A DNA stretch of 64,000 bases from Lunularia cruciata (taxonomy: Eukaryota; Streptophyta; Marchantiopsida; Lunulariales; Lunulariaceae). Position numbers and translations under genes: made by a program. Shown one piece after another: positions 1-64,000 of this stretch; the first letter of the stretch is position 1; every line of letters begins with the position of its first letter. Location of the stretch: assembly GCA_948567375.1 (NCBI GenBank), contig OX419756.1:54450333-54514332 (forward strand), in the 5' to 3' direction. The notes under the pieces are model-generated. The model was given only the letters and a program-made list of their open reading frames with translations, was not told where the DNA came from and ran no database searches.

Positions 1-1712
1 ATAAGAGAAGTCTAGAGTGCAAAACTTGATGGAAAAATTCTTGAGAATTTAAAAGATGTGGTCAATGAGTTTCAAAATATCTTTCTTGATGATTTACCCT
101 CACAATTATCACCAAAAAGGAAAGTAGATCATAAAATCAAGATACTTCTTGCAAAGACATCCTCTTGTAAGGCCTCATATTGACTATCACCTCATGAGTT
201 AGAGGAAAGTAAGATCCAAATTGAAGATATGCTATAGACAAGGTTTATCCAACCCATCATATCACAATATGGGGTTTTTGTCTGATTTTCAAAGAAGAAG
301 GATAGTAAAATACTCATGTATATTGAACATTAGGGCCTAAATCAAAAAACAATGAAAAAAATACCCATTATCTCACATGGATGACATGTCCGATCAACTC
401 AATGGAGCAAAACACTTCACCAAACTTAATCTATTAAGTAGTTATAACCAATTAGGATCACAAAGGAAGATGTACACAAAATTGCCTTTGAAATAAGGTA
501 TGGTCACTTTGAGCTTTGGTGAGGCAAAATGGCATCAGAAAAGCTCCAATTACTTTCATGAGTTTGATGATTGATATATTTTATCCATACTTAGATAAGT
601 CTATTATCATTTTTCCTTAATGAATTCATAGTCTATAGTAGGACAATGAAGCAGCCCAAGCAATATCTATGAGAATTCCTCTAGATTTTATGATAGAACC
701 AATTGTATGCCAAAGTCTTGAAGTATGAGTTTGGCAAGTCTATAATAGATTACTTAGGGCAAAGAGTAAGTGAAAAAGATTTTAATGATATTTCTTGCTT
801 AATGGATTGAAAATCAGATCAATACAATAGCATTGACCTTTATAACAATCAAGGTTAGTAAGACCATCAGTCCAAACTGTATCCAAGGGCTAATAGATAA
901 AATAGATGACATTCAAAAGTGAGATGCTCTAGAAAATCAGACTCAACTCAAGAGTTTCTTGGGATTGACTAAGTTCTATCATCAATTTTTCAAGGACTTC
1001 TCCAAGATTGTACAATCTCTAATGGCACTACTTGGCAAGGGAAAGAAATGGATATGAGGAATAGCACAAAAATTAGACTTTCAAGAATTAAAAGATGCAC
1101 GATTACATGCACAAATCTTGAACTGTATGACCCAAAATGTCCAATCAAGTTGGTTATTGATGCATCAGGTCTTGTGATAGGAGCAATCATACAATAAGAA
1201 TGGAATGATGGATAACACCTGATTGCATATTTCTCACAAAAGATTTTACCAATAGATCATAATTATTCCACCACCAAACAAGAAGAGGTTGTTATTGTCC
1301 TTGCAATCAAGCATTGGAAGCACTATCTTGGCAAGAAAGCATTTGTAGTGGAGACAAACCCCAAATCTCTAGTCTACCTTGAGACATAGTAAGATCTATC
1401 TTGCAGATAGATTCATTGGGCAAAGCGGAGACAAAGATTCAACATGATAATCACATATGTGGAAGGCAAAAAGAAACTTATAAATATATTCACCCAAATG
1501 CATATGGTGATAGAACTTAAGATGAACCCAAAATTTTGGCCAGGGATTCTTACTACTACAAAGATTGACCTATAGATTGTAGGAGCTCAAATCATCCAAA
1601 AGCATAACCAATAACCAAGGACTCATCTTTTGTGATGGAAATTATGGATCTTGGATGCTCTAGACCTAAAAACTACCATCCTAACAAAATGTCATGATTC
1701 CACCATTGTAGG
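1..1712 (+). pseudogene. Element A, left part: Ty3 chromovirus pol remnant (RT, RNase H, start of integrase)
   Basis: Decayed Ty3-type pol read in several plus-strand frames. About 60-760 resembles reverse transcriptase: the segment before the palm, the RYGHFE-type motif near 498, and a thumb region. About 1130-1510 resembles RNase H: VIDASG, then a NPKSLVYLE stretch like the usual DHKPLVYLE. About 1650-1712 is the start of integrase. Many stops and frameshifts are present. The same domains recur in element B at 4380-6570, which makes the identification firm. The integrase does not end here: it resumes at 26834 after the insertion of element B, so 1-1712 and 26834 onward belong to one element whose 5' end lies left of the window. 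Confidence 0.85.
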
Positions 1713-2160
1713 TGTAATACAAATAGTTAAACATATTATCTAGAGTGGGAAATTGGCTTGGTAATATTTGGAAGGATGTTATACATGAGGGCCTAAATAG
1801 ATTAGATAGAGGTGTCACCAAAGAGTGCTTCCACTAGTAAAACAAGAGCCAAAAACACCTAAAAACTTCAAAGGTAATTTTGGAGGCCTAAATGGACAAA
1901 TTAGCCTTCAAAATGAGAAATATTCTTCTTGATCAAACTTGGTTGACCAACCAGAAAGGACAAGGATTGATATTTCACCCTAATCTAATGGTGGAGCTTG
2001 CTAACATGTCATCAATCCATGTATTTGATCCAAGGATGGAGCTTCCTTTGAGTGGATCCTCTTGCTATATAATAAAGACAAGGTGCTCGTTTGGAGCATC
2101 AGAGTATTGAGTATTGAAACTTTGAGTTTCAGAACTCAATACTTGTGTTAGGAATATACA
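1713..2160 (+). repeat. 5' LTR of element B
   Basis: Begins TGTAATAC and ends ATATACA, matching the LTR family of A, H and I in plus orientation. It contains a CTATATAATAAAG promoter/polyadenylation-like stretch near 2067. At about 448 bp it is shorter than the 3' LTR (about 600 bp without element C), having lost the middle part present at 8230-8370. Confidence 0.8.
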
Positions 2161-2161
2161 A

Positions 2162-2179
2162 TGGTTTCAAAGTAGATGT
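2162..2179 (+). other. Primer binding site of element B (tRNA-iMet type)
   Basis: TGGTTTCAAAGTAGATG lies one base after the 5' LTR. It matches the common plant TGGTATCAGAGC site, complementary to the 3' end of initiator Met tRNA, with three substitutions of which two are transitions. This position shows that 1713-2160 is a 5' LTR and not the 3' end of element A. Confidence 0.75.
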
Positions 2180-2734
2180 TTAATTATAAGAGAGTGGATC
2201 ACATAGGCTTCTAAGATTGAGTAATTTTGAGGGGAGGAAACATAGTGCAATTAATAAACTTAGGGTGTTTCAGAGAGAAGATAGGATGGAAGCACCTAGA
2301 CAACAATTTCTTGCACCCTGCTTTAAGTTCTTGAATCCATTCCATATCAAGATTATGTACATCTAGCATGCGCAAGTGATAGTATATATTATTTATCATT
2401 TTGGAGTAGAGTTCATGGGTATAATAATGAATTCACTAAACCCGATGATTCTACCTTTAGTGATATACAATAGAGAGTAAGATTTGACAATTTACATTCA
2501 ATTATGATCCAATAGATATAAATATACCAAAAAATCCTCCTTTTAACATGCAAGTAGAAATCCATTACGTGATTAGACCAAAAGTGATATGTAGGGATTT
2601 TGTAGTCCACAATTTTGGTGAGAAATATTATCAACAAGTGAGAGCCTTTGAGGTCTCTATGGTAATCCTAATAGTCCATGCTCCTTCTAGAGTGGTCATA
2701 TTAACCCTCTATTGAAATAGAAAATAGCAATTGA
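2180..2734 (+). other. Leader region of element B
   Basis: Untranslated-looking segment between primer site and gag. Only short chance frames on both strands; no recognisable motif. Confidence 0.5.
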
Positions 2735-3930
2735 GGGTTTCTTTAATCATGGAGCCATAGCTACAAGATCTAGTGTAAGGAATGCAAGGGATGTCAAACA
2801 ACTTTTGGGAAATCAAGATGAAAATGGAGGCATTGCAAAGTCAAGTATGTACCTTTAGGAACAATCAATTAATGCAAGAAGGGGAACCATCCCAAAACAC
2901 AACACTAGTGGCCAAAGTACCTAGAAAGTCACTCATGTCAATGACACCAATCAACAATGAAGTCACATTGTTACTACAAATGAAGAAGACGTGCAACATC
3001 AAGCCTTAGAAGAAACATTGTTCCATGGGAGTAGTTGAAAATTGGATTTTAAACATGAATCAATAGTTTTGATTATTCACAAATTAGATCACTCATCATT
3101 CTGCAAGCATGTTTGCATGTAAGTACTTGATTGATAAAGCCTTCACATGATATGATGCTTGGGAACAATCATTATTGGCAAAAAGAGAGGAGATCATTTG
3201 AACAACAATGCAAGAAAGGCTACTTGATAATTTCCAATCTATGGATTTGATGCGGATGGCTCAAAACCTAAATTTAGGGATTGAAGTAGAAGAATAATAT
3301 ACAAGAGTAGATGGAGGCATTTCTTGATCTATAGGTTGTGATAACCAACATGAGTCTAATAGAAGCTCTTGATAATTTCAAATAAGGGTTAAAAGAGCAA
3401 ATTTGGAAAGAGGTAATGTTACAAAATCCTTGCACTATTCTTAAAGCCATTGCATGCGCTCAAAGAATAGCAAGGATGCTTGGAAGAGGTGAAGGGGTAA
3501 TCTTGATACAACATTATTGGGGCTAGGACACCCCATTTTGGTTGATCAATTCCTATGGAATTGGGCAACATTCAATTCCAAGACCAAGGAGCATGGCTGC
3601 TACAACAAGAATGGAGATGGGTCAAAAAAGGAGAAATGGAGTCCCACAAGGAGAGGGGGTTTGAGTCACATAATGACATTGCTACAATTGCGGTTGAGTT
3701 GAGTATATAGCCATCAATTTTCATGTTCTTCTTCCTAGAGACCCTTAGACTCCATATAGGAAACCTTTGAACAACATGGAGAGACAAGTTGAAGAGGAGG
3801 ATATTGAGATTACATTAGAGAACAAAGATCACCAATAAATATACCTTACGGCCTTACTTGCTCAATGGAGAAGAGTAAAAGCAAGAGGAGAAAGAGAATG
3901 GTTATGCAAAGGTTAAGGAAGACAAACACA
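2735..3930 (+). pseudogene. gag of element B (decayed)
   Basis: Starts near an ATGGAGCC at 2751 and reads through several stops. The piece at 2782-3009 encodes a polar N-terminal gag region. About 3340-3480 encodes an IEALDNFK...KAIACAQRIA stretch, typical of the end of Ty3 gag before the zinc knuckle. No intact CCHC knuckle is visible. It lies directly upstream of the protease remnant. Confidence 0.65.
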
Positions 3931-3933
3931 TAA

Positions 3934-4260
3934 TTGATTATTGTAAATGGAGTCCTAGAAGGCAATCAAGTAAGAGTATTGATAGACCTTAAAGCAATAG
4001 AGAATTTATTGTCTTGCTTTGTTAAAATAAGGTTGGGGATGGAGCTAGAGAAGGATGAAAATGAAGAAGTAGAGTTATATAATAGTCAAATAAAGAGGAT
4101 TGAGTCATTATCTAGAAAGATAACACTCTTTATGTTAATTGAAAGTATCATGAAGAAATTGAATGGAAAATGTTACAATTAGCTCATTACAATGTGATCT
4201 TAGGTTTGTTGTGGATGAAACATTATAACCTCATGGTCAATTGTAGAAAGAAAGTAGTGA
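3934..4260 (+). pseudogene. Aspartic protease of element B (decayed)
   Basis: The frame at 3934 begins LIIVNGVLEG and continues VLIDLKAIENLLS. This is the usual VLIDSGATENFLS protease loop, with the catalytic D-S/T-G triad now D-L-K. Downstream, ILGLLWMKHYNLMV (about 4197-4240, after a stop) matches the ILGMPWLRHYNP protease end. The loss of the triad makes it inactive. Confidence 0.8.
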
Positions 4261-4379
4261 AAACTAGCCAATAGAAGATCATTGGGGTTAAAGAAAGATT
4301 ACAAAGACAAGAATTATCTCTTATATCACAATGACAACAACTATTGTTAAGACAAATAGATGTTTCATGGGTCTAATAG

Positions 4380-4832
4380 AGAAGTTAAAAATGTACAACT
4401 TAATGAACAAATTCCTTAAAATTTCAAAGATGTGGTTTATGAGTTTCAAGGTGTCTTTCTAGATGATTTACCCTTAGGATTACCACCAAAAAGGAGAGTA
4501 GATCATAAAATCAAGATACTTCCATGGAAGACATCTCCTTGTAAGGCCTCATATCAACTATCACCTCATGAGTAAGAAGAAAGCTAGGCTCAAATTGAGG
4601 AGATGCTACAAAAAGGGTTTATTCAACCTAGGGTATCACCATATGGGACTCTTGTCTTGTTTGTGACAAAGAAGGATGGTACAATGTGCATATGCATTGA
4701 CTATAGAGGCCTAAATCAACAAAAAAATGAAGAACAAAAACCCATCATCCCATATAAATGACTTGTTTGATCAACTCAATGGAGTAAACTTGATCTATGG
4801 AGCAATTACAACCAAATTAGGATTGCGGTAAA

Positions 4833-4907
<75 letters not shown>

Positions 4908-4940
4908 ATACTTGTATACTTATATATATATATAGACGAT

Positions 4941-4974
<34 letters not shown>

Positions 4975-5063
4975 ATTGGCTTTCAAACAAGGTATGGTCA
5001 CTTTGAGTACCTTGTGATGCCATTTGGCCTCACTAACACACAGTCACTTTCATGAGTTTGATG
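4380..5063 (+). pseudogene. Reverse transcriptase of element B, first part
   Basis: Encodes VDHKIKILPWKTSPCKASYQ, then GFIQPRVSPYGTLVLF, KKDGTMCICIDYRGLNQ and [12 protein letters not shown]-like blocks of Ty3 RT, with frameshifts. The frame is interrupted by a TA microsatellite (4833-4972) and then by a solo LTR starting at 5064. The RT palm resumes at 5753. Confidence 0.85.
4833..4972. repeat. TA-rich microsatellite inside RT
   Basis: About 140 bp of (TA)n with short interruptions (TATGTATATATGTATATACTTG and a short non-repeat core near 4935). It replaces about 10 bp that in element A read AGATGTACACAAAATTG (about 467-484), so the repeat probably grew from that TACACA core. Confidence 0.9.
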
Positions 5064-5751
5064 TGTAAGCCAGCTTGTCTCTCACTCAAGATGAACTTTT
5101 GATGGCTATTATGGTAGCGCACCATGGACTAAGAAGGCAAAGGACCAATTTCATCATACTCCTCTAAGGCTAATATTCCAAGACTCAAGACATTGCTCAT
5201 TAAAAAACTCAATGAGAAAGAGATAGTTGCAAATGAAAGGATGATGAGTACTCCTTCACCCCTTGTTTATAAACTTGTGAAATAATTATGCACCAAAGTT
5301 ATTAATTACCACAATAACTCAAGTTACTAGGCTAAAAGTCAAGTAAAGTCAAAAAGTATAAAGGAATATCCATCCACATTAGCATATTGCACTAAGCGTG
5401 TGATCTTATCTTGATCCAACCATTAAGTCAAGGATTCCTTCACATGGGCTATCCTTGGACTATAGAAGAATCCAAAACAAAAGGCTTGCATGCCCAAGAG
5501 TTCTCAACTCTTTCCTGAGAGCCAAATATCTAGGAATAATACCAAGTCAACACACTAGAATCCAAAATAATGGTGCTCATCTTTTCCACTTTCTCTAAAG
5601 TAAGGTCCCCTCTATCTTAGCTATGACTAACTTTAGCTAATCATGACTAATGTAGAACCATTCTTTATCTCTATATAAATAATATCTCATAAGTGCTTGT
5701 AGTACCAAGCTAAATATCACAATATCACACACATGCACAAATTGGTGTTAT
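5064..5751 (+). repeat. Solo LTR of the D family inserted in RT of element B
   Basis: Same sequence family as the two LTRs of element D (10572-11259, 17201-17876): starts TGTAAGCC, ends GGTGTTAT. Flanked by GATG on both sides (left end at 5063, right beginning at 5753). The flanking RT reads across the insertion as in element A near 570-590 (GTTTGATGATTGATATATTTT). No internal sequence remains, as expected after LTR-LTR recombination. Confidence 0.88.
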
Positions 5752-5752
5752 A

Positions 5753-6570
5753 GATGAGTGATATATTTTGTCCATACTTGGATAAATCTATTATCATTTT
5801 CTTGAATGAATTCTTAGTTTATTACATGATGATGATGGAGCAGATATAACATCTATAAGAAATCCTCCAGATTCTATGACAAAATCAGTTGTATGCCAAA
5901 ATTTCAAAGTGTGCGTTTAGCAAGTCTAAAATTAGATTACTTGGGGCATAAAGTAAGTGCAAAAGGTATCCAAGTGTTAAAAAATAAAATAGAGATCATT
6001 AAAAAATGGAGTGTTCTAGAAGATTAAACTCAACTCAAGAGTTTCTTGGGATTGATGGGTTCTATTGTAAATTTGTCAAGGATTTCTCCAAGGTTTCATA
6101 ACCTCTAATAGCCCTACTTGAAAAGGAAAAGAAGTGGATGTGATGAACCATAGAAGAATTGAAAGATACATTACTACATGCACCAATCTTGAAATGGTAT
6201 GACCCAAACATCCAATCAAGTTGAATACAAATACATGTGTTGCAATAGAAGCAATCATATAACTTGAATCTAATGATGGATGGCACCTAATTGCATATTT
6301 CTCTCAAAAGTTGTTACCAAAAAAATGCAACTATCACACCACCAAATGAGAAGAGTTGGTCATTGTCCTTGCAACCAAGTATTGGAAGCACTATCTTGGT
6401 GAGAAAATATTTTTAGTGGAGATAGACCACAAACCTCTAGTCTACCTTGAGATACAAAAAGATCTATCTTGTTGATAGATTTGATGGGCAGAGTGAAGAC
6501 AATGGTTCAACATGATGATCAAATATGTAGAAGGCAAGAAGAAACTTGTAGATGCATTCACTTGGATGCA
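5753..6570 (+). pseudogene. RT (second part) and RNase H of element B
   Basis: Continues the RT palm: YLDKSIIIFLNEFLVY, where the YIDD-type catalytic pair has become N-E. Then the connection domain, and RNase H from about 6178, with IAYFSQKLLP, HWKHYLG-like and IDHKPLVYLE blocks to about 6450, followed by the MI-YVEGKKKLVDAF-type end. Frameshifts and stops are numerous. Confidence 0.82.
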
Positions 6571-6699
6571 TATGGTAAACAATTTGATGGTAGAGGTCAA
6601 GATGAATCTAGAATTCTAGCCAAGGATTCTTGTTGCTAAAATTGACGCACAAAGTATAGGAGCTCAATCGTCTAAATGCATAACTAGCACCCAAAGATT

Positions 6700-7515
6700 C
6701 ACCTTTCATGATGACAAGTTATGGATTCTAGATGTCATAGTTATAAGAACCACCATCTTAGCAAAATATCATGATTTTAACATTGTAGGTCACTTTGGAG
6801 TGGACAAGACTTTAGATGCAATCATACACTATTATGATTGGCCCAAGATGAAGAAAAATGTGACAAAGTATGTTCAAAGTTGTCTACTTTGTCAAAAAAT
6901 AAAATCTTCTAATCAAGTTATTACAAGACTCCTTCAACCCCTCCTTACTCCTACACAAAATTGGGAACAAGTAAGCATAGATCTAGTTTATGAATTGCCC
7001 AAGACCACCTCAAGGTTTGACTCCATCATACTCTTTATCAACCAATTCAACAAAATGATTCATGTGTGTCCTATCACCAAGGATGTGATTGCGTCACAAT
7101 TAGCTCAATGGAACATAGCTCTAGTCTTTTCTCACCATCGCCTATCTCAAGTGCTCATCACTAGTAGAGGCACTCAATTCAATAGTTTGTTTTGGAGAAC
7201 TCTCTTTGGCATCTTCAAAACCAAACTGGCCATGTCCATGGCTTACCATTGACAAACTGATGGACAAAAAGAGCAAGCTAATTGCACAATTAAAGACATG
7301 CTCCAGGACTTCATCTTAGATGAGCAAGAGAGATGAGACACCTAACTTCAATTGGTGGAATTTGCCTACAAAAATTTAGTGTTTGCATCCACATAGATCA
7401 CCATCATCTTCCTTATGTATATAGAGCATCCTTTCACACCTTTGAGTTTAATAAGATCCGCCTGGTGGCTACCAAGTTTAACGCTATCAACACGTTTGTT
7501 TTTAGAATCCAATAG
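6700..7515 (+). pseudogene. Integrase of element B
   Basis: The longest frame (6800-7252, 150 aa) contains YYDWPKMKKNV, the second half of the zinc-binding domain (YVQSCLLCQKIK), and the core with VSIDLVYELPK (first catalytic Asp). The second acidic motif reads ITSRGTQF, where most family members have a D in SDRGTQF. After a stop, DGQKEQAN keeps the catalytic Glu. Then come the C-terminal pieces to 7515. One stop and a frameshift separate the core from the C-terminus. Confidence 0.88.
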
Positions 7516-7559
7516 GGTGTGTAGAATGCCAAGCATAGGTTATATATTGCCCAAAATCA

Positions 7560-7995
7560 ATAGAAATAGTATGTAAATTCACATTGCTAGCACATGGAGT
7601 TCAATGTTGGGGATCAAGTCTGGCTTTCCATAACTAACCTCACATTAGTTTTCCCTCGTAAGCTCAGACGTCATTTTATTGAGCTCTTTTCTATCCTTTT
7701 GGTATAGTGGTCTATCACCCTAAGCTATCACTACACATGAAGAAACATCAATGTTCTATGTTCTCTTACTACACAAATATGCACCCAAACCACTTCCTTT
7801 TCCTTCCATGCAAGAAGTTAGACCTTGAAGTCAAAGGAATTCTCTCAAAACACATTTGTGGTACTCGGCATCCTTATTTAAAATATCTTGTACATTGGAA
7901 ATGGTACCCATTGTATGAGGTAACATGAGAGCCAATAGCCAACTTGATCCATGCACTAGTATTAGTGCAATCTTTTGAGCAACAACTTTGCAACC
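7560..7995 (+). pseudogene. Integrase C-terminus and chromodomain of element B
   Basis: ME-FNVGDQVWLS-type GPY/F-like region at 7590-7690, PHMKKHQCSMFSYY near 7730, then a chromodomain at about 7818-7960 (ILSKHICGTRHPYLKYLVHW, then YPLYEVT). Chromodomains guide chromovirus integration to heterochromatin. The intact counterpart is in element I (63131-63009). Confidence 0.85.
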
Positions 7996-8009
7996 AAGAC
8001 GTTGCATCT

Positions 8010-8024
8010 TAAAAGGAGGAGGTT
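8010..8024 (+). other. Polypurine tract of element B
   Basis: TAAAAGGAGGAGGTT immediately before the 3' LTR. The same tract is seen before the LTR of A (29470-29486) and, in reverse, after the LTRs of H and I. Confidence 0.85.
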
Positions 8025-8384
8025 TGTAATATTAATAGCTAGACATATTATCTAGAGGTGGAAATTAGCTTGGTAACATCTAGAAGGATGTCATATATGA
8101 TAGACCAAGTATATTAGATAGATGTGTCACCAAAAGAGAAGTTCTATGAATAGAGCATGAACCAAAAATACTCTAAAAACTTTAGAGAAAATTTTGGAGG
8201 CCTAAATGGATGAATTAGCCCTAAATAATAGATATAATTCTTCTCCATTGGAAACAAGATTCCTTTCTCTACCTTAACTTGTCTTGTTGAGAGCTTTCCA
8301 ATGGTACTTCACCCATGTAAATTTAAGCTTCTTATAGGAAAATTCTCTAAAGATTCCCTTTAGTCAAACTTGTTTGACCACCCA
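8025..8384 (+). repeat. 3' LTR of element B, first segment
   Basis: Begins TGTAATATTAATAGCTAG and matches the family consensus up to TTTGACCACCCA, where element C is inserted. The LTR resumes at 26589. Confidence 0.87.
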
Positions 8385-8927
8385 TGTTGTACATATATAC
8401 ATCATTACACAACATACATCACTGTCAACATCATACACTTTAAAGGCATAATTCACACATAAGTCATCCATGGTCTCTAAATTGCCACAATAATCAATGT
8501 GTTCTCAACTCAAATCACACTCAATCAGATGAGTACTTGATACGTCATTAAATAATTGGCCAACAACTAGACACTGATTACAATCAAGCCACACTCACTC
8601 TAGCTAAGAGACTCCAGGTGATGCTTTTCGGCCTCTGTCTACCATAGCCAAGAACTCAAAGGCTCAACATCAAAGAAGTGAGCTCTCTAGAGTTGCACTT
8701 CAAAAGTATACCTCTTGAACTCGACCTAAGTATCCAACCTTAATGGTCCTGTTCATGGCACATCCGACATGCAAATGATAGGGCCCCATGATGTAGTCAG
8801 TACCCTGAACATGAAATTTGACCATCAACAAGTAGTCTATGAGTAACTGCCAAAATATCTATGACTACCAACACTACTACTCCAAAGTCCAAGCAATGTA
8901 GATGCAATGCTACAAATGGTGTGAGTT
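8385..8927 (-). repeat. 3' LTR of element C
   Basis: Begins TGTTGTACATATATAC on the plus strand. Bases from about 8500 onward match 26154-26580, the other LTR copy (shared landmarks TTCTCAACTCAAATCA, CTCTAGCTAAGAGA, AGTGAGCTCTCTAGAG). Confidence 0.8.
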
Positions 8928-9046
8928 GTTGTGTACATATATGCATATATACATTGTTATATAACATACATCACTATCAACATCACACACTATAGAAGCA
9001 CCATAACTTACACATGCGTCATACATGGACTCTAAAGTGCCACAAT
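8928..9046 (-). repeat. Partial second copy of the element C LTR
   Basis: Repeats the first about 118 bp of the LTR (TGTTGTGTACATATATGC ... AAAGTGCCACAATGG) directly after the complete copy, then leads into the integrase 3' region. It suggests a tandem or recombined LTR. Confidence 0.7.
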
Positions 9047-9569
9047 GGCCTTCTAATTGGTGGTGAGGTCTCTCTAAGTCTAGAAAGCCATCTATTGCAA
9101 GTATATAGTATACGTTATGGTGGGAAAAAGATCAAGAGGTTGGGTGCTATCAAGCCCCATTGTTAATTGCTTTTTTGCAATCTATACCACATAAAGGATG
9201 AATTAACTATAAATCAAGTACATCTAAGACATAACCATTATACTTGAGGAACCACCATGAGAAGAAGAGTCAAACATGCCATATGCCATATGCTATAAAT
9301 AGCTATCACACACTTACATGGTACTAGCTCCACTAGAAGAGCTGCATAACATACACTACAAACTTGCATATACAAGTGCCAAGCTTGGGTCTATAGTACC
9401 ATCAATGTTTGGGAGGTGGCATGGCAAAAAATAGCACGCATGATCCTTTCAAACAACACCATCATGTCCTATCAACACAAGGACTCCAAATGGCAAAACC
9501 TCATGCATCCTCAAGACAATGTAGCCCAAGTAACATCAAGTGTTGTTGGTGTTGTATGTTGTAGATATA
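9047..9569 (-). other. 3' region of element C after integrase
   Basis: No intact frame. Minus-strand translation gives scattered remnants of the integrase C-terminal tail and presumably 3' untranslated sequence. Confidence 0.5.
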
Positions 9570-10571
9570 CATAGTCACTTAGATGAAATCAACGGATTGA
9601 GGATCTATAACCTCCTCCTCAAATGGTAGCATAGCGTAAGGTATCCCTATGCTGAGCAATCACCAAGTTCTCAAAGTCCATTGGTATCACTCTTCCAAAG
9701 ATCTTTGCACATTGAGAACATCCACTCATCTATACATCTGGATCATCCAAGTCCAACACTATAGTAGCATCTTGATGAATGGCTGCAGGTAAATATGGAT
9801 CTCATCCATAGAGTAGAAAGTAAGGAGAGAAGGATGCTAAGGAGACTTTTTGGCTGAACCAATAGCCCTTGGCCAACCACGACAACTGGAGATCTTAATC
9901 TCCCAAGTGGCCTCTCTGCAAACCATACTTCCACAATCCTCTCTTCACCATTTAAACCACTTTCTTTGCTAAGCCATCTGCCTTAGGGTGATCTCGGGAG
10001 GTAGTATGATGATCAATCAAAGTCTTATCACATAAGATCTGGAACTCCTCCAAGAACTTTATACCATGATCAGTTAACCTCAACTGGTGCACCAAAATGA
10101 CTAAGAACGCAATCTTGGAACAAGTAAGACATCATTGGATTTGTCAAGAAGTGCCACCAACTCAATCCACTTGGAGAAGTGCTCCACCATAACCAAAATG
10201 CACCAATGATGTCTTATAGTCAAAGATAAAGGTCAAGCAAAGTCCAAACTCCAGCGGTAACCCAATCCCATGATACGTAGTAAGTGCAATTATAGTATAG
10301 GAGCATTAAATGATACTCTAACTTGGTCACAAACCACACGCTTGGCAACAAACTATTGTACATTGGTCTATATACTGCGCCACCAATAATGACTCTAGAG
10401 CAAGCTATATGTATGATTTACTCCAAAATGTCCTAGCTTCTCATGAGCATGACAAACCAATTGTGGTCTTTATGAAGGAAGTAGTACTACTTGCACTCTA
10501 CCATCCTCCCATACACAAAGAAGGTGTTTGCACTCCAATTTGAACTTTTTGGCTTGTTGAAGAACATGATC
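9570..10571 (-). pseudogene. Integrase core and C-terminus of element C
   Basis: Minus-strand translation shows MVEHFSKWIELVAL near 10200 (after the first catalytic Asp), then FGAPVEV and a TDHG-like second motif near 10090. ADGLAKKVV follows near 9970, where the catalytic Glu of DGLAERVV is Lys. GYRFS and SPYFLLYG-WDP-like blocks lie near 9830 and AQHRDTLRYA near 9640. Frameshifts and stops throughout. It continues upstream at 17877, across element D. Confidence 0.78.
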
Positions 10572-11259
10572 AATGAGCTGGCATGTCTCTCACTCAAGAT
10601 GAACCTCTGATGGCTATTATGGTAGCGCACCATGGACTAAGAAGGCAAAGAACCCCAACGCCATCATACTCCTCCAAGTTTAACACTCCAAGACTCAAGA
10701 CATTGCTCACTAGAGACCTCAAAGAGAGAGATAATTGCAAATGAAAGGATGATGAGTACCTCCTTACCCCTTGTTTATATACTTGTGAAATAGTTACACA
10801 CTAAAGTTATTATTTATATAAAGTAACTCAAGTTACTATGCTAAAAATCAAGTAAAGTCAAAAAGTATAAAGGAATATCCATCCACATGTGCATATTCCA
10901 CTAAGCATGTGATCTTATCTTGACCCAATAACTAAGTCAAGGATTCCTTCACATGGGCTCCTTGGACTATAGAAGAATCCAAAACAAAAAGGCTTGTAGG
11001 CTCAAGAGTTCTCAACTCTTTCCTCAAAGCCAAACACCTAGGAATAATACCAAGTCAATACACTAGAATCCAAAATAGTGGTGTTTATCTTTTCCATTTC
11101 CTCTAAAGTAAGGTTCTCTCTATCTTAGCTATGACTAATTTAGCTAACCATGACAAATGTAGAACCATCCTTTATCTCCATATAAATAATATCTCTCAAG
11201 TATTTGTAATACCAAGCTAAATATCATAATACCACACACATGCACAAATGGTTGTTACA
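10572..11259 (-). repeat. 3' LTR of element D
   Basis: Aligns along its length with 17201-17876 and with the three solo LTRs. Its plus-strand start reads AATGAGCTGGC where the other copies have TGTGAGCC. Confidence 0.87.
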
Positions 11260-11571
11260 TTTACACCCGGACTAAGTTTTCACTTTGTCTTCAAAGTGAA
11301 GGTCTCTCTATCTTCTATGATATATCTTCAACTTATCATAGTTAATCCTATCAAAGTGTCTTCCTCCCAACTCCTTGAGATCATAGGTGTAATTGCCCCA
11401 CACCTTCTCTACTATAAAAGGTCCAAAGTACTTAGGCAAAAACTTCTTTTGCACTCTCTTGCATCAAATGGAATCAAATAGCATTACCTAATCACCTTCT
11501 GTGAAAGGCTCCACCTTCTTCTTGGCTTGTCTCTTTTCATAGCTTTTTTTTTTCCTTTGGACTTGCTCCAC
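11260..11571 (-). other. 3' end of D internal region
   Basis: Minus-strand remnants of the integrase C-terminal tail (GAITPMIS, YYLIPFDA-like pieces) and 3' untranslated sequence. No convincing polypurine tract next to the LTR. Confidence 0.45.
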
Positions 11572-12487
11572 TCAAACTATAGCAACCGCTCTTGCGTTTT
11601 CCAATTCCATGAGTTGATCGTTCCTTGACTTCTTTGCATCACCTCCTTGTGCTTTCTTCAATCTCTTATGAATGCTTTGGAGGGTAGGAAAATCAAAGTG
11701 AATAGGTAAGGTAGACTCAATGCCATATACCAATTGAAATGGAGAATATCTGGTGGGAGTCTTCATGGTTGTCCTATACTCCTACAAAACTACATGGATC
11801 CTCTTATCCCAATGATGTTTAGCTCCCTCCATTTCTGCATCTTTGGCCAACATCATGCAAAAGGTCTGATTGGTTCTCTCTGCCAAGCCATTAGAATTTG
11901 GCTTATAGGATGTAGTTACTTTATGTGTGATAGAGAAATGTCGTAGCATGGCTGTAGTGATGCTTCTTGTAAACTCTCCTCCTCTATCAAAAACCAACTC
12001 CAAAGGGAATTCAAACCTAGTGATGATGTGTTCATAAAGAAATCTACCCACTTCATCTTCATTCTTGTCCCTCAATGGTCCAGCCTCAACCCACTTGGTA
12101 AGATAATCAGTAACTACCACAATGTACCAATTGTTCCTTGGGGTTCTATTGAGAGGACCTACAAAATCAAATCCCCACTTCTCAAAAGGTCCTAGCATTG
12201 GAATTGATCTAAGTGGTGTAGTGGATGTTGACTTTTCTAGCAAAGGCTTGACAAACATGATAAGTTTTACAATAATCAAGAAAATCCTTGAAAATCCTTC
12301 TCCAATGGTAACCTGCATCTAGAATCTTGAAAGCAGTCACCTTTCTGGCAAAGTGTCCTCCACACACTAAACCTTCATGAAAATCCTTTATGAGTAGGAT
12401 AGACTCTTCCTCTCTTTGTGATAGAGTTGTTCTTTTTTGCTGAAACCATCTGCCTACTAGCATAAGGTATTGGATGATCATGCCCAT
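11572..12487 (-). pseudogene. Integrase of element D
   Basis: Three overlapping minus frames give a nearly complete integrase. The zinc-binding region (HFARKV..FKILDAGYHWRRIF..YCKTYHVCQ) lies at 12487-12209 and the core at 12318-11782. GFDFVGPLN and VFDRGGEFTR carry the two catalytic Asp; NGLAERTNQTF carries the Glu. The C-terminal TRYSPFQLVYGIES stretch is at 11766-11572. All three catalytic acids are present, but a frameshift near 12300 and a stop near 11780 break the gene. Confidence 0.9.
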
Positions 12488-12686
12488 CTTGGTCTAATTG
12501 ACTAAAAGTGCATCCTATAGCTACATAAGAAGCATTATTATAGAGGATGAAATGCTTACTCCAATCAAGTTTAGCAAGAATTGGAGCTACAACAAGGGAT
12601 TGCTTGAGCTCCTCAAAATCTTTGAGAGCCTCCTTGTCTTCCAAAATCACCATGTAATCTACACTCTTCTTCATGCAGATGGTCAA
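12375..12686 (-). pseudogene. RNase H of element D
   Basis: Minus frame of 103 aa: FEELKQSLVVAPILAKLDW, then FILYNNASYVAIGCTFSQLD (usual catalytic Asp of LCDAS replaced by Asn) and HPIPYASRQM. The frame shifts into the integrase frame near 12430, and most of the C-terminal RNase H is missing. Confidence 0.82.
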
Positions 12687-12695
12687 TGCATAAGC

Positions 12696-13484
12696 CTAGT
12701 TGGAAAATGAGAAGATGAACCTCTTATAGTACCCAAACATCTCCAAGAATTGGCATAACTTTGTCATGCTTGAAGGGAATGGAAGGTCTAAGATTTTCCT
12801 CACCTTCTCATGATCAATTGCTATTACATCCTTGGAGATGATGTGCCCCAAAAGTAGACCTTCTTCACATCCAAAAATGCACTTCTCTAGGTTGAGTGAT
12901 GCATTTGCCTCATCCAAGCATTGCAAGACCTTGATTAGGTGTTCAAAGTGCTTCTCCTTGCTCCCATAGACACAAAATTTATCAATGAAGTTTCTCACAA
13001 ATTTCCCAATGAAAGGTTCAAATACCTTGTGCATGAACCATTGGAATGTGGTTGGAGCATTAAGCTTAAAAGGCATGACCTTGAAAGCATAAGTTCTCCA
13101 AGGTGTGGTGAATGTGGTGAGTTTTTGATGCTCTGGTGCAATCTTGATTTGATTATACCCACTATAACCATCTCCAAAACTATACTTCTCATGACCTGCA
13201 ACCTCCTCCAAGATCTCATCAAGGAATGGTAATAGGTAGTAGTCCTTCTTGGTAACAAAGTTGAGCTTCTTGTAATCCACACATACCCAAATTTTGCCAT
13301 TCTTTTTCTTCACAATCACAATTGGAGACACCCATTCTAAATTCTCCACCTCAAGGATAAATCCAATCTCATTGAGCTTATCAATCTCTTCCTTCACAAC
13401 TAAAGCTATTGGTGGGCTTATGCAATGTTGCTTTTGGAGGACTTGTCTTGCATGTAACTCTGCCTCTATCTTGTGCTCCTCCAA
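12696..13484 (-). pseudogene. Reverse transcriptase of element D
   Basis: Open minus frame of 262 aa covering fingers, palm and thumb: VVKEEIDKLNEIGFI, WVSPIVIVKKKNGK, VCVDYKKLN, FGDGYSGYNQI, YAFKVMPFKLNAPTTFQ, FIDKFCVYG, LLGHIISK. The catalytic FIDD reads FIDK, so the second Asp of the active site is lost although the frame is open. A TAC-TCC junction with stop at 13492 separates it from upstream sequence. Confidence 0.92.
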
Positions 13485-13907
13485 GGTGACTTACTCCAGA
13501 CCCTTGTAACTGAAAGCAAACACGTGGATGAACTTGCAGAAAATCTCTTCAAATCTCACCATCTCCTCCTTGGTAACATTTAAACCATACTTGAGGGTAG
13601 ATAACCTCCTCTCTATCTCCTAAAGTGTTAATGGTGATTTATTTGGGTCCTTCAAAACCTTTGGCTTAGGTGCAAAATCCATAGCACACAAGGGATACAC
13701 ATCTTAATCAGATTTGGATTCAGATTCATCCTCCTTTGTGGAAGTCTCCTTTTCCATGCTTGTGTCCACTCTTGATGCTCCTTCTTCAGAATCTGATTCT
13801 CAATAATCAGAAGATGGTGTATCTGAATGTGAAGTGTTGGTGGTGTTAGTCATAAGAACTATGACTCTATGGTTTGATGGCCTAATCCTCAAGTACTCTT
13901 TGTATCA
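13485..13907 (-). other. Protease-RT linker of element D
   Basis: Acidic, Glu/Ser/Asp-rich translation on the minus strand between protease and RT. Stops present; no domain recognised. Confidence 0.5.
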
Positions 13908-14255
13908 TCAATCAGTTTTGCGTGTTGCTCTCAACCATGGCCTCCCAAGAAGTAAGTCATATCTTGAATCTTTCAAGACTTGGAAAGTCATGAGATTTTG
14001 AATTCTCATAATTGAAACTATCACTTTATCTATCACCCTTACTGGTCTAACTTGTTGCTTTTTTGCCATGCTCACCACAAATGTTGAAGGTCTTGAGGGT
14101 ATCATACCCAACTTCTTTATCAACCTTTTTGATATGGCATTCATTGCTGATCCTTCATCAACCAATGCATCCTTGATGTTGTGACCATTCACTCTCACAT
14201 CAATCTTGGAAGCATATTCATAAACTTCCCATGATGTTGGCTTGGCATCCACCAC
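13908..14255 (-). pseudogene. Aspartic protease of element D
   Basis: Minus frame of 115 aa: VNGHNIKDALVDEGSAMNAI, where the family has D-x-G-S (DDGSGVN), and YDLLLGRPWLRA at the end, the plant Ty3 protease signature. It overlaps the end of the gag frame at 14195. Confidence 0.85.
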
Positions 14256-15452
14256 CCCATTGATACAAGAGCTTTTGCCTTCTTCTTCCTCTTGCTCCTT
14301 GTAGAACTCAAACCACCTCTAAGCTCCTTTCTCAAAGTAGGATTCAAGGCAATCAATTGGCCCACTATGATGTTAGCCTTGTGACTACCAACATCCTCCA
14401 AGACATTGTAGTTCCATTGTTGCTTTAAGATCAAGAAGTCTTCCATCTTCAACTTCTTCCTTGGAGTCTTTGTTGTTGATGGTGGTGAAGTGCTTATGCT
14501 AGTGCTCCTAGTAAGCATAGGAGTATCTTGGCTAGGAGTAAATCCTTGAGAAGAGTGCAAATCCTCTACAAAACAAACTCCCTTCTTCTCTTGTGCCAAA
14601 AGATCCAAATTAAGACCCTTGGACTTTGAGCACTCTCCCTTCTCATACTTGCTCTCAACCACATCTGTAAAGGTTATCTCCTTACCTTTGTTTGGATTAG
14701 GAGGCACTTGGGTTTCAATTCCTCCCTCTTTCCCTCTATTGGCTCCTTCATAACCCCTTCCTCCATGGTAAGTGGAATTTGGGCAATTCCTTTGGATGTG
14801 ACCTCTTCCTCCACAACCAAAAACATTTCTCTCATTGAAATTGTTGGTTGGTTGGCCTCCTCTATATGGATAACTTCTATAACTCCTAGATCACCTCCCA
14901 ACATTTTGATCCACCTCTCTCTTCTCCCATAATTGCACCACATTGATCTTGAGATATGCAATTTGTTCTGTGATGGTTTGAAGTGGATCCTTTGGTGGAG
15001 GTGCAAGAATTGGAGAAACTTCTACTTGTGATGCAACCCTTGCCACCAAAGTATCAGAAGTTCCACCATACTTGTAACCTTGAGGAGGATGCATAACCTA
15101 TTTCACCACTAAATTCACTCTCATCCCCTTCCAAACTCTCCTCCATACAAATTGTGATCTTGATAGCTTCAACCTTGGAAGAAGGTTTCTCATATCTCAC
15201 CTTGCTTCTGATCTGTGGTCTCAACCCTCCCAGAAAATTCTTGGTGAGCATAGCTCATATGCCAATCATAGTAGTCTCCACATCATCTCTACCCTTCCAC
15301 AACACTATGCAAAATCTGGACTCTAACTTTTCCACTCTTTCCACACAAAATCTCACTTTCTCTCCATCTCCTTGCTTGAGAAAGGTAACCTCACTCATCA
15401 ATTTCTCATAACTCTCATTTGGAAGAAAGTTCTCAATGAGTGTTGAAGTCAA
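14195..15452 (-). pseudogene. gag of element D
   Basis: Overlapping minus frames (15452-15255, 15251-15054, 15094-14891, 15006-14674, 14707-14195). They encode FLGGLRPQIRSKVRYEKPSS, the typical helical end of Ty3 gag, then a basic and a Ser/Thr/Lys-rich region before the protease. Several frameshifts. Further N-terminal gag lies at about 15650-15460 (GKDREDVEAFVRDF). Confidence 0.78.
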
Positions 15453-17179
15453 ACTCTCCCAAGACTCTTCTTCCCCATCTCTCCTCTCTCTCTTTTGGTA
15501 TTCTGACTCATACCATGCAAGTGTTGCATACTCAAAGAAATCTAGTAATAATGAGACCCACTCATTGTTTCTTATGCAAGCTCTCTGAAGTCTCTCACAA
15601 AGGCTTCCACATCTTCTCTATCCTTGCCAAAGAAAACTGAAAGTTTCCTCATCTTAACCCCTCACTATCTTTCTTTTCTCTCAATTTTTTTCCTTTTTTC
15701 TCACTCTATACCTAATAGAGTATATACATGAATAATACCATTTGAGATTAATCCACCATAGGGAACACAAAAGGTTAAGGTTGCTTCATGATTTCTATAG
15801 CAACATCAAATCCTAGAGTGCATATTAATTGAACTCTCATGGATAGTTTATCCATAAGTTGAAAGATTATCTCCATTATTAATCTTGGGAACTAGTTGAT
15901 GAAGATGGTAGTATTTCTATAGATGTACTACGATTCTCTCCAAGATTCCTCACCAAAGTCTCCAAAACTGCTTTTACTCCACTACACTTATGTCCTTTTG
16001 GAAGTCCTCAACTCCACAAACCTCACACAACTCCTTGGTCTTAAATCTTCTCCCTCCCAATCTTGGTGAAGAATGTCCAACATGCAAACCCAAGTCAAGT
16101 AATCCTCTCCTTTCTCTTAATATCTTTCTCTCAAAGACCAATGGATATGAACTTGCCTTATGTCCCTTCTTTCTATATAGAAAGCACTTAGACTCACTCT
16201 TTCCTCCAAGTGGTGTAGGTTTTTGGATCCTCTCAACACTCTCTTCAAATTCTAGTCTAAACTCTATTTTCCTCAAATCTACCCCTAAAATCACCTCAAA
16301 CCATTAGGGAACCTTGCATAGTCTAAATTTGCACTCTTGATGACCCTCCATATTCCCAAGATGAATCTAAACACTTAAACATATTTTTTGTTGCTCTCAA
16401 ACTCCTCATGCATGAGATCTCAACTCTGCAGAATTGACCCTTCCTCACAATGTCACTCAAATCCCTAAACACAATCCTCTGAAATTTTGCCCACTTGATC
16501 ACAACTCCAAGGTTCCTTCCCTAAAAACATTTAGATGTTCTCATCAAGCCATTTGGCCTAGGCACCTTTCTATTCAACACACATATTTCAGATTTGGTCT
16601 GAAAACTACCCCCCTCACTTTAAAAACTCATAACTCTCAGTGCAAGAATGATCTTTCTCTAATTTTTGTATCAAAAGGTAGGATATAATGCACTGAATTT
16701 TCTTGGGAAGTTTCATGAAAATAATCTTAAAATTGAAGAAATTTCAAACACTATAAAATTTTCCAAAGAGCATGCAATTGCGAGAACAGTTTACCCTATC
16801 CACTTTCAAACATTCTAGCTCAGTGCACATAGTAGCTCTCACAATAATTTCAAGTATGCTTACTGAAGGATAACCCAAGCTATCATGTTTAGAAATTTCA
16901 AGTCCAGATCTCAAACTTGAGATTTTGCCCAAAATCACCTTAATCTCCAAAATTTGCAATCCACCTCACACAATCTCTCCAAATCTTCTCATGTGGACAA
17001 GATGTACAAAATCAACTCAAAGACATCATAAAGAACTATAGGGTATAAAAATGGTTCTAGTTTCTCTAACATAAGTTAAGCACTCTCCTCTCCTAAAGTT
17101 CTCTCCAAGTGAGCTCTCATAGCCTCCTTCTGTCTAATATAGAATTGTATGCAGAATATTATCTTGCCTTCCAGAGAGG
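15453..17179 (-). other. 5' part of D internal region
   Basis: Gag N-terminus down to about 15460, then about 1.5 kb of leader sequence. A minus frame at 16294-15974 (106 aa) has a KCFLYRKKGHKASSYP piece vaguely like a zinc knuckle. Its position 5' of gag makes this doubtful, and I assign no function. Confidence 0.4.
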
Positions 17180-17196
17180 TCCCGACAACAAAACCA
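17180..17196 (-). other. Primer binding site of element D (tRNA-Asp type)
   Basis: Read on the minus strand, TGGTTTTGTTGTCGGGA lies four bases after the 5' LTR. Plant elements primed by tRNA-Asp have TGGCGCCGTTGTCGGGGA; the differences are mainly C-to-T or G-to-T changes at the GCGCC core plus one missing G. Confidence 0.75.
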
Positions 17197-17200
17197 AAAA

Positions 17201-17876
17201 TGTGAGCCGGCTTGCCTCTCACTTAGGATGAACCTCTGATGGCTATTATGTTGGCACACCACGGACTAAGAAGGCAAAGAACCCCAACTCCATCATACTC
17301 CTCCAAGGCTAACACTCCAAGACTCAAGACATTGCTCATTGGAGAACTCAATGAGAGAGAGATAGTTGCAAATGAAAGCATGATGAGTACCTAATCACCC
17401 CTTGTTTATAAACTTGTGAAATAGTTACACATTGAAGTTACTATTTACTCAAGTTATTGGACTAAAAGTCAAGTAAAATCAAAAAATATAAAGGAATATC
17501 CATCCACATGGGCATATTTCACAAAACATGTGATCTTATCTTGACCCAATAACTAAGTCAAGGATTCCTTCACATGAGCTATCCTTGGACTATAGAGGAA
17601 TTTGAAACAAAAAGGCTTGCATGCCCAAGAGTTCTCAACGTTTTCCTCAAAGCCAAACACCTAGGAATTATACCAAGTCAATACACTAGAACCCAAAAAA
17701 GTGGTGCTCATCTTTTCCACTTCCTCTAAATTAAGGTCCCCTCTATCTTAGCTATGACTAAATTTAGCTAATCATGACTAATTTAGAACCATCCTTTATC
17801 TCCATATAAATAATATCTCTCAAGTATTTGTAGCTAAATATCATAATACCACACACATGCACAAATTGGTGTTACA
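17201..17876 (-). repeat. 5' LTR of element D
   Basis: Best preserved copy of this LTR: TGTGAGCCGGC ... GGTGTTACA with canonical TG...CA ends. Confidence 0.9.
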
Positions 17877-18720
17877 AGTCTCTCTCCTTGGCCCCAATTG
17901 TGCCACCCACAAGACCAATGCAAAGATAGTCCATCACTAAAACATTATCATGAATGTCTTGCTGAACTATACCACTATCTCCACTCTGTGAATCTGTAGA
18001 TGAATCTGTGACCTCAATAACTCCTCCTGTATGTGCTAAGAGAGACACCACCAAAACCTTAGAAAATATACAAAGAAAGGTAGATGCATACCAACCTAGC
18101 ATCATCTCCTCATTTGTCTCACCATTCCAACGTCCTCTGGTCTGATCCTATTGGCTAGGACATGGGTTTCTACTCAACCCATCTGCATCATAATTCACCA
18201 CTCCGTGTTTATGAATAACTATGAAATCATATTCTTGTAAAATCAAAGCACATCGTGCAAGTTTCCTTGAAAGCTTGTTGGACTCCATCAACCACTTCAA
18301 TGGCTGATGATCAATAATGAGAGTAAAAAGGTTACCAAATAAGTAACATTAGAAATGTGCTACTACTCATATTGTTGCCAAGCACTCTTCTTCATATGAA
18401 CTACTATACTTCACCTCTGCTAAATTGTTGGAGCAACTAGCGTAGGCCACCACAAACTCCTTCCCATCATCATCATGTTGGGTGAGCATTGCTCCAAGTC
18501 TCAACATACTCCAATCACTATAAACCTGAAATGGTTATCCTCTGATTGGTCCTCTCAAGATAAAGGCAAATGTCAACCTCTCCTTGAGCTCTACAAATTC
18601 TCTCTCTCTTGCTTATCTCCCCAACACCACTCATGTGTAAGCTTGGTCAGCTTCTTCAAGGCCTTGGCAATGGCATTAAATCCTCTAGCATATCAGCAAT
18701 AAAAGTTTTCCAACCCAAGG
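17877..18720 (-). pseudogene. RNase H and integrase N-terminus of element C
   Basis: Minus-strand translation near 18700-18300 gives RNase H pieces (SPQTRIDYL-like start, then VTFLLTLIIDHQPLKWL near 18300). 18105-17872 encodes IVQQDIHDNVLVMDYLCIG and ends AKERDL, the linker before the integrase zinc finger. Element D is inserted right after it; the rest of integrase is at 10571-9570. Confidence 0.7.
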
Positions 18721-18756
18721 AATGTTTGGACTTTGCTCACATCTATAGGCTAAGGA

Positions 18757-19310
18757 TTATGCACAATAACCTCCACCTTTGTTTTTTGAACACCAAGACC
18801 TCCAAATAAACCCAAATAAACCCAAATGCTCATCTTGATCATAGAAGCATCTACACTTCCTAGGATGTAATTTGAGCCCATGAGATCTCAACCTCTCAAA
18901 CACCTCCAGCAAATATCTCTCATGCTCCTCCACAATAATGTTATAGACCAAAATGATATCAATATAAAACCAAGCAAAATCTGATCCAGCTAGGATCCTA
19001 TCCATGATCTTATGGAACTCAGTAGGAGCGTTCTTTAATGTAAATGATAAGAACCTCCACTTATACAACACATCCTTACCATGAGGATCAATAACTCTAA
19101 ATGTTATCTTGGACTTATAGTCCTCCTTGATCAGCAATTGATGATATCCTGCTTGAGGATCCAAAGTATTGAAAACCTTTGCATGCTCAATCACATCAAA
19201 GATCCCCTTTGGTGTAGGGATGGCATATTGATCAGCCCTAGTCTATCATTTCATAGGATGGTAATCTCCACACATCTACCTATCTATGTAGTTGCCATGC
19301 ATATCTTTCT
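18757..19310 (-). pseudogene. Reverse transcriptase of element C
   Basis: Minus frame of 145 aa (19194-18757): FNTLDPQAGYHQLLI, KSKITFRVIDPHG, LYKWRFLSFTLKNAPTEFH, FAWFYIDIILVY, LKLHPRKCRCF. These are RT palm motifs in order. The YIDD box reads YIDI, so the second catalytic Asp is lost. Further fingers-domain pieces lie upstream to about 19310. Confidence 0.88.
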
Positions 19311-19889
19311 TGGTTGGCATCATTGTAGTTGATGCACACTCTCTATGTGAATCCTCCACCAGACTAGCCTCAAAAAGATCTCTACTCTAGCTCTAAATCA
19401 ATGCTCAGTCCATATCACTATATTTGTAAGGATGTCAAAAAATTGGTCTACCATTAGTCAACTCAATCTAGATACCATGTCCCTTTAGAGCAGCCAAATC
19501 CTTCATATTGAAGGAAAAACAACATGTGTAGCCCCTCAAGAACCTCCAAACTCTTCATCTATCCCCTCTAGTAAGCTTGGGTCCCAAATATCCTCTGTAA
19601 CTGTCATAGGAGTCAAAGATGTACTAACTAGTTGCTACATTGGGCCCTTGGAAGCAGTAGTATCATGCCCCCCAACCACTAGAGGTCCCAACCTCCATGT
19701 GAAAAACTCTCTCTGATCTGCTTGCAAGCTCCATAAGTCCTCTAACTACATCCCAAGTAGACCAAGGTAGGTGTAATCCAAGTAGACCATGGTCACCTAA
19801 ATGGACCCCAAGTAGACCACTCTCACCAATAGACATTGGATGCATCCCAACAATACCCTACCCAATCAATCCATCACCCCCAACATGTG
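19311..19889 (-). other. Methyltransferase-RT linker of element C
   Basis: Minus translation shows a 60-aa frame (19845-19663) rich in Gly, Leu, His and Ser; no recognised domain. Confidence 0.4.
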
Positions 19890-20719
19890 CTTGAATTTGA
19901 GTGGTGATGCATATCAAGCGCATCATACGCTACTTTGCCAAGCCAAGGATCACAATCTAGGTCAAATAGTTCAGATCCATAGCTTGACCTAACATTTGAT
20001 GCTTGGATACCTTTGACATTGCTAGAACAACATGTGTGAAAACCCATCGCTTGCTCTCTCTCATCGGTGTTGAAGTCCACCAATTGTTGTAACAATGAGT
20101 TCCAAACAAGTTTAGGACCTCTTTCTTGAAATGCATGAGAGTGGGAAACTCATGAGTGTGTGAAAAATAGCTTGAGGCTGTCCAACTAGGTTCACCATTG
20201 CCACAAGTGATGTATTAGCCACTACCACCATTTGAGATTGATGCCCTACATCCAAGATGTCATCAATAGTGAGGTGGTCTAGTTGTTGAATCCCATCATA
20301 AGTACGCTATAGAACCTCTTTAGATGCAACAAGAGTGGGATCATGGGCTCATCATCTTTGTCTTTGGTGGATGAACCTCTTACCCAAAGAGGTTCTATAG
20401 CATACTTATGATGGGATTCATATACATATCCCACTCTTGGTGAGTACATATCCCACTCTTGTTGCATCCAACAACACTGTAGGTCCTATCCAAGAATAGA
20501 CTTGATATGTATTCACCACCACTTGAGTGCAAGAATTACCAATCAAAAATATGTTCTCCAAAAGGTAAGTTGGAGAAATAGACTGATAAACTTGGAGATG
20601 TTGTAGTATATGTAACATCTCCTAATACACACCAAAACATGGATTTTGAAGACCCAACCTCAGCCAACCTGTGTATGTCCTTGACATAGCCATCTTGAAA
20701 GCACCACATGAATAGGACC
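19890..20719 (-). pseudogene. Cytosine-C5 DNA methyltransferase-like domain of element C, C-terminal part
   Basis: Minus-strand order: MWCFQDG (20706-20686, position of the catalytic PC motif, Cys kept, Pro lost), then SPTYLLENIFL (20579-20544, the ENV motif VI region) and YSWIGPTVLLDATRVG (20498-20451). Next come DILDVG near 20250, VGQPQA near 20170, DEREQAMGF (20065-20039) and GQAMDLN near 19990, which matches the motif IX-X end with its conserved Gln-Ala-Met-Asn stretch. These blocks occur in the right order for a bacterial-type C5-methyltransferase. Frameshifts and stops make it inactive. The N-terminal part lies at 22420-22108, across element F. Confidence 0.78.
20282..20469. repeat. Local inverted duplication
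   Basis: GAATCCCATCATAAGTACGC (from 20288) reappears inverted as GCATACTTATGATGGGATTC (20400-20419). The adjoining GATGCAACAAGAGTGGGAT reappears inverted at 20450-20469. Arms of about 40 and 19 bp, with a short extra piece in the right arm. Confidence 0.85.
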
Positions 20720-20724
20720 ATGTC

Positions 20725-20786
20725 TGTAACAATATGGAGTTTAGCGACAAAGTTAATAGGGCTAACAAAGTAGCAAATAAGTAGCT
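20725..20786 (+). repeat. 5' LTR remnant of element F
   Basis: TGTAACAATATGGAG ... GTAGCAAATAA matches the first 62 bp of the 3' LTR at 21677. The rest is deleted. Confidence 0.85.
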
Positions 20787-20848
20787 ATTGCCATAGTCCT
20801 AATAAACTGATGTTGCCATAGTCCTAATAAACTGATGTTGCCATAGTC
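20787..20848. repeat. Filler-like tandem repeat at the deletion junction of F
   Basis: CCTAATAAACTGATGTTG-CCATAGT units, 26 bp, about two and a half copies. The same words (AAACTGATGTTGCCATAGTCC) occur at 22652-22672 in element C, 1.8 kb away. Confidence 0.8.
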
Positions 20849-21676
20849 CCTGGCACCAAGCTTGCTTTGTCCATGGTCTATCATCCTCAAATTGATGGAC
20901 AAAACAAATGTGCAAATCGTACATTGGAGGATATGTTGTGCCTTTGTCAATGTCCACCATACCAATTGGGTTGAATGTCTTGTAGTTATAGAATTTGCCT
21001 ACAACAATTCCAAATGGGCAAGCATCAGATTTTCTCCTTTCTTTCTCAATTTTGGCCAAGATCCACTTGTTCCAGATTCTCTTCTTGCTCTCCCTTCATC
21101 TCAAGTTCTTCATACTTCAACATTCTTGACCACTATATCCCAATCTCTCCAACAAGCCAAATCTCACCTCCTTGTTGCTCAGAATCAATCTCACCTTTGA
21201 AGTTGGTGATAAAGTCATGCTATCCTTTGGTAACTTCCCTCTTCTACTTGATACCCAAGTTTGTAAATGTGCCCTTAATTGGATAGGACCCTTTGATGTC
21301 ACCAAAATTATCTCTCTTGTTGCTTATTGACTTGACTTACCTTACCTTGTCACATGCGTATCCATCTTGTCTTTCATGTTTCCAAGTTGAAACCCTTTGT
21401 TCCTAACCCCTCTTCCTTTTCCTCTTGAATCCAACTTCTCCCTCTTCCTGTCCCTATCAATGATCATGAGGAGTATGAAGTTGATCATATCCTTGCATGT
21501 TGCCATATTCAACAAAGCCATCACAACATATGGAGTACAAGGTCCTTTGAAAAGAGTATCTCCTTCATGATGCCACATGGGAACCTCTTTCTCACCTCCA
21601 GAATGCACAGACAGCCATCTAAGAGTTTGAAGCTTCACTAGCAACAAGGACATTACCAACTAGCGGTGGGAGAATA
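20849..21676 (+). pseudogene. Integrase end and chromodomain of element F
   Basis: Encodes TKLALSMVYHPQIDGQNKCA (catalytic Glu of DGQTERANR is Lys) and EDML, then a second frame (from about 20940) with NWVECLVVIEFAYNNS and FSPFFLNFGQDPLVP. GDKVMLSFGN-like GPY/F sequence follows near 21200, then a chromodomain with NDHEEYEVDHILA near 21455 and a decayed WKG/TWEP region to about 21620. Two or more frameshifts. Confidence 0.85.
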
Positions 21677-22102
21677 TGTAGCAATATGGAGTTCATTGAT
21701 AAAATTAGTAGGGCTAACGAAGTAGCAAATAAACAAATGAACCTAGAATATTCTAGAAGTATTTAGGAAGCTTCTTGGGAAGCTTCCCGGATAGCTTAGC
21801 TTGCACCTCAAGTAAGTAGCTTCTAAAAGGAAGCTTCTCAAAACTTCCAACTAGCTTAACTTGCACACCTAGTAAGCGGCTTCTAGAAAGAAGCTTCTTG
21901 AGAAGCTTCTTAGTTAATTTCCTTAGTGCACTCTAAGAAAGTGGCTCAAGGAAGTTTCTTGAGAAGTTTTTCAAGGGTCTTGTATGCTACCTATAAATAT
22001 TAAGCCAAAGCTCATGCTAGGCATTTAGAGTTTTCTCTCATTCAAGTGTCCCAATGTGAGCTTCTATTCTCTTATTTCTCTCCTCAATCTTGGACTTTTA
22101 CA
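21677..22102 (+). repeat. 3' LTR of element F
   Basis: TGTAGCAATATGG ... CTTTTACA, 426 bp, preceded by a purine-rich GGTGGGAGAATA. Contains a CTATAAATAT box at 21991-22000 and several short GAAGCTTC palindromes (AAGCTTCTTGAGAAGCTTC near 21890). Confidence 0.87.
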
Positions 22103-22107
22103 ATGTC

Positions 22108-22420
22108 TCTTCAGATCCTACACCCATAGCAAGGAAATGTTTGTTGGTATGGTCTTTTGGTAACCCCTAACTACTAACATCAATAATTACATAAGATACC
22201 AATCAGCCAAGTGTACCACATGATGTAGAGAGATTGGCCTAGCAATCTCATCTCTCTCCACACACAAGTACCTTTGTACTCGCATTCCTACCTATAATAT
22301 TGCAGCTAGTCTAGTGCTAATCCCACCAAACAACTCCAATAGACATACTCCCTCTACTAGATATTGCCAAGCAATGAGTGTGGTATCTAGAGGTGTCAAG
22401 GTAATTGACTCTAGATGCTC
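22108..22420 (-). pseudogene. Methyltransferase-like domain of element C, N-terminal part
   Basis: Minus frame with LELFGGIST (22339-22313), the FxGxG S-adenosylmethionine-binding motif I. After a stop, VQRYLCVERDEIARP (near 22250) corresponds to the motif II acidic strand, and VVRGYQKTIPTNISLL follows near 22160. Element F is inserted right after this, and the next conserved block (catalytic loop) is at 20706. The normal order of a C5-methyltransferase is thus complete across the two pieces. Confidence 0.78.
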
Positions 22421-22927
22421 ATCCTCACATTGGTCTCTTGTGGTATAAAGGTTCCACTCCAAGCCTATTGCACCAATCTGCATGTTGTTGCAATGCCTCC
22501 TTTGAACTCCACAATGGAACATCCAAGGTAGATGGAATGATCCTACTTGTACTCCAAATCCAAGTGATCTCCTCTAGTATTGGAGTATCCTTTGTATGGG
22601 CATTCTCCTCCAATAAGTCACAAAGCCAAGTAACAAAACTATTGAAAGCTAAAACTGATGTTGCCATAGTCCCAATAATAGCCTGAGCTCTAACCATAGA
22701 GCTACCAATTGGATGACTAGGCTGAATCTAAATAACAAGCTCTCCACACATGATGTACTATGTAGAACCACCCCTAGAGATATCTGGATCTGAAATGGAT
22801 ACCTCTCAACATTGGTCTTCCGTAACTCTAGACCAAAAATGGTAGCCTTCTCCAACATAAAGCGTTCCGTACCAGAGTCTAGTAAGACCCTATATGGTGT
22901 ATAGACCTCCCTTGAATGTCCCACCAA
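22421..22927 (-). pseudogene. Protease and protease-methyltransferase linker of element C
   Basis: Minus frame 22927-22649 starts EVYTPYRVLLDSGTERFML, with the catalytic DSG of a retroviral-type aspartic protease at about 22880-22870. It continues YPFQIQISLG. Minus frame 22697-22425 has VTWLCDLLEENAHTKDTPIL and TLDVPLWSS and leads into the methyltransferase start. The two frames overlap at a frameshift, and the C-terminal half of the protease is poorly preserved. Confidence 0.78.
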
Positions 22928-23720
22928 ACAAAAAAAATTCCCCTTTGGTTATCCAATCTTTGGTTAGACAACTCCATGTGTAAATTATGTTTGCTCAAAG
23001 GCCGGTCTAGTTGGCACCTCCTCCAATCTAGCTGTTGTTGCTTGCCATAACAATTGGTTGTTGAGTAGATTCCATGCTCCTCAACCAAGTCAACTCCACT
23101 ATCAACCACCTCTACTCTAGAATTAGGAATCACATCATCCCTACTCTCACAATGTGTGGCAGCCAATTGGAACATTGGGCCCGGATCAACTCCTAATGTA
23201 AACATGTCACTAGTTGAGAATAATTGAAAGCGCATAATCAATTGAACAACCCCCAAATTAAGCTAGACTCAATCGTTGTAGTATCAAGTGGCTGACTAGT
23301 AGGTAGTTTATCATGCACCCCATCACCACCTACCACACCTGCACTAGGATGTTTAAGAGGCATTGATGTTGTTTGTAGTGCCTCTAAGAGTGTAGAAGAC
23401 TAAAGAAGTTTGCCTCTCTACCAACCTCTCCTCTCTATGGGTCCAACTCCAATAATGCTCCTCTATGCTCATATTGCATTCTTAGTCACTATGGCATATG
23501 CATCCACCTGTGTTGCTCCGCACATGAAGTTCAAGACATCTCTATCACCCGCATAAGAAGTAGAAGCCTCAAAACCCAAATCTGATCTCCTTTGAATGAT
23601 GGCCATGCTAGCCAATCTCTACTCCAATTACTCAATCCAAATAGTCATGGTTGTATAGGAAGTAAAGGTAGGTATTGCACCCCTACTAGGTGTGGATCCT
23701 CTACTACCACCTCTACCACC
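22928..23720 (-). other. gag-protease linker of element C
   Basis: Minus frame 23256-22879 (125 aa) is polar with a Ser/Asp/Gln-rich stretch. No domain recognised. Confidence 0.4.
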
Positions 23721-25050
23721 TCATCCTTTATGACCTGGAGCTCCTCTACCACCTACTATAGTAGCCCTCCTACTACATAATTCTAGATGTAGGTCAAAGC
23801 ATCGGTCACTGGTATGACGAAATACATGGCAATGGTCACATTTTCTTTGTGCCGGCTGAGATGCACTAGAGCTATCAAGTTTGTTGCCCTTAGTGCACTC
23901 TCTCCTATGATAAGGTTCACCACAAATCCAACAAGAAACACCACCACTCATTGGATATTGTTGATGTGAAAATGAAGGTAAGGGTCTAGCTACACTAGGC
24001 CTTCCACTTGCTCCAGAAGATATGGGCTATCCACCTTGTCCTCAAAAACCAACATGGCTTGGTGCACTCTTCTACACTCTAGAAGAAGATAAAGTTGTGG
24101 ATAAGTTCTCCCTACCAAATCCATATGTCATCATTCTCTCCTCCACCATGTTGAGCTCAATATGCTTAGCCAAAGCAACGACCATTGCCAAAGTAAGAAA
24201 AATAGCAGGTAACAACATAGCATCACAAACTCTATATCATAATTCCTTATCTAATATCCCATACCAAAATGGACTTCTTGGGCCTCCATAAGTCCTTGAG
24301 TAAAACTGATCATCCATCTCATGCAAGTGTATGCCTTGCATAGGCTCTCTCTAGCATTCCATTGGAACTCTTGCATGCTCCTTAACTTGTCAACCCGTGC
24401 TCCTTGGTAGTTCTATCCCAAAGAAGAAGAACTCCACCATGGGGTTAAACCCCGGTACTACACTACCTCTTGTAGTGGTACCTCCACTTGTAGTAGCACT
24501 ATGTCCAGCTAGTGCACCTCCACTAGCTCCACCAATGCTACTAGAGTTAGAACTCATGGGTATTGCCAATCTACCCCTAGAAACCAAGCTTGAAGTGATA
24601 GAGACATAGTCTAGAGACCAATATTATCTCCATAGCTCAATCTCCTCCAAGTGAGCTCTCCTAAACTCATGGTAGTTATCTATTGGTGGACCCTCCAAGT
24701 GTTGAAACAACTCCTTCCATGCCATGAAGGGTGTGAACAAAGTCAAGTTCCGCATTTGTTGTAGGTCACACCAACTATCAAACTCCTAGATGAAGTCATC
24801 CAACTCAATGGTATCCACTAAACCATTGAGTCCACCAGAGTGATATTAGGATCCTTTGGAGGCTCCATAAATCTCATCCATGTTTCACTACAATTGTGTA
24901 GAAATACCAAGTGCACTCTAAACTAAATCAACTCTTATGTCAAACTCTAACTTAGAGTCAATCTCCTCCTTGATTGGGACCTAAGATACCAAACACCACT
25001 TTTGAGTAATCCCACTATGTGCTATAGTGCTATATCCTTTGGAATCCCCA
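23721..25050 (-). pseudogene. gag of element C with two zinc knuckles
   Basis: Minus-strand translation from about 25000 gives DFIQEFDSWCDLQQMRN, LFTPFMAWKELFQHLEGPP and YHEFRRAHLEE, a Ty3 gag capsid region. Low-complexity Gly/Ser/Thr sequence follows (24587-24390). The 23951-23721 frame has two knuckles: CWICGEPYHRREC (one residue short in the last spacing) and CDHCHVFRHTSDRC (canonical CX2CX4HX4C). Stops and frameshifts are present between the blocks. Confidence 0.82.
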
Positions 25051-26153
25051 AAGAATTTCATCATGATAAAGTAACAAAAAATTGCAACCCACAACAATAA
25101 CCATCACAAGTACTCCACCAAGAATCACCACCAAGTGAAAACACCACCCATCAATGTAGCACTAAATATGAAAACTACACTAGAAGAAGGAGCAACCTAT
25201 AACCTACCATCACAACATGTACTCTCACAATCAACAAGTCATCACTTCTTGCCTCACTTTTGAGAACACACTAGAGCACCAACGCTCTAAAGTCAAAGCA
25301 CCTCACACAAACATGGTGTACAAACAAGAAGTAGAGAATAGAGGGGGTCCAATCATATGAAATCTAAATGAAAACACTCCATCTCACAAATCAACACCAT
25401 ATCAACTTTGTCACCATTTGGCATTTGACATAACAAGTTATTTACTTCTTAAGATATTAGGATCACCAAGAATGAGATCAAATTGTCTTTCCTAGCCAAA
25501 GCTACATGTATATAGATATCAATGGAATAGTAAGTAAGACAACAAGGGAAGGTTGACCAGTTAGCTAGGGCACCAGTCTAAGAACCAAAGATCTAGGGTT
25601 CAAACCCTATTGTGCACAATCTAGCAAGGTGTGCAGATTTTGCCAAACAATGACCAAAAACTACTCTAAACTAGCTAGCCTCACACTAGCTGGCTTGTTG
25701 GCCCTTCAAGGCCTTTGTAGCCTCTCAACAAGTCATTCTAGGACTTTGTAGCCTCTCAATGCCTACAATCCTATGCCTTGAAGCCTCTAAATGCCAAATT
25801 GAAAAGACTGGTTCTCCAAATCTCAAATTCAAGGGAATGGATTCACAACTTCACCTTTAATTTTACTCTTTGAGCTCAATTTGCACCAAATTAGTCTTGC
25901 TTTCACCTCTTGAGCTCAAAAAAAACACCATTACTTGAAATTGACTCTCTTCTTAGGCAAATTTGGCTAGCACTTTTGCATATTGTCTAACTCATTGCCA
26001 AATTAGCATTAATTTGAAAGAGCTTCTACACATGATCACTCCTAAGGAAAATCTAAACGCCAATTGAACTACCAATGATCAGCAAGGCTTGAAAGTACCA
26101 CCAACATCCTCAATTCTTACACTCAATTTCCCCTTGACCTCATTTCTTGCATG
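25051..26153 (-). other. 5' untranslated region of element C
   Basis: About 1.1 kb between gag and the 5' LTR remnant. No primer site is recognisable because the adjacent end of the LTR is lost. It contains a tRNA-like stretch at 25551-25618 and imperfect repeats of TTTGTAGCCTCTCAA near 25705-25765. Confidence 0.5.
25551..25618 (+). other. tRNA-like stretch (degenerate tRNA or SINE head)
   Basis: CTAGGGTTCAAACCCTATTG (25593-25612) has a perfect B-box (GGTTCAAACCC) and a pairing T-arm. Upstream, CACCAGTCTAAGAACC resembles a tRNA-Leu anticodon arm with a TAA anticodon. The D-arm and acceptor are poor. Followed by TG-rich unique sequence, so a tRNA-derived SINE is possible. Confidence 0.35.
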
Positions 26154-26588
26154 TAATCAATTTGTTCTCAACTCAAATCATATTCAATCAGATCAGTGCT
26201 TGATTTATCATTCACTAATCTGCCAATAATAGGGCACTTATTGCAATCAAACCACATCCACTCTAGCTAAGAGATTCTAGGTGATGCTTGCCGGTATATG
26301 TCCACCATAGCCAAGAACCAAAAGACTCAATATCGGAGAAGTGAGCTCTCTAGAGCTACACTTTGAAAGTATACCCCCTAAACTTGACCTAAGTCTCCAA
26401 CCCTAATAGTCCCATTGATAGCACATTTGATGGTCCAAATGGTGCAAGTGAAAGTGGGCACCATGTACTCAATACCTCAATTTGACTGTCAACAAGTATC
26501 TTTGAGTAAGTACCAAAATACCTTTGATTACCAACATTACTACTCTAAAACTAGAGCCATCTAGGTTTGATGCTAAAAATGGCATGAC
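26154..26588 (-). repeat. 5' LTR of element C, truncated
   Basis: Matches 8505-8920 of the other LTR. The first about 118 bp of the plus-strand reading (the U5 end on the coding strand) and the primer site are missing. Confidence 0.78.
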
Positions 26589-26828
26589 AATCAGATAGGA
26601 CAAGGATCTACATGTCACCCATCCATGCAACTATCTAAGAGTGGAGCTTGCTAACATGTCACAAATTCATATATTCAATCCAAGGGTGGAGCTTCCTTTG
26701 AGGTGGCCCTCTTTGCTATATAATAAAGACAAGGTGCTCCTTTGGGGCATCGGAGTATTAAGTGTTGAAGCTTTGTGTTTTGTATCTTGTGTTTCTCTTG
26801 GGGTTTCTCTTGTCCTTGGAATATCATA
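26589..26828 (+). repeat. 3' LTR of element B, second segment
   Basis: Resumes at AATCAGATAGGACAAGG, continues through GCTATATAATAAAGAC (TATA/polyadenylation-like, near 26716) and CTTGTCCTTGGAATATCATA, the LTR end. The first five bases are the TSD copy of element C. Confidence 0.85.
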
Positions 26829-26833
26829 ACAGG

Positions 26834-26919
26834 TCATGTTAGAGTGATCAAGCTCTTAAATGCAATCAAACACCATTATTATTGACCCAAGATGAGTATT
26901 GATATGATGGAGTATGGTC
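26834..26919 (+). pseudogene. Integrase zinc-binding region of element A, resumed
   Basis: TCATGTTAGAGTG...AATGCAATCAAACACC...CCAAGATG aligns with 6787-6860 of element B. It continues directly from 1712, and continues again at 27606 after a solo LTR. Confidence 0.8.
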
Positions 26920-27605
26920 TATAACACCATTTGTACATGTTTGTGGTATGTGTTATTTAGTTTTGTATTACAAATACTTGAGAGATATTATTTATATAAA
27001 GATAAAAGATGGTTCTATAATAGTCATGATTAGCTGAAGTTAGTCATAGCTAAGATAGAGGAGATTTTACTTTAGAGGAATTGGAAAAGATGAATACCAT
27101 TACTTTGGATTCTAGTGTATTGACTTGGTATTGTTCTTAGGTGTTTAGCTTTGAGAAAAGAGTTGAGAACTCTTAGACCCACAAGAATGTTTATTTTTGA
27201 TTCTTCTATAGTCAAGAATAGCCCATGTGAAGGAATCCTTGACTAACTGGTTGGGTCAAGAAAAGACCACATGCTTAGAAGAATATTCCCATGAGTATTG
27301 GTATTCCTTTAATATTTTGACTTTATTTGACTTTTAGCCTAGTAACTTGAGTTACTCGTGATTAGTAACTTTGGTGTATAATTATTTCACACGTATATAA
27401 ACTACGGGTGAGGAAGTACTCATCATCCTTTCATTTACAACTATCTCTCTCTCATTGAGTTCTCTAGTGAACAATGGTTTGAGTCTTGGAGTGTTAGCAT
27501 TGGAGGAGTATGATGGAGTTGGGGTTCCTTGCCTTCTTAGTCCATGGTGCTCTACCATAATAGTCATCATAGGTTTATCTTGAGTGAGAGACAAGTCGGC
27601 TCACA
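26920..27605 (-). repeat. Solo LTR of the D family in the integrase of A
   Basis: Reverse complement of the LTR at 5064-5751: plus-strand start TATAACACCATTTGTACATG, end AAGTCGGCTCACA. No internal sequence and no clear TSD. Flanks join as GTATG...TTCAAAGTTG, matching 6868-6881 of element B. Confidence 0.87.
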
Positions 27606-28401
27606 CTTCAAAGTTGCCTACATTATCAACAAAATAAATCCTCTAATCATGCTCCCATAGGACTCCTTCAACCCCTCCTTACTCCTACACAACATTGAGA
27701 GTAGATCAACATAGATCTGGTTTGTGAATTACCCAAGACCACCTTAGGTTTTGTTTCCATTGCATATCCTTGTAGACCAACTCAAAAAAATTATTCATGT
27801 ATGTCACACAACCAAGGACATGAGTGCTCCACAATTAGCTAAACTGTACTTAGTTGTGGTCTTTTCTCACCATGGTTTATCTTGAGTGTTTTCATCAATC
27901 AGTGCACTCAATTCACTTGTTTGTTTTAGAGAACACTCTTTGGCATCTTCAAAACCAAACTTTCCATATCCATGGCATACCATCCATAAACCAATGGACA
28001 AATAGAGTGGGCCAATTGCACTATTTAGGACATGCTCTAGGGCTTCACCTTAGAGAAGCAAGAAAGATGAGACACCTTACTTGCACTAGTGAACTTTGCT
28101 TACAACAATTCAATGAACACATCTACACATGTCACACCATTCTTCCTCATATGTGGAGAACACCCTTTCCTACCTTCAAGCTTGGTAAAGATCACCTCCA
28201 ATGGCTACAAAAGTTGACAATGTGAACACTTTTGTTTTTAAAATCCAACAAGGGGTGGAGAACACCAAGTATAGGTTGCAAATAGCCCAAAATTGACCCA
28301 AAAAATATGTAGATGCACAACATATGCATATGTAGTTAAGCATTGAAGATCAAGTGTGGTTATCCACAACTAAACTCACATAAGTTATTCCTTGTAAGCT
28401 C
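27606..28401 (+). pseudogene. Integrase core and C-terminus of element A
   Basis: Aligns with 6870-7660 of element B: GACTCCTTCAACCCCTCC at 27660, SIDLV-like sequence with the first Asp lost near 27715, then LVVVFSHHGLS at 27840. The second catalytic region is degraded (TCAATCAGTGCACTCAATTC). AYHP-TNGQIEWAN near 27985 keeps the Glu. The frame is shattered by stops. Confidence 0.82.
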
Positions 28402-29090
28402 TGTGAGCCGCCTTATCTCTCACTCAAGATGAACCTCTGATGGATATTATGGTAGCGCACCATGGACTAAGAAGGCAAAGAACCCCAGCTCCATCATACT
28501 CCTCCAAGACTAACACTCCAAGACTCAAGACATTTCTCATTAGAGAACTCAATGAGAGAAACATAGTTGCAAATGAAATGATGATGAGTACCTCCTCACC
28601 CCTTGTTTATATATTTGTGAAATAGTTACACACTGAAGTTATTAATTACTATAGTAACTCAAGTTACCAAGCTAAAAGTCAAATAAAGTCAAAAGGCTAA
28701 AGGAATATCCATGCTCATGGGAATATTCTCCTAAGCATGTGGTCCTATCTTGACCCAACCACTAAGTCAAGGATTCCTTCACATAGACTATCCTTGGACT
28801 ATAGAAGAATTTGAAAAAAAAAATCTTGTAGGTCCAAGAGTTCTCAATTCTTTCCTCAAAGACAAACACCTAAGAATAATACCAAGTCAACACACTAGAA
28901 TCCAAAATAGTGGTGTTCATCTTTTCTACTTCATTAAAGTAAAGTTTCCTCTATCTTAGCTATGACTAATTTTTGCTAATCATGACTAATGTAGAACCAT
29001 CCTTTATCTCGATATAAAAAATATCTCTCAAGTACATTTTATACTAAACTAAATATCACAATAACACATACATGCACAAATGGGTGTTAT
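28402..29090 (+). repeat. Solo LTR of the D family in the integrase C-terminus of A
   Basis: TGTGAGCCGCC ... GGGTGTTAT. Flanked by AGCTC on both sides (28397-28401 and 29091-29095), a perfect TSD. The sequences outside join as in element B near 7660 (GTAAGCTCAGACGTCATTTTAT). Confidence 0.9.
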
Positions 29091-29095
29091 AGCTC

Positions 29096-29469
29096 AAACT
29101 TCATTTTATCGGACCTTTTCTCATCATTTGTTGAATGAGCATAATGGCCTATCACCTCAAGCTATCCCCACACATGAAGATCCATCCATATTCCATTGCT
29201 ATGCAGACATGCACCCAGACCGCCCCACTTTCCAGCCATACAAAAAGTTAGACCTTGTCCAACACTCATTGATTGCACAAAGGAATATGAAGTGAAATAC
29301 ATTTTCCAAAATGCATATGTGGTACCCGCCATCCGCATGTGGAATATCTCATACATTGGAATGATTATCCATTATATGAGGCAACATGAGAGCCCATAGC
29401 TAACTTGACCAATGCGTCAATGTTAATACAATTTTTTGAGCAACATCTTTGCAACGAGGATAATTCTTC
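29096..29469 (+). pseudogene. Integrase tail and chromodomain of element A
   Basis: Aligns with 7665-8009 of element B and, in reverse, with 63280-62950. PTFQPYKKLDLV near 29215 leads to a chromodomain remnant (EYEVKYIFQNAYVVPAIRMW near 29282) that ends in a TWEP-like position. Frameshifts present. Confidence 0.78.
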
Positions 29470-29486
29470 TTAAAAATGGGGAGGTT
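29470..29486 (+). other. Polypurine tract of element A
   Basis: TTAAAAATGGGGAGGTT directly before the 3' LTR. Confidence 0.8.
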
Positions 29487-29970
29487 TGTAAAACTATTAG
29501 CTAGAAATATTATCTAGAGGTGGAAATTGGCTTAGTAATATTTTGATGGATGTTATATATGATGGTCTTAGTAGATTAGATAGAGATGCCAACAAAAGAG
29601 TATTTCCACTAATAAGATAGAGGTCAAAACACACTAAAAACTTTAGAGTCAATTTTGGATGCCTAAATAGATGAATTAGGCCCTGAAAAATGAATGATTC
29701 CTTCCTCTAGTGAAAAAGATGTTGTCTTCTTCTTCTCTTGTATGTCTCATAAAGAGCTTTCCAATGATGTCTCACCTATGCTATTCTGAGCTTCCTACAA
29801 GGAGATTCACTAAAGATTCCCTTTGGTCAAACTTGTTTGACTAACCAAATAGAACAAGGATCAATATGCCACCAATCCACATAGCTAATCTAAGGATGGA
29901 GCTCACTGACATGTCCCCAATCCATGTATTTGATCCAAGGATGTAGCCCCTTTTGAGTGGATCCACTTTG

Positions 29971-32900
29971 TGTGGTCACTACATTTTGTTAAAGTTTTGA
30001 AGAAGTGTATTGAGGAAGCCAAATTACAAAGGAAAGAATGGGCTAAGGTGTCTTTGGAGTAAACCCAAAGAAGTCAACCTTGAGTCGAGAACCAAAAGTC
30101 CTTGGATGGGGTTATGAAGAGACAAATCCAAGGAAGGGTGTCTTTGGAATGGGAAGCAACAGCCGATACAAAGACAATGTGACAACCTTTCTACATGTCA
30201 GGGTAGTCAAGAACATACACTTCAAGAAACGGTGGAGGTAGGAGAAGAGTACCTTGACAGTCACAAGAAACCAATGTGTAGAAGAAGTGGGAGTCTATTT
30301 TGAAATTGATTGAAGAATGACTGCACTTTGAGGTACTATAAAATTGCGATTGCGTAGGGGGAAATCAAACATGTCAAGTAGATACCTTGTTCCTTTGAGT
30401 GCGGTGATGCATGTCAAGAAGCCAATTGAGAGTGAAATTTTCCAAAGTCCAAAAAGGGTTAGAGTGTCACGTGCAAGAGAGTGGATAATCTTAAAGTGCC
30501 AAAGAACTAGTGAGCAGATCATGGCAAAGAAGACTAAGAACATACTTGCAGTGAGGAATTTTGCAATTTGGCAATTAGATGTCATAGCTAGGATTGAAGT
30601 CTTGAATAGACTTTGGATCACATTCTTGGCATGGAACTAGAATGTCAATTTTCCATACGGCATGGCAGAGATAGCTGCCAATAATTGTGAAGAAGGCCCC
30701 AAAGTTATGGGGAAGAGAGGAAATCCGGCTTGATGGACTGAGTCAAATTGGAGGTTAGTATTGGGGAAGGAACTAGGAGAGGCAACTAGGGTCACCTTCT
30801 ATAGGAAGTGTGATGTTGTAGAAGAGATTGCAGAAATTCAAAATTTTTTCTTCGCTCTACGGACCAATATTGGCTACAAAGTAGAGTCCTATTAGGACCC
30901 GATTAAGCATAACATTGAAGGGGTGCTCATGGCCATGTTCAAGCCCAAGAAAATGACATAGTGAACATGCAGCAGGTCGTCTTCTTCCACCAAATGTTTG
31001 CAGAAGTGAAGGTGAACTAGGCAAAGTGTTTCCATCAAAGAACAAGGCAAATGATCATCAATTAGAGAACTAATTTGCCACACACTACTTTGCACCATTT
31101 TCAGCGCACTTCTACTTTGGATTAAATCTGCTGACAATGGAGGAGAGGCATATAGTTTCACATTTCCATCTTGATCTTTGATGAGGAGCGGATGAAGAGG
31201 AGCAATGATACATTTTACAATTGCAAGCCAATGATGACCATTTCATCAAAACAAGATAGAAGGAGATAGTGGAAGGACAAAGTCCAAAGACAAAAAAATA
31301 AGACTAAACCAAAAGAGGTAGCCTTACCCCAGCCACAATGCAAGACCTAAAGACTCAATCCACAAGGTAAGAAGGCGGTGAAGGACAAGACTTTGGAGAT
31401 AGAGTTTGAAGGAGAGATAGAGTCTAGAATAGGAGATTCCAAAGAAGTTTAACTCACATTACAAAGTGAGGAATTCAAGAGTGAGAGTGAAAGTGAAGAG
31501 GAGGTCTAACAATTAGTGGAGGTAGAAGAAGATGAGGCATTCTATGCGGTGATTGATCTTATGGAGGAATGAGATAACCCTTGCTATGGAAGAGATGGAT
31601 GAACCAAAGAAGGAAGACTAGAAGGGAGGAAGAGCCAAGACATCATTGACCATTGAACCCGTAGGTCTGAGCTCAGTCTATAAGGAATAAGTAAGCTCAA
31701 AAGGAATGTTGTTGAAGGTATGAAGATCAAGACTTTGGGCAAAGGCTATGGTGCAAGAAGCATCAATGGCTGCAAATTACAAAGACGGAGCCAAAGATGA
31801 AGAAGGCTTTGATGGGATGAACTACTTATCACACATTGTGAGTCCATTGTTAGAGTTGTTGAAGAGGCAGAAGAAGGTGATCTAGCAAGATCATGTAGAG
31901 ATGAAGAATGAGTTGCAAGTGGTGAAGTATTTGCTAGATAAAGTAAAGGAATTGAAGGAGATTGTAACTCAAAAAAAGGGAGAAGCTGAGGAACTTTGAG
32001 TGGATGCAGTCTTGAAGAAGAAGACTTTAGAGAGAACTTGCAAGAGAGTTTTGAGAAGCATGGAAGAGAGATGCACAGTCAAGCCAAAGAGTTGAAAGAG
32101 CAGATAGTGTTGTTGGTAAAGATGAAAGGTGAGGTCAGCAAAATTTGCATTGAAAGCATTCATGTGAAGGCAATGGCAGTTGTGATGGAACAGGAGTTAG
32201 AGAGCCTGAAGAAGAGTGCAGTAAGAAAGGATCAAGCATGGCAAAGGGAGTTGGCAATCCGACACCAAGAGGAGGAAAGATTGAGAAGCTTGGTAAGAAG
32301 TGCTGAGGTGCAGAGTGCTTAGTATGTGGAGGAAAAGAAGATGCTTGCCGCCAAGTACAAAGACAAGTTGAAGATGTACAAAATAGTGTTGAAAGTAGAA
32401 TGATCTCAAGGGTATGCATCAGAGTCTGTAGGAGAAGTTGTTGGAAGACTATGAGCAATGTTGAACACAAAATTTAAAGGAAAATTGGAGGAAGCAAGAA
32501 TGCATGAGTTAAAGTTGCTAGTGTAGGAAACTTGGAAGAGAAGAGCAAAAGATGTAGATATAAATAATTTTTTGATTTGTTTGAGAGAACAAGTAGATAG
32601 AAAGATAATTGAGGTAGGAGACAATGTAAGCTTGGGACTAGACTTGGTGAATTTAGAGTTAGAGAGACTTCAGAGTAGTGTAAAGGAAAATAAGAAGTCC
32701 AAAGTTGTAGAAGTAGGAGTACATGTGTCTTTGGATCATTTAGTTAGGACATTAGAGAAAAGTGGGTCAAGAGATAAAAGAGTTAGATAAGTTACCCACT
32801 AGTGCAATTGTATTTTATAGTGAAGAGGTAGTAGAAATAGCAAAGGAATAAGTAGAATTAGATAGACCTGAAGAAGGAGAATATAAAGGAGGATCATCGG

Positions 32901-33742
32901 GTTTGGAAGCCAAAGAAGAAGTAGACATCGGGTCGGAGTAGGAACAAATTTGAGAGTTGAAGGGGCAAATATAAAGAGGTGCATTGTCATTTTGAATCTG
33001 CAGGTTTGTAGAGTTGTTGTAGCGGTATTTTTGTTAGTAACTTTCAAAGTGCTTAGCCTATTTAAAGGAGGCATTTGCAGTGTGTTGTTGTTAAGTATTC
33101 ATAATTTCTAAAGATAGATAAAGTGAAGTGATGGTTTCTTAGTGCTTGTCACTTGAGCTTAATTCTAAGTATCAATTTTGTGTATGTGTGTTTGTGAGTG
33201 TGTGGAGAATGTCAAAGTGCAAGTTTGTGTGTTTGTTGGATGTTGGATTCCGCAGCCTTGATCTTCATTCTGTGTGTTTGATCTTGAATGAAGTGCAATC
33301 AGAGCAATGCCTTGAGAGATTTGAGAGGAATTGTAGTGTTGGTAGTATTCTACATTTGTGAGTAGAACACTGAGTTGATGTGAAGCAATTTTGATCAAGG
33401 AAGTTGTGCCTTCAGTGGAGGAGTGGAACACAATTTTGAGGCAAAGGTGCTTTGCAGTGAAGTAGCAATCTTTAGAGGAATCTGAATCATTACAATCAAG
33501 ATTTGTTTGGACAGAAGTTGATGGAGTTGTGATTAAGGAGTGTTAATTTGTGATGAGACTTCAAATCAATGCTTGTTACTCTCTTTTGGGTGTGGTTTCT
33601 ACTTGAGAGATTAAAGAAGAACTCAAGAAGAACTACTTTTTACTATTTGACTTTGTATCTAACCAATTCTGAATTCTATCTTTGCGAGAACAAACTTTAC
33701 TTACTTGATTACCGCAAAAGTGATGTTTGTCGGGTTGTCACA
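29971..33742 (+). mobile_element. Element E1: unclassified 3.77 kb element, no LTRs
   Basis: 3772 bp flanked by perfect 5-bp TSDs CTTTG (29966-29970 and 33743-33747). Ends TGTGGTCACTAC ... CGGGTTGTCACA. It interrupts the LTR of A exactly, so both borders are certain. It aligns with E2 (34707-38479) over most of its length, including both ends. I find no repeat of the 3' end at the 5' end, so it has no LTRs. No reverse transcriptase, integrase or DDE transposase is seen. Ends can be read as short imperfect inverted repeats (TGTGG.. and TGTGACAACCC). Confidence 0.85.
30330..32945 (+). pseudogene. Coiled-coil-rich gene of element E1 (decayed)
   Basis: Aligns with the 35118-37685 frame of E2. 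Shared blocks: NFAIWQLDVIARIEVLNRLW (30557-30616; E2 has NHAIWRLDVIARIKVLSQLW), WTESNWRLVLG near 30736, GYKVESY near 30873, SHIVSPLLELLKRQKK near 31830 and a Lys/Glu-rich heptad region at 31880-32330. It ends in ELDKLPTSAI and EAKEEVDIGSE near 32910. Frameshifts as well as stops are present. No relative recognised. Confidence 0.7.
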
Positions 33743-33845
33743 CTTTGCTATATAATAAAGACAAAGTGATCCTTTAGGACATCAGAGTATTGAGGGATGA
33801 AGCCTTGTGTTTCTCTTGGAGTTCTCTTATCCTCAAAACATTACA

Positions 33846-34706
33846 CAAGACTAACAATGGTGGGTCAGTACCTGTAGATAAGGATCTCGCACAAAGAACC
33901 CTTGCTAAATTTATATTGAAGTTGTTTTGAGTCCAAGCTTACTACCTACTTAAACAATAATCAGGCAATCTTCTTTGAATACTTGTACAAAGAGAATCCT
34001 ATGAATTAGTAGAATGTTCTAGAAGCATGTGGAAGAATTGGAAAGGGACATAAACAAGGGAGGAGAAGTGATCATATTATCTCCTTATATTGTTCACTTC
34101 TACATAGGAATAGACCTCTTGATTCCCACAAAGAAGAAGTATCCCAACCATTACTTTCTTGAAGGACAATTCAATAATCCACAAGTGAAGGAGATGATAT
34201 AGAGGAAATACATGCTTGTGGATGCATAGTTTGCCAAAGTTTTTCCAAGTTGAGGAAGCCCACAACACTTTGAGCTATAAGTAAAAGTGGAAAATAGAGA
34301 TAGCACTTTCTAATTATCAAAAAAGACATTCCAATTATCAAAAAGGAGACAAAGAGGATAAAGGTGGTTGAATGCTTGATGGATGAAGACAAAGCTAGAC
34401 CATACCACAACAATATTCACACAAATAGTGAAGGATCTTTTATGCATATCATCTTTTTGTCAAATAGGGAGAAGTTCAAATTGCCCCAACCAAAATGCTC
34501 CAAGAAATCAAGGAGGATTTTTGAGCCAAAGGAAGCACATCATCCCTAAGGAAGTAAAAAGGAGAAGCATGACCTTCAAGCACCAAGGAAGAAATAAGAG
34601 AAAATCAAGGAGAAGTAGGACCTACAATGTTCCAATACAAAGGAGAATTAGCACTCAAGGACAAATGAGTACAAGAAGTAGCAGGAGTGCTTAAGACCAA
34701 AGAGGT
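33846..34706 (+). pseudogene. Element G, left part: distant member of the E family
   Basis: Begins right after the LTR of A, so A inserted into it. NQAIFFEYLYKENPMN (33958-34005) matches HQAVFFNKMFAREPIN of E2 (35706-35753), and ILSPYIVHFYIGIDLL near 34075 matches LTPHYIVPFTTHFCLGLNFL. The 5' part of G lies left of the window beyond element A. E2 interrupts it at 34707. Stops and frameshifts throughout. Confidence 0.7.
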
Positions 34707-37700
34707 TGTGGTACCCACATTTTTTGTTTTTTTCAAAATAGAGAAGAAGAAGTGTATAGAGAAGTCGGATTGCGCCTGTATGGCCGAGGAAGGCAAAGAA
34801 AAGAGCCTTCGAGATGAAACCCGAGGTAACGTGGCTTCGGGTCATAAGGCAAAGTACTCGGAATTGCCCTATCAGCATACAACCCAAAGTAAGAAGGCTT
34901 CATATCGGGGTGCTCAACCCGAGGTGAGGACAATGTAACAATTTTCCTTTGGAGCGAGAAATTCAAGAAGAGACCGTTCAAAAACTGGCAGTCATGCACG
35001 TGAAGGACACTTGACAATGACAAGAGCATGCAAGAGGTGTGATTTCTTGGTAAAAACTCAAATTGACAAGAGACAAAGAAGGCACGACTCTATAAAAATT
35101 GGGCTAAAGATGAAGCAATGACAAGTAATTTTCCTTTGCCGTTGAGGAGTCATCCTGTAGGAGATCGTGGGAAGGGAAGTAGAGTCGAAGACGCATTGGT
35201 GTATAGAGGAGAATTTGAAAGAGCTAATCCGAGAGACAATGAGGAAGAAAGAAAGATGGGAGGAGGGAAGAACTCCAAATTTGCAGTGAGAAATCATGCA
35301 ATTTGGAGGTTAGATGTGATTGCAAGAATTAAAGTCTTGAGCCAACTTTGGATCACATTCTTGGGGTGCAACTGGAATGTGAGCTTTCCAGGATTCATGA
35401 CCAAGATAATCAAGAGTAGATGTCTTGATGGCCCTGATGAAGAGAGGAAGAGAGGAAATCCAGCTCACTAGACAGAGTTGGATTGGAGATTAGTACTCGG
35501 GAGAGAAGCAGGCACAAAGCAGGGTGCCACGTTCTTGGGGAAGGGAGAGGTAGCAAAAGAAACCCAAGAAGTGAGAGATGCATTTTCTTCAAAGCGTACA
35601 AAGAATGGGTACAAAGTAGAGAGTTACAAGGATCTTGTCAAGCAAGGGATCATGAGTGCTCTCATGGCAATCTTGAAGCCGGAGAGAATGACTTATATGA
35701 TGAAGCATCAAGCGGTGTTCTTCAATAAGATGTTTGCAAGAGAGCCGATTAACTAGGCAAGGTGTTTCCATGGGCGAACACGATAAATGGTGTGGAATTT
35801 GCGGGATAAATTGACTCCACATTACATTGTACCGTTTACAACACATTTTTGTCTGGGGCTAAATTTTCTCAATGCGGCGGAGCGCAACAAAATGGTGTTG
35901 CATTTCCATCTTGACTTAAGAAAGGAGGTCGACACGAAGGAATAGCAATACATTCTTCAACTTAGGAGCAGCAATGAGTACTACGTGCAGATGTGGAAGA
36001 GTGTGCAAGTGGACATGAGTACTCCAAAGTTGAAGAAGAGGAGTCAACAAGGAGAAGGAGAAGACGTCAAGAGAACAAGACCTCAAAAGACCAGAAGGGT
36101 AAACCCGAGGAAAGGTATAGTAGTAATTGCGTTGTTGGAAGAAGAATCGGAAGGCGAAGCCGAGTGCAAGTCCGAAGACTCAAAATGTGAGGAAAAACCC
36201 GAGCTCACACTATAGAGTGGAGACACGAGTAGTGACAATGAAGATGGAGGAGAGATGACATCGGTACCCACAAAAGAAGAAGAAGCCAGGATGGAGATAG
36301 AGGAGGAAGGTAATGTGAAGTTAGAAGATGAAGTGCCAAAGCAGGAGGAGAGAAAAGTTACCATTCAAAGAGGAGTTTGTTCAAGGAGAAAGGCAAAGTG
36401 TGAAGCGGGTTCAAGCAAGGTAAGAGAAGAGGAGAATGCAAGTTCAGGAAGTGAAGCATCTGTTCCGATACGATGACTGCAGCAAAGAAGGCAAGTATTG
36501 AGAGAAGAAGAGGTGAAGAAGGAGATCACTCCGCAAGTCGAAGTAGCCACGAGTGAAGGAGTGGAGTACCTGTGGGAGGTTGTGTGTCCTTTGTTGGTGA
36601 AATTGGAACACAGGAAGAAGGAAATGTTGGAGTGTCCGGAAGTGAAGACTGTGTTGCAGGTGTTAGCCCGGTTGGAAGAAGAGAACTCAAAATTGAAGAA
36701 GAGTATAATCTGAGGAGAGGAGGAAAGGGAAGTACAAAAAGTAGAGACAATAGTACAAAATCAAATAATTGAGAACTTCAGGAGAGAAGCAAGGAATCAA
36801 GAGGAACTTGTAAAGCAAAGTGACATAGCAAGGGAGAGATAAGTAGTTGAGAATGAGATCTTGAAGTAGCAGTTTGTTGATTTGAGATTAGAGATTATCC
36901 ATGCTATGGCAAGAATAGTCGAGAAGGAACAAGAGCTAGATAGGGTGATGGAGAGTGTAGAAGAGAAGAAGCAGCTGTGGCAACAAGAGTTGATAGTGAG
37001 ATATAGAGAAGAAGAGAGGTTGAGAGAGTTACTTCGCAATCAGGAGGAGAAGATTGTATAGAAGGAGAAGGAGAAGGAGGTTGTGAAAGCCGAGTTTGAA
37101 GTAGAATTGGCAATGTACCAAGAAGATTGGCTTGCAAATCGAGAAAGGGAGAGGAAAATGAGATTGGAGCCATTGAAAGAGATTGTTATCAAGATGAATG
37201 TGATGCTAAGTACAGAGGCCAGTGTGCTTATTGAAGAGACGAGGCTGCATGAGTTAAAGTTGTTGGTGTAGGAGATGAGGAGGAGACATGCAAAGGACAC
37301 AGATTTGAATGCTTTACTTATTAGTCTCAGAACCCGTGTCAATAGGAAGATATTGAAGGTAGAAGACAATATCACTATTAGATTAGACTTGGTGAAATTA
37401 GAGATAGATAAACTTTGGAAAGATGTTAGAGCAAAACCCAAAGTAGATGAAGTAGGAGTGCAGATGTCTTTGGAGTTGCCATTGGAGACATTAGAGAAGA
37501 GTGGGTCTAGAGATAAGGAGTTAGATAGATTACCCACTAGTGAAATTTCAGATCAAGAAAGAGAATTGTTAGATTTGGTAGAGGATGTAGGAGTTATGAA
37601 ACCCGAGGACAGTGTAGTAGTGAGCAAAGTTACTTCGGGATCGGGTTTGAAAGCTGAAGAAGAAGTAGACATCGGATTGGATTAGTAACATATTTGAGAT

Positions 37701-38479
37701 TTGAAGAGGTAGATATGAAGAGGTGCATTGTCATTTCAGATGGCAAGTTTGTAAAGTTGTTAGGAAGAGGTGCATTAGGAAGATAAATGTTGATTGCTTC
37801 ACTATTTAAGAGTGGTGGTTGTAGTCATATGTTGTTTAGTGCTCATAATTCTGAGAATAGATAAAGCAAAGTGTTGTGGAGCAGTGCTCGTCGCTTGAGC
37901 TTGATTCCAAGTATCAACTTTATGTCTGTGTTTGTGAGTGTTGGGAGAAATTCAAAGTGCAAGTCAATGTGCTTGTTGGATGTTGGATTCCGCAGCCTTG
38001 ATCTTCATTTTGTGTATTTGATCCTGAGTGAAGTGCAATCGAAACAATGCCTTGACAGATCTGAGAGGAATTGTAGTGTTGGTAGTATTCTGCATTTGTG
38101 AGTGCAGCACAAAGTTGATGTGAAGCAATTTTGATCAAGGAAGTTGTGCCTTCAATGGAGGAGTGGAACACAATTTTGAGGCGAAGTCGTTTTGCAGTGA
38201 AGTGTGGTTTTTGGGAGAGCCTGAATCATCACAATCAAGATTGTTTGGAAAGATTTGATGGAGTTGTGATTAGGGAGTGTTAATTCGTGACAAGACTAAG
38301 AATCAGTGCTTGTTACTCTCTTCTGGGTGTGGTTTCTACCTGAGAGATTAAAGAAGAACTCAAGAAGAACTACATTGTTAATATTTGCTTCGTATTTGGA
38401 CATTTCTGACTCGTATCTCCGTGCAAACAAACTTTACTTACCTGATTACCGCAAAAGTGATATTTTTTGGGTTGTCACA
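34707..38479 (+). mobile_element. Element E2: second copy of the unclassified 3.77 kb element
   Basis: 3773 bp flanked by perfect 5-bp TSDs GAGGT (34702-34706 and 38480-38484). Ends TGTGGTACCCAC ... GGGTTGTCACA. It interrupts element G, a relative of itself. The last about 600 bp (37870-38479) aligns closely with 33130-33742 of E1, e.g. GGATTCCGCAGCCTTGATC and CTTACCTGATTACCGCAAAA. The 5' 400 bp is less similar between copies but shares the terminus and AGAAGAAGTGTAT. A CTATTTAAG box lies near 37802. Confidence 0.87.
35118..37685 (+). pseudogene. Long coiled-coil-rich frame of element E2 (856 codons, nonsense only)
   Basis: A single reading frame from ATG 35118 to TAG 37683-37685, broken by 11 in-frame stops (near 35469, 35754, 35784, 35943, 36213, 36474, 36711, 36840, 36867, 37059, 37269) but by no frameshift. 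N-terminal third (about residues 50-270) is globular: NHAIWRLDVIARIKVLSQLW, LDWRLVLGRE, MTYMMKHQAVFFNKMF, YIVPFTTHFCLGLNFL. The middle is acidic and Lys/Glu-rich; from about residue 480 long heptad-like coiled coils follow (LEEENSKLKK, EEKKQLWQQELIVRY). No signal peptide, membrane segment, zinc knuckle or polymerase motif seen. Function unknown; a structural or gag-like role is possible. Confidence 0.72.
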
Positions 38480-40743
38480 GAGGTACTCAAAGCCAAAGGG
38501 TTGTGTCAAGCCAAAGATAAAATTCAGGTCAAAGACAAGATGCAAGCCAAATTCAAGTTTCAAGATGAAAAAATGTCCAAAGCCAAAGATCCCAAGAAAG
38601 ATCAAAGGGTGGCATAGGAGAATCAAGGATCCACCCTCTTTGCCAAATTAGAAAGGACAAGAGTGAACCTTTGGCATCTCTCAAGAACAAAGAAGAAGTG
38701 GAGTCAAGTAAGAAGGAGACCTTACCAATATAGTAGTAATCCTTTCACACTTGGTTGTCCACATGGTGGAACCAGCACTAGAAATGATGGGGCATCTTCT
38801 CCACTTGTACAACAAATTTCACAAGGAGATCACCCTTGCTACACAACCTTGCTAAGGCATCTCCACCAAACCACACAAGGATTTCACCAAGAGCAATTGA
38901 AGATGTAGGAGGAGTAAGCAAAAGTTCTTGCCATGTACATAGGCAAGAAAACAAAGTAACAACATGGTGCAAGAAGCAGCCAAGTTACAAGAAGAAGGAG
39001 AAATCCTTGGGTAAAAATATAACCAAGACCTCCACAAATGGGGAAAGGAAGAGAAGACACTCCGCCTAGAGGAAGCCAAGCACCCAAATTACTTTGACAA
39101 GAAATTGAAGCTTAGGAAGAGGAAATCAAGGCTTTCAAAAAGAGGTTGAGAAGACAAAGATTGCAATGGTTGCCATGGAGGTGAGACATCATAAAGAATA
39201 GTAAATCACCAAACTATAGCTCATGAAGCTTGCCATGAAATTGAAGGAGGAGGAGGAGGAAGTACTTGCAAAGTTGCATGGGATCATAATGTAATTGAAC
39301 AAAGGGAAGCATAAGATCCTTGTGTAGATGGAATGACTCAAGATCTCATCTAGTTGGACTTGCCAAGGAGATGGTTTAGGAGCAAGCCTAGCTAATGAAG
39401 ATGTGGGAAATAAAAGCCCAAGTACATGCCTTGGAAGCTAAGGTCTACACCAATAAGAAGCTCAACCAACTCATAGAATGATTGAAGGAGCATACAACAA
39501 GGAAATTCCAGACTCCTACCGTTACTCTCATGACTTTAGAAGATTACAAGAGCATGGTAGATTTGATCATTAAGCTTTGTAGAGGTGACTGTAGTTCTTT
39601 ATACTAAAATCTTGATGACAAATGGAACACTTGACCAAAGGTGAAACAATAGAATATGTTAAGTACATAACACTTTCAGCCTGAAATCCCCTTTGGCATG
39701 AAAGATCTTTGTTGTTGTACATACCTTTGGCCTAAAGTACCTTTAGAGTTTAAATTTTTTATCCAAAGGTCTTTGGGTTATTAAGTTGAATTAGTTTTAA
39801 AAAGGTAGACAACAAAAACCAACCTTGAGCTAATTAAGGACATAGAGGCAAACTTAATCAGGCATTAGGATAAGATAAGATAAGATAGGATTATCAATGA
39901 GTGTTGTATACATGTAATTAGAAGCTTTCTAATGCTCCTTAGCTATTGAATCCCTTTGTCGTGAAGTAGAAAATTATATATATGGATTGCAACTTGGTGT
40001 AATTTTTTTCTTTTTCATAATCAAATTTTGAAGGTCCAAGGACTTCCACAATCCTTATTGCTAATTACTTATACTTTGTGTCATTACTTGTATGATTGGA
40101 TTGAGTAGAGGTAATGAAAATTGTAGTAAGAGTGCACATGTTGGATGTAGAGAGGCATTAGCATTTGATCATGATGTGTTATCTTTGGAGTTCTAAAGAA
40201 ACAAGACAATGTAAAGAGAGGTTCTAAGAACCTAGAGTATTGACAATACCATGGAATATAAAAACCCAATCAATTAGTCAATTTTGCAACTACAATAGGA
40301 TTGCACCTTTTGGGAAGGATAGTTTATAGTCTATGTAGTCAATAGAATGACAAGACCTTTGAGATCAAACCAACTTTTGAGGTGGAACCGACCTTCATGG
40401 TGAAATGACCTTTAGGGTAGAATTGGCCTTTCAGTTGAAATAGCTCTTCAAGGAGAAGAGGCATGAGGTGAACCATCACCTTCAAGCCATTTGGACTAGA
40501 TCCTTTGTGAGAGTGATTTTAGTTTCTCTTTTATATAGTGTACCATAAAAAGTGACACTCTTTACTACACTCTTTTGGGAGTAGTTCTTTCTCAATGGGT
40601 TAAATAGGCAACAATAAAATTGTGTGATTAAGATATTATGACACTTTTTATTCAACTCTATTCATTTCTAACCAACCCTATTCTAGAGGGAAACAAATTT
40701 TTCTTATGATTATACTATTAGTACATCAATATTAGGTTGTAGA
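38480..40743 (+). pseudogene. Element G, right part, to its 3' end
   Basis: Continues G after E2. Lys-rich repeats (KAKDKIQVKDKMQAK) near 38500 precede a coiled-coil-like remnant to about 39600 (HLYNKFHKEITLATQPC near 38797 parallels SHIVSPLLELLKRQKK of E1). About 39610-40743 is a 3' untranslated-like segment. TACACTCTTTTGGGAGTAGTTC (40570-40590) and TTATGATTATACTATTAGTACATC...TTAGGTTGT (40704-40740) parallel the last 170 bp of E1 and E2, placing the 3' end near 40743. Confidence 0.62.
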
Positions 40744-42106
40744 AAGAATCATGGACTTGTCAAATAAGAATAATTTTAAATTCATTGTTGAGCCATAGAA
40801 GTTATTAAATAAGAAGATCTTAAGGTTGGATTAAGAAAGAATAACTCATTCAAAAATAACTCAATGAATAATTCTAAATTTTTGAAAGTATAATATTATG
40901 CTTAAAAATTATATCCATAAAAAATTATTTTGCAAATTACTAGAGATAATGTATGGAGGTATAATAAGTGATCTAAAAAGGAGACAAATATAGAGCTCAA
41001 ATTAGTAGAAAGAATGAAGAAATCAAGGACCTTAAGTATTCTTATTATCCTAAAACTACTCAAGCCAAAGAAATTTGGTTTGGTTAGAAGTAGGAAAAAG
41101 AAGGAAGAAATCAAGAACCTTAAGTAGTCCTACTATCCTAAAAATACTCAAGATGAAGAAATTTTGATTTTTTTGTTATTTTAAATAATGAATAAAAAAT
41201 TTACTCCATAAGTAAAAATATTATATATTAGCTAAATTAACTAACTGAACCAAAATTTCTCATTGGCACATAAGAGATAAAAATTACAAAATTTGATTTT
41301 GGTGGATTCATTTTCAAACAATGTGGCTAAATCTAAGTTGCACTCTCGTGATATTTCTTGTTTATTGAGCTCTTGAAAATTGGGTTAAGGTGGTACATCT
41401 CGAAAGGTGAAGAAGAAGGCTTGGTCTAGCCTTGCAAGCTTATCCATGCAAATTTCATTACTTAATTAAGCTCAACAAAGTGAATTATTTACTAGTACAC
41501 AAGTTGGTCATCCGCAATACTTTCAATTTACCTTCTATATCTATTTGGGAAAACTTGGTTATTGGAGTATTAAATATAGCTACTTCTTACATCAAAGTGA
41601 GTTAAGTCTTAATTGATTTGTGATATGAGCACCAATTTTAGATATCACTCAAAGATATGAAGTGAAATTGAACTTTTGAGTGTTTGAGAGAAATTAGTTT
41701 TCAAGGTGAATTTCTCAATTTTATCTTAAAAAAATAATCAAAAGTAGAAGCTTTGGAGACATATATGAGTCTAGTCTTATGATATAAAGCATCTATTGGA
41801 GAGAGATACTTACTTCAAAGTTTTCAGGGTTAAAAGAAAGAGATAAGTTTCTCAAATAATATTTAGTTTTGGGAAAGAAGCAAGAGTATAAGCTTTCAAG
41901 AATATAAGAGTCGTGTGTTATGATACAAAAAAATTTATATTAGAGAGAGATACTTAATTCAAAGTTGTCATACTTAAAAGAAAGACATAACTTTCTCAAA
42001 TAATAATCAAGAACGCATGTTTTTGTTCTTTGAGTTCTTTGAGTTCTACATCTAGTTCTACTCATCTAGAAAGAATAGATAATGACTAAAAAAATTTGTG
42101 CTTAAG
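40744..42106. other. Unassigned AT-rich sequence with a tandem duplication
   Basis: No intact frame and no recognised domain. A diverged tandem duplication of about 142 bp lies at 41748-42032 (both units share AAGCTTT, TTAGAGAGAGATACTTA or GGAGAGAGATACTTA, and ACTTTCTCAAATAATA). Confidence 0.6.
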
Positions 42107-42711
42107 TATAATGCTCCAAAGACAATAGAAACCCTAAGAGAAACACAAAAGAAAAAACACAAGCTATACACAAGGTTTCATTCCTCAATACTACAACGCC
42201 TCAAAGAGCCATCTTGACTTTATTATATAGCAAAGAGTATCCATTCAAAGGGATCTACACCCTTGGATCAAATATATAAATTAGTGATATATTAGTGAGC
42301 TCCATCCTTAGATTAGTTGCATGGATTGGTGACATGTCAATCCTTGTTCTATTTGGTTGGTCAAATAAGTTTGACCAAATGGAATCTTTAGAGAATCTTC
42401 TTATAGGAAGCTCAAAACAACATGGGTAAGATACTATTGAAAAGATCTCTATGAGACAAATGAGAGGTAGAAGGCAAAGACTTTCCTAGAAGGAAAAAAA
42501 ATTCTATTTTTTGAGGCCTAATTCATTTGCGTAGGCCTCCAAAATTTGCTTTGAAATTTTCAAGGTGTTTTTGGTCTCTACCCTATTAGTGGAAGTACTC
42601 TTTTGGTGACACATCTATCTTATCTACTTAGACCATTATATATAACATTCCTAAAGATATTACCAAACCAATTTCCATCTCAAGATAATTTGTCTAGCTA
42701 ATGATAGTACA
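42107..42711 (-). repeat. Solo LTR of the chromovirus family
   Basis: TATAATGCTCC ... GATAGTACA, 605 bp, in the same orientation as the H and I LTRs: CTTTATTATATAGCAAAG at 42219, TTGGTTGGTCAAATAAG at 42349, AGTGGAAGTACTCTTTTGGTGAC at 42590. No internal sequence, no clear TSD. Confidence 0.85.
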
Positions 42712-42879
42712 CAAAACTTATGAGAAGATCGAAGAAGGATAGAGAATAACTAGGCTACTCTTTGAGAGCAAGTTCTCTTGAAAATAGATTAGGAGTTATA
42801 TCTTCTTATTCTTCATCTTAAGAAGCTTAACCCACTCAATATCTTATGATGATTTCAAATGTAAATTGATATTATGCAT

Positions 42880-43960
42880 ATATCAAGGGAGATCAAAAGG
42901 ACTACCTTGATGAATTTATTGCAGATTTTGAAAATATTACTCCCTTTAATATCATTAATTTCTAGCATCAAGAAAGAACAACTATATTTATATATGTAAA
43001 AATAACTCAAAATATGCCAAGTTGATAGTTCAAGGGATAATATAGATCCAAAAATACAAAGTTATTTCACTATAGATTAAGAAAGATCGTATATCTTTCA
43101 TTTAGGAGAAAGAATCCAAATTGATAGTTTGATAAAGAGCCATATATAAAGACTAATAAATGATAGAGCCAAATATAAAGACAAATAAATAATTTTTTGA
43201 AGAGAGCATATCTTCAAAAAATTTATGATTTTGATTATAATCTAAAAAAAAACTTAGGTCAAGTTAAGGAACCTATAAAGGATTAAAGAAGACCATTAAG
43301 CATATTTCTAAAAAAATATACTCTTTTAGTAACATAATCTAATATCATTGATTTTCTATGGCTATGATGGAGTAATTTTGTGAAGAAAGAAAGAAATAGT
43401 AATTAATTAATAATACCTTTTATAGCTTATTAGGCCCTTAGCTTCATAAATCATCAATTTGCTAGGAGGAAAATGAAAATTGCTTATAATTTAGAGAGCA
43501 TTCAAATTCAAATGAAGTAAGTTCAACAAGCAATTGTTACTTTTACTTGGAAGGATCATCGGAGGAAGAAAGAGATGAAGACTCTAATTTAGATCCTTCA
43601 AATCAAGAATTACCAAAAATGATGATCGGAAGAAAGAGATGAAGACTCTAATTTAAATCCTTCAAATCAAGAATTACCGAAAAGGAAAAATCTAGAAAAG
43701 GTTGATCCAAAACCAACTAGGAAGAAGAAATATTGTGCAAGTCTTACAACAAGACAAAGTATTCTACCAAGAAAGTTGAAGAATAAGCTAAAGCAACTAA
43801 CAAGAGGCAAAGAAAATGAGAAAGTCTATAAAGAGAGCTAGACCTCACAAATTTCACTGAATAACCTTGTTACATTAGGGGTTTTTATTATAAGATACAT
43901 GGATTTCTAAGGGCAGGTAATCACAATCGTAAAAAGCTTTACAATTGATCAAAACCTTTA
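42880..43960 (+). pseudogene. gag-like remnant of an unknown retroelement
   Basis: DYLDEFIADFENITPFN at about 42900 resembles a gag capsid segment. Lys-rich sequence with a decayed knuckle-like CKSYNKTKYSTKK near 43737 follows. A 66-bp tandem duplication (43554-43685, GGAAGAAAGAGATGAAGACT) lies in the acidic region. Assignment is tentative. Confidence 0.4.
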
Positions 43961-44205
43961 TGCGGTTTCAATTCTTAAAATTACAGACTAAATTATGGAT
44001 CGGATTGAAGAGAGGATTATTGTGAACTACCTAACAAATTGTTATAAGATTTATGCATATGATACCACCTGGACTTGAAAAAGTCCTAATTAATGTCTTG
44101 ATAAAAGTTCATGGAATGTCCTATCACCCATAGATTATCTGGTCAAGTTTTGCTTTCTTAAGATCTACGCCTCTCAAGAATCCCTTTTCAGCTTCCATAA
44201 ATTAT

Positions 44206-44470
44206 TCTACGGGAAATTTACAGGAGATCTGATCTGAGTGTTACGGGATGTGACAAGCGACTCCATTCGTCTCACACTGAAACATTCCCGTAACTTCCTG
44301 AAATGAAATGTTACGGGTGATCCATGAAACTTAACTATAAAAAAAGCTACCTGAAAAAATGACCCGAAAAGAATCTCTCTAAAACCTAAATTATTATTGT
44401 AGATTTCATAAATGTACCTGTTTCGGTTAACAGAACCCTATAAATCAAGTTATGGGATCTTTACGGGAAT
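44206..44470. repeat. Segment with clustered TTACGGG/CCCGTAA words
   Basis: Contains CTACGGG, GTTACGGG, CCCGTAA, GTTACGGG and TTTACGGG within about 265 bp, in both orientations, plus TGTGACAAGCGACTCC similar to ACACAACAAGCCACTC at 50678. CpG is retained here, unlike the surrounding DNA. Related to 50270-50470. Nature unknown. Confidence 0.55.
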
Positions 44471-46559
44471 ATCCTATTCTTGAAATGCTTTATTATTTAA
44501 AGACTCTTGTAAAAGTTCCGAGAGTTGTACTGGTAAACGTTTTTTACAAATTATTTATTCGTGTACCCATAAATCTAGAACTGAACTTCCTATTCAAAAC
44601 AACAAAAATTAGAGGTAGAATTCAACAACGAGGCGTTTCAAAAATAGCTTTTCCGCTCCTATGCAAGAACATGTATTTAGCCATCTCAAAATTCTCCTCC
44701 ACATTTACCCTTAACTCATTCAGTTCCCAAAACATAGCAAGGTACTACTTGATCTCACTTTTCTAAACAAGAAATACAATATATACACACACTCATTCAT
44801 CATCGTACCAAAACTTTTCTTCTAAAATATTTGCACTAGTCATTGAAAATAAACCTCGATATTATATATTATTATATTCCCAAAGTATAGAGTATGCTAA
44901 TTTCTAACCGCATCCGCAACCTAGTGACTTTTTATCTCAATGTTAAAAGATGCTTCTTATGCTTCTTCTCTTTCCTTTTTATTGCAGAGCCAAGGTGGGA
45001 ATATAGATATGAGTTGAACTAAAATAAAGAAACTATAAATATATCGATTGATCTGAACTATCTTTCTATGATACTCTAGATAAATAAGATAAAAATTATC
45101 AGTAGCAAGATAGTAGCAAGATCTATAGGATAAATCTGATGCACGATAGTGAGAAATCCTTCTCTATATCTTATTAGAAAAAATTACGTCAAATTCAAAT
45201 GTGTACAAAGATATAAGAATTTTTTTGAGAAAAATCATTCCTTTCATTTTGCAAAAAATAACATGTAAAGCTCCATTTTTGGTTACCCTAAATCTCTTGT
45301 ATCTTTCTAACATTCATAGGAATTGAGCCAATTATAAAGAGAAATTCAAAATATTCAAAAATAGAATAAAAAATATTCTACTTTAATATGCATTTGAAAT
45401 TGTACCATGATAAAAAGGATTTCAGTTATTATTTTAAGTATTATTTTATAGTTGTATTTTTTAAATAGATAGAAAGATGCATTAAAAATAAATGCTTCAC
45501 TCATAAGTGACGAGCAAGTCGAAATAAGTTATTGACTTGACCTCAATTACAAAAGCTTAACTTCTTCATCAACATATTCATCATAGTTAAAGTCAATCTA
45601 ATACAAGTTTCTCTACTTGGTCTCAAGGACATGAGCTCAACGTCTTGTTCATAGTGGATGTCCAAGGAAACACTTTGTCGTAATAGGTCATTTTACTTTT
45701 AACCAAATTATTAATGTTTTAGAAATATATTTGACCTAGGTTATCATTAAGAACTCAAGTCTCAAATCTAAATCTCAAAATTAAACCATTCTATTTCAAT
45801 CCAATCAATATATTGAAAAACGTGCAGACGTTTTATACTTTGTAATTATGATTGATTAAGGGCTCCCATAACTTATAAACAATAAAAAGATCATTAAAAA
45901 ACATAACTTATTCCTATCAGTACTTACATCAAGAGTTCTAAGTTTTGTTGGATAACATAAAACAAGTCAAAAAAATCACTAGGAAGTGAAATGACCATCA
46001 ATTATTTGATGGTCATTTTGTTCATTGTAACTCAAGTCTCGTATCATTTCTAATAACTAATAAGTAAAACATGATCTATAAAATAGTAAGTGCAATATTT
46101 CACTGTTGAAATTTGTTTTCATTTTAGTGAAGATCTTTTAAAAAGTTTCATTCCCGACCCAACATTTGTACCATCATAGTCGAACAGGAGAGGCAATATA
46201 TTTATAAGCCTCAAACCTACACACAAGCAAAAATGTTTTGAACATCAACAGTTCCTATTGGTAATGTTATTCTTATGTAAGATAAATAAGACTATGCTCC
46301 CTTGCTTCATTATTGTATTATTGCTTGCTTCATATGGGCTATAGTATTGCTTCAGTTTCAGTTTTTTGGTTTGTTTAGCTGGTTCTCCCTTGCAATTTTT
46401 TTTGCAATTGTTGACGCCTTCAATAGGAAATAAAAGTTGTAGTCTTGTTCAAGAGAGCACATTGATTATTAAGAGAAGAAAATGGCAGCAAGGGAGCAAG
46501 AAAGAGAGAAAGAGATGAGAAATTCCAAATTTTTGAGAGTACACTAATTTTTGAGAGTA
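44471..46559. other. No recognisable feature
   Basis: AT-rich; a 104-aa plus frame (44452-44766) has no recognised motif. Nothing else supported. Confidence 0.5.
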
Positions 46560-46990
46560 CACACTGTAGTACACAAGTGAATAGACAAGTTCTCTTAGTC
46601 TTTCAATTTTAGTTCAATTAATACCAAGATTGAAGGTTATAGATAATTTAATAGAAGGCATGAGGAAATCATTCTTTTGAGGTTTGGAGTGATTGCTTGA
46701 ATGTGAGAGAGTTGAATTGGAAATTTCCACTTCTAATCTCTTGGTTTTTTTGCTCCATTAGAACTTAATTTGAAAATTATGAAGTAGAAGATATGAGAGT
46801 GATCATTTTTATTTCTTTTAAGATTAGCATTTATCCATGTAAGATGAGATGTGAGTAGTTGGTGGTTTTTCAAGTATGGAGAGATATGAGAAGGAGCATC
46901 TTATGTTACTATTATTATTCTTGTGCTAGCTATGGCTTCACTTCCTTATAGGGGATTGCCTAGGACGGTTAGCATCTCAAGTGGATTATA
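46560..46990. repeat. Dispersed repeat, copy 1
   Basis: About 430 bp similar to 60413-60845 in the same orientation: TCTAATCTCTTGGTTTT, GGAGAGATATGAGAAGGAGCATC and TGTTACTATTATTATTCTTG with GTGCTAGCTAT. It could be an LTR or leader of another retroelement. Confidence 0.7.
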
Positions 46991-49900
46991 GACTAGTTTT
47001 CATTGAACCCACGCTTATATTATGGGTTTCCTTATGCTTTCCAAAATGAGTGTAGATAAGTTTTTTCTTGCAATTTGATCAATTTGCATGTGATACCTTG
47101 GATGAGTTAGCATGATTTTTATATATCTTACTCCCATGGTGTTATACTAAAGAGTGCAAGAGAGGTAGCTACTAGATTTTTTATATCACAAGTGAAAGAT
47201 TGGACTATCTTATAAGAGCAATTTGTTTGGATTGCATGTTGTAGGAGATAGGTTGAGCCACAAGATATTATAGATTCCACCTTATTATAATGGTATATGA
47301 TATTGCATCAATTTGGAGAGCATAGTAGAGTAAATACAAGCCCTACTTCCTTTGCCTTTGACTAGTCCAATTAATAAGAATTTCTCTTCCTTACTTTCAT
47401 CTCTTCCTTACTTTTATTATATCCTTTGGGAAGAAAAAGAATACCTTTAGAGTTCTTAGAGTATCAAGCAAAGGAACTCATATGTCTTGATAGATTTCCT
47501 TTTGCACATGCAGTTTGTGTGGGATTGTGCATAGTGCATGTGCATAACCATACCCCTCCTCAAGAGTTTTGTTAAGGATATTTTATGAGCATTGAAAAGA
47601 TTTATTCCAAGTAGATGATCCTTCTAGTGGTTTTATCAAATTTTTCCAAGTGCTTGCACCAATAGTGAGTGGAGAGATTCCAACATCAATTAGTTAATTA
47701 GAGGTTCATACATCAACTAGTCAAGTGCTAAGTGCCAATCAACTTCTCAAAATGGGGAAAGACGCATGAAGCATGAGATAGATGGCCATTGAGGAAGTCT
47801 TCTTGCATCTTGTTAGCTATACCATTGTTCTTCAACATATTATCACTTCCAATAACACCTAGTCTACATCAATTTAGAGTTGCTACACAAAGACATTGTG
47901 AGGGTATATCTTAGGCATTAAGGAACTTTTAGACATCCATACAAAGTGTGTTGTTCTACCGATGGATGTTGAGAACACTTTTAATTGCATCTCATGTGTA
48001 TCTATCTTTGGAAAGCTTAGGGAGCTAGTGGACCTTTTGCAAGTCTGATTTTCTTCTTGTGGTCTTTCTACAAATCTATTTTTCTTTATTACAAACACAA
48101 TTTTTCATAGGAGTAACCATCATACAATTGGTTATTAGCATATGAAAAGGAGATCCTTTAAATGATCTTTATTAGCCATATCTCACTTTTGAGCTCTTTT
48201 CTCAATCACTTGGTCATGCAAGGTTATGTCTTCTCTTCCTTTATAAACTATATACACATCATGGGTCCTATAGATCAGATTAGGCAAGCTTGTGACCACT
48301 TGACTACCAAGCTTCATCTTGTAAGCTTTAGAGTGTAGAAGGATAGTTCTCTTAATATATCTCTCTTCATTTCTAGCTTCAAGAGAGATATATCATATCT
48401 ATAAATGGCTTATGTATCCTTGGAGTGCCAATAGGATCTAAGGATTCTATCACTCTCTTTTTAGACAATATACTTACAAAGGATATTATTTATAAGGATA
48501 AAATCCCTCTACTAGGAGGTCCATAAGTGGTATTTAGTATACTATCCTCTAGTATTTCCTATTGACTAACTTACCTACTTTGATGAGTTTCTCTTTTTTT
48601 GACCTTTCTAAGATGTTTAAAAGCTTTTAATGAGATATTCATGGGAGTCTTTGGTGATAACATTGGACCAAGTATCTTTGAGTGTGTGATTGAGGATTTG
48701 GTATGTAGACAAACATCTCAATCAATATCTATCAATCTAGGCATAGATCTATTATCTATAAAGAAGATGCAATTTTGGATAGTTTTGCTCTCTTGACATC
48801 CCCACTTCCTTCTTATTTTTGGTTGTTGATAGACTAGTCTTGGAGATTTATGTGATCAAGGTAGAAGAGTGATCTTTTTCTCTTTGGATGTTATTGTGGT
48901 AGATAAGAGATAGCTTATTCACACAAGTTCAAGATGACCTTCCATCATTTGACTCCTTACCTTTTGATTGGACCAAAGATCTGCAATCTTTCCTGATGGA
49001 TTTGATAGTTCCAATATGTGCTACATACTCTTTTAATTGACTGATCCACTCCTTATGCTACTAGTGCAAATCTTTTCTCTTGCTCTAACAAGGGTGCATG
49101 CTCTTGGATTCTAGTTCAATTGTGCATTAGGGTGATTTAACTTGCACAACCTACTTTCTTTATAGAGATGAAGTTTTGCCAAGGTTTGTTTGAACCTATT
49201 TGGATCTTCATAACGTACTTGTGAATGTGGTTCTATGCTTGATGAAATAGGTGTCCATATCATTTAGTGCACTCTTGGAAGGAGCATTAATATGCTTTGT
49301 AGACAACAAAAGTTAACAAAAACTTGTATTTTGTCCAAGATGATCAAGAGACAATAATGGATATTTTTGGTTTGAATTACATGCTTGATGCAATTTTGGA
49401 AGGAATGATTACCCATTCTTCTAGATGGGTGGCAAGCAAAGTGGTAGTAGCCAAGATATCCTAGTGTAGGGATATGTAGCAATGTCATCTCTTTGTTCCT
49501 CTAGTCTTGGAGTTATATGGAGTGAGAGATATAACATTTGACACATTTGTCAGTAAGTGCAATAGATCCTATCATACTAGGATTTAGAGGTACCATTCTT
49601 ACTATTTTACCTTATAATATACCTTTTAGAAAGCATGTGTCCATTGCTCTATACAGAGCACTAGTTGATGCAATTCATCAGAGAGCAATAATTAGGTGAT
49701 GCTGCTTTGGATGTTCAAGTAGTACGTAGACATACAATTTACATAGGATAGATCTTAAGTGATGTAGGATAGATTTCTCATCCTATAGTGTTGAGGCTTA
49801 ACTCCATTATACTCCTTGTGTTCCTTGTGTTTTATTCTTGTATGGCTTGATTCAGTTTTCCTCCTTCTTGTTATTCTATGCAGTCTCTCTTGTTAACGTA

Positions 49901-50269
49901 TTGTGTTTTTTTTTCCTAGATTGTACCTTGTATTTGTTTTTTGTTTTCTTTAGGGATATATTTTTGCCCTTTGGAGCTTGGGGATCGGGTTCAAAGATTG
50001 AAAAGGAAAAAGAAATTAAACGTGTTGCTGTTATCGAAAATAATAGAAGGGAGACTTCTCAAGAAAAAAGACATATCCGGTTCCTTATACTCCTTATCCT
50101 CCTTAGACTCAAATTGGTATTTTCTGACTTCAAAAAGAAATAATCTTTAGAAAAGATTACTCAATGAAACTAGCTTTGCAAAAACTAATATATCACGATA
50201 TACAATTTGTACATGCCACATCATATTTCAAATATTTAACAAGACTTGAAAATTTCTAAACCTCCGCCC
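46991..50269. other. Old unassigned sequence
   Basis: Only short chance frames (e.g. 47883-48098 minus, 49264-49488 minus, 49838-50143 plus with two hydrophobic stretches). No domain recognised; texture resembles decayed retroelement DNA. Confidence 0.45.
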
Positions 50270-50960
50270 GCGATGGAGACAAGCAATAGGGGGGTTTCGT
50301 AAAGAACCCGTAAAATTGTTTTTCGGGAGATTTCGTAAACTTCTATGGGGTGCGGAGGGTGGGTACCGGGATCTTATGGGGACTTTTCCCGTAGTCATAG
50401 AATGTCCTTATGGGCCCTGAAAAACGTGACCGGTAAACTTTTACGGGTTACAGGCACTCCATAGTCTTTGGTGCGGAAAAATGGAACCCGAAATCAGTTT
50501 TCCTCGAAGATCTATTCGACAGCCTAAAACTTTTCGAGAGTGTTTAAAAACGAAGGAGATTCGAATTACAGGGCCCATAACATCATTTACAGGAACTCTA
50601 CAGTAACGACCGATTTCCGTAAGGTTCCCGAGAAAATCGTTTTTGAAATATGAGCTCCAGCATGGGTCTCGGGACTAACACAACAAGCCACTCTGCGCGT
50701 CACGAGTCATGTGGTGTGACACTAGGGAAATAGAATAGAAACCTCTTGACACATAGAGGTGGTTATTAAATGTGAATGGGAGTAAGGGAGTTCTCAATTC
50801 GAGACGGATATCATCAAACAAGTGAACGGGAATGAAAGAACTTCCTTAAGTAAGTGGAATAGTTATAAACGGAATCAGTGACGTAAAACAACTCAAACGG
50901 CATTCGAGTCATTTCTGAAACCCTAATGATCCAGTTCTTTTGTACGCATTGAGTTCTGAC
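50270..50960. repeat. CpG-retaining segment with CCCGTAA/TTACGGG words
   Basis: ACCCGTAAAA, TCCCGTAG, TTTTACGGGTTAC and several CGTAAA words occur at 50290-50460. TATAAACGGAATC and GAAACCCTAATG occur near 50870-50930. It shares words with 44206-44470. It could be a terminal repeat of an unrecognised element. Confidence 0.5.
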
Positions 50961-51058
50961 ATTTTATTTCCATTGCAAGAAGAACTTAGACAATAGCAAA
51001 GATGATAATAAGTCCTATCGAGTCTCGGTCTTTACCTCCTATCAAGCCTTACAAGGAA

Positions 51059-51178
51059 TACGAGACACGAATGGTCTCCAAGAATAGCAACGGTGATGAA
51101 AAGACTTACGAAGTATTAGAAGAAACGAATGGCCCTCAAGGATAGCAACGATGAAGAGAAGATCTATAAAGCCTTGCA
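51059..51178. repeat. Tandem duplication, 60-bp period
   Basis: Two diverged units: ACGAATGGTCTCCAAGAATAG and ACGAATGGCCCTCAAGGATAG, each followed by CAACG(G/A)TGA. Confidence 0.75.
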
Positions 51179-52620
51179 AGTAACACCTAAGGGGGTAAAA
51201 CTATGGCAAACGTCAGTACTCCACATTGAAAAATCTGTGTACACTTAGGATATCAAATTTGGATAAATGATACAATTTACACACAAATTTTGTATGAAAA
51301 CAATCGACTAATGTTACTAGAGGTTTGACCACTATCAAAATCCATCGAATAGTCTAATTAGAGTGTTTTCCTCTAGTGTCTTTTCTTGTCTATTGTATAA
51401 TTTTAGGTGGTTTTCGTAAATAAAAGAAGTCGGTACACTTGTTGATTTCAGTGAAAAGTTGTGAAAAGTTTTAAAATTCATAGATATCCTTCAAATATTA
51501 AGAAAGATCTCAAAAAGTAAGGTTTCTGGAATCTTATGGCGTTTTAAATGACTATCTAAATGAGATCTCATTAACACTAGAGAATTCTTTTATTATATAT
51601 GAAAGACATTAATAGAAGTCAAAAGCTTTTGTATAATATGTATAAGATTTCAATGAAAGGAAGGACATTCCTGAAATTTGATTTAATAAATCTTAGTTAG
51701 AAGATATAATTTTTTAAACCTTTATAATTGAAATCTATGACTCCTCTTAAGTAAGTCTCCAAAATGTTTTGGAACAGATACAGAGGTGAAATATTCTCTA
51801 TAAATGTCTATATTCAAGATTAGTCACTCCTAATAAGTTCCTCTAGGCTTGGAAATTTGTCCAGTATAGAAGTCTTTCAAATAAAAAGAGTAACATGCAG
51901 AAACCTTGTAGATTGAACTAATTGATATACTAGTGGATATTACTGTCTAAGATAATTTGTAAGCAAAGAAATGAGTAAGGACATGATTTATTACCTAGCA
52001 CAGTAAAATTTCGTATAATAATAACTGATAATATCCTGATCTCAATATTCAGAGTTTTTTTTTTAACTTTTAAGTTAAAGGAAGAAAGAGATAATCTCTA
52101 TACCTTCCAATGTATTTGGTTGTCCCTCTTTGCTCGCAGCTGGTGAAGTATGAATAATAATAAACTGTAAAACTATATCTTGTATGGATCGGTAATATAC
52201 AGAATTGGAATCGGATCATATACAAGTAAGGTATACCGGTATTTTCCTATGTCAAGTACCACTGTTTTAAACTATTGCAAAAATAACATACCTGGACGTG
52301 ATGGCTTCATGTATTACAATCTTCTTCTCCAATGTTCAATGAATAATATGCACTCCTGCACCATCTAGGATAAAGTCAGACCACCAAGTAAATAATGACA
52401 GCATAGATAAGTGATCCAAACATAAGTGAAAGCTCATAATTAAAAGAAAAACTTAAATAGAAATAAGAATACTTTTTACATAGTCAATCTAAGATTTAAG
52501 AACGGCATCTTTATTAAAACAAGAACCAAAACCAACCCAAATAATTGAAAATATGGATAATCAACTATGGAAAGGTACAAAAGGTACGAGAGAGTGAACC
52601 CTCACAAGAAAAAACTATCA
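51179..52620. other. No recognisable feature
   Basis: AT-rich sequence upstream of the ATP23-type gene. No frame longer than 62 codons and no repeat recognised. Confidence 0.5.
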
Positions 52621-52639
52621 CGAGAATAGACAGTTGAGT

Positions 52640-53014
52640 TCTCGAAATCACTTTCCCTCGATCCTATGCACAGTAGTTAGGAGACCGCAGTATTCGGTCA
52701 TAGTTCATAGTCTTTCCCGTCGGGAGTTCACGTGGTAGGCCGCGGGTCCGCGAGCCGGCCGTCAGTTCGTAGTCTCTTTCCCCTTGAGACTAATCGCGAG
52801 TCCGAGGGATCGCCATCGCGTTTGAGTCCAGGTCGAGGTCATTAGTCGAGTTCGATAACCTGTTGAAATTATGTGTCTGACCTGCATCAGATGAATGTGC
52901 TTTGGTAAATCTAGAATTCCGATATATGTAAAAGTCTGTCGGCTTGTGTCCCGACCTTTGTTGCAGTGGTCTGCAGAGTAGATTGTTGATCGTTGCCGAG
53001 AGTGCTGGACCAAA
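52640..53014 (+). promoter_or_regulatory. CpG-rich region upstream of the ATP23-type gene
   Basis: Much richer in G+C and CpG than the rest of the window (e.g. GGCCGCGGGTCCGCGAGCCGG at 52738-52758). Probable promoter and 5' untranslated region; no TATA box identified. Minus-strand frames here (e.g. 53293-52790) are open by composition. Confidence 0.5.
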
Positions 53015-54245
53015 ATGGAGGAATCTACTAACATCACCGAGACGAATAACGCGATTTGCCAACGAATGATCGAACATTCTCTTGCCAGAAGTAAGTCCCG
53101 ACCTAATATGAAACAAATTTGGATTCTGTATTGCTGATGCGAATTGCCCTAACGCTGTGTGATATTGTTCGTTCGTCGCAATAGATCCAACGGTAAGGTT
53201 TATGAGAGAGGCTATGGCCAAGGCTGGTTGTCCTGTGACGGAAAGGTTTTTCAAGTCGGAGAATTGCACGATAGAGGCAGGTGGTGGATTCATTCCTCAC
53301 AAAGGGGTTCGTTCTACAGCCCTAACAACAAGTTGAGCTGATCAAGCTGGGTGCTGATACTCATAGAAGGTCTGGAAGTTGTTCCTCATCATTTGTGTAG
53401 GAGATTGGCATTTCCCTGAAGGGAAAGTAGTACAGCGAAGCTGTCTCGTTTGTAAGATTGAACGATCTCGATGCATATATTGGATCACAGAATCTTTGAT
53501 AACGATGCTTCCTCTGCAGATCTCGATATGCAGCAATCATTTATTGACCGTTACACAGGGCGAAGTGGACATGATCCTTACCCACGAGCTCGTACACGCC
53601 TATGATCACTGCCGGGCAGCCAATTTGGACTGGAGCAATTGCCAGCACCATGCTTGTAGTGAGGTGTGCGGAGTCGAGCTTACTAGTTGATCTCTGTTTT
53701 TTCCAAAATGTGTCCCCGGTGAGTTTTTTATTCCCAGTTTCATTTTGTGAAACAGATCCGTGCAGCCAATCTCAGTGGCGACTGTAAATGGATGTTAGAG
53801 CTGCTGCGAGGTCATTCAAACATCCGCCAGCAGCACCAGGTATTGCCTATTTTCATATGGATCATACCCTATTTTAATTATTGTCCAAAAATAAATGTTG
53901 ATTTTTCGATGGGATTTTTCACTTTCTCGATACTCTTAGCCGCCAAGTTCTTCTAGACAGAGAATCGAGATCTTAGAAAGATGGTCATCACTTAGCATTG
54001 TTCGTTCTCCAGCTTGACTGTCCCGAACCTCTTACATGAGTCTTCATAAGTTTGGTGTCTTGCGAAGGTATCTCTGATCTGTGACCGAATATGTTTTTCC
54101 GCTAAATCAGGTGTGTGTGAGGCGAAGGGCCCAACTATCAGTAGCCATAAATCCACATTGTTCAGAGATGGCCGCAAAGAAGGCTGTTGATGCCACGTGG
54201 AGTACATGTTACAAGGACACCCAACCTTTCGATCGAACCCCTTGA
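53015..54245 (+). CDS. ATP23: ATP23-type mitochondrial inner membrane metalloprotease, five exons
   Basis: Exons inferred from frame and GT-AG sites: 53015-53090, 53185-53306, 53520-53663, 53756-53839, 54111-54245 (introns 94, 213, 92 and 271 bp). They join without a stop to 186 codons plus TGA. The zinc metalloprotease motif HELVH is followed by AYDHCRAANLDW. Then come HHACSEIRAANLSGDC and the C-terminal CVRRR, NPHCSE and CYKDTQPFDRTP, all diagnostic of the ATP23/Ku70-binding family. In yeast, ATP23 works in the intermembrane space, matures Atp6 and assists ATP synthase assembly. Length matches the plant family (about 190 aa). Start supported by an in-frame stop at 52979 and by the AAAATGG context. 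The sequence is rather divergent from angiosperm versions (GGGFIPHKG, TVTQGEV). Confidence 0.9.
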
Positions 54246-55309
54246 ATCGTTTCTTCTCCGGTTGTAGACTCTTCTTAAAACTCCGGTCGCAGACGCGCAG
54301 GTCGACAAATAGTGTATTGCTCTTGAGAGTTTTGTAGTGTAAAGTTCATGCCTCTGCTATCAATTAGTTACCGCTCAGCAAGCTATTCTAGATTTCTATG
54401 CACTAGTGGACAGTACGGGGGATATACTCAACCTAGGATACGAATCAGGTGTGACTTGGTCAAATTCCTGGAGCTGCGTGCTGGGTACGATTCAGATCAT
54501 TGTGTAGGACCGTTCCTTAAACCTAGGTCAGTTGCAGCGTAGTAATAGATTAAACTCATGCTAGCAACATCATTGTTTCTTGTGTCATGAAATATAGTAT
54601 CTACTTTGTCTGACTATCGCCTTGTGAAATGTGGTCTCGTTGTTCTTAATCTGCTTGCGATGGTAAACTTTCTTGGATGCAGAGCTACATTTTAGCCCCT
54701 CTGTTTTTCCTAAATGGCCATGCAGGATAAAGCTATCTATTTAACCAAGATTATTCTCCCTGGACGATTTCGTACGTAGGAACAACCCAAGGTCTCTCAT
54801 GACATTTTAACAACGTCCAAACTTGTATCTGTTACCAACAGGTTCGACTAGTGTGTATGCTAGCACGCGCTAAAGACTATGTCCGGAGTGTGTTTGCCAT
54901 CATCACATCATACAATGCACGCGCCACATCTTTGAAAGTGACAGTATATATGCACACCCTCAGGTGAGGTGGGCCTGGTAGGACCATCCAACGCTCTATC
55001 TGAATTTATGAGCGTGTAGATAATAGGATCTATGTAAGTGAATCTCTAATGGCAGCATAGACCCTAATAGACTCTACCCTGCATACATCGGAAGATAGAT
55101 GGTTTGGTATAGGGCAATGGTTTGGTATGCCTAGGAGTGACGGATGTGGTAGGCCTAGTTGAAGCATCGGGCCATGGTGAACTTTTACAATGTGAATCAA
55201 AAGTACTCAATCAAAGGTGTATGAAGCCAAGCCCCAATGCTCTTCCCATTGCAAAGGTGCATCAATGAGGACGCTAGAAAGGGTGCGAGTGTACATATGC
55301 ACATTGAGC
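54246..55309. other. Downstream of ATP23-type gene, nothing recognised
   Basis: Probably 3' untranslated region followed by intergenic sequence. Composition is less AT-rich than the transposon regions. No polyadenylation signal or gene identified. Confidence 0.4.
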
Positions 55310-55390
55310 TTCACTTGAAACTTCCTAAAGTATACATTCACTTGAAACTTCATAGAGTATACATTCACTTGAAACTTCTTAGAGCATAGG
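55310..55390. repeat. Tandem repeat, 27-bp period, three copies
   Basis: TTCACTTGAAACTTC begins at 55310, 55337 and 55364, each followed by a TARAGTATACA-like spacer. Confidence 0.9.
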
Positions 55391-55444
55391 GGAAAAAAAT
55401 TACACAAAGGGGAAAAGTGATGTACATGTAAGGTTTGGTAATAA

Positions 55445-55612
55445 ATCCTAAGTTAATAGAAGAGATATTTGGAAATCATAGGTGTTTGAGTCAATCTTTA
55501 TGGTAATGAATCACAAGCTAATTGAAGAGATATTTGGAAATGATAGGTGTTTGAGTCAATCTTTATGATAAGTAACAAAAACAAATCTTTATGATAAGTA
55601 ACAAAAACAAAT
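55445..55612. repeat. Two adjacent tandem duplications (65-bp and 26-bp periods)
   Basis: AGAGATATTTGGAAAT(C/G)ATAGG occurs at 55461 and 55526. AATCTTTATGATAAGTAAC occurs at about 55559 and 55585. Confidence 0.85.
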
Positions 55613-55618
55613 GTGACT

Positions 55619-56247
55619 CAGTAATTATTTGAGGACAAAAAAAATCCAAAAGAAATACAAAATTTCATCCCTCTACACTTTGATGTCCCAAAGGAGCACT
55701 TTGTCTTTATTATATAACAAAGAGTTCATTCAAAATGAGTGACATCTTGGATCAGGTATATGAATTGGTGAGATGTCAACTAGTTTCAACCTTAAATTAA
55801 TGATATAGATTGGTGATATATTGATCTTTGTCTTATTTCATTGGTCAAACAAGTTTGACCAAAGGGAATCTTTGGAGAATCTTCTTATAGAAAACTCAAA
55901 ATAAGATATTGTTGAATTGTTGAGGTATTGTTTATGGGTTTAGGTTTTCACTATTATTGAGGTATTGTTGGAAATTTCTCGATATAACAAACAAAGGGGG
56001 AAAAAATAATATCAATTTTTTTCAAATGGAGAAATTTTAATTTTTTTGAGGTCTAATTCATCCACTTAGACGTCTAGAATTGACTATGAAATTTTTAGGG
56101 TGTTTTTCTATCTTTGCCTTCTTAGTGGAATCATTCTTTTGGTGACATTTCAATGTAATTTATTTAAACCATCATATATAAAATCCTTCAAAATATTATC
56201 AACTCAATTTTTAACTCTAGATAATCTATTCAACTAATGATATTACA
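55619..56247 (-). repeat. Solo LTR of the chromovirus family
   Basis: Same orientation as H and I: CTTTATTATATAACAAAG at 55705, TTGGTCAAACAAGTTTGACC at 55844, ATTCTTTTGGTGACATTTC at 56133, end GATATTACA. The left end is degraded (CAGTAATTATTTGAGGAC). The middle has a private GAGGTATTGTT duplication near 55922 and 55960. Confidence 0.82.
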
Positions 56248-56289
56248 CATCCATATAAGAATCTATCTATCAAAAGGGAAGCCATACTC

Positions 56290-56652
56290 CTAGGAAGTTA
56301 TTGGTACAATAGTCTCTTTTGATGTGATACCACATCCTCTCATGGTCATGGGAAGAGCTATATGTAATCTCCACCAATCTGATAATTGTGAAAGCATACA
56401 AGCTCTTAAGAGTGTGGAGAAAGTATGCCGCAAGGTGCTATCAAAATATCTTAGATGTGATAGGAGTACCTGAGTGGGAGGATATGTACCTGCAAAATAG
56501 GATGCTCTCGGGACATAACATCTCAAAAAGGAGTGATCACCTATGTGTTCTCCAATCGAGTGAAGATATGAATGTGTGCAATCAATAGCCAAAATCAAAG
56601 TATATGAGATAAAGGAGATATAAAAAGCCTCATCTCCAAGAGGGGAGCACAA
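56290..56652 (-). CDS. Unrecognised 120-aa open frame
   Basis: Open minus frame, Ser/Thr/Tyr-rich with a hydrophobic N-terminal third and several His and Cys. No family recognised. An overlapping plus frame of 66 aa (56388-56588) exists. It may be a chance frame; the 5' end lies in the tandem duplication at 56592-56819. Confidence 0.2.
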   Translation of the reverse strand: MCSPLGDEAFYISFISYTLILAIDCTHSYLHSIGEHIGDHSFLRCYVPRASYFAGTYPPTQVLLSHLRYFDSTLRHTFSTLLRACMLSQLSDWWRLHIALPMTMRGCGITSKETIVPITS

Positions 56653-56819
56653 TACTCTCTAACCTCATATTGGAAATTGTAATCCTAATGGGAAATCAGA
56701 GCGGGAAATCAAAGTATATGAGATAAAGGAGATATAAAAAGCCTCATCTCCAAGAGGGGAGCACAATACTCTCTAACCTCATATTGGAAAATGGAATCCT
56801 AATGTGAAATCAGAGGGGG
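56592..56819. repeat. Tandem duplication, 114-bp period
   Basis: AATCAAAGTATATGAG ... CCTCATATTGGAAA occurs twice in succession with very few differences (e.g. GGAAATTG versus GGAAAATG), so the duplication is recent. Confidence 0.92.
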
Positions 56820-57477
56820 TGAGGATTGTGTACCAACTCTAGACTTTGCATTTATGAGTTTGCCCCATAAATCCAAGGACTAAGTGTGAAAGTCTGCACT
56901 ATGTGTACTACTTCCTCCAAGAGTTCAAGCTGTGAGTATCATCTGAAAGGGATGTAAAATGGAAGGGGTTCTGTTATTGATAGCATGTTGAAAATGATTA
57001 CTATTTTGGTTTGAACTAATGAATGAATCAAGTGAGTGTTACATGGTGAAGCAATTTTGCCCACCACATGGAAGCTTCATAGAGTCCGCTGGTATGTTTC
57101 CAAGCAAACTGCATTTCATGAGTTTCTTAAGGTTTAGTGCCTTTCTTTTACATCATTGAAATTTTCTGATAATGTAAATTCAATATCATACTCGGAGTTG
57201 CAATAGTTATTTGCATTTAGTTATATTTTTATTGTAAACTGAAGTAAATAAGGTACATTCTTTACAAAATGGGTAGTACCGACTGTTCATCTATGACTGC
57301 ATAGAATTTTATTGAGATCGGTTTAAAAGAATCCATACTAAAAGGCCTATTCTCCAAAAGAATCCTATTCTCCACGGCCCAGGTTGTATTAAAAGGTTAT
57401 GTTAAGGTTAACGCATCTCCACCGTCGAACCGTAAGAGCTGTGGAGCGCCAGAAGTGCAGGAGGACGAGAAAAGAAA
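56820..57477. other. Unassigned sequence left of the Harbinger-like element
   Basis: No domain recognised. A less AT-rich patch at 57370-57540 may belong to the following element; its terminal inverted repeat was not identified. Confidence 0.4.
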
Positions 57478-58680
57478 AGTCTCATCGGAGAATGGAAGCA
57501 AACGGAAACCCGAATACACCAATCCGACCTTTGAACAATGTCATTTTTACATTATTTGCCTTGTAAATATTCTTGAGTGTATAGTGGCTAAGACTCAATC
57601 TGCACAAGGAGAGTGCTTCTTGGCTCCACGATGATGCTCTAAGGTCAAAATGTTTCAGACGAGGAGTGTGTCCAACTCTGTAGATTGTGGTTTTATTGTT
57701 GTCTAGACAAAATTGTTGGTTCTGGACAGAAGGTGGAAGGATTTTGGCAAAGAGTTTTCACACATTTTGACTAGAAGCATAAACTTAGAGATGAGCACCC
57801 CAGTGGAGAACTCTACAAACAACGTGGAGTACCATATCATGGTACCTCAAAATTCTTAGAGTTCTACACCGAAGTGGTGAGTTGTGAGAGAGTGAGACTA
57901 GCAAGGATTATTAGATGCAAAATGTTTTCACGTTCAACAAGGATTGACATATGAAGAAACAAAGTTTTAAATTCATGCAATATTAATATGTCTTCAAATC
58001 GATTTTGAAGTTTCTAGATTACATTCTAGCTTGATGGTTACACCTAAAAGCACAAACAAGGCCATTCTGGTGAATGTGACAAACAGACTCTTTTAGTGAG
58101 GGTTTGCACATCTTGAGAAGCCGCAGGGAGGTGAAAGCAATCAAGAATATCAAGAAATTTGAAGCTTACAATGAGGCACGGAAGGATCAGAATTTGGACA
58201 TCATGGCATACAGAATTTGGACATCATGGCATAGGCACATATGAAGCGAATTGAAGCAATAGAGTTGAGTTCATTCATGAGCTTCAAGCTCCAATTAATT
58301 CATTGGATGAGTAAAGCTAGACGTTCTTCAAGCTATAGAGGGAAAAGGATCAGAATTTGGACATCATGGCATAGGCACACATGAAGCTAATTGAAGCAAT
58401 AGAGTTGAGTTCATTCATGAGCTTCAAGCTCCAATTAATTCAGTGGATGAGTAAAGCTAGAAGTTCTTCAAGCTATAGAGAGAAAATGTGATTGATAAAT
58501 TGGAGGCCCAAGTGCAAGATACTGCTTTCATTGAAAAAAAAATGTTACATTGGCTGCAAGGAAAAAGAGTAATAATTTACTTACTTTGGAAAATGCTCTA
58601 GGCATGATTTCTTTGGTACATGATTTTCAATTCAAAACTGCAAACAATGATGATGAAGGACTAAACCAAATATAGTAGTA
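57478..58680 (+). pseudogene. SANT/Myb-like accessory gene of a PIF/Harbinger element (decayed)
   Basis: 57657-57770 is an uninterrupted 38-codon stretch, DEECVQLCRLW...LDKIVGSGQKVEGFWQRVF, like the SANT/trihelix domain of the accessory ORF of plant Harbinger transposons (acidic start, Trp, IVG-QK, FW-RV). After a stop, SKFLEFYTEVVS continues the fold. About 58170-58500 encodes NEARKDQNLDIMAYAHMKRI, like the helical C-terminus. The part from 58183 is tandemly duplicated. Upstream ATG at 57493 opens a 24-codon frame. Convergent with the transposase-like gene. Family call is by motif memory only. Confidence 0.5.
58183..58490. repeat. Tandem duplication, 140-bp period
   Basis: CAGAATTTGGACATCATGGC occurs at 58211 and 58351, with near-identical 140-bp units (58211-58350, 58351-58490). 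A partial extra unit lies at 58183-58210. Confidence 0.92.
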
Positions 58681-58859
58681 CTCTAAGATTTTATAAGTCA
58701 TCTTTTAGAACCCACAAGTGGCCAACCAGATCAATTTTTAGTGCAAAATATTCTCCTAAGTTCTAGATTGTTATCATGTTCATACTGAGTTACTCAAAAC
58801 TGATTTGAATATCAAGTTCTCTATTTTTTGGTTGCAAAAAAGATATTCCAATGAGTACT

Positions 58860-60050
58860 ATTGGTCAACATTTATACTCATTTATGGTTATCCAGTTGTG
58901 CATACAAATACAAGCTTCCATGATATGGCATTGTGCTTTTGTGACCAGAACCTTGATGGATTATTGAACATTGACAAGTAAGCTTTCAACATTCCCAAGC
59001 ACCTTTCTATGTCTTTCCAGATTGCTTTTGGACTACAGTATAAGTGCCTTCACTTTTCTCCCTTGTGGTTCAGTTATTGACTTCATGGAAACCAGTATAT
59101 AAGAATATATGCCATCAGCAAGGAGGTAAGTTCTTTTGTATGTGTATGACAATATGCTCCACTTTTAGAACTCAAGATGAACCCATTTTTTTCAGCAATG
59201 GAGATCTGTCAAAGACATTAATATGATTGTTGGAACTAAGGATGTCAAAGGAGTAGTGCCATATTTGCCTATCTTGTGAACACATTGCTTCTAGCACAAT
59301 CACTTATCGTTTTCTTCTATTTCGGTATTGCCCTTACCATGAGATTGTGCACCTTATACAATCCAATGATCCAACAAGGCTATAAAATCTCTGGTTATTG
59401 GCCATTCTCAATTGGTGTGTAATGTTCTCCAGGGTTGACTCTTTCAAATATTCCAGCCCAAAAGTAACAACTAGAGTTTTTGTAGAAACAGGTCATGCAT
59501 TTCAGGGCAATAGATTCACAAGTCTGTAGAAATTGTAGGTACTCGTCAACAAAAACAGTTTCCACACCATAGTATAGTTGCTGTGAAGTAACTCAGTTTT
59601 CAACACCATATCAAAGGTGACAGTGAGCTGTCATAACTTTCTGCATTGTGCTCAAACCTGTCATGCCATTAGTATTTCTGCTTATCTGAAAAGATATAGA
59701 TCAATTGCTCCTACACTCTCGATCATTTCAGGAACTAAAATTTACTCATCCAAATACTTCCGGATAATCTTTCATTGTACACCTTTGTCTTAGCAAAATA
59801 GTCCAGATGTATGTACCCGACTCTAACTCTAACTCTAACTCCGACTCTAACTCTAACTCCTCTATATCTGTCGACATTGGAAACGTGACCTCTTCTAGGT
59901 TTTGTTCTAGATTGCTCTTCATCAACCTTAGCTATGAAAAGATCCTAGATGAATTGTTCAAATTCGTTTTCATCATCTTCAAGAAATTGAATTTGCAATG
60001 CACTTCGCTATCCAATACCCGTGTGCAGTTGCATGGTGCAGTAGGAATGT
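58860..60050 (-). pseudogene. HARBI1-like PIF/Harbinger transposase (decayed)
   Basis: Minus-strand order over about 1.2 kb: LEDDENEFEQF and PRRGHVSNVDRYR (about 59990-59870), LDYFAKTKVYNERL (near 59790), EYLKES near 59440 and VGSLDC (first catalytic Asp, near 59370). VLEAMCSQDRQIWH follows near 59270, then SSNNHINVF near 59225 (catalytic Asp of SNND is His), ADGIYSY-like near 59115, KDIERCLGMLKA near 59015, and MEACICMHN near 58905. This order matches the DDE nuclease of PIF/Harbinger. Frameshifts and stops make it a pseudogene. A hexamer repeat is expanded within it. Confidence 0.78.
59820..59860. repeat. Hexanucleotide microsatellite inside the transposase remnant
   Basis: ACTCTA-ACTCTA... 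with one CCGACT interruption, about six to seven units. On the minus strand it encodes alternating Arg-Val in frame between the RYR and LDYF blocks. Confidence 0.9.
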
Positions 60051-60110
60051 CCGTCCGCTAGCTGCTGCGATTCGCAGGCAACAAGAAGAGCTCAAAAATT
60101 GCTCTTCCCG

Positions 60111-60136
60111 CACTCTAATGAACTCTCATTAGAGTG
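60111..60136. repeat. Perfect hairpin, 11-bp arms
   Basis: CACTCTAATGA - ACTC - TCATTAGAGTG. It lies just beyond the N-terminal end of the transposase remnant and could be a terminator-like or element-end structure. Confidence 0.85.
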
Positions 60137-60266
60137 AGGAAACTTTGTGAACTCGCGCTGCGAATACGCTCTAATGTCTTCAATATCTGTATTTTATATG
60201 CATCTCGTATGCTGTAAACATGATAATTTTTTTTTAACTTTGTGATCGCTCGGGAGAGTGTGGAGC

Positions 60267-60412
60267 CGGGAGAGATGCGTGAGGAAAGATATACATTTTC
60301 TAAGTGCTCTCTCGCGCGAGACATGTGAGAGGAAAGATATATAATTTTTAAGTGCCCTGTAGCGGGAGACATGTGAGAAGAAAGATATATATATTTTTAA
60401 GTGCTCTCTGGC
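60267..60412. repeat. Tandem repeat, 48-bp period, three copies
   Basis: Units begin CGGGAGAGATGCGTGAGG (60267), CGCGAGACATGTGAGAGG (60315) and CGGGAGACATGTGAGAAG (60363). Each continues AAAGATATA...TTTTTAAGTGC. Confidence 0.92.
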
Positions 60413-60845
60413 ATATAGCACTTGTGTGAATAGTTCATTTTGTCTGTTTTTCAATTTTGGTTTCATTGGTATCTAGATTGAAAACCATAGAGAATTGAGT
60501 AGAAAATCATGGGGATTTTTAGGTTTTTTAGGGTTTAGAGTGATCATTATACAGTGAGAGTGATGGGTCAGGAATTGTCATTTCTAATCTCTTGGTTTTC
60601 ATGATTGAGTTCCATGGGAATTTAGTTTAAAAATGTTTGAGATGGAAATTGAAGATGATAAGAGTTTATAGTTTTTAAGGTTTGGAGAGATTATATTTTC
60701 TCATGTGAGTTGGGATACGAGGGGTTGTGGTTTTGTAGGTATGGGGAGATATGAAGAAGAGCATCAAGTGTTACTATTGTTATTCTTGTGCTAGCTATTG
60801 TTACATCTCCCCATGTGGGGCTATCTAGAGCGGCTCGAGATACAC
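60413..60845. repeat. Dispersed repeat, copy 2
   Basis: Similar to 46560-46990: TCTAATCTCTTGGTTTTCATG, GGGGAGATATGAAGAAGAGC, TGTTACTATTGTTATTCTTG with GTGCTAGCTAT. The right flank (60846-61036) contains an 18-bp tandem GATTGGACCACTTGGGAT at 60919-60955. Confidence 0.7.
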
Positions 60846-61036
60846 CACTCCAGATGTGTCATTGGTGCTTTACCTCGCAAAGAGTAAGGACCCATGTGTG
60901 AAGGATACACAAGGAATATGATTGGACCACTTGGGATGATTGGACCACTTGGGATGCTCACGTGAGGCGAGCGACCACATTGACAACAGTGACACCCGGG
61001 ATTACACGTGCTTTCTCTATCCCTTCCTTGACCATT

Positions 61037-61595
61037 TGTAATACTCCGAGGACAAGAGAACTCTACAAGAGAAAAAACACAAGTTTCACACTCAGTATTC
61101 CGATGCCCCCAAGGAGCACCTACTCTTTATTATATAGCAAAAAGGATTCCTTCCAAAGAAGCTCCACCTTTGGATCAGATACATAGATTGTTACTTGTTA
61201 GAAAGCTCCACCTTAGATTAGTTGCATGGATGGGTCCTTGTCCTATCTAGTTGGTCAAATAGGTTTGTCTGGAAGGAAGCTTTAGGGAATCTTCTTGTAG
61301 GAAACTCAAAATCACGTGGGTGAGGTATAATTGGAAAGCTTTTGATGAGATGAATCATGTGAGGGAGAAGGAAACCCTTTTTCTTTTCCAAAGGTGGTGG
61401 AATATTTCCATTTTCAAGGCCTTCAAAATTGGCTATGAATGTTTTAGGCTATTTTTGACTTCGGCTCTATTAGTAGAAGTACTCTTTTGATGATATCTCT
61501 TTTTGATCTAGTTAGCCCATCATACCCAACATCCTTCTAGATGTTACCAGGCCAATTTTCACCTCTGGATAATATGTCTAGCTATTGGTATTACA
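61037..61595 (-). repeat. 3' LTR of element H (minus-strand chromovirus)
   Basis: TGTAATACTCC ... GGTATTACA, 559 bp, same family as the A and B LTRs. Followed on the plus strand by AACCTCACCCCTTTAAG, the complement of the polypurine tract, so this is the 3' LTR of a minus-strand element. Confidence 0.9.
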
Positions 61596-61613
61596 AACCT
61601 CACCCCTTTAAGA

Positions 61614-62123
61614 TGTAATGTCCTTGTTGCAAAGTTGCTCAAAAGATTGAACTAACACCGATGTGTTGGTCAAGTTGGTTGTTGGTTCCCATGTTGCCGC
61701 ATACAGGGTGTACCCTTTCCAATGTACAAGATATTCCACACATGGATGGCGAGTGCCACAGATATATTTTTGTATTGTTAGACTTCATATTCTTTTGTGT
61801 CATCAATGAGGGTTGGGCAAGGTCAACTTTCTTGAATGGAAGAGAAATGGGGCAGTTGAGGTGCATATTTCCAGAGTAAGGAAACATGAGATACTGGATG
61901 GATCTTTATGTGTGGCGGTAGCTTAGGATGATAGGCCAATGCACTGATTTGATGAAGAATGGAGAAATGTCCAATAAAATGAGGTCTGAGCTTATGAGGG
62001 CCAACTAACTTGAGGTTGGTGGTTGGCGGCCAGATTTGATCTCCCATATTGAACTCCATGTGTTGGTGGTGTACATCTATGTACTGCTTTTGCCAATTTT
62101 GGGTGATCAACAACTTGTGCATG
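61614..62123 (-). pseudogene. Integrase C-terminus and chromodomain of element H
   Basis: Minus frame 62122-61823: QKQYIDVHHQHMEFNMGDQI, PHKLRPHFIGHFSIL (GPY/F-like) and PPHIKIHPVSHVSLL. Frame 61887-61639 carries the degraded chromodomain (WHSPSMCGISCTLERVHPV). The upstream gene is cut by the LTR of element I at 62124. Confidence 0.85.
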
Positions 62124-62438
62124 TGTAATACTCAAAGGACAAGAGAAGAGAGAAAACACAAATTACACACTCAACATTCGGTGCCCCAAAGGAGCACCTT
62201 CTCTTTATTATATATACAAAGAGGATCTTCTCCATGAAGCTCCACCATAGGATTAGGCACACAGATAGGTGACATGTCAGCAAACTCCACCCTTGGATTA
62301 CTTACTTGGATGGGTGACATGTTGGTCTAGGTCCTATCTGGTTGGTCAAACAAGCTTTGACTGGAGGGAATCTTTTAGGGAATCTTCTTGTAGGAGTATC
62401 AGAATCATGTGAGTAAGGTACTATTGGAAAGCTCTCAA

Positions 62439-62494
62439 TGAGACAAACCAAGGGGAGGGAAGGCCAGCCTTTCACTCCCCTCTGGTTTGTCTCA
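62439..62494. repeat. Imperfect palindrome in the LTR of element I
   Basis: TGAGACAAACCA at 62439-62450 and its complement TGGTTTGTCTCA at 62483-62494, with further pairing of GGGGAG/CTCCCC inside. A second AAGGCCAGCCTTTC occurs at 62514. Confidence 0.88.
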
Positions 62495-62532
62495 TCAAGA
62501 GATTTTGAAGGAAAGGCCAGCCTTTCCTCTTT

Positions 62533-62565
62533 GGGGGGGGGGGGGGGGGGGGGGAGGGGGGGGGG
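62533..62565. repeat. Poly-G run
   Basis: 33 bp of G with one A at 62555. Prone to G-quadruplex formation and to sequencing-length error. Confidence 0.9.
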
Positions 62566-62951
62566 ATCTACACATTTTGAGGCCTGATTCATTCGCTTAG
62601 ACCTCTGAAATTGCCTTCAAAGATTTTAGGAATATTTTGGTTCCTACTCTATTAGAAGAAGTCCCCTTTTGATGATACCTCTTTCTGATCTATTTAGTCC
62701 ATCATGTAGAACATCCTTTCAGATATTACCAAACCAATTCTCACCTTTAAATCATATGTCTAGCTATTGGTTCTAAGGTTCTCAAGTCTATTTTGGTTTT
62801 TGCTCTATTAGCAAAATTACTCTTTTGGTGATACTTCTATCTGATCTATTTTGACCATCATGTATTACATCATTCTAGATGTTACCAAACCAAATTTCAC
62901 ATCTAGATCATATGGCTAGCTCTTGGTATTACAGACCTCCCTCCTTTTAAG

Positions 62952-64000
62952 ACACAACGTCCTCATTGTGCAATTGTTGCTCAAATGCTTGCACACCGGT
63001 GCATGTGTCAAATTGGCAGCGGGCTCCCATATTGCTTCATAGAGGGGGTAACCTTTCCATTGTACTAGATATTCCACCCGCAGATGGCAAGTACCACGTA
63101 TGCATTTTTGGAGAATACGCTCCACTTCATATTCCTCTATGCCATCAATGAGTGTCGGATAAAGTCGAATGTCTTGTGTGGAATGACCTTGGCATGATCG
63201 GGGAGCATATCTGCATAGTAGGGAAACATGGAACACTGGATGGATCTTCATGTATGGTGGTAGCTCAAGGTGATAGGCCAAAGCGACGACGCGACAAAGA
63301 ATCAAGAAAGGCCCAATAAAACAAGGTCTAAGCTTACGAGGTCCAACAAATGTGAGGTTGGTTGTCGATAGCCATACTTGATCCCTAACATTGAACTCCA
63401 TGTGCCTACGGTGTGCATCAATATACTGCTTTTGTCAATTTTGTGCAATCTGTAATCTATACTTGGCACTCTTAACACCGTGTTGGATTCTAGAAACAAA
63501 TGTGTTGATTGCATCGACCTTGGTAGCCACTGGACGGATCTTCATCAAGCTAGAAGGTGTGAAGGGATGCTCACCATACATGAGGAAGAATGGAGTGACA
63601 TGGGTGGATGCATTCACCAAATTGTTGTAAACGAATTCCACCAACAAGAGTAGGGTGTCCCACCTCTCTTGCTCTTCTAAGGTGAAGCCGCGTAACATGT
63701 CTTCAATTGTGCGATTAGCCCACTTTGTTTGGCCATCTGTTTGTGGGTGGTAAGTTGTGGACATGGCCAACTTGGTTTTGAAGAAACCAGAGAGTGTTTG
63801 CCAAAACAAACTGGTGAATTGAGTGCCTCTATTGGTGATAAGTACTCTGGATAAGCCATGGTGAGAGAAGACTGCATCTAAGTATAATTGAGCTAGTTGT
63901 GGAGTTGTCACATCCTTGGTGGTACATGAATCATTTTGATGAGCCAGTCCACAAAGACCACGATGGAGTCAAACCTTGAGGTGGTCTTGGGTAATTCATA
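62952..64000 (-). pseudogene. Integrase and chromodomain of element I (partial, runs off the right edge)
   Basis: Best preserved chromovirus copy. Integrase core 63911-63435: VLITNRGTQFTSLFW, STTYHPQTDGQTKWANRTIE, VEFVYNNLVNASTHVTPFFL. Then, in the same frame after one TGA (QN-stop-QKQY, near 63436), the C-terminal segment 63401-62952. It has MEFNVRDQVWLS, PRKLRPCFIGPFLIL and a chromodomain at 63131-63009 (YEVERILQKC, YLVQWKGYPLYE, WEPAANL). The second catalytic Asp is Asn (TNRG) and the Glu is Lys (TKW). Upstream, LPKTTSRFDSIVVFVDW continues beyond a small deletion near 63930. Confidence 0.92.

Follow-up and report, generated by a model that had tools for sequence, protein, structure and literature searches.

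A Ty3 retrotransposon family with a DNMT3-type methyltransferase upstream of a readthrough-type stop in the Lunularia cruciata genome

The window (the whole 64,000-nucleotide stretch of DNA analysed here) carries, on its minus strand, motif blocks of a cytosine-C5 methyltransferase in order, flanked by an LLDSG protease and a Ty3 reverse transcriptase (RT). Does this domain belong to the retrotransposon around it, what kind of enzyme is it and what might such an enzyme do there? What surrounds it, element C, is a Ty3/gypsy LTR retrotransposon, an old and defunct copy on the minus strand at about 26582-8385. It has a pair of LTRs, with the protease upstream of RT-RNase H and the integrase after them, as in Ty3/gypsy elements. 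The LTR that an earlier note had placed near 8385-8927 is real: 8491-8919 pairs with 26154-26582 at 76% identity. The features of the element, in its own reading direction, are:

26154-26582, minus: 5' LTR of element C, matched part (76% versus 8491-8919; K2P 0.254 over 419 sites)
23259-24881, minus: gag region, broken (tblastn with P0007 residues 1-517, 39%)
22772-23062, minus: aspartic protease region with LLDSG (tblastn with P0007 580-673, 40%)
22106-22390, minus: methyltransferase N-terminal piece with motif I LELFGGIST and VERDE (profile 98.5, model 1-95)
20725-22102, minus: nested LTR element E within the methyltransferase (TG...CA ends; GACAT duplication at 22107-22103 and 20724-20720)
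20648-20724, minus: methyltransferase motif IV block RWLCQG, PCQG in relatives (profile 10.2, model 95-120; frame-0 reading)
20448-20657, minus: methyltransferase middle with LLENI (motif VI) and LLDATRVG (profile 56.2, model 118-187)
20314-20442, plus: inverted segment with motif VIII, reading DATRVGSWAHHLCLWWMN (plus-strand profile match 34.3; inverted repeats I1 and I3)
19918-20333, minus: methyltransferase C-terminal pieces, DEREQAMGF (frame 0) and LGQAMDLN (frame 1) (profile 52.5, 38.4 and 22.8)
19675-20022, minus: methyltransferase end and ORF1 tail (tblastn with P0007 1171-1268)
19629-19637, minus: readthrough-type stop TAG CAA CTA (UAG-CAR-YYA) at the ORF1/ORF2 boundary (pattern match)
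17878-19608, minus: RT and RNase H region (RVT_1 8.1e-14 on 18757-19242; P0001 and L008 ORF2 matches)
10567-17877, minus: nested Ty3 element D between the RNase H and integrase of C (LTRs 10574-11259 and 17203-17876, 88%)
9532-10571, minus: integrase region (P0001 61% over 146 aa; L008 ORF2 57% over 182 aa)
9220-9355, minus: PHD finger remains after integrase, start estimated (aligned to L008 ORF2, residues up to 1034)
8385-8919, minus: 3' LTR of element C and element end (LTR pair; host-copy comparison)

The locus is a nest of insertions, and the sequence of C picks up again on both sides of element D. Two events interrupt the methyltransferase, a 1.4-kb LTR insertion and an inversion of about 100 bp, and this broken copy is inactive, as the earlier note had said. 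The coordinates joined in that note are imprecise, as they pass over both the insertion (22102-20725) and the inversion (about 20320-20420). The WCFQ string taken there for the catalytic region lies in a neighbouring frame; the homologous block is RWLCQG, in frame 0 at about 20695. Contig L023 aligns across the methyltransferase region of C at 81-89% DNA identity, with its positions 5175-5275 matching window 20320-20420 in inverted orientation (89%). Ten window ORFs, nine of them outside 8-30 kb, were compared with Pfam and gave a chromovirus end, an integrase zinc-binding piece at 6.6 kb, RT at 12.7-13.5 kb, one weak SCAMP match (E 0.068) and no others. An Rfam scan of the window returned no match at gathering scores, and one window stretch had no match among plasmids.

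Taken alone, the relic is no proof of a methyltransferase; relatives are needed. Its single ORFs and read-through pieces gave no PF00145 against Pfam at an E limit of 10, in a search whose HMMER filters discard most weak matches. When its methyltransferase region served as a protein query, none of 418 candidates reached 1e-3. In PDB searches, the N-terminal part reached DNMT3A only at E 1.1, after an unrelated match at 0.23, and the C-terminal part had weak unrelated matches only. The RT region of the relic, in contrast, retrieved the Marchantia protein P0002, which carries PF00145 and RVT_1, and a methyltransferase profile built from 14 relatives, with the window excluded, matched when run on the six frames of the window. 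The profile found six minus-strand pieces (22390-22106, 98.5 bits; 20725-20648, 10.2; 20657-20448, 56.2; 20333-20124, 52.5; 20149-19940, 38.4; and 20028-19918, 22.8) and one inverted, plus-strand piece (20314-20442, 34.3), together spanning model positions 1-339. Controls reached at most 5.7 bits in 40 Markov-resampled windows and 0 in the reversed window.

The family of element C has thousands of copies in the window's own plant genome, many of them young. The catalytic-site sequence of the family has 4,109 matches there (566 Mb, up to 2 mismatches) and the protease pattern 4,069 at the same tolerance, with 0 for backward controls. The RT pattern has 5,335, that is, 1,226 above the methyltransferase pattern, and related copies without methyltransferase could be among this surplus. 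Copies with protease and RT adjacent, named in the earlier note as evidence against its reading, did not appear in the samples: all 20 loci drawn from the RT list have a methyltransferase upstream of RT, and none of 42 protease-RT spacings is compatible with its absence. In 20 further loci, chosen by a methyltransferase hit and long open frames, RT lies downstream in every case, the protease-methyltransferase-RT order that had been predicted is the same throughout, and 19 of them have a PHD finger beyond the integrase. Comparable LTR pairs, present in 16 of 20 host loci, differ by a K2P of 0.002-0.075. On C1, 40 of 96 exact protease matches lack an exact match to the methyltransferase within 3.5 kb, and 13 of 55 lack one to RT within 6 kb; in such lists of exact matches, loss and mutation are indistinguishable.

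Relatives that carry protease, methyltransferase and RT parts were also found in Marchantia, Calypogeia and Sphagnum (two liverworts and one moss). Searched against bacterial genome contigs, A2 matched L008 and, at 34%, one actinobacterial sequence, L009; against IMG/VR, it found seven contigs at 25-36% identity, and P0012 found none. In L008, gag-protease-methyltransferase is open (its start is lost at the contig end) and is followed by TAG CAA TCA and then, in the same frame, by open RT-RNase H-integrase-PHD, with PF00628 at residues 990-1034 of ORF2. Trees of the methyltransferase and of RT-integrase both separate L008 from a group formed by the liverwort and moss rows and C.

Could the motifs nonetheless be foreign to the element, or no enzyme at all? 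A chance resemblance of decayed sequence to C5-methyltransferase motifs would fit the lack of a Pfam match in the relic pieces, but the profile scores against their controls and the alignment to L023 led us to reject it as having a negligible probability. Hardly more credible is a host DNMT3 gene or pseudogene struck by Ty3 insertions. The nested insertions at this locus are what such an event might leave, but the genome-wide copies reject it: the domain order is constant in both samples of host loci and in L008, and the host's own DRM and DNMT3-like exons lie elsewhere and resemble the element enzyme only over stretches of 15-129 aa, at 27-50%. That a Ty3 element here holds a cytosine-C5 methyltransferase, placed after its protease and before its RT, is upheld by profile matches, relatives and host copies together, and we regard domain identity and family membership as virtually certain.

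Judged by its nearest solved structures, the enzyme is a DNMT3-type cytosine-C5 methyltransferase, and not bacterial-type as the earlier note had it. A PDB profile search ranked DNMT3A at the top (E 1.6e-22), followed by 4onj (1.7e-11), tRNA/DNMT2 (6.6e-9), DRM2 (1.3e-8) and HhaI (6.3e-7). The entry 4onj is listed in PDB as 'DNA methyltransferase', and we take it to be a DRM. Enzymes of the DRM type have a rearranged motif order; this type was rejected, as the relic and six aligned relatives alike have motif I at the front. Intact members of the family show motifs I, IV (PC), VI (ENV), VIII and IX-X in order. PF00145 exceeded its curated cut-off of 22 bits in five of six relatives tested (P0012, P0015, P0021, P0022 and P0007) and in L008; P0025 and the relic did not reach it. 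A predicted structure of P0012 (mean pLDDT 41.8) was too poor for use.

The methyltransferase sits within ORF1, alongside Gag and protease and upstream of a UAG in tobamovirus-type context, an arrangement that is new here. ORF1 comprises Gag, protease and the DNMT3-type methyltransferase, and ORF2 comprises RT, RNase H, integrase and the PHD finger; both share one frame and are divided by UAG-CAR-YYA. This context is present in 38 of 40 host loci (19 of 20 in the methyltransferase-selected sample and 19 of 20 from the RT list, the exceptions being L020 and L053, where CARYYA is absent), in L008 and in the relic. The relic's frames are broken near its stop, the position and similar flanks of which agree with TAGCAGCCA of host copies. 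Readthrough at this UAG is highly probable in the family, going by the conserved context. Six gene models (P0002, P0006, P0008, P0011 and P0013 of Marchantia and P0023 of Sphagnum) run from methyltransferase into RT or RNase H, so either they have been spliced or the stop is missing from them. The abundance of young copies, the Gag-side readthrough-type stop and the PHD finger after integrase were not foreseen in the earlier note.

As the best overall explanation, we consider it likely that this is a DNMT3-bearing Ty3 family with a readthrough UAG, the enzyme of which would be packaged and may methylate the element's cDNA. Ribosomes would mostly terminate at the UAG, with a fraction reading through. 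Being on the Gag side of the stop, the methyltransferase would be produced at Gag-protease levels and packaged, entering the particle and then being released by the protease. With less assurance, the enzyme would methylate new cDNA de novo, in the particle or at nuclear entry, and the methylated new copy would look like host heterochromatin. That a packaged enzyme acts on the element's own cDNA has, in our view, slightly less than an even chance. The arrangement suggests that a genomic parasite may chemically mark its own DNA. A fuller version is tentative: particles would hold a DNMT3-type enzyme at Gag stoichiometry by way of a leaky tobamovirus-type stop and deliver pre-methylated cDNA, the element would be a parasite-owned source of de novo methylation, and the PHD finger may help to steer copies into, and build, silent chromatin.

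Two other roles compete with self-methylation of cDNA. The enzyme may work in trans on chromatin near new insertions or genome-wide, with the integrase PHD finger picking the site and cDNA methylation being secondary. The PHD finger in L008 and host loci, with remains in C, fits this reading, as do thousands of copies as potential enzyme sources, but expression in a polyprotein with Gag points to an in-particle enzyme, and we think it rather unlikely. We give still less credence to retention of the domain for a non-DNA role, such as RNA methylation, RNA or DNA binding, or particle structure. Among 153 young pairs from 18 host copies, methyltransferase dN/dS is 0.39; the transversion-only ratio is 0.66 versus 0.28 for RT, and constraint on the methyltransferase therefore appears weaker than on RT, as a non-DNA role would allow. 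The values for integrase (0.72, or 2.04 on transversions only, at a mean dS of 0.019) and PHD finger (0.48, from 144 bases) were left unused. The Symbiodinium LINE DNMT that was assayed in yeast also failed to methylate DNA, and a role on RNA has been raised for it (PMC5890265). Against this stand the PC, EN and HRxR motif residues, identical across six diverged relatives, and the solved structures, among which DNMT3A/B are closer to it than DNMT2, the tRNA enzyme.

Retrotransposons with a captured cytosine methyltransferase have precedents, as the earlier note had said, in dinoflagellates and charophytes (PMC5890265). Retrotransposon DNMTs performed de novo CG methylation in published tests, among them the SymbioDIRS enzyme in its authors' own test (PMC5890265). 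SymbioDIRS-Dnmt3 and the Symbiodinium LINE-DNMT are likewise retrotransposons with a captured DNMT, but the Symbiodinium elements are DIRS with tyrosine recombinase, or LINE, whereas ours is Ty3 with integrase (PMC5890265). A Ty3-DNMT3 element has already been described from the charophyte Klebsormidium nitens: KnitGypsy-Dnmt3, the DNMT of which is reported to be under purifying selection (Ka/Ks < 0.2), shares an LTR Gypsy polyprotein, a DNMT3-type domain, unrearranged motif order and conserved key residues with the family here (PMC5890265). It differs in its charophyte host and in having fewer copies than Symbiodinium, compared with about 4,100 catalytic-site matches here; by its description, the DNMT is in the Pol polyprotein ORF, whereas here ORF1 holds it with Gag and protease before the UAG; and the word PHD is absent from its description, whereas here a PHD finger comes after the integrase (PMC5890265). 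The plant host enzymes PpDNMT3a/b also have a DNMT3-type domain in unrearranged order, but with a reported C-terminal DUF3444 instead of fusion to Gag-protease (PMC6453930). The stop shares with tobamovirus-type readthrough a UAG followed by CAR YYA and two in-frame ORFs, but here the candidate readthrough stop separates Gag-protease-methyltransferase from RT-RNase H-integrase-PHD; gypsy-type rice elements have been cited as readthrough candidates (PMC2754532).

In a commentary, methylase-bearing transposons are described as absent from land plants, such as tracheophytes (PMC6338049). In a literature search of openly available papers, we recognised no land-plant report of Ty3-DNMT3 elements, a weak negative. 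Copies that are abundant in a land plant and show low LTR divergence make the benefit of DNA methylation to a retrotransposon testable in a living plant, and the Gag-side enzyme with its readthrough-type stop gives a concrete prediction, that the enzyme is packaged. If true, the host would tolerate a parasite-owned second source of de novo methylation, in thousands of copies in one genome. DNMT-bearing Ty3 elements, described from one charophyte (PMC5890265), now have counterparts in two liverworts and one moss as well as in the genome of the window.

Element C is a single Ty3 element on the minus strand, running from about 26582 to 8385 and interrupted by nested insertions. The LTR parts at 26154-26582 and 8491-8919 are 76% identical (K2P 0.254 over 419 sites). 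L023, one host copy, aligns with C across 26463 to 8385 in the correct order, where its long pieces are 73-82% identical at the DNA level and an inverted piece reaches 89%.

Features of element C (domains located by tblastn with relatives, except the PHD finger, by alignment with relatives, and the stop, whose flanks resemble those of host copies)
24881-23259, minus strand: gag
23062-22772, minus strand: protease
22408 to 19918, minus strand: methyltransferase pieces
19637-19629, minus strand: stop TAG CAA CTA
19608-17878, minus strand: RT and RNase H
10571-9532, minus strand: integrase
about 9355-9220, minus strand: PHD finger remains

The earlier note had read a C5-methyltransferase between the protease and RT of this element, and the tblastn layout and a profile search both bear this out. 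Tested as METHYLTRANSFERASE with a profile built from 14 relatives (window excluded), the relic gave minus-strand pieces of 98.5, 56.2, 52.5, 38.4, 22.8 and 10.2 bits and a plus-strand piece of 34.3 bits, against at most 5.7 bits for 40 Markov-resampled windows and 0 for the reversed window. Its motif IV is RWLCQG and its motif VI LLENI. The copy is dead, as had been supposed: it carries several in-frame stops and frame breaks, is split by a nested LTR insertion of 1,378 bp, marked by a GACAT duplication, and has motif VIII on a segment of about 100 bp that is inverted. That segment lies between inverted repeats of 35 and 22 nt (20287-20471), an arrangement resembling a local template switch or foldback event.

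Another Ty3 element, D (10574-17876; LTRs 88% alike), has inserted into C and separates its RNase H from its integrase. Further copies of the D LTR, about 690 bp long, lie at 5064-5753, 26901-27605 (inverted) and 28402-29110. A chromovirus end with a Tf2-1-like SH3 (PF24626) and a chromodomain (PF00385) lies at 62916-63434 on the minus strand.

The enzyme is not of the bacterial type first proposed. In a profile search DNMT3A (E 1.6e-22) and DNMT3B were the closest enzymes of solved structure, ahead of 4onj (a DRM; 1.7e-11), DNMT2 (6.6e-9), DRM2 (1.3e-8) and then bacterial enzymes; the motif order is unrearranged, in contrast to DRM. Intact relatives pass PF00145 (five of the six proteins given, plus the element on contig CADCWO010000201.1, L008). 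Separate methyltransferase exons of the host find their best solved match in DRM2 (locus L011) or DNMT3C/3A (locus L010). Capture of the enzyme by the element looks old, because the stretches in which these exons match it span just 15-129 aa, with 27-50% identity.

The host assembly (565,766,749 bases, 74 contigs) was searched with 24-base patterns, allowing up to 2 mismatches. The methyltransferase catalytic site matched at 4,109 places, the protease at 4,069 and RT at 5,335, and backward control patterns at none. In 20 loci chosen from the methyltransferase matches, mostly for long open frames, so that the enzyme is present by choice and the test bears on its surroundings, the domains found were always ordered gag-protease-methyltransferase-RT-integrase-PHD (all six in 18). 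Copies with protease and RT adjacent, the arrangement that the earlier note set against its reading, did not appear among the loci sampled: the methyltransferase lay upstream of RT in 20 of 20 further loci sampled at rough steps along the RT list, a sample that leans to a young subfamily because the list holds 150 scored of 36,636 first-look candidates. Contig C1 was examined over its first 16.85 Mb: of 55 exact protease matches, 42 had an RT match, also exact, no more than 6 kb away, at spacings of 2,362 to 4,174 (37 at 2,616-2,672); none was near the 1,650 expected without a methyltransferase. Two counts point the other way: RT matches exceed methyltransferase matches by 1,226, and 40 of 96 exact protease matches lack an exact methyltransferase match in the surrounding 3.5 kb. 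Mutated or cut copies can account for both, though copies without the enzyme may be among them.

LTR pairs were comparable in 16 of 20 loci and differ by K2P 0.002-0.075, so these copies are young. The longest open frames around matches reach 1,448 aa for ORF1 (gag-protease-methyltransferase; among the long ones 1,428 aa recurs most often) and, for ORF2 (RT-RNase H-integrase-PHD), 1,037 aa, and none is put forward as a working copy. CpG observed/expected is 0.12 in the coding parts of C, 0.25 in the window and 0.39-0.47 in 20 host loci, a heavy loss of CpG with age.

ORF1 of L008 terminates at TAG CAA TCA, and ORF2 continues in the same frame. Host copies have TAG and then a CAR-YYA hexamer, mostly CAG CCA, in 19 of 20 methyltransferase-picked loci, 18 of which hold it in frame with the RT match, and in 19 of 20 from the RT list. 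PMC2754532 describes the UAG-CAR-YYA context as essential for tobamovirus readthrough. The 64-kb window holds just 2 such motifs against 5.3 expected, so frequent occurrence of the word does not account for the one at the relic's ORF junction. Six related proteins (P0007, P0012, P0014, P0015, P0016, labelled partial by its source, and P0021) stop no more than about 140 residues from motif X, as a stop of this kind would predict; the gene models P0002, P0006, P0008, P0011 and P0013 (Marchantia) and P0023 (Sphagnum) continue into RT or RNase H.

A protein search with the methyltransferase part of P0002 found 24 proteins at E <= 0.01 among 1,108 candidates, query included: 16 from Marchantia polymorpha, one each from Calypogeia fissa and Sphagnum fallax, and six without an organism label; precomputed annotation gives PF00145 in 18. 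In an RT-integrase tree (8 rows), C groups with P0001, P0002, P0006 and P0023, the last covering just 15% of columns (100/99), and L008 falls outside. In a methyltransferase tree (19 rows), L008 pairs with P0021 (99/97) and C, on a long branch, lies somewhere within a set holding liverwort and moss rows (86/99). L008 comes from a Synechococcales (cyanobacterial) MAG; its content, two open ORFs of a Ty3 element that looks eukaryotic and carries a DNMT3-type enzyme, makes eukaryotic, algal contamination likely. P0022 (JGI, 1749 aa) is one polyprotein ordered RT-RNase H-methyltransferase-integrase-PHD, so this related enzyme, differently placed in a Ty3 element, may have shifted position or been acquired on two occasions. 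P0025 (661 aa), which has no Pfam match, carries a more distant methyltransferase (30% identity to P0012) and then an apparent RT start, which suggests a wider family.

When young copies are compared in pairs, the methyltransferase has a dN/dS of 0.39 (from the 18 of 20 loci with the commonest length), against 0.25 for RT, 0.27 for gag, 0.31 for protease, 0.48 for PHD and 0.72 for integrase, and the transversions-only ratio is 0.66 for the methyltransferase versus 0.28 for RT. This is a weak test, because long open frames guided the choice of loci and most of the change is post-insertion. Across the full methyltransferase domain the host matches listed are 72-74% identical to Calypogeia in protein sequence, L008 and Calypogeia share about 51%, and the PC, EN and HRxR motif residues are identical in six relatives. 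This long-term conservation is the stronger sign of selection.

The enzyme is placed with Gag and protease, ahead of the readthrough-type stop. In established retroelement biology such a layout gives abundant Gag-protease product and little RT-integrase product, both packaged together. Because of this placement and the known layout, the methyltransferase would probably be packaged too, and might then act on the cDNA; the PHD finger may guide integration. According to PMC5890265, retrotransposon DNMTs are able to methylate CG de novo, and cDNA methylation has been proposed for them. A literature search found no land-plant report of such elements. The closest known system, compared by description only, is KnitGypsy-Dnmt3 of Klebsormidium nitens (PMC5890265), which is of the same kind but in another host and, going by that paper's text, with the enzyme placed differently.
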